DNA of 16,808 nucleotides from Pseudomonadota bacterium (GTDB taxonomy: Bacteria > Pseudomonadota > Alphaproteobacteria > Rhizobiales > Beijerinckiaceae). The DNA lies in assembly GCA_023423995.1 (NCBI GenBank), contig JAFAEL010000065.1, positions 1-16,808 on the forward strand, given 5' to 3'. Below the pieces are notes generated by a model. It was not told where the DNA came from. It did not search any database and worked only from the letters and a program-made list of their open reading frames with translations. Positions 1 through 16,808 of the stretch are shown here, piece by piece; the stretch's first letter is position 1; every line of letters begins with the position of its first letter. The translations under genes were made by a program, and so were the position numbers.

Positions 1-1016
1 GCCTTGGCGACATCGCGCTTCGGAACCGGATGCTTCTTCTGGTACCAGGGATTGTCCGGGTTGACCCACTGGTTACCGGGCATCGCGGCGCCGTTGAACA
101 CGACCTGGTTGAGGGCGTCGCGGTCGATCGCGAGGCTCAACGCTTGCCGGATGCGGGGATCCTGGCCGAGCGGGTTCTTGGCCGCCTCGCTGTTCGCGAC
201 GTTGATCGTCATCCCCATGTAGCCGAGGTCGATGCCGCTCGCGAGCTTGAGGCGCTTGTCCGCCTGGATCTCCTTGATGTCGGTGGCGAGCGCCCGCTCG
301 ATCATGTCGAACTGCCCCGACTTTAGGTTCGCGAGCCTGACGGTCGAATCCGGGATGGGCAGGTAGGTGATGCGGTCGATCCTGACCCGGTCCTTGTCCC
401 AGTAATCCGGGAAGCGCTCGACCACGATGCGGTCCTGCTGGATGCGTTCGACGAACTTGTAGGGCCCGGCGCAGACCGGCTTCTGACCGAACTTGTCGCC
501 TGCCTCCTTCGCGGCCTTGGGCGAGACCATCATGCCGGCCCGGTCGGTCAGTTGGGCCAGCAGCGGCGAATAGGCATTCTTCAGCAGCAGCCTGACGGTC
601 GTCGGATCCACCACCTCGATCTTGTCGATGGCCGAGATCTCGGGCCGGCGGAACGAGCCCTGCATGGTCAGATGCCGCTCGAGCGAAAACTTCACAGCCT
701 CCGCGTCCATCGGCTCGCCGTCATGGAATTTGACGCCCGGGCGAAGCTTGATCGTGACCGTCTTTCCGTCAGCGGAAGTGTCGTGCGCGAGCGCGAGTTG
801 CGGGACGATGTTGAGCTTGTTGTCCGTGTCGAAGAGCTTGTCGCAGAGAGAGGCAAAGACGATGCGGCCGACATAGGTGCGGCCGAAGCTCGGATCGAGC
901 ACGTCCGGATCCTCGGCGAGGCCGATGCGCAGGTTCGTCTGCGCGGCTGCAAGGGTCGGGAAACTCAGGGCACCGCAGAGAAGTGCAGCGCAAAGGGTCG
1001 AGAAACGAGACGGCAT
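1..1016 (-). CDS. ABC transporter substrate-binding protein, family 5 (peptide/nickel type), C-terminus beyond window
   Basis: Periplasmic solute receptor of a peptide-type (Dpp/Opp) ABC importer. It would capture a peptide or similar ligand and deliver it to a membrane permease that is not in the window. The visible 338 residues begin with a signal peptide (about residues 1-25, ending ...LAAAQ), followed by the family-5 layout: a VPQLA stretch near 71-75, the hallmark KFHDGEPMDAEAVKFSLER segment from residue 96, and CAGPYKF near 182-188. Family members are usually about 500-540 residues, so roughly a third lies past the left edge. The ATG at 1014-1016 is supported by a GGAGG ribosome site at 1022-1026. 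It lies 23 nt downstream of the DUF1028 gene on the same strand, so the two are probably co-transcribed. DUF1028 genes are often found with peptide transporters. Family assignment is firm; the ligand is unknown. Confidence 0.93.
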   Translation of the reverse strand, partial: MPSRFSTLCAALLCGALSFPTLAAAQTNLRIGLAEDPDVLDPSFGRTYVGRIVFASLCDKLFDTDNKLNIVPQLALAHDTSADGKTVTIKLRPGVKFHDGEPMDAEAVKFSLERHLTMQGSFRRPEISAIDKIEVVDPTTVRLLLKNAYSPLLAQLTDRAGMMVSPKAAKEAGDKFGQKPVCAGPYKFVERIQQDRIVVERFPDYWDKDRVRIDRITYLPIPDSTVRLANLKSGQFDMIERALATDIKEIQADKRLKLASGIDLGYMGMTINVANSEAAKNPLGQDPRIRQALSLAIDRDALNQVVFNGAAMPGNQWVNPDNPWYQKKHPVPKRDVAK

Positions 1017-1029
1017 CGAAACCTCCGGA

Positions 1030-1058
1030 CGGCGCGAGCTTATGCAACAGCCGCGCCG
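1030..1058. repeat. Inverted repeat spanning the DUF1028 stop codon
   Basis: Seven-base arms CGGCGCG (1030-1036) and CGCGCCG (1052-1058) are perfect reverse complements, separated by 15 nt that contain the DUF1028 stop codon (1040-1042). It could form an intra-operon hairpin between DUF1028 and the substrate-binding protein gene, for example adjusting relative expression or mRNA stability. The long loop and the general GC-richness keep confidence low. Confidence 0.3.
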
Positions 1059-1777
1059 GGTCCAGTGCGACTTTCCGCTTCCAGCTGCTCGGCTATGAAG
1101 CGCTCGATGGCCTCGCGCCCGACGATGCCGGACGGGCGGGCTCGGGACGGCAGCGCCTGCCGGTAGAATTGCGGCCGTCCCTTCCAGACATCGAGCAGGC
1201 GGCCGAGCTCCGCCAGCGGGTCCTGGTGATCATCCACGCGGATGTCGACGAGAGGGTATTCCTCCGCGTCGTGGATCAGGATCGCGGCCGATTGCCGGCC
1301 GCGCTTGTCGCCCCCGGCCGCCTCGCCGGCCCGGAGCGAGAGGAGGAAGCGCTCGAAGAGCGGCCGCCCTGCCGATTGCTCGAAGGACGCGACCGTGTCG
1401 CGGACCACTTCGGGCCCGGCCAGCATGTTGCCGGCGACGGAGAAGTTCTCGCGCAGCTCGTGCCCGCACCAGGGAACGCATCCGGCGCCCGTATAGGCCG
1501 CGTTCCGGCCGTCGGCCGCCATCAGGTGAACCTGCCGGTCTCCCCTGCCCTCATCCGCCGCGGTCAGGACCCAGATCGCGTCCTCCGGCCCGGCGCCCGC
1601 CCTGAGAAGCGCCAGCCCGCGTGAGCCGTAGAGCGGATTGACCATGGCCTGCGTCGCGACCGCCCCGATCCCGGTCTCAACGAAGGGCACGCGCGCTCCG
1701 ACCGCAAATGCACAGGTGGAGACCGCAATGCCGACCTGCCCCGTTCCGGGATCCCGAGCGACGATAGACCAGGTCAT
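1040..1777 (-). CDS. DUF1028 family protein (Ntn-hydrolase-like fold)
   Basis: 245-residue cytoplasmic protein with the DUF1028 N-terminal signature MTWSIVARDPGTGQVGIAVS, followed by VGARVPFVETGIGAVATQA and the conserved AGNMLAG segment near residues 115-121. The family is thought to share the Ntn-hydrolase fold with amidohydrolases, but no general biochemical function is established. Members recur next to peptide ABC transporters and gamma-glutamyltransferase-type enzymes, and both occur here. An amidase or peptide-processing role is therefore a context-based inference. The ATG at 1775-1777 is preceded by a GGGGA ribosome site with about 8 nt spacing. The gene heads a probable operon with the substrate-binding protein gene. 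Length and N-terminus are typical; no defect seen. Confidence 0.9.
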   Translation of the reverse strand: MTWSIVARDPGTGQVGIAVSTCAFAVGARVPFVETGIGAVATQAMVNPLYGSRGLALLRAGAGPEDAIWVLTAADEGRGDRQVHLMAADGRNAAYTGAGCVPWCGHELRENFSVAGNMLAGPEVVRDTVASFEQSAGRPLFERFLLSLRAGEAAGGDKRGRQSAAILIHDAEEYPLVDIRVDDHQDPLAELGRLLDVWKGRPQFYRQALPSRARPSGIVGREAIERFIAEQLEAESRTGPGAAVA

Positions 1778-1800
1778 GCAGCTCTTCCCCGCAGCATTCG

Positions 1801-1832
1801 CGTGAGTTCTTCACGATGGCGTGCTCACGCCA
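1801..1832. promoter_or_regulatory. Two adjacent CGTG/CACG inverted repeats in a divergent promoter region
   Basis: The 128-bp gap between the divergent DUF1028 and histidine phosphatase genes holds CGTGA-N5-TCACG (1801-1815) immediately followed by TGGCGTG-CT-CACGCCA (1817-1832). Both are perfect in their arms and share the CGTG/CACG half-site. Side-by-side dyads in a divergent intergenic region are typical of operator sites, but no binding protein can be named, and a structural hairpin is the alternative. I could not identify a convincing sigma-70 promoter in this gap. Confidence 0.35.
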
Positions 1833-1905
1833 CGCAGCCGTGGAACGGCATACGTCCGCGCGATAATCTTTGCCGGAGCAGCAGGCGGGACGGCAAGGCC
1901 CCGAA

Positions 1906-2487
1906 ATGCAAGCGAGACTACGCCGGACATTCCTCACCGCCGCGGCCGCGCTCGCGGCTGCATCCGTCGCGGCGCAGCCCTCTCGGCCTCCCGATCCTGC
2001 CCTGGCGGCGCTTTCGGCGGGCGGCACCGTCGCGCTCATCCGCCATGCTGCAGCACCGGGCACGGGCGATCCGCCGGGCTTCCGGCTGGGAGAATGCGCG
2101 ACGCAGCGCAACCTCTCGGAGGCAGGCCGGCAGCAGGCTGCGGATCTCGGGCGCCGGATCCGTTCCGCCAAGATCCCCGTGACCGAGGTGAAGTCCAGCC
2201 GGTGGTGCCGGGCGGCGGACACGGCGCGTCTCGCATTCCCCGATCTCCCGACGGAGCCGGATCCGGCGCTCGATTCGTTCTTTGCCGGACGCGGCAGCGG
2301 GCCCGCCCAGACGGAACGGGCCAAGGCCGCCATCCAGGCCTGGCGCGGGCGGCCAGGCGTGCTCGTGATGGTGACCCATCAGGTGAACATCACGGCCCTA
2401 ACCGGGCTCGTGCCCGCCGAGGGCGAGGTGGTGGTGGTCGCACCGGGGACGGACGGCCTAGTCGTCCTCGGCCGCACGCGGATCTGA
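1906..2487 (+). CDS. Exported histidine phosphatase family protein (phosphoglycerate mutase-like)
   Basis: 193-residue protein of the histidine phosphatase superfamily, expected to hydrolyse a phosphomonoester through a phosphohistidine intermediate. The catalytic LIRHA motif is at residues 44-48 (R46, H47; Ala replaces the usual Gly). NLSEAGRQQA follows at 69-78, a second substrate-binding Arg in KSSRW near 99, and the second catalytic His in VTHQ at 158. The N-terminus MQARLRRTFLTAAAALAAAS is a signal peptide whose RRTFLT matches the twin-arginine pattern, so Tat export to the periplasm is possible. I chose ATG 1906 because it places this signal peptide at the very start; a TTG at 1870 would extend it. 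The ribosome site is weak. It is divergent from DUF1028 and convergent with the GGT-family gene. The substrate is unknown. Confidence 0.88.
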   Translation: MQARLRRTFLTAAAALAAASVAAQPSRPPDPALAALSAGGTVALIRHAAAPGTGDPPGFRLGECATQRNLSEAGRQQAADLGRRIRSAKIPVTEVKSSRWCRAADTARLAFPDLPTEPDPALDSFFAGRGSGPAQTERAKAAIQAWRGRPGVLVMVTHQVNITALTGLVPAEGEVVVVAPGTDGLVVLGRTRI

Positions 2488-2491
2488 CCGC

Positions 2492-2511
2492 CGGGCCGAG
2501 CTATCGGCCCG
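2492..2511. terminator. Bidirectional hairpin between convergent genes
   Basis: CGGGCCGA (2492-2499) and TCGGCCCG (2504-2511) form a perfect 8-bp stem with a 4-nt loop. It sits 4 nt after the phosphatase stop and includes the end of the convergent GGT-family gene, whose TAG stop (2501-2503) falls in the loop. There is no T-run on either side, so termination efficiency is uncertain. Position between two convergent genes favours a shared terminator. Confidence 0.5.
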
Positions 2512-4348
2512 CCGCGTAGCCCTGCATGCCGCGCGGGTTGGCCGCCGCCTTCCGGCGGACGCCGTCGCGCGAGGCTGCGGTGAGCCGCCCCTCGGACCAG
2601 TCCTCCCCGATCTCGACGATATGGCCGCGGCGCCCCAGCTCGTCGATCGTCGCCTTGGGCACCCTGCCCTCGACCACCACGACGCCCGGCCGCGAAGTTC
2701 GCGGCCAGAACGACGAGGGGAAATGCTCGGTGTGCCAGGCCGGCGCATCGATCGCTTCCTGCAGGTTCATCCCCGCATGGACATGGCGCAGGAAGAATTG
2801 CGGGATCCATTGGTCCTGCTGGTCGCCGCCGGGCGAGCCCCAGGCGAGGTAGGGCTCGCCGTCACGCAGCGCCATCGTGGGCGAAAGCGTCGAGCGCGGC
2901 CGCTTGCCAGGCCTGAGCGATGCCGGATGCTCCTCGTCCAGCCAAAACATCTGGGCCCGGGTACCGAGGCAGAAGCCGAGTTCCGGGATGACGGGCGAGG
3001 ATTGCAGCCACCCGCCCGAGGGCGTACCTGAGACCATGTTGCCCCAGCGGTCGATGATGTCGAAGTGGACAGTGTCGCCGCGCACGGCGCCCTGCTTCTC
3101 GAGCCTTCGCGCATCCTCGGCCGGGGTAGTCGCGCGCTGGATACGGCCGACCGTCGGCTCGCCCGCGCCCGTCGCGCCCACGGCGACGCGCTCGCCGCCT
3201 TCCCGCGCCCCGATCGCCTTGCCGTAGCCGGCGATGGTGCCCGGCCTGAGCTCGAGCGAGGCGCGGTCCCCGATCAGCATGCGCCGCTCGTCGTTGTACG
3301 CCTTGCCCAGGAGCTGTTCGACCGGCACGTCGACGAAGGCCGGATCCCCATAGAAGGTGTCGCGATCGGCGAAGGCGAGCTTCGCGGCCTCCACCTGGAG
3401 GTGGATGAAGTCCGGCCCGGTCGGGTCGAGCCCGTCGAGGTCGAAGCCGGAGAGGAGCGCGAGCTGCTGGAGCGTCGTGAGCCCCTGCGTCCAGGGCCCG
3501 CATTTCAGCACGGTGTAGCGGCCGTAATCGTAGGAGACCGGCGCCTCTATGCTCGCCTCCCAGCCGGCCATGTCCTGCCCGGTCAGCAGGCCGCGGTGGC
3601 GGCGGCCGGAGGTGTCCATCATCTCTTCGGTCCGGCAGAAGCGGTCGATCGCATCAGCCACGAAGCCCTGCGACCATGCCATGCGGGCGCGCTCGATCTC
3701 GGCCTCGCGGCCGCTTCCCCCGCTCTCCGCCTCGGCGAGAATGCGCTCGTAGGTGGCCGCGAGGCGGGGGTTGGTGAAGATCGATCCGGGCTCGGGCACC
3801 CTGCCACCCGGCAAGTACAGGTCGGCCGAGGTCGTCCAGTGCTCGCGGAACAGTTCCTCGACGGTCGCGATCGTGGCAGGGATACGCTCGACGAGCGGGT
3901 AGCCGTCGCGGGCGTAGGAGATCGCAGGCTCGAGCACGTCGCGCAGCCGCATCGTGCCGTAATCCCGCAGCATCAGCATGAAGGCGTCGAACGGCCCGGG
4001 GATGCAGGCCGCGAGGAGCCCCGTGCCGGGCACGAGGTCGAGGCCGAGCGCGCGATAATGCTCGATGGTAGCGCCTGCGGGCGCGGGCCCCTGCCCGCAG
4101 ATGACCTCCGGGCGGCCCTTGCGGACGTCGTAGACGATGATCGGGGCGTCGCCGCCCGGGCCGTTCAGGTGCGGCTCGACGACCTGCAGCGTGAAGGCCG
4201 TCGCGACGGCGGCATCGAAGGCGTTGCCGCCCCGTTCGAGAATGCCCATCCCGACCGCAGTGGCGATCCAGTGCGTCGAGGCGACGACGCCGAACGTGCC
4301 GTCGATCTCAGGCCGGGTTGTGAAGGTGCTCTGGTTGACGTGGCTCAT
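2501..4348 (-). CDS. Gamma-glutamyltransferase family Ntn hydrolase, non-canonical
   Basis: 615-residue member of the gamma-glutamyltransferase family: autoprocessing N-terminal-nucleophile hydrolases that cleave an amide and may transfer the acyl group. The large-subunit part shows VVASTHWIAT and GGNAFDAAVA (23-50) and NGPGGDAP (62-69). The small-subunit start and nucleophile is Thr426 in GDTVHF, followed by IIDRWGN; RPRSTLSPTM (484-493) and WGSPGG (503-508) form the substrate pocket. No signal peptide is visible, so it is probably cytoplasmic. The Arg that grips the gamma-glutamyl alpha-carboxylate in E. coli Ggt (R114, in FREMAP) aligns with Gln86 here (GQGPAP). A true glutathione hydrolase role is therefore doubtful, and another amide is likely the substrate; oxamate amidohydrolase HpxW is a known non-glutathione family member. 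ATG 4346-4348 has only a weak ribosome site but gives the usual family N-terminus. Confidence 0.92.
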   Translation of the reverse strand: MSHVNQSTFTTRPEIDGTFGVVASTHWIATAVGMGILERGGNAFDAAVATAFTLQVVEPHLNGPGGDAPIIVYDVRKGRPEVICGQGPAPAGATIEHYRALGLDLVPGTGLLAACIPGPFDAFMLMLRDYGTMRLRDVLEPAISYARDGYPLVERIPATIATVEELFREHWTTSADLYLPGGRVPEPGSIFTNPRLAATYERILAEAESGGSGREAEIERARMAWSQGFVADAIDRFCRTEEMMDTSGRRHRGLLTGQDMAGWEASIEAPVSYDYGRYTVLKCGPWTQGLTTLQQLALLSGFDLDGLDPTGPDFIHLQVEAAKLAFADRDTFYGDPAFVDVPVEQLLGKAYNDERRMLIGDRASLELRPGTIAGYGKAIGAREGGERVAVGATGAGEPTVGRIQRATTPAEDARRLEKQGAVRGDTVHFDIIDRWGNMVSGTPSGGWLQSSPVIPELGFCLGTRAQMFWLDEEHPASLRPGKRPRSTLSPTMALRDGEPYLAWGSPGGDQQDQWIPQFFLRHVHAGMNLQEAIDAPAWHTEHFPSSFWPRTSRPGVVVVEGRVPKATIDELGRRGHIVEIGEDWSEGRLTAASRDGVRRKAAANPRGMQGYAAGR

Positions 4349-4415
4349 GCGGCCGCCCGTGTGATTGCCGGGACGGCTTATCCGAAGAGTCGGGCAGGAG
4401 CCATTCCGGCGGCCC

Positions 4416-4700
4416 TCAGCGCGGAACGATGTGGAAGCTGTCCTTCGGCAGCAGGTTGCGGGCGGGCCCGCCCGTCTGCGCGCCGCCGCTCTGCTGCCAC
4501 GGCTTCAGTTCCGGACGCTTATCGTTGTCCCCGTCCGTGTCGTATTGCCAGGAGGGCTGCCACGGGGCGCGGCTCCGCCATCCCGACGCCTCCACCACGC
4601 GCGGGCCGTAGCCGTAATCTCCGTAAGCCTGCGCCTGCACCGCGCCTGTGCCCGCGGCGAGCCCGACCACGAGGGCAATCCCGCTCAATCCAAGCCTCAC
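4416..4700 (-). CDS. Small exported protein of unknown function
   Basis: 94-residue protein not recognised as any named family. Residues 1-24 are a clear signal peptide (MRLGLSGIALVVGLAAGTGAVQAQA, AXA-type cleavage). The mature part is short, rich in Gly, Tyr, Trp, Pro and Gln, and contains YGDYGYGP near 26-33, an acidic DTDGDNDK patch near 54-61, and no Cys, so it looks like a soluble low-complexity periplasmic protein. The GTG start (4698-4700) is strongly supported by a GGAGG ribosome site 5 nt upstream (4706-4710). It lies 67 nt upstream of the GGT-family gene on the same strand and may share its promoter, but a functional link is not evident. That it is a real gene rests on the signal peptide and ribosome site. 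Confidence 0.72.
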   Translation of the reverse strand: MRLGLSGIALVVGLAAGTGAVQAQAYGDYGYGPRVVEASGWRSRAPWQPSWQYDTDGDNDKRPELKPWQQSGGAQTGGPARNLLPKDSFHIVPR

Positions 4701-4895
4701 GCGAGCCTCCTAGCTTTCCGTCCGGGATGAACCGGCAATGCGACGGGTCGTTCCGACACCTGCGATTTCCAACCGTCAAGTCGCGCCGGCTTTGCGGGAC
4801 CGCTCTGAGGGTTGCTTAACCGTCGCATCGTATCTCTCCCGCATGCCGACCCGCTCCCGCCGGGGCGAGCGTCGCCGTCGTTGGAGAGGCTTCCC
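4701..4895. promoter_or_regulatory. Divergent intergenic region (195 bp)
   Basis: Separates the small exported protein gene (minus) from the Aat-like gene (plus), so it should hold promoters for both. It contains the ribosome site for each gene (4706-4710 on minus, 4883-4889 on plus) and two copies of AACCGTC about 48 nt apart (near 4770 and 4818), the second within a short GGTT-GCTT-AACC dyad. I see no clear -35/-10 pair. This is the longest non-coding stretch in the window. Confidence 0.4.
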
Positions 4896-5789
4896 TTGCC
4901 CGCGGATAGCGCCCGTCGTGCGCTCCTCTTCCGGGAGAGCGCAGCCGAGAAGATTCGGCGACACGTATTGGGGCTCGCCTGGGCCTTGAAGCCCGAGCGG
5001 GCGCCAGGCTTGCCGGTGCTCTGGGGCAGGTGGCTCACCTCCCTCGGGCGGGCGAAGCTCCCCGATCCCGAACGCGCGCTCGCCCGACCGCATGGCTTTG
5101 CGGGGTTCGTCAAGGACCTCTCTGTGCCGACGCTCATCGCGGCCTATGGCTCGGGGCTGTACCCCTTCGCGCATCTCGGCCCGCTGAAATGGTGGTCGCC
5201 GCCCGAGAGGGCTGTCGTGCCCGTACGCGACCTCCATGTCTCGCGCCGCATCCGCAGCCGCATGCGCCAAAACCGGCTCAAGGTCACCTTCGACGCCGAT
5301 TTCGAGGCGGTCATCCGGGCCTGCGCACGCCCGCGCGAAGGCAAGGTGCCGCTCACCTGGATCACGCCGCGGATCATGCGGGCCTATGCCGAGCTGTTCG
5401 ATGCCGGCATCGCCCATTCCTTCGAGGTCCGGACGGAGGGAGGCGACCTCGTCGGCGGCGGCTACGGCGTCGCGGCGGGCGGCGTCTTCGTCATCGAGTC
5501 GCAATTCGCCTGGGAGCCCGGTGCCTCCCAGATCGGCTTCGCGGTGCTCAGCTGCCACCTCGCCGAATGGGGGTTCGTGCTTCTGGACAACAAGCTCATG
5601 ACGCCGACCGTGGAGCGAATGGGCTTCCGCAACATTCCGCGCAGCGCCTATCTGGCGACGCTCGCTTCACCTCGGGACATTGGACGCCCCGGCCGGTGGC
5701 AGGCGGTGATGGACACGAAGGAGGCGGAAGCTGCCCTCCGGTCCCCGGCTGCGGCGGGCGCCGCAGCCGCGACCTCCGAAGAGGCGTGA
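4896..5789 (+). CDS. Leucyl/phenylalanyl-tRNA-protein transferase (Aat) paralogue, divergent
   Basis: 297-residue protein with the Aat fold (GNAT-like). Canonical Aat moves Leu or Phe from charged tRNA to the N-terminus of proteins, marking them for ClpAP. Family landmarks in order are LPDPERAL (55-62), AAYGSGLYPF (82-91), WWSPPERAVV (99-108), DLHVSRRI (112-119), LTWITP (153-158), AHSFEV (173-178), LVGGGYGV (185-192), IESQF (200-204) and VLLDNK (228-233). E201 matches E. coli E156 and D231 matches D186, but K233 stands where catalytic Gln188 is expected. About 54 residues precede the usual start, and the tail is Ala-rich. The TTG start at 4896 is chosen for the GGAGAGG ribosome site 6 nt upstream; no ATG is available. 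It is probably a paralogue with altered activity rather than the housekeeping Aat. Confidence 0.85.
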   Translation: MPADSARRALLFRESAAEKIRRHVLGLAWALKPERAPGLPVLWGRWLTSLGRAKLPDPERALARPHGFAGFVKDLSVPTLIAAYGSGLYPFAHLGPLKWWSPPERAVVPVRDLHVSRRIRSRMRQNRLKVTFDADFEAVIRACARPREGKVPLTWITPRIMRAYAELFDAGIAHSFEVRTEGGDLVGGGYGVAAGGVFVIESQFAWEPGASQIGFAVLSCHLAEWGFVLLDNKLMTPTVERMGFRNIPRSAYLATLASPRDIGRPGRWQAVMDTKEAEAALRSPAAAGAAAATSEEA

Positions 5790-5810
5790 GGCCCCGGAAC
5801 GTCCGGGGCC
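5790..5810. terminator. Bidirectional hairpin terminator between convergent Aat-like and Ohr genes
   Basis: GGCCCCGGA (5790-5798) and TCCGGGGCC (5802-5810) form a perfect 9-bp stem with the 3-nt loop ACG. It begins directly after the Aat-like stop codon and ends 10 nt before the Ohr stop. There is no T-tract, but the placement and a very stable stem between two converging genes fit a shared terminator. Confidence 0.55.
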
Positions 5811-5820
5811 GCGGTGCGCA

Positions 5821-6240
5821 TCAGCGCAGGACGATCTCGACCTCGACGTTGCCGCGGATCGCCTTGGAATAGGGGCAGTTCTGATGCGCCGCGTGGAGCA
5901 ACTCCTCGGCGACGCTCCGCTCGATGCCCGGCAGGCTAACCTCAAGCTTGCATCCGATCCCGAAGCCGCCGGCGGCGTCCGGCCCGAAGGCGATATGTGC
6001 TGTCACGACCGACTGCCCGATATCGATCCCCTTCTGCTTTGCCAGGAATTCCAGCGTGCCGCCGAAACAGGCCGAGTAGCCGCAGGCGAACAGCTCCTCG
6101 GGATTCGTCCCGACCCCATCCCCGCCCATCTCGGTGGGGCGCGAGAGCGCATGGCTCACCCTGCCGCTCGCGGCCTCGGTGCGGCCGGCGCGGCCGCCAG
6201 TCGTGGTCGCGGTCGAGGTGAATACGGTCTTCGTAAGCAA
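5821..6240 (-). CDS. ohr: Organic hydroperoxide resistance protein (Ohr/OsmC family peroxidase)
   Basis: 139-residue thiol peroxidase that reduces organic and fatty-acid hydroperoxides, recycled by dihydrolipoyl groups; cytoplasmic homodimer. The sequence has the Ohr start (KTVFTSTATTTGGRAGR), the conserved Arg17, NPEELFACGYSACFGG (46-61) with Glu49 and peroxidatic Cys58, and resolving Cys122 in NCPYSKA. Length is typical. The usual FAAGYxACF reads FACGYSACF, adding Cys53; Cys97 is a further extra. The TTG start (6238-6240) is chosen because it gives the normal family N-terminus; an AAGGA ribosome site lies 8 nt upstream. No OhrR-type MarR regulator is in the window. It lies downstream of the hydantoinase-like gene on the same strand, separated by a hairpin, and is probably functionally independent of it. 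Confidence 0.93.
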   Translation of the reverse strand: MLTKTVFTSTATTTGGRAGRTEAASGRVSHALSRPTEMGGDGVGTNPEELFACGYSACFGGTLEFLAKQKGIDIGQSVVTAHIAFGPDAAGGFGIGCKLEVSLPGIERSVAEELLHAAHQNCPYSKAIRGNVEVEIVLR

Positions 6241-6259
6241 AAGCCTGGTCCTTGTTTAC

Positions 6260-6276
6260 CCGGGCGTCGTGCCCGG
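6260..6276 (-). terminator. Hairpin after the hydantoinase-like gene
   Basis: CCGGGC (6260-6265) and GCCCGG (6271-6276) form a 6-bp stem with a 5-nt loop, starting 3 nt after the hydantoinase-like stop codon (6280-6282) and 20 nt before the Ohr start. There is no U-run. It may end the catabolic transcript or only reduce readthrough into ohr. Confidence 0.4.
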
Positions 6277-6279
6277 CCT

Positions 6280-7674
6280 TCAGTGAGCTGCGCGGCGGCG
6301 GACGAACTGTCCCTGCCCGACCTGACCGTCCTGCAAAGCCCCGTCGCGGAGCGCGAAGGCGCCCCGCACGAGCGTGTGCCTGACTTGTCCGCGGAAGCGC
6401 CAGCCTTCGTAGATGGAGTAGCCGGCGCTCGACCGGATGTCGGACGGCCCTAGGGTCCATTCCGCCGCGAGATCCACGATGGCAAGATCCGCATCCTTGC
6501 CGATCTCGATCGCGCCCTTGTTCTCCAACCCCATGATGCGGGCCGGATTGCGGCTGAGGAGGTCCGAGATCCGGGCCAGGGGGATGCCGCGCTTGTGATG
6601 GCCTTCGGTCAGCATGACGGGGAGTAGCGTCTCAAGGCCGGGGCATCCCGGCGAGGCGGCCCAGATGCCGCCCTTCTTCCCCTCGGCGGTCCGGTGGACA
6701 TGGTCCGTCGCCACCGTGTCCACGGACCCGTCCGCGACCGCGGCCCAGAGGGCCTCCCGATCGGCCGGCTCCCGCAGCGGCGGGTTGATCTTGCCGAGAT
6801 CGCCGCCCGACCAGGTGACGTCGTGCGTCAGGTAGTGCGGGCAGGTCTCGATGAGCACGCGCCCGCCCTGCTGTCGCGCCGCAAGCCCAACCCTGAGGGC
6901 ATGGGCGGAGGACGTATGGACGACGTAGAGCGCAGCTCCAGCCGCTTCGGAGAGCATGGCGGCGCGCTGCACGGCATCCGCCTCGATGAAGGGCGGGCGT
7001 GTCGCGTTCCAGGCCGCGAGACCGCCCCTCCCCTCCGGATCGCCCGCCTTCGCGCGGTCCCGCAGCACCCAGGAGACCTCGATATTCTCCGGGTGGGGGC
7101 AGACGAGCGCGCCCTTGGCCGCGGCAGCCTCGGCCAGCCGGTACAGGAACCCGTCGTCGATGTCGGGCAGGCCGAGCCGCGTGCCCTCCCCGCCGCGGTT
7201 GTTCATGAAGATCTTGAAGCTGGAGACGCCGTATTCGCCGACATAGAGCGGGATGCCCGCGAGCTGTTCCTCGGTCGCAATGATGAAATGGTAGCCGAAA
7301 TCGACCCGGGCGCCCGCCTCTGTGACTCGCACGACCTCGTCGAAGAGCCCGCCCTCGTAGGCGGTTGTGCCCATGAGGTAGGGGATCAACGTCGTGACCC
7401 CGCCAACCGCCGCGGCGGCGGTCTCGCCCGCGGCATCGGCCGGCACGCGCGGCCGCGAGATGTCGCTTCCGTGGCCGAGATGCAGATGGGCGTCGATGAT
7501 GCCGGGCATGACCACCAGCCCGATCGCATCGAGCCGCTCCGGCGCCTTCGCGGACGAGCCGGGTGCCAGCAGGGCCGCGATCCGGCCCTGCGTGATGCCG
7601 ATATCCGCCGCCGCGAGTTCGCCAGACGCCAGCAGGACGCGCCCGCCGGCGACGAGCAGGTCGAAGTCGCTCAT
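6280..7674 (-). CDS. Amidohydrolase of the dihydropyrimidinase/hydantoinase/allantoinase group
   Basis: 464-residue binuclear-metal amidohydrolase of the cyclic amidohydrolase group, which opens ring amides (hydantoins, dihydropyrimidines, allantoin, dihydroorotate) to N-carbamoyl acids. The metal set is complete: H63 and H65 in DAHLH, carboxylated Lys154 in SSFKIFM, H194 in CPHPEN, H253 in VVHTSS, and D324 in VATDH. A C-terminal GKDADLAIVD segment (392-401) completes the small beta domain. ATG 7672-7674 is preferred over an upstream in-frame start at 7737 because the family N-terminus begins at MSDFDLLVAGG and AAGGA lies 8 nt upstream. It follows the isochorismatase-like gene by 11 nt. A hydantoinase followed by an N-carbamoyl-hydrolase-like enzyme is the logic of hydantoin or N-methylhydantoin breakdown; the exact ring substrate is inference. 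Confidence 0.92.
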   Translation of the reverse strand: MSDFDLLVAGGRVLLASGELAAADIGITQGRIAALLAPGSSAKAPERLDAIGLVVMPGIIDAHLHLGHGSDISRPRVPADAAGETAAAAVGGVTTLIPYLMGTTAYEGGLFDEVVRVTEAGARVDFGYHFIIATEEQLAGIPLYVGEYGVSSFKIFMNNRGGEGTRLGLPDIDDGFLYRLAEAAAAKGALVCPHPENIEVSWVLRDRAKAGDPEGRGGLAAWNATRPPFIEADAVQRAAMLSEAAGAALYVVHTSSAHALRVGLAARQQGGRVLIETCPHYLTHDVTWSGGDLGKINPPLREPADREALWAAVADGSVDTVATDHVHRTAEGKKGGIWAASPGCPGLETLLPVMLTEGHHKRGIPLARISDLLSRNPARIMGLENKGAIEIGKDADLAIVDLAAEWTLGPSDIRSSAGYSIYEGWRFRGQVRHTLVRGAFALRDGALQDGQVGQGQFVRRRAAH

Positions 7675-7685
7675 GGGCCCTGTCC

Positions 7686-8393
7686 TTACGCCGCCGTGGC
7701 CGCCGCGGGCGCGATTCCCTGCAGCGCCGCGAGACATTCGGCGGTCGTCATCACGTCCGCGTATTTCTCCGACATGTCGAACAGGTTCACGGCGTGCGAA
7801 ACTTGGCTTCGGTCATAGACGGCGTCGGTCGGGACGCAGACGCGGAAGTTGTACGAGAACGCATCCACGACCGAGCCACGCACGCACCCGCTCGTCGTGC
7901 AGCCCGTGACCACAAGGGTGTCGGCGCCGAGATTGACCAGATAGCTTGCGAGCGGCGTCCCGTAGAACGCGCTTGGATGCTTCTTCGGCAGCAGGATGTC
8001 GTTCGGCCGCGGCGCGACCTCCTCGACGAAGTCGTAGCCACGTGCGCCGACCGTCATGATGGCCGGAACCTTCTCTGAGAGCCGCCCTCCGTCGAAGCTC
8101 TGCTTCGGAGCGACATGCGGGTAGAGCACCGGCCAGCCGCGCTCGCGGAACAGGTCGAGGATCGTCCGGATCTTGCCGACGGCGTTCCAGCCCACCTCGC
8201 CGCAGGAGGTGGGGAATTCCTTGATGGAGTCCCAGAACGGGCGCGGCGCCGTGCCGACGGTCCGGTACTGGACGTCGATGATGAGCAGGGCCGGGCGCGA
8301 GCCCAGCCCGCTCGGGCGGCCGAAGCCGGCGGCCCTATAGGCGCGCTGCTCCTCTTCGGGGATCAGTCCATCCCAGGGCTTCGCTGCGCTCAT
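7686..8393 (-). CDS. Isochorismatase-fold cysteine amidohydrolase (N-carbamoylsarcosine amidase/maleamate amidase-like)
   Basis: 235-residue cytoplasmic cysteine hydrolase. The triad is visible: D40 in LLIIDVQY, the catalytic Lys in LPKKHPSAFYGT (K137 or K138), and nucleophile C170 in VTGCTTSGCVRGSVVDAFSY. The latter matches the N-carbamoylsarcosine amidohydrolase, maleamate amidase and RutB-like branch rather than true isochorismatases or nicotinamidases. These enzymes release ammonia from a terminal amide or carbamoyl group. The ATG (8391-8393) overlaps the TGA of the upstream lyase gene by one base and has a GAGG ribosome site 8 nt ahead, so translation is probably coupled. Its place between a lyase and a hydantoinase-like enzyme suggests it acts on the ring-opened product. 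Substrate unproven. Confidence 0.92.
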   Translation of the reverse strand: MSAAKPWDGLIPEEEQRAYRAAGFGRPSGLGSRPALLIIDVQYRTVGTAPRPFWDSIKEFPTSCGEVGWNAVGKIRTILDLFRERGWPVLYPHVAPKQSFDGGRLSEKVPAIMTVGARGYDFVEEVAPRPNDILLPKKHPSAFYGTPLASYLVNLGADTLVVTGCTTSGCVRGSVVDAFSYNFRVCVPTDAVYDRSQVSHAVNLFDMSEKYADVMTTAECLAALQGIAPAAATAA

Positions 8394-9298
8394 CAGTCCG
8401 CCCTCACCTTGTAGCGCGCCTCGAGAGCATCGAAGCGGGCCTTATCGACCGCCGCCTGGCGTTCCTCGAACGAGGCGAGTTGATCCCGCACGCCCGCGAG
8501 CGATCCGGTCGCCTTCAGCTCGGAGAGGACGCCGCGGACCGACCGCAAAGCGGCCTGGAGGGCAGCGTTGGCATAGAGCACGCCGCTGAAGCCGAACTTC
8601 TTGAGTTTCGCGTTCGGGATCTCCGGGGTCAGCCCGCCGAAGACGATGTTGGCGATGTGCGGGGCCGGGACCTCGCGCGGGATGCGCGACAGCTCCGCCT
8701 CGTCCGTGGGCGCCTCGATGAAGATGACGTCGGCGCCCGCCTCGACGAAGGCGTTCGCGCGCTCGATCGCGGCGTCGAGACCATAGATGGCGCGTGCATC
8801 GGTTCTGGCGATGATCTGGAGATCGCCGTCGCGGCGGCTGTCGACGGCGGCCCGGATCTTCTGGACCATCTCGGCCGTGGAGATCACGTCTTTGCCGGCG
8901 AAGTGGCCGCATTTCTTCGGGAACACCTGGTCCTCGAGCTGAATGCCGGCAGCACCCGCGCGCTCCAGGACCTGGATCGTACGACCGACATTCACGGGGT
9001 TTCCAAAGCCGGTATCGCCGTCGACGATCAGCGGGAGACCCACGACGTCCGCTATGGCGGAGACCACGCCCGCGACCTCGGTCAGGGTGGTTAGCCCGAC
9101 ATCGGGCACGCCGAACTGCATGTTCGCGATGCCGGCCCCGGTCACATAGACGGCCTCGAAGCCGAGGTCCTCGATGACGCGCGCGAAGAGTGCGTTTGGG
9201 GCACCGGGCATCAGCACGGCATCCCGCCGTGCGAGGGTCGATTTCAGGCGGCTGGTAGCGCGGATCGCGCGTTCGCTGCTGTTGATTGCGTCAGTCAA
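8393..9298 (-). CDS. Isocitrate lyase/PEP mutase superfamily C-C lyase (methylisocitrate or 2,3-dimethylmalate lyase-like)
   Basis: 301-residue TIM-barrel enzyme of the isocitrate lyase/PEP mutase superfamily. Mg-binding DGDTGFGN is at 93-100, LEDQ at 121-124, the lyase loop KKCGH at 128-132 with catalytic Cys130, and IARTDA at 163-168. The Cys-containing loop points to C-C bond lyases that cut 2-hydroxy diacids to pyruvate or glyoxylate plus a second acid, rather than to PEP mutases. Candidates are methylisocitrate lyase and 2,3-dimethylmalate lyase; no methylcitrate synthase is present to support propionate metabolism. The start is TTG (9296-9298), 15 nt after the GntR stop, with GGACGGA upstream; no suitable ATG exists before the conserved barrel. 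It is the first enzyme gene after the regulator and is coupled to the isochorismatase-like gene. Confidence 0.9.
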   Translation of the reverse strand: MTDAINSSERAIRATSRLKSTLARRDAVLMPGAPNALFARVIEDLGFEAVYVTGAGIANMQFGVPDVGLTTLTEVAGVVSAIADVVGLPLIVDGDTGFGNPVNVGRTIQVLERAGAAGIQLEDQVFPKKCGHFAGKDVISTAEMVQKIRAAVDSRRDGDLQIIARTDARAIYGLDAAIERANAFVEAGADVIFIEAPTDEAELSRIPREVPAPHIANIVFGGLTPEIPNAKLKKFGFSGVLYANAALQAALRSVRGVLSELKATGSLAGVRDQLASFEERQAAVDKARFDALEARYKVRAD

Positions 9299-9313
9299 AG
9301 TTCCGTCCAGGTT

Positions 9314-10060
9314 TCACGAAGCGGCGCGGCGCCGCCTGGGTTGCGCAGGGGCCGCCTCGGCACCCGCCTGCGAAATGGGTTCTACGGCCCGAAGATCCGG
9401 GCTCCGCGCCGATGCGAGGCTCCGGGCCGCGTTGCGGATGTGCTGCCGCATGGCGGCTTCGGCGGCGTCGGGGTCGCGCGCGCTCAGGGCATCCAGGATG
9501 GCCTGGTGCTCGCGGAAGGCAGCCTTCGCCCGGCCCGGCTCCGTGCTCGCTTTGAAGCGGTAAAGCCGGAGCTGATAATAGAGATCCTCCATCAGGAGCT
9601 CCTGCAGCCGCGGGTTCCTGGCGCAGGTCATGATCGAGAGGTGGAAATCTTCGTCGGGCTTGCGCTGAAAATAGCCATCGTTGCGCAGAACCTTGTCGTC
9701 CTTCCCGTGCTCGGCCAGGAGCTCCTGGAGGGACGTGAGCTCGGACCGCGTGATGCGCTCAGCCGCAAGTCGGCAGGCCATTCCCTCGAGCGCCTCGCGA
9801 ATCTCGAAAAGCTGCGCGAGATCGGCCGTGGACAGCGCGATCACGCTCACGCCGATCCGCGGCGTACGCATGACGAGCCGCCCCTCGAGGCGGCCGAGCG
9901 CCTCCCGCAGCGGCCCGCGGCTGATCCCGAGTTGCCGCGCGAGATGCGCCTCGGACAGGCGCTCGCCGGGCTGGAACTCGCCAGACGTGATCGCCTGGAT
10001 GATCTTGCCCAATGCTTCCTCGGCAAGCGAGTTGGTCGCGATTGGCGCGATGGCCGACAT
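9314..10060 (-). CDS. GntR family transcriptional regulator, FCD domain
   Basis: 248-residue repressor-type regulator. A winged helix-turn-helix occupies about residues 10-75 (GEFQPGERLSEAHLARQLGI then SRGPLREALGRLE). The all-helical FCD effector domain follows, with the metal/ligand set D138 and H140 in DEDFH, H185 in REHQAI, and H207 in RQHIRN. FCD regulators usually sense small carboxylates and control a neighbouring catabolic operon; the lyase/amidase/hydantoinase genes follow within 15 nt. ATG 10058-10060 is chosen for a GGAG ribosome site 9 nt upstream; an in-frame ATG at 10096 would add 12 residues but has no ribosome site. The C-terminal tail is rich in Ala and Arg (ending PRRRRAAS). 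Autoregulation through the inverted repeat upstream is plausible. The effector is unknown. Confidence 0.95.
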   Translation of the reverse strand: MSAIAPIATNSLAEEALGKIIQAITSGEFQPGERLSEAHLARQLGISRGPLREALGRLEGRLVMRTPRIGVSVIALSTADLAQLFEIREALEGMACRLAAERITRSELTSLQELLAEHGKDDKVLRNDGYFQRKPDEDFHLSIMTCARNPRLQELLMEDLYYQLRLYRFKASTEPGRAKAAFREHQAILDALSARDPDAAEAAMRQHIRNAARSLASARSPDLRAVEPISQAGAEAAPAQPRRRRAAS

Positions 10061-10112
10061 GATCGACTTCTCCGTTGCGGACGCCGGCGGGGTCATATCG
10101 ACTGTCCCGAGC

Positions 10113-10143
10113 CGTCGCGGGCGATTTCATCTTACCCGCGACG
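10113..10143. promoter_or_regulatory. Inverted repeat upstream of the GntR gene (operator or hairpin)
   Basis: CGTCGCGGG (10113-10121) and CCCGCGACG (10135-10143) are perfect 9-bp reverse complements separated by an AT-richer 13-nt spacer, in the gap between the methyltransferase stop (10168) and the GntR start. As RNA it would be a stable stem with a large loop, terminating or attenuating transcription from the methyltransferase side. As DNA it could be an operator for the regulator. No T-run follows. Confidence 0.45.
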
Positions 10144-10167
10144 ACGCCGCTTCGGGGCGGTTGTCAA

Positions 10168-11214
10168 CTAGTTCGGCTTCCGGGCGGCGATCACCGTCCA
10201 TGGAAGCCGCCATTTCGGGAAGTTGGGAGCTGTCGCGCCCGGCGATTCCTCGAACGGTTCTATGACGACATCCCTGAACCCGAGCGCCTCCAGGTATGCC
10301 CGAAAGTCGAACATGTCGAAATCGGCCATGTAGGGCTCGTTGTTCCGCTGGCCGTGGCCGTGCAGGAAGAAACGCTCCACCTCGTCCCGTGCCCGGAAAT
10401 CGAGCTGGACGAGGTGCCCGCCCGGCGCGAGCACCCGGAAGGCCTCCTTCATGGCAGCCCGGACGGCACCGTTGTCGAGTTCGTGCAGCAGCATCGTGGA
10501 GGTGACGAGATCATAGGCCTCGTCCGGTTCCCCGGTGCTGGCCACGTCCGCCAGCCGGTAATGCAGGTTCTCGGCCCCGGCATCGGCGGCCTCGACAGCG
10601 GCGAGCCGTAGGCAACCCTCCGACAGGTCCACGCCCTCGACCTTCGCGGAGGGCCAGCGCTGCGCGATCGGAAGCGCGCTCTTGCCGAAGCCACAGGCAA
10701 GATCGAGCACCTTCCTCGGCGCGGGCGCATACTTGGCGATTGCGGCCGCGAACTTGTGGTGGAGGCCATACGCATCCGTGCTGCCCGGCTGCGTCGTCGC
10801 GGCGCTCGCCTTGTAGATGTCGCCCGCAAGCACGTCGCCGTGAAGGTTGCCAGGATGCTGATGAACATCGACTGCACTGTAATAGGCCGGCACTTCGACG
10901 TCGGCGTGCGTGTAATGCTTCTCCGCGACCGCCATCAGGCGCGAGGTCAGCTGACCTCGCTGCCGCTCCGCCTCCACGGCGAGGCCGTGCCGAGAGGTGT
11001 ATTTGTGATGCTGCACATAGTGCTCGAGGAACGCGAAATATTCGTAGAAGGGATTTCCGCGCAGCCGCTCGGCGGTGGCGTGCTTGTCGCCGCCCGTGGC
11101 TTCGCTGGCACGCACGACCTCTTCGCGGGCACGGGGGTAGACCGTGTCCATGAGGTAGGACTTCGCGCCTGCGAGGAAGGCCTGGTAGGCGCGTCCGTCC
11201 GGGGAGAGTTCCAT
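10168..11214 (-). CDS. Class I SAM-dependent methyltransferase with uncharacterised N-terminal region
   Basis: 348-residue protein. Residues about 150-345 form a Rossmann methyltransferase: SAM-binding motif I VLDLACGFGKSA (169-180), acidic motif GVDLS with D196, LADVA (221-225), and the post-motif VLAPGGHLVQLD (261-272). The first 150 residues are not a known methyltransferase extension that I recognise. They are helical-looking and rich in His, Tyr and Glu (FLEHYVQHHKYTSRHG at 62-77, DVHQHPGNLHGD at 116-127), suggesting a substrate- or metal-binding cap. ATG 11212-11214 is chosen for GGAG 7 nt upstream; an in-frame start at 11235 would add 7 residues. It follows the 91-aa gene by 21 nt. The methyl acceptor is unknown; small-molecule methylation within the cluster pathway is inference. 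Confidence 0.9.
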   Translation of the reverse strand: MELSPDGRAYQAFLAGAKSYLMDTVYPRAREEVVRASEATGGDKHATAERLRGNPFYEYFAFLEHYVQHHKYTSRHGLAVEAERQRGQLTSRLMAVAEKHYTHADVEVPAYYSAVDVHQHPGNLHGDVLAGDIYKASAATTQPGSTDAYGLHHKFAAAIAKYAPAPRKVLDLACGFGKSALPIAQRWPSAKVEGVDLSEGCLRLAAVEAADAGAENLHYRLADVASTGEPDEAYDLVTSTMLLHELDNGAVRAAMKEAFRVLAPGGHLVQLDFRARDEVERFFLHGHGQRNNEPYMADFDMFDFRAYLEALGFRDVVIEPFEESPGATAPNFPKWRLPWTVIAARKPN

Positions 11215-11235
11215 TGCGCTTCTCCGTCTCAGCAC

Positions 11236-11511
11236 TCAGTCCAGATCGAAGTCGGGATCGGCGATCGGCTTGAAGACCTCCCGCGCGAAGGCGTCGAGTT
11301 CGGCATGGATCGCCTCCTCGCTCGTGCCGGGTCCGATCCCGGCACGCATCACCTGGGCCTTGAGGACCGCCACCTCACCCGCAAGCGCGATGATGATGCC
11401 CATCAGCCGGTCGATGCGCGGATCGCCCAGATAGGGCTTTCCGAACAGCGAGGGATCCTCCGCGGTGCCCGTCGGGGCCGGCACCGCATCCGCCTCGAGG
11501 GTCGCGCTCAT
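11236..11511 (-). CDS. Small protein of unknown function, coupled to transporter
   Basis: 91-residue acidic protein, not recognised. After a Pro/Ala-rich start (residues 1-20) comes FGKPYLGDPRIDRLMGIIIALAGEVAVLKAQVMR (about 23-56), a likely amphipathic or coiled-coil helix, then a Glu/Ala helix and an acidic end (DPDFDLD). There is no signal peptide and no definite transmembrane helix, though IIIALAGEVAVL is moderately hydrophobic. The ATG (11509-11511) overlaps the transporter TGA by 4 nt (ATGA), a strong sign of translational coupling, and the methyltransferase follows 21 nt downstream. It could be an accessory or oligomerising partner of the methyltransferase or another cluster enzyme. The coupling and the codon use in keeping with its neighbours argue that it is real. 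Confidence 0.78.
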   Translation of the reverse strand: MSATLEADAVPAPTGTAEDPSLFGKPYLGDPRIDRLMGIIIALAGEVAVLKAQVMRAGIGPGTSEEAIHAELDAFAREVFKPIADPDFDLD

Positions 11512-12845
11512 TCAGGCATCGCCTTCTTCGCGGTCTCGGGAACCGTCATGAGGGTTGCGAGCGTGATGACCGAGACCGCCATCAGGAAGTAGGCCGGCGA
11601 GATCTTGTCGCCCGTGGCCTGGATCAGCCATGTCGAGATGTAGGGAGCGCTGCCGCCGACGAAGACGCCCGCCAGGTTGAACCCGAGGCCGATGCCGCTG
11701 TAGCGCACGCGGGTCGGGAAGAGCTCGGCCAGCGCCGCCCAGATGGCCCCCATGATGGCCGCCTCGAGCAACCCGAGCACGACCTGGGCCCCGAAGATCA
11801 GGGGCAGGTTGTCTCCCTGCATGATCTTGAACGCCGGGATGGTCAGGACGAGGAAGCCGAGGGCGGAGCCGCCGATCACGAGCTTGCGGCCAATGATGTC
11901 CGAGAGCAGGCCGAAGAACACGAGAGCGACGGCAGCGATCGCGATGGTGGTCGTGGTCGAGAACGTCGCCTGCGCCTTGGTCAGCGTGCCGACCGTCTGC
12001 AGATAGATCGAGAGATAGACGAAGACGGTGTAGTAGGCCGCGAAGTTGATCGCCGTGAGGCCGAACGCCTTGGCGATGTTGACCGAGTTCGTCCGGAAGA
12101 CCTCGACGACCGGCAGTTCGGCAACCTTGCCGGTCTGCTCGACGCGCTTGAATGCCTCAGCCTCCTGCAGCCGGATACGGACCCAGAGCCCGACGAAGCC
12201 GGTCAGGATCCCGAGCAGGAACGGAACTCGCCAGCCCCAGGCGGTGAACTGCTCCGGGGTCAGCACCCAGTTGATGATGCCGACGACCGCGGAGGCAAGC
12301 AGCAGGCCTGAAAGGGAGCCGACCTGGGTCGCGCTCGTCAGGAAGCCGCGGCGGTTCGGAAGCGCGGTCTCGGCGAGGATCGCGGCGGATCCGCTGACCT
12401 CGCCGCCGGCCGACAGGCCCTGGGCGAGGCGCATGATCACGAGCAGGAGCGGCGCCGCGACGCCTATCGTCTCGTATGTGGGCAGGCAGCCGATCCCGAA
12501 GGTCGCGATGGCCATCATGATGACGGAGATGGCTAAGGCCGGCTTGCGCCCGTGCCGGTCGCCGATATGGCCGAACAGGATGCTTCCCAGCGGACGCGCC
12601 ACGAAGGCGATGGCGAACACGGCCAGGGTCGAGAGAAGGCCCGCGGTCGGCGAGGAGGTCGGGAAGAACTGTATCGCGATCGTGGTCGCGACATAGCCGT
12701 AGACACCGAAATCGTAATACTCGACGAGGGACCCGATGCCGCCTGCATAGACTGCGCGGCGGCGCTGCTCGGGCGTGCTGCCTGCGGCGGCTTTGCTTAC
12801 GGTCCCCTGCCGAACGTTCGCTGGACTGCTTAGAGTGGCAGACAT
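11508..12845 (-). CDS. MFS transporter, metabolite:H+ symporter (MHS) family
   Basis: 445-residue inner-membrane symporter of the MHS group (ProP, KgtP, ShiA relatives), importing organic acids, betaines or similar small polar solutes with protons. Features include the first-helix signature GSLVEYYDFGVYGY (38-51), the MFS loop 2-3 motif GHIGDRHGRK (92-101), RLAQGLSAGGE (139-149), a second-half GLLSDIIGRK loop, and a pattern of hydrophobic stretches fitting 12 helices. The frame stays open far upstream, but ATG 12843-12845 is chosen because it gives the normal family N-terminus and has GGAGGGG 9 nt ahead. Upstream lies a 77-bp gap with a strong palindrome, so this may be the first gene of a transcript; downstream it is coupled to the 91-aa gene. 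The substrate is presumably the compound degraded by the cluster. Confidence 0.95.
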   Translation of the reverse strand: MSATLSSPANVRQGTVSKAAAGSTPEQRRRAVYAGGIGSLVEYYDFGVYGYVATTIAIQFFPTSSPTAGLLSTLAVFAIAFVARPLGSILFGHIGDRHGRKPALAISVIMMAIATFGIGCLPTYETIGVAAPLLLVIMRLAQGLSAGGEVSGSAAILAETALPNRRGFLTSATQVGSLSGLLLASAVVGIINWVLTPEQFTAWGWRVPFLLGILTGFVGLWVRIRLQEAEAFKRVEQTGKVAELPVVEVFRTNSVNIAKAFGLTAINFAAYYTVFVYLSIYLQTVGTLTKAQATFSTTTTIAIAAVALVFFGLLSDIIGRKLVIGGSALGFLVLTIPAFKIMQGDNLPLIFGAQVVLGLLEAAIMGAIWAALAELFPTRVRYSGIGLGFNLAGVFVGGSAPYISTWLIQATGDKISPAYFLMAVSVITLATLMTVPETAKKAMPE

Positions 12846-12874
12846 TCTGACGATCCCCTCCAGTTCTGCTAATT

Positions 12875-12894
12875 GCACACTGTCGACAGTTTGC
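12875..12894. promoter_or_regulatory. Palindromic operator candidate upstream of the MHS transporter
   Basis: ACTGTCGACAGT at 12879-12890 is a perfect 12-bp palindrome. The flanks extend it to 20 bp (GCAC...TTGC) with only the innermost flanking pair mismatched. It sits 30 nt before the transporter start, where a repressor would block transcription. The TGT-N2-ACA core resembles sites of FCD-type GntR regulators, and one half-site (ACTGTC, 10101-10106) recurs in front of the GntR gene. Binding by that regulator is inference. Confidence 0.5.
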
Positions 12895-12922
12895 GTCAAG
12901 CAGGTTCTGTGCCTGCGAGCGT

Positions 12923-13921
12923 TCAGCTCGCAAGCGTCCTCGCGAACCATGACGGATGCGACGCCACCCACTCGGCGAACGCGGCGGCGTCGGCCTCTGG
13001 CGCGCCGAGAATGTCCGGGCCGAACTCCTCCGCCACGCGCCTTGCCGTGACGGCCTGCCGCTCGCGGGTCACGTCGTCCCGATAGTCGATGCTGGCGTCC
13101 CGATCCTCGCCAAAGCGCCAGCGGAAGCCGGGCATCTTCTTTTCGAGTTCGCGGCACAGGAGTTCTGGCGACCAGGTCCGGATCGCCGCGAGATTGTACA
13201 CCCGGTGGGCAAGGGAAGGCGCCTCGATGAGCAGCGCGACGGCATTTGCGACGCGGCGCGCATCGATCCAGTCCCGTGCCCCGCCGTGCGGGATGATCAC
13301 CTCGCATCCCCGGACCGCGTCGCGGGCGATCTGGAAGAGCGGGCTCATCACGTCCCGCTGCCCGGTCTCCCATTCCCACCGGCCGAAGACGGCCGCGATC
13401 CGCGGGACCACCACATCCAGGTCGTGCAGCTCGCCGAAGCGGAGCACGCTCTGTTCGGCGGCGAGCTTGCTGATGCCGTAGACCGAGAGCGGACGTAGGG
13501 GAGCATCCTCCACCACCGGCTCACGTCCGAACGGAAGCCCGCCATAGACGGCGCTCGAACTCGCGGCCACGATTCGCCGAATTCCGGCCCGACGGCACGC
13601 CTCCAGGACGCGCGCGGTCCCGACGACGTTCACCTCCAGAACGCGGCCGAAATCGCTCCGCTCCGTCTCGACGCTCGCCGTCACGCTGGCGCCGTGGAAC
13701 AGGGCCTCGCAGCCGAAATCGCGCAACCGCGCCTCGAGCTGCACTCCATCGAGCACATTGAGGCGTTCGACGGTGAGCGCGTCCTGCCTCGGGAGCTCGG
13801 CGACGGCATCCGCTCGGAGCGGGCCGAGGTCGAGCGCCAGGACCTCATGCCCCCTTCCGAGCAGGGCATCGAGGATGTTCAGGCCGACGAAGCCGGCCGC
13901 GCCGGTGACCGCGACCTTCAC
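12923..13921 (-). CDS. NAD-dependent epimerase/dehydratase (extended SDR)
   Basis: 332-residue extended short-chain dehydrogenase. The NAD-binding Rossmann motif TGAAGFVG is at 6-13 (G7, G10, G13), an Asp ending strand 2 (D31) favours NAD over NADP, SSSAVYG lies at 121-127 and the catalytic YGISK at 148-152. PRIAAVFGR and HGGARDWIDARRVA are in the C-terminal substrate domain. Relatives include nucleotide-sugar epimerases and acid-sugar dehydrogenases of the D-erythronate dehydrogenase type; the setting suggests oxidation of a hydroxy intermediate rather than sugar-nucleotide work, but this is inference. The GTG start (13919-13921) overlaps the TGA of the upstream flavoprotein gene by 4 nt (GTGA), so the two are translationally coupled. 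Length is normal. Confidence 0.93.
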   Translation of the reverse strand: MKVAVTGAAGFVGLNILDALLGRGHEVLALDLGPLRADAVAELPRQDALTVERLNVLDGVQLEARLRDFGCEALFHGASVTASVETERSDFGRVLEVNVVGTARVLEACRRAGIRRIVAASSSAVYGGLPFGREPVVEDAPLRPLSVYGISKLAAEQSVLRFGELHDLDVVVPRIAAVFGRWEWETGQRDVMSPLFQIARDAVRGCEVIIPHGGARDWIDARRVANAVALLIEAPSLAHRVYNLAAIRTWSPELLCRELEKKMPGFRWRFGEDRDASIDYRDDVTRERQAVTARRVAEEFGPDILGAPEADAAAFAEWVASHPSWFARTLAS

Positions 13922-15894
13922 GACCGGCGCTCGATGCTGCGGCCAGCCGCGTGACCCTCGAACACGGCCTCCACGGCAGTGCGGGGCGCGAGGCAGTCGC
14001 CGGCCCCGAGGGGGAGGTCACTATCGAAGGACAGAGCCCGTTCGAGCTCGTTGTCGGCCATGTTCGGCCGGATTGCGACCAGGGTGTCGATCGCCAGGGT
14101 CTCCATGTCCCCCGTGGAGACATCCTCCACCTCGAGGCTGCCCTCCCGGAAGTCGACCAGCCGGCGCAGGGGCACGATGCGGACGCGCAGTTCGCGCAGC
14201 CGCTTCCGGGTCGCGGTCGTGCTGTAGATCGTCGTGCGCCAGCCGAGGCCCGCGAACGGGCTGAGGGCCGTCACCTCGTGCCCACCGAGGGCGAGGTGTT
14301 CCAGGAGCGAGAACGCGCCCCAGTCGCCCGTCTCGTCGTAGACGGCAATTCGGCGTCCGAGCGGCGTCGCGGGATCGACCGCCTCCGTCAGCGTCAGCGC
14401 CACGGCCCCGCTCGGGAGCCTGACCGGACTCGGCCGCGATCCCGTTGCCAGGATGACGGTGTCGGCCCCGAACTCCCTGATGGCGGCCGCGTCCGCCGTG
14501 CGCCCGAACTCGACGCGGACGCCGTTCAGCTCGAGGCGGCGCTGCTGGAGCGCCAGGAATTTTCCGAAGTCTTCGCGCTTGCGCATCGAGGCCGCCAGCG
14601 CGAGCTGGCCGCCGAGGCGCGCGCCCGCCTCCCAGAGGGTGACCCGGTGGCCGCGGGCCGCCGCCACATAGGCCGCCTCGGCGCCGGCAGGTCCGCCGCC
14701 AACGACCAGTACGGATTTCGGCGCGCCGGCCCGGTCGTCCTCGGGCTCCGCCCATACTTCCTCGCGCCCCGCGATCGGGTTGACCAGGCAGGTGATAGCT
14801 ATGTTCTTTTCGAGGTGCTGCGCGCAGCCCTGGTTGCAGCTGATGCAGGTGCGAACCTCGTCCGCGCGCCCCGCTAGCGACTTCCGGACGATGGCCGGGT
14901 CGGCGATGTGGCCGCGCGCTATGCCGACGAGGTCCGCCTCGCCGGCGGCGATCATCCGCTCCGCCTCGGCGAGGTCGCGGTACTTGCAGACCGTGATGAT
15001 CGGGATCGGCGTGCCCTGCTCGCTCAGGGCGCGCCGAACGGGGCCCGGGAACTCGCGGAAGGGCGCCTCGTCGAACGTCATGTCGGCCATCTGCGTGCCG
15101 ACCGAGTAGGACATGTTGTAAGCTGAGTGGCTCACGTGGACGAAGTCCAGCGCGACCTCCTTCGCGGCCTTCGTGATGATCTCCCTCGCCATGTCGGGCG
15201 TGATCCCGTCCGGCAGGTATTCCTCGACCGTGAAGCGGATCCCCATGCAGCGCTCCGGCCCGATCTCGGTCCGCACGGCCTTGAGCACCTCCAGCGGAAA
15301 GCGCATCCGGTTCTCGACCGACCCGCCATATTCGTCGGTACGCTGGTTCGAGGACGGGGACAGGAACTGCTGGAGCAGGTGGCCGTGGCCCCAATGCAGT
15401 TCGAGGCCGTCGAGCCCTGCCTCGAGCAGGTTCAGGCTTGTGCGCACGAAGCCGTCTCGGACTGCGATCATATCGCGGCGGGTCATCTCCCGCGGCGGAA
15501 AGGCCGTCGTGGACCAGCGGATGGGAGAAGCGCCGAGCGAGCAGGTGCGCTCAAACTCGCCCTCGATCTGCCGGCCCATATGGCAGACCTGGCCGATGAG
15601 CGGCACGCCCTCTTCGTGGACGGCGTCGGCCACGCGGCGGAAAGCCTCGACGGAACCAGGAAGATAGCCGGCGACGCCCTGGGGACGGCCGAGCGTGTTG
15701 TCGGACACGCGGACGGCCTCGAAGATGATGGCGCCAACGCCGCCCCGGGCCCGTTGCCGGTGATATTCGACGTGCCGCTGCGACGGGAGGTGGTGCTCGC
15801 CGAAATTGGTGGTGTGCGCCGGGACGACGATGCGGTTCTTCAGCCGGACCCCGTTGAGCGAAATGGGCGTCTCGACGCTTGGAAAAAGTGCCAC
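13918..15894 (-). CDS. OYE-type flavin/iron-sulfur oxidoreductase (2,4-dienoyl-CoA reductase/TMADH/N-methylproline demethylase superfamily)
   Basis: 658-residue multidomain flavoprotein. The N-terminal FMN TIM barrel runs to about 345 (LKNRIVVPAHTTN at 18-30, QVCHMGRQ at 102-109, FLSPSSNQRTDEYGGSVENR at 177-196). The 4Fe-4S cysteines C350, C353, C357 and C369 have the family spacing CX2CX3CX11C. An FAD domain starts with VVGGGPAG (397-404). In the second dinucleotide fold the usual GxGxxG is absent; it reads VYDETGD (518-524), the TMADH style that binds ADP rather than NADPH. The active-site run HWGHGHLLQQF (167-177) keeps the TMADH His (H170) but has His172 where E. coli dienoyl-CoA reductase has Tyr166. 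An amine demethylase or dehydrogenase is thus more likely than a fatty-acid reductase. The start is GTG (15892-15894); it is coupled to the SDR by GTGA. Confidence 0.92.
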   Translation of the reverse strand: MALFPSVETPISLNGVRLKNRIVVPAHTTNFGEHHLPSQRHVEYHRQRARGGVGAIIFEAVRVSDNTLGRPQGVAGYLPGSVEAFRRVADAVHEEGVPLIGQVCHMGRQIEGEFERTCSLGASPIRWSTTAFPPREMTRRDMIAVRDGFVRTSLNLLEAGLDGLELHWGHGHLLQQFLSPSSNQRTDEYGGSVENRMRFPLEVLKAVRTEIGPERCMGIRFTVEEYLPDGITPDMAREIITKAAKEVALDFVHVSHSAYNMSYSVGTQMADMTFDEAPFREFPGPVRRALSEQGTPIPIITVCKYRDLAEAERMIAAGEADLVGIARGHIADPAIVRKSLAGRADEVRTCISCNQGCAQHLEKNIAITCLVNPIAGREEVWAEPEDDRAGAPKSVLVVGGGPAGAEAAYVAAARGHRVTLWEAGARLGGQLALAASMRKREDFGKFLALQQRRLELNGVRVEFGRTADAAAIREFGADTVILATGSRPSPVRLPSGAVALTLTEAVDPATPLGRRIAVYDETGDWGAFSLLEHLALGGHEVTALSPFAGLGWRTTIYSTTATRKRLRELRVRIVPLRRLVDFREGSLEVEDVSTGDMETLAIDTLVAIRPNMADNELERALSFDSDLPLGAGDCLAPRTAVEAVFEGHAAGRSIERRS

Positions 15895-15905
15895 GCTTTC
15901 CTGTC

Positions 15906-16808
15906 CTATGAACTCTGTAGAAGGCCTCTGCCGGCGGCATCCCCTTCGGCGATCACGGCCTCGATGCTCCGGGGCGCTCGCGCGTCCCCGACGACCCGTA
16001 CATCATATCCGGCCTGACGCAGAGGCTGGACGAGTTCGACGCGCGGCAGTCTCCCGGACGCGAAGACGAGCAGGTCGGCGCCGCCCACGGCCTCGATCCG
16101 CCCGGACATCAGTGACTTCACGGCGACCGCACCGTCCGGGCCGATCTCCTCCAGGGCGGAGCTCTGGCGGAGGCTCACTCCGGCCCGTTCCATGCGGCCG
16201 AAGAAATACGGGAGTTCGTAGGTCTTGTTGAAGACATCGGAATAGGCGGCCAGCGGCGTGACGACGGTGCAATGCGCGCCCGCCTCCGCGGCTTCGATCG
16301 CGAAGGCGGCGGCCGCGCTCTCGCCGGACTCGTCCACGATCACGATGCGGGAGCCGGATGTCGCAGCACCGGTCAGAACCGCCTCGTCCAGGCCCATCGT
16401 CCGGGCATTGCGAAGGCCGGGAATGGAGGCGCGGTCGGGCCGGTACGGCGTGTAGCCGGTCAGGTCCCATTCCGAGCCCGTTGCGAGGACGATCACGTCC
16501 GGCCTGACGGTAGCCAGCATGCGGATGTCGGCGGCCAAGTTGAGGACGATCTCCGCGCCAGCCGCTCGCAACGGCGAGACCAGGTTTTCGATCCCCCTCC
16601 CCCACCGCTCCCGGAGCGGGAGGCGGGCCAGTGGACGGAGTCTCCCGCCGAGTTCAGCGCTCTTCTCGAACAAGGTTACGCGGTGACCGGATGCGGCAGC
16701 CTGCGCCGCGCAGGCGAGCCCGGCGGGTCCGCCGCCGACCACCGCCACCTGCAGCACCTTCGCGGATTTTGCGATTTCGGAACGCCGGGCATCCTCACGG
16801 CCCATGGC
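15906..16808 (-). CDS. Second OYE-type flavin oxidoreductase, C-terminal FAD part; N-terminus beyond window
   Basis: The visible 300 codons match the FAD and second Rossmann domains of the neighbouring 658-residue flavoprotein: FAD motif VVGGGPAGLACAAQ, GHRVTLFEKSAELGGRL, VIVLATGSEWDL, then IVIVDESGE (again the TMADH-like DExG form, not GxGxxG). The frame is open to the right edge. An ATG at 16805 could be read as the start of a 299-residue protein, but the codons there give AMGRED, which corresponds to the NPIAGREE linker of the neighbour after its last iron-sulfur Cys. I therefore read it as internal to a full-length protein of about 650-690 residues whose FMN and Fe-S part lies outside. 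It ends with TAG 11 nt before the second flavoprotein starts, so the two are a tandem pair, perhaps subunits or sequential enzymes. Confidence 0.88.
   Translation of the reverse strand, partial: AMGREDARRSEIAKSAKVLQVAVVGGGPAGLACAAQAAASGHRVTLFEKSAELGGRLRPLARLPLRERWGRGIENLVSPLRAAGAEIVLNLAADIRMLATVRPDVIVLATGSEWDLTGYTPYRPDRASIPGLRNARTMGLDEAVLTGAATSGSRIVIVDESGESAAAAFAIEAAEAGAHCTVVTPLAAYSDVFNKTYELPYFFGRMERAGVSLRQSSALEEIGPDGAVAVKSLMSGRIEAVGGADLLVFASGRLPRVELVQPLRQAGYDVRVVGDARAPRSIEAVIAEGDAAGRGLLQSS

Follow-up and report, generated by a model that had tools for sequence, protein, structure and literature searches.

The locus raises the question of whether ten neighbouring genes on the minus strand of a 16,808-nt stretch of DNA (the window, i.e. 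the whole stretch analysed) form one catabolic assembly and, if so, what kind of compound it would degrade. The open reading frames form one run, the same ten genes were chosen by codon-usage gene calls, and the overlaps at 13918-13921, 11508-11511 and 8393 were confirmed, which bears out the layout described in the first-pass annotation. Apart from these overlaps, the intergenic gaps range from 11 to 77 bases, with 71 bases between MT and the GntR gene. In the order of transcription, from right to left, the partial flavoprotein comes first and HYD tenth (Table 1); 39 bases past HYD, the same strand carries an OsmC-family gene (5821-6240). The window ends inside the cluster, and genes further right lie outside the view. 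An Rfam scan of the window gave no match. Since promoter and terminator scans of positions 5700-16808 gave counts close to those of shuffled sequence (1 and 3 sites compared to 0.8 and 4.3), no transcript borders can be assigned.

Table 1. Genes of the run in order of transcription
Feature	Position	Strand	Basis
Partial flavoprotein, C-terminal FAD/NAD part, OYE/TMADH-like	15906-16808	-	Pyr_redox_2; start beyond window
OYE2, OYE/2,4-dienoyl-CoA-reductase-type flavoprotein	13918-15894	-	Family matches, solved relatives, CX2CX3CX11C motif
EPIM, NAD-epimerase-type SDR	12923-13921	-	Pfam
MHS-family metabolite/H+ symporter	11508-12845	-	NCBIfam
U91, 91-aa small protein, two predicted helices	11236-11511	-	Profile built without window copy
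MT, class I SAM methyltransferase with own N-terminal domain	10168-11214 (or GTG 11235)	-	Pfam, motifs, predicted fold
GntR/FCD regulator	9314-10096	-	Pfam
PrpB/petal-death-protein/dimethylmalate-lyase-type C-C lyase	8393-9298	-	NCBIfam, KKCGH motif
ISOC, isochorismatase-fold amidase, candidate half-amidase	7686-8393	-	Pfam, D40, K137/K138, C170
HYD, cyclic amidohydrolase, candidate imide/lactam ring opener	6280-7674 (or ATG 7737)	-	Pfam/NCBIfam, metal-ligand motifs

The families assigned at first agree with Pfam and NCBIfam, the SDR being refined to the extended NAD-epimerase type. From the pair of OYE/TMADH-type flavoproteins proposed earlier, OYE2 is intact, while the right-hand gene is visible only as its C-terminal FAD/NAD part.

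Active-site motifs are intact in HYD, ISOC, the lyase and OYE2. In HYD (numbering of the 464-aa form), DAHLH at 61, FK at 153-154, CPHPEN at 192, VHTSS at 252 and ATDH at 322 align with 1nfg, 1gkr and 3e74 and comprise the complete ligand set of a binuclear metal centre (HxH, Lys, His, His, Asp), each residue of which presumably plays its part in metal binding. Alignment of ISOC with 26st, 1nba and, for the Lys and Cys part, 3ot4 places IIDVQ at 38, PKK at 136-138 and TTSGCVR at 166, and thereby shows the full Asp-Lys-Cys set, which we take to be catalytic. Among solved structures, ISOC scores best with 3ot4 (124.5 bits), listed as a putative isochorismatase and presumably the maleamate amidase NicF; N-carbamoylsarcosine amidohydrolases reached 107.3 bits. 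The KKCGH of the lyase (128-132) aligns with petal death protein (204.6 bits) and PrpB (196.5 bits), and 3fa3, the comparison for 2,3-dimethylmalate lyase, scored 159.7 bits. Among the matches listed, none of the three enzymes reached an NCBIfam equivalog cut-off: HYD scored 262.9 bits for allantoinase AllB (cut-off 357.85) and 236.4 for D-hydantoinase (393.25), ISOC 52.2 for RutB (377.95) and 39.4 for biuret hydrolase (370), and the lyase 287.5 for 2-methylisocitrate lyase PrpB, TIGR02317 (354.4).

Orthologs of ISOC (66-72% identity) were found in L001, L006, L009, L015, L020, L037, L042, L055 and L118-L120, and L001, L118-L120 and L131 each carry a HYD relative of 40-42% together with an ISOC gene in one stretch. 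Since the lyase is closer to lyases beside PrpF and PrpD-like genes (53-55%; L087, L088) than to those in HyuAB/aconitase operons (40-45%), it may have another substrate than the latter. In L087, a 53% identical homologue of the GntR regulator lies about 7 kb from the 53% identical lyase, and in L088 a PrpF scoring above its cut-off adjoins the 55% identical one. The PrpD-like genes of both loci are putative: this label, like cupin-like and CobW (L118, L131), is a reading of the sequence made without a family search.

The company of these genes was followed in 81 loci around the U91/MT pair, namely the window and 80 loci chosen on MT, with first gene-family labels by single linkage and the label 'LeuCD-like' based on subunit size. 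A ring opener (amidohydrolase, HyuAB or PuuE/NodB-like) was present in 24 loci, accompanied by an isochorismatase-fold amidase in 17, an aconitase-type hydratase in 9 and a PrpB-type lyase in 7; all three ring-opener types accompany the same kind of amidase. Isochorismatase-fold genes occur in 19 loci altogether, 17 times with a ring opener (p = 4e-10, loci not independent). All seven lyase loci comprise a ring opener (p = 1e-4) and six an amidase (p = 5e-4), and among 13 loci with an aconitase large subunit, nine showed a ring opener (p = 0.0015) and five a lyase (p = 9e-4). Over the same 81 loci, aconitase was not significantly associated with the amidase (5/13, p = 0.15), nor OYE with the ring opener (5/11, p = 0.19), and OYE with the amidase reached only p = 0.017. 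Because every locus counts once although several from Burkholderiales are closely related, and because many stretches are short, these p values overstate independence. Among 380 control genes, profiles for the lyase, HYD-type proteins, HyuA/B and the two-subunit aconitase found no match, those for the isochorismatase fold two, and those for PuuE-like proteins, OYE and EPIM one each. In L047 and L008, a CoA-transferase and an HMGL-type gene stand in the place of the lyase. The AcnA-like proteins of L118 and L131 may be plain aconitases, because they exceed the AcnA equivalog cut-off (1185 and 1074 compared to 945 bits). One gene family, c10, was read from sequence as an FAD_binding_2-type flavoprotein.

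The recurring company of ring openers, amidases and lyases supports the order of ring opening, deamidation and C-C cleavage suggested in the first-pass annotation. We see an even chance that the cluster is a catabolic gene set of two recurring modules, of which module A opens and degrades a cyclic imide or lactam and module B imports and prepares the ring compound. In module A (GntR, lyase, ISOC, HYD), HYD would open a cyclic imide or lactam with a ring of five or six members to a half-amide. ISOC would deamidate the half-amide, with release of ammonia, to a substituted acid of the maleate or succinate type; an aconitase-kind hydratase would turn this acid into a substituted malate, to be split by the PrpB-type lyase into a 2-oxoacid and a carboxylic acid. 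Such a hydratase is present in the loci of relatives; none was seen within the window. In module B (OYE2, EPIM, importer, U91 and MT), OYE2 would probably reduce a ring C=C, EPIM would oxidise or reduce a ring alcohol, and U91 and MT would act as one functional unit. We infer both the reaction order and the imide or lactam class of the substrate.

HYD is most similar to hydantoinases and allantoinases, and the alignment of ISOC with N-carbamoylsarcosine amidohydrolases would also suit a hydantoin or ureide pathway, in which HYD opens a hydantoin or dihydropyrimidine, ISOC strips the N-carbamoyl group to give an amino acid and the lyase is incidental. Nonetheless, we regard this as unlikely, since amino-acid products need neither an aconitase nor a malate-type lyase, yet both kinds accompany ring-opener or amidase genes (L012, L024, L043, L068, L076, L118), and since the best solved relative of ISOC is 3ot4, presumably NicF.

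L001, L042, L055, L119 and L120 each contain genes from the two halves of the run, the last two loci having been reached via ISOC and not via MT. L001 carries ISOC (71%), U91, MT (46%), OYE2 (57%) and HYD (42%), L042 and L055 carry OYE2-EPIM, ISOC (67%), a PuuE-like gene, U91 and MT, and L036 combines, at family level, U91, MT and an OYE with a lyase, an isochorismatase-fold gene and HyuA. No relative examined comprised all ten genes, and neither a lyase nor a GntR gene is present in the stretches seen of L001, L042, L055, L119 and L120. Altogether, the cluster is not a chance mix, and the linkage in these five loci supports a single assembly instead of two accidental neighbours. Scattering of the genes in homologous genomes, which had been named beforehand as an argument against the island, was found in part: the halves are separable, with left-half genes but no MT within about 20 kb in L118 and L131 (the genome of L118 carries U91/MT elsewhere, in L119) and only right-half genes in the stretches seen of L092, L093 and L132, whereas both are linked in the five loci above. 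This separability, the 71-base gap and the finding that the lyase and GntR were never seen with OYE2-EPIM in other loci examined could be explained by two unrelated adjoining operons, flavoprotein/U91/MT on the right and GntR/lyase/amidase/hydrolase on the left. This explanation appears quite improbable, as ISOC and a ring opener are linked to U91/MT in the five loci with differing gene orders, while U91/MT is found in none of nine loci (L122-L130) whose amidases are less similar (43-46%). For ISOC places below 67% identity, 11 of 30 were examined, corresponding to 10 loci (L122-L131), some down to 5.5 kb.

The most consistent part of module B is the pair of U91 and MT. U91 matched no Pfam or NCBIfam model; against a profile built without it, it scored 31.6 bits (E = 4.3e-8), compared to at most 4.9 bits in 1000 shuffles. 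The profile search yielded 906 proteins, and none of the 120 listed carried a Pfam domain. Judged by these profiles, U91 is a new small-protein family. MT shows the features of a class I SAM methyltransferase (glycine-rich motif LDLACGFGKS, Methyltransf_25 with 76 bits, predicted fold with pLDDT 91) as well as conserved HQHPG and RNNEPY motifs, and among 50 matches listed in the fold search the best query TM was 0.50 (DsyB), with the N-terminal domain unplaced. The U91 (E 1e-5) and MT (E 1e-10) profiles matched 76 and 78 of the 81 loci (75 and 77 of 80 when the window is set aside) and none of the 380 genes of the control set, which comprised 20 regions from five genomes. In a separate profile run, one control gene matched U91 weakly (E = 0.022). 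The pairing tally of 76 leaves out L048, where no gene lies upstream, and L051, L054 and L056, for which no MT was called. An unselected test is given by 385 alphaproteobacterial genomes, in which MT and U91 were each found in 25 and together in 23 (p = 1.5e-32), leaving two genomes with MT alone and two with U91 alone. U91 and MT form a conserved pair, and the two proteins may bind each other. Among the carriers are Peristeroidobacter soli (L057), Pseudoxanthomonas yeongjuensis (L008), Albibacillus kandeliae (L061) and Salipiger mucosus (L074). OYE2 was found in five of the 385 genomes, all of them MT carriers. In many genomes, scoring was limited to the best 5 (MT), 12 (U91), 7 (ISOC) and 3 (OYE2) candidates, so that absences in these scans are lower bounds.

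The closest methyltransferases to the window MT showed 98%, 88% and 64-70% identity. A search of 397 genomes of the order of G001 gave six MT matches of 31-43% identity, of which at least three fell in genomes covered before, and a family sample of four genomes gave none. The Novosphingobium plasmid records examined contained no such cluster; annotation was recovered from plasmid records for three clusters (L089, L090, L095).

Since 57 of the 81 loci show no ring opener in the stretch seen, the reaction of U91/MT need not concern imides. The variety of gene contexts and the multiple copies within a genome (U91 at 8 places in G734) would fit a general protective or tailoring role outside any single pathway, for example the capping of a reactive intermediate. 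We consider this distinctly unlikely, as the pair shares operons with pathway genes of varying kinds, which would rather point to paralogs specific for a substrate.

OYE2 is a long flavoprotein (Oxidored_FMN 197 bits, CX2CX3CX11C at 350-369, Pyr_redox_2) that remains below the NCBIfam cut-offs for mycofactocin OYE-2 (530 of 793 bits), BaiCD (293 of 825) and bilirubin reductase (256 of 750). Its relatives reach 57-59% identity in L001, L042 and L055 and 54% in L132. EPIM follows with a 4-base overlap in the window and in L055, and shows 41-43% identity in L042, L055 and L132. The partial flavoprotein matches the mycofactocin OYE-2 model over positions 364-643 with 170 bits (cut-off 793); since its identity to flavoproteins of other loci is only 27-33%, no ortholog is shown. 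The symporter scored 401.5 bits for 2A0106 (cut-off 443.45), 306.5 for ProP and 273.1 for TcuC, and TRAP permeases (DctM) occur in 34 of the 81 loci. The use of betaines or N-methyl compounds, with the flavoproteins as N-demethylases, had been considered at first and would suit the long OYE/TMADH architecture, the ProP score and the presence of histamine (179.4 bits) and trimethylamine dehydrogenase (161.7 bits) among the relatives of OYE2. It was rejected as very improbable, since both dehydrogenases are outranked by the best solved relatives of OYE2, 2,4-dienoyl-CoA reductase (226.6 bits) and the protein labelled NCR (214.8 bits), and no Rieske or tetrahydrofolate demethylation domain was found among the 17 window ORFs scanned.

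For the imide or lactam reading, one specific substrate can be put forward as a long shot: the cluster family might degrade maleimides from heme, chlorophyll and bilins, with U91 and MT as a new two-component enzyme upstream. In the case of hematinic acid, imidase and half-amidase would yield methyl-homoaconitate; a homoaconitase-like hydratase would convert this to methyl-homoisocitrate, from which the PrpB-type lyase would release pyruvate and glutarate, in parallel to the way the 2-methylcitrate cycle ends. Were tetrapyrrole maleimides the substrate, the cluster would bear on what becomes of a pigment whose yearly production and degradation are stated to be on the scale of 10^12 kg (PMC7318184). 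More generally, a family without a Pfam or NCBIfam model is tied to one methyltransferase family, and a route of ring opening, deamidation, hydration and cleavage would recur with its steps filled by unrelated enzymes.

Each known pathway compared fails some feature of the cluster. The nicotinate fermentation of Eubacterium barkeri involves a cyclic amidohydrolase, the aconitase-kind dimethylmaleate hydratase and dimethylmalate lyase of the ICL family. The window shares the kinds of amidohydrolase and lyase, and in contrast to the fermentation has OYE, amidase and U91/MT; neither the hydratase nor a B12-dependent mutase was among the 17 window ORFs scanned, the cluster continuing past the right edge. 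The second half of the 2-methylcitrate cycle comprises AcnD, PrpF and PrpB, and L088 shares with it hydratase, PrpF and PrpB-type lyase. The window lyase scores under the PrpB cut-off and lies with ring-opening genes instead of methylcitrate synthase. Creatinine and N-methylhydantoin breakdown combines a ring opener with an N-carbamoylsarcosine-type amidase; the order HyuB-HyuA-amidase is likewise found in L012, L024 and L076, which differ by aconitase and lyase genes alongside. ATP-dependent HyuA/HyuB and creatinine deaminase were absent from the same 17 window ORFs, the cluster extending beyond the right edge.

The first-pass statement that no described pathway has this gene set holds within a literature search by title and abstract opening with limited terms, which revealed an analogous series in Aspergillus nidulans (PMC9304392). 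As far as the sections consulted describe it, the imide branch of the hxn nicotinate pathway comprises the OYE-type reductase HxnT, the SDR HxnW, the cyclic imidase HxnM, the amide hydrolase HxnN and transporters (PMC9304392), a series analogous to the OYE, SDR, candidate ring opener, amidase and importer of the island. It differs in being fungal, in its six-membered ring and its end at 2-hydroxyglutarate, and in these sections comprises no aconitase, lyase, methyltransferase or U91 (PMC9304392). The window ring opener is an amidohydrolase, whereas that study compares HxnM with a PuuE-related protein of the deacetylase fold (PMC9304392), and the PuuE-like gene of L042 and L055 is probably of this same kind.

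The ten minus-strand genes that the first-pass annotation placed between 6280 and the right edge of the window were all present in the ORF listing, including their three overlaps. Codon-usage gene calling chose the same ten, with shorter forms of the importer, the methyltransferase and the amidohydrolase (starts in the table).

Genes of the island from the right edge of the window leftwards
Gene	Position	Strand	Basis
OYE-like flavoprotein, partial	at right edge	-	Pfam/NCBIfam
OYE2, full OYE-type flavoprotein		-	Pfam/NCBIfam
EPIM, epimerase-type SDR		-	Pfam/NCBIfam
MHS symporter (importer)	start 12845	-	Pfam/NCBIfam
U91, 91-aa ORF		-	no Pfam/NCBIfam match
MT, class I methyltransferase	ATG 11214	-	Pfam/NCBIfam
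GntR/FCD regulator		-	Pfam/NCBIfam
PrpB/ICL-type lyase		-	Pfam/NCBIfam
ISOC, isochorismatase-fold hydrolase		-	Pfam/NCBIfam
HYD, cyclic amidohydrolase	from 6280, ATG 7674	-	Pfam/NCBIfam

The HxH, Lys, His, His and Asp motifs are kept in HYD and the Asp, Lys, Cys set in ISOC, while the lyase contains KKCGH and OYE2 a CX2CX3CX11C cluster; we presume that these residues hold their usual roles. Since HYD, ISOC, the lyase and OYE2 reached no equivalog cut-off among the NCBIfam matches listed, they are not assigned to any known enzyme. The partial flavoprotein had no demonstrated ortholog among the relatives compared, and no hydratase was seen in the window. An OsmC gene follows next on the same strand, and farther left lie genes for a leucyl/phenylalanyl-tRNA transferase, a gamma-glutamyltranspeptidase (GGT; 2501-4348, minus strand) and a peptide-type ABC binding protein (3-1016, minus strand), with a DUF1028 protein (1040-1777) next to the latter two. 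Peptide-type binding proteins are also found close to OYE2 genes in L013, L092, L093 and L133-L136. The U91/MT loci L033, L054 and L062-L064 carry GGT-type genes. The binding protein and GGT genes may be part of a wider system.

The reading of these genes as one island was examined by the linkage of its left module (GntR, lyase, ISOC, HYD) and right module (OYE, EPIM, importer, U91, MT) in other genomes. In locus L001, ISOC (71% identical), U91, MT (46%), a TRAP gene, OYE2 (57%), a CobW-type gene and HYD (42%) share one strand. L042 and L055 (Comamonadaceae) comprise, in this order, EPIM-OYE2 (41% and 58-59%), ISOC (67%), a PuuE/NodB-like gene, U91, MT (37%) and a second OYE, and the 4-base overlap of EPIM and OYE2 in the window recurs in L055. 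Lyase and GntR genes were present in none of these three loci in the stretches examined. In an MT-independent search for ISOC in 399 genomes (order of G003), an identity of at least 67% was found in only four places from three genomes (L118-L121), with U91/MT in three and a ring opener (HYD or PuuE-like) in all four. Since L121 originates from the same genome as L055, U91/MT accompany two of the three new ISOC places. Around more distant ISOC relatives (43-46% identical), U91/MT were found in none of nine loci (L122-L130), some of which are short stretches. OYE2 (E 1e-120) occurred in five of 385 genomes, all within the 25 carriers of MT (chance about 8e-7, hand calculation). Genes of the two halves are therefore linked in other genomes. 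The modules can also occur apart (L118 and L131; L092, L093 and L132), and none of the relatives examined combines all ten genes. The L118 genome additionally carries U91/MT together with HYD and ISOC at L119.

For the U91/MT pair, a profile (A1) of 40 MT homologs gave 199 loci in bacterial genomes, the best 80 of which were kept (81 with the window). A same-strand ORF below 150 aa lies directly upstream of MT in 69 of the 76 loci with both MT and an upstream gene called (70/77 including the window). The profile of these 69 small proteins, made without the window sequence, recognised the window U91 with an E of 4.3e-8 and 31.6 bits, whereas none of its 1000 shuffled versions exceeded 4.9 bits. 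At E 1e-5 it matched in 76 of the 81 loci and none of 380 control genes (20 regions, five genomes); a single control gene reached E 0.022. Among 385 alphaproteobacterial genomes with unselected loci, 25 showed MT (E 1e-40), 25 U91 (E 1e-3) and 23 both (Fisher 1.5e-32), with some U91 place at most 2 kb from an MT place in 21 of these 23 (lists compared by eye; exceptions G461 and G625). U91 lies upstream or downstream of MT and is multicopy in some genomes, with eight places in G734. Its predicted structure (mean pLDDT 74) shows helices at 31-56 and 65-84, and that of MT (pLDDT 91) a Rossmann methyltransferase with a helical N-terminal part; we infer binding between U91 and MT. The U91 profile matches 906 proteins at E 1e-5, and the names among the 120 matches listed were 'hypothetical protein' and one bare coordinate string. 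U91 is one new small-protein family.

U91 is expanded in G430, G499, G560 and G734 (6 to 8 places each), and the Novosphingobium plasmid NZ_CP017076.1 carries six MT-like places. Two further small proteins, c9 (about 170 aa) and c7 (about 118 aa), co-recur in 12 of the 81 loci; the pair in L074 (11795-12645) has no Pfam match, its c9 weakly resembling TIGR04076 below the cut-off. TonB receptors, secreted-looking proteins read as cupin-like and glyoxalase-like proteins lie beside U91/MT in L029, L047 and L057, joined by ABM-fold proteins in L047 and L057, which suggests a larger or scarce outside substrate. L090 (Sphingomonas plasmid pJE1) comprises a distant MT followed downstream by a U91-like gene, accompanied by TonB, MmgE/PrpD, HapK (RedY-like), FAD oxidoreductase and HyuA/HyuB genes.

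Three unrelated ring openers were observed among the 81 loci: an amidohydrolase (window, L001, L008, L027, L029, L047), HyuA and/or HyuB (L012, L024, L036, L039, L043, L054, L076, L078) and PuuE/NodB-like proteins (11 loci, including L054). A ring opener was present in 24 loci, an isochorismatase-fold protein in 19 and both in 17 (p 4e-10, the loci being partly kin), while 57 showed no ring opener in the stretches examined. All seven lyase loci contain a ring opener and six an isochorismatase-fold protein; an aconitase large subunit is present in 13 loci, nine of which have a ring opener and five the lyase. Among the 81 loci, the associations of aconitase with the isochorismatase fold (5/13, p 0.15) and of OYE with a ring opener (5/11, p 0.19) were not significant. 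The lyase, HYD-type, HyuA, HyuB and two-subunit aconitase profiles matched none of the 380 control genes, the isochorismatase-fold profile two, and the PuuE-like, OYE and EPIM profiles one each.

L024 and L076 comprise, on one strand and in this order, a HacA-like large subunit, the small subunit, lyase, HyuB, HyuA and an isochorismatase-fold gene, and L068, again in order, a hydratase, lyase, isochorismatase-fold and two PuuE-like genes. In L131, CobW-like, ISOC, HYD and AcnA-like genes lie on one strand and GntR and lyase on the other. L118 contains lyase, AcnA-like, two isochorismatase-fold, CobW-like and HYD genes; its lyase frame (5768-6349) is short (194 aa) with an apparent internal deletion, the left module being otherwise well stocked. 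L118, L131 and L088 each encode an AcnA-like protein that scores above the cut-off for ordinary aconitase AcnA, so that it is only by position that these would be tied to the route. L047 and L008 instead have an HMGL-type gene and CoA-transferase III after their HYD-type and aconitase genes. The window lyase has a relative (55%) in L088 that adjoins PrpF (cut-off 441, score 511 bits); this stretch also contains an AcnA-like aconitase and a putative PrpD-like gene. The window lyase is 53-55% identical to the L087/L088 lyases, compared to 40-45% for those of the HyuAB operons.

Since different enzymes of the same outcome fill each place, their positions point to a common route, in which a cyclic imide or lactam ring would be opened, the half-amide hydrolysed, the resulting substituted maleate hydrated and a C-C bond finally cleaved. 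Hematinic acid and maleimides are described as natural tetrapyrrole products found in leaves and lake sediments (PMC7318184), and hematinic acid as candidate substrate would, on paper, suit the hydratase/lyase pair.

No description of this gene cluster was found in the searchable papers, in line with the first-pass annotation, which knew of no pathway with this set. The cluster is real and conserved in its parts, and as a variant of a catabolic gene cluster it is new within the literature searched. In the nicotinate pathway of Aspergillus nidulans, as far as described in PMC9304392, the OYE-type HxnT acts first, then the SDR HxnW, then HxnM, a cyclic imidase whose deacetylase fold is related to PuuE, and last the amide hydrolase HxnN, whereas ring and end product differ and lyase, hydratase and U91/MT do not appear. 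This pathway is the nearest described parallel, similar in its workings yet distinct from the route proposed here.
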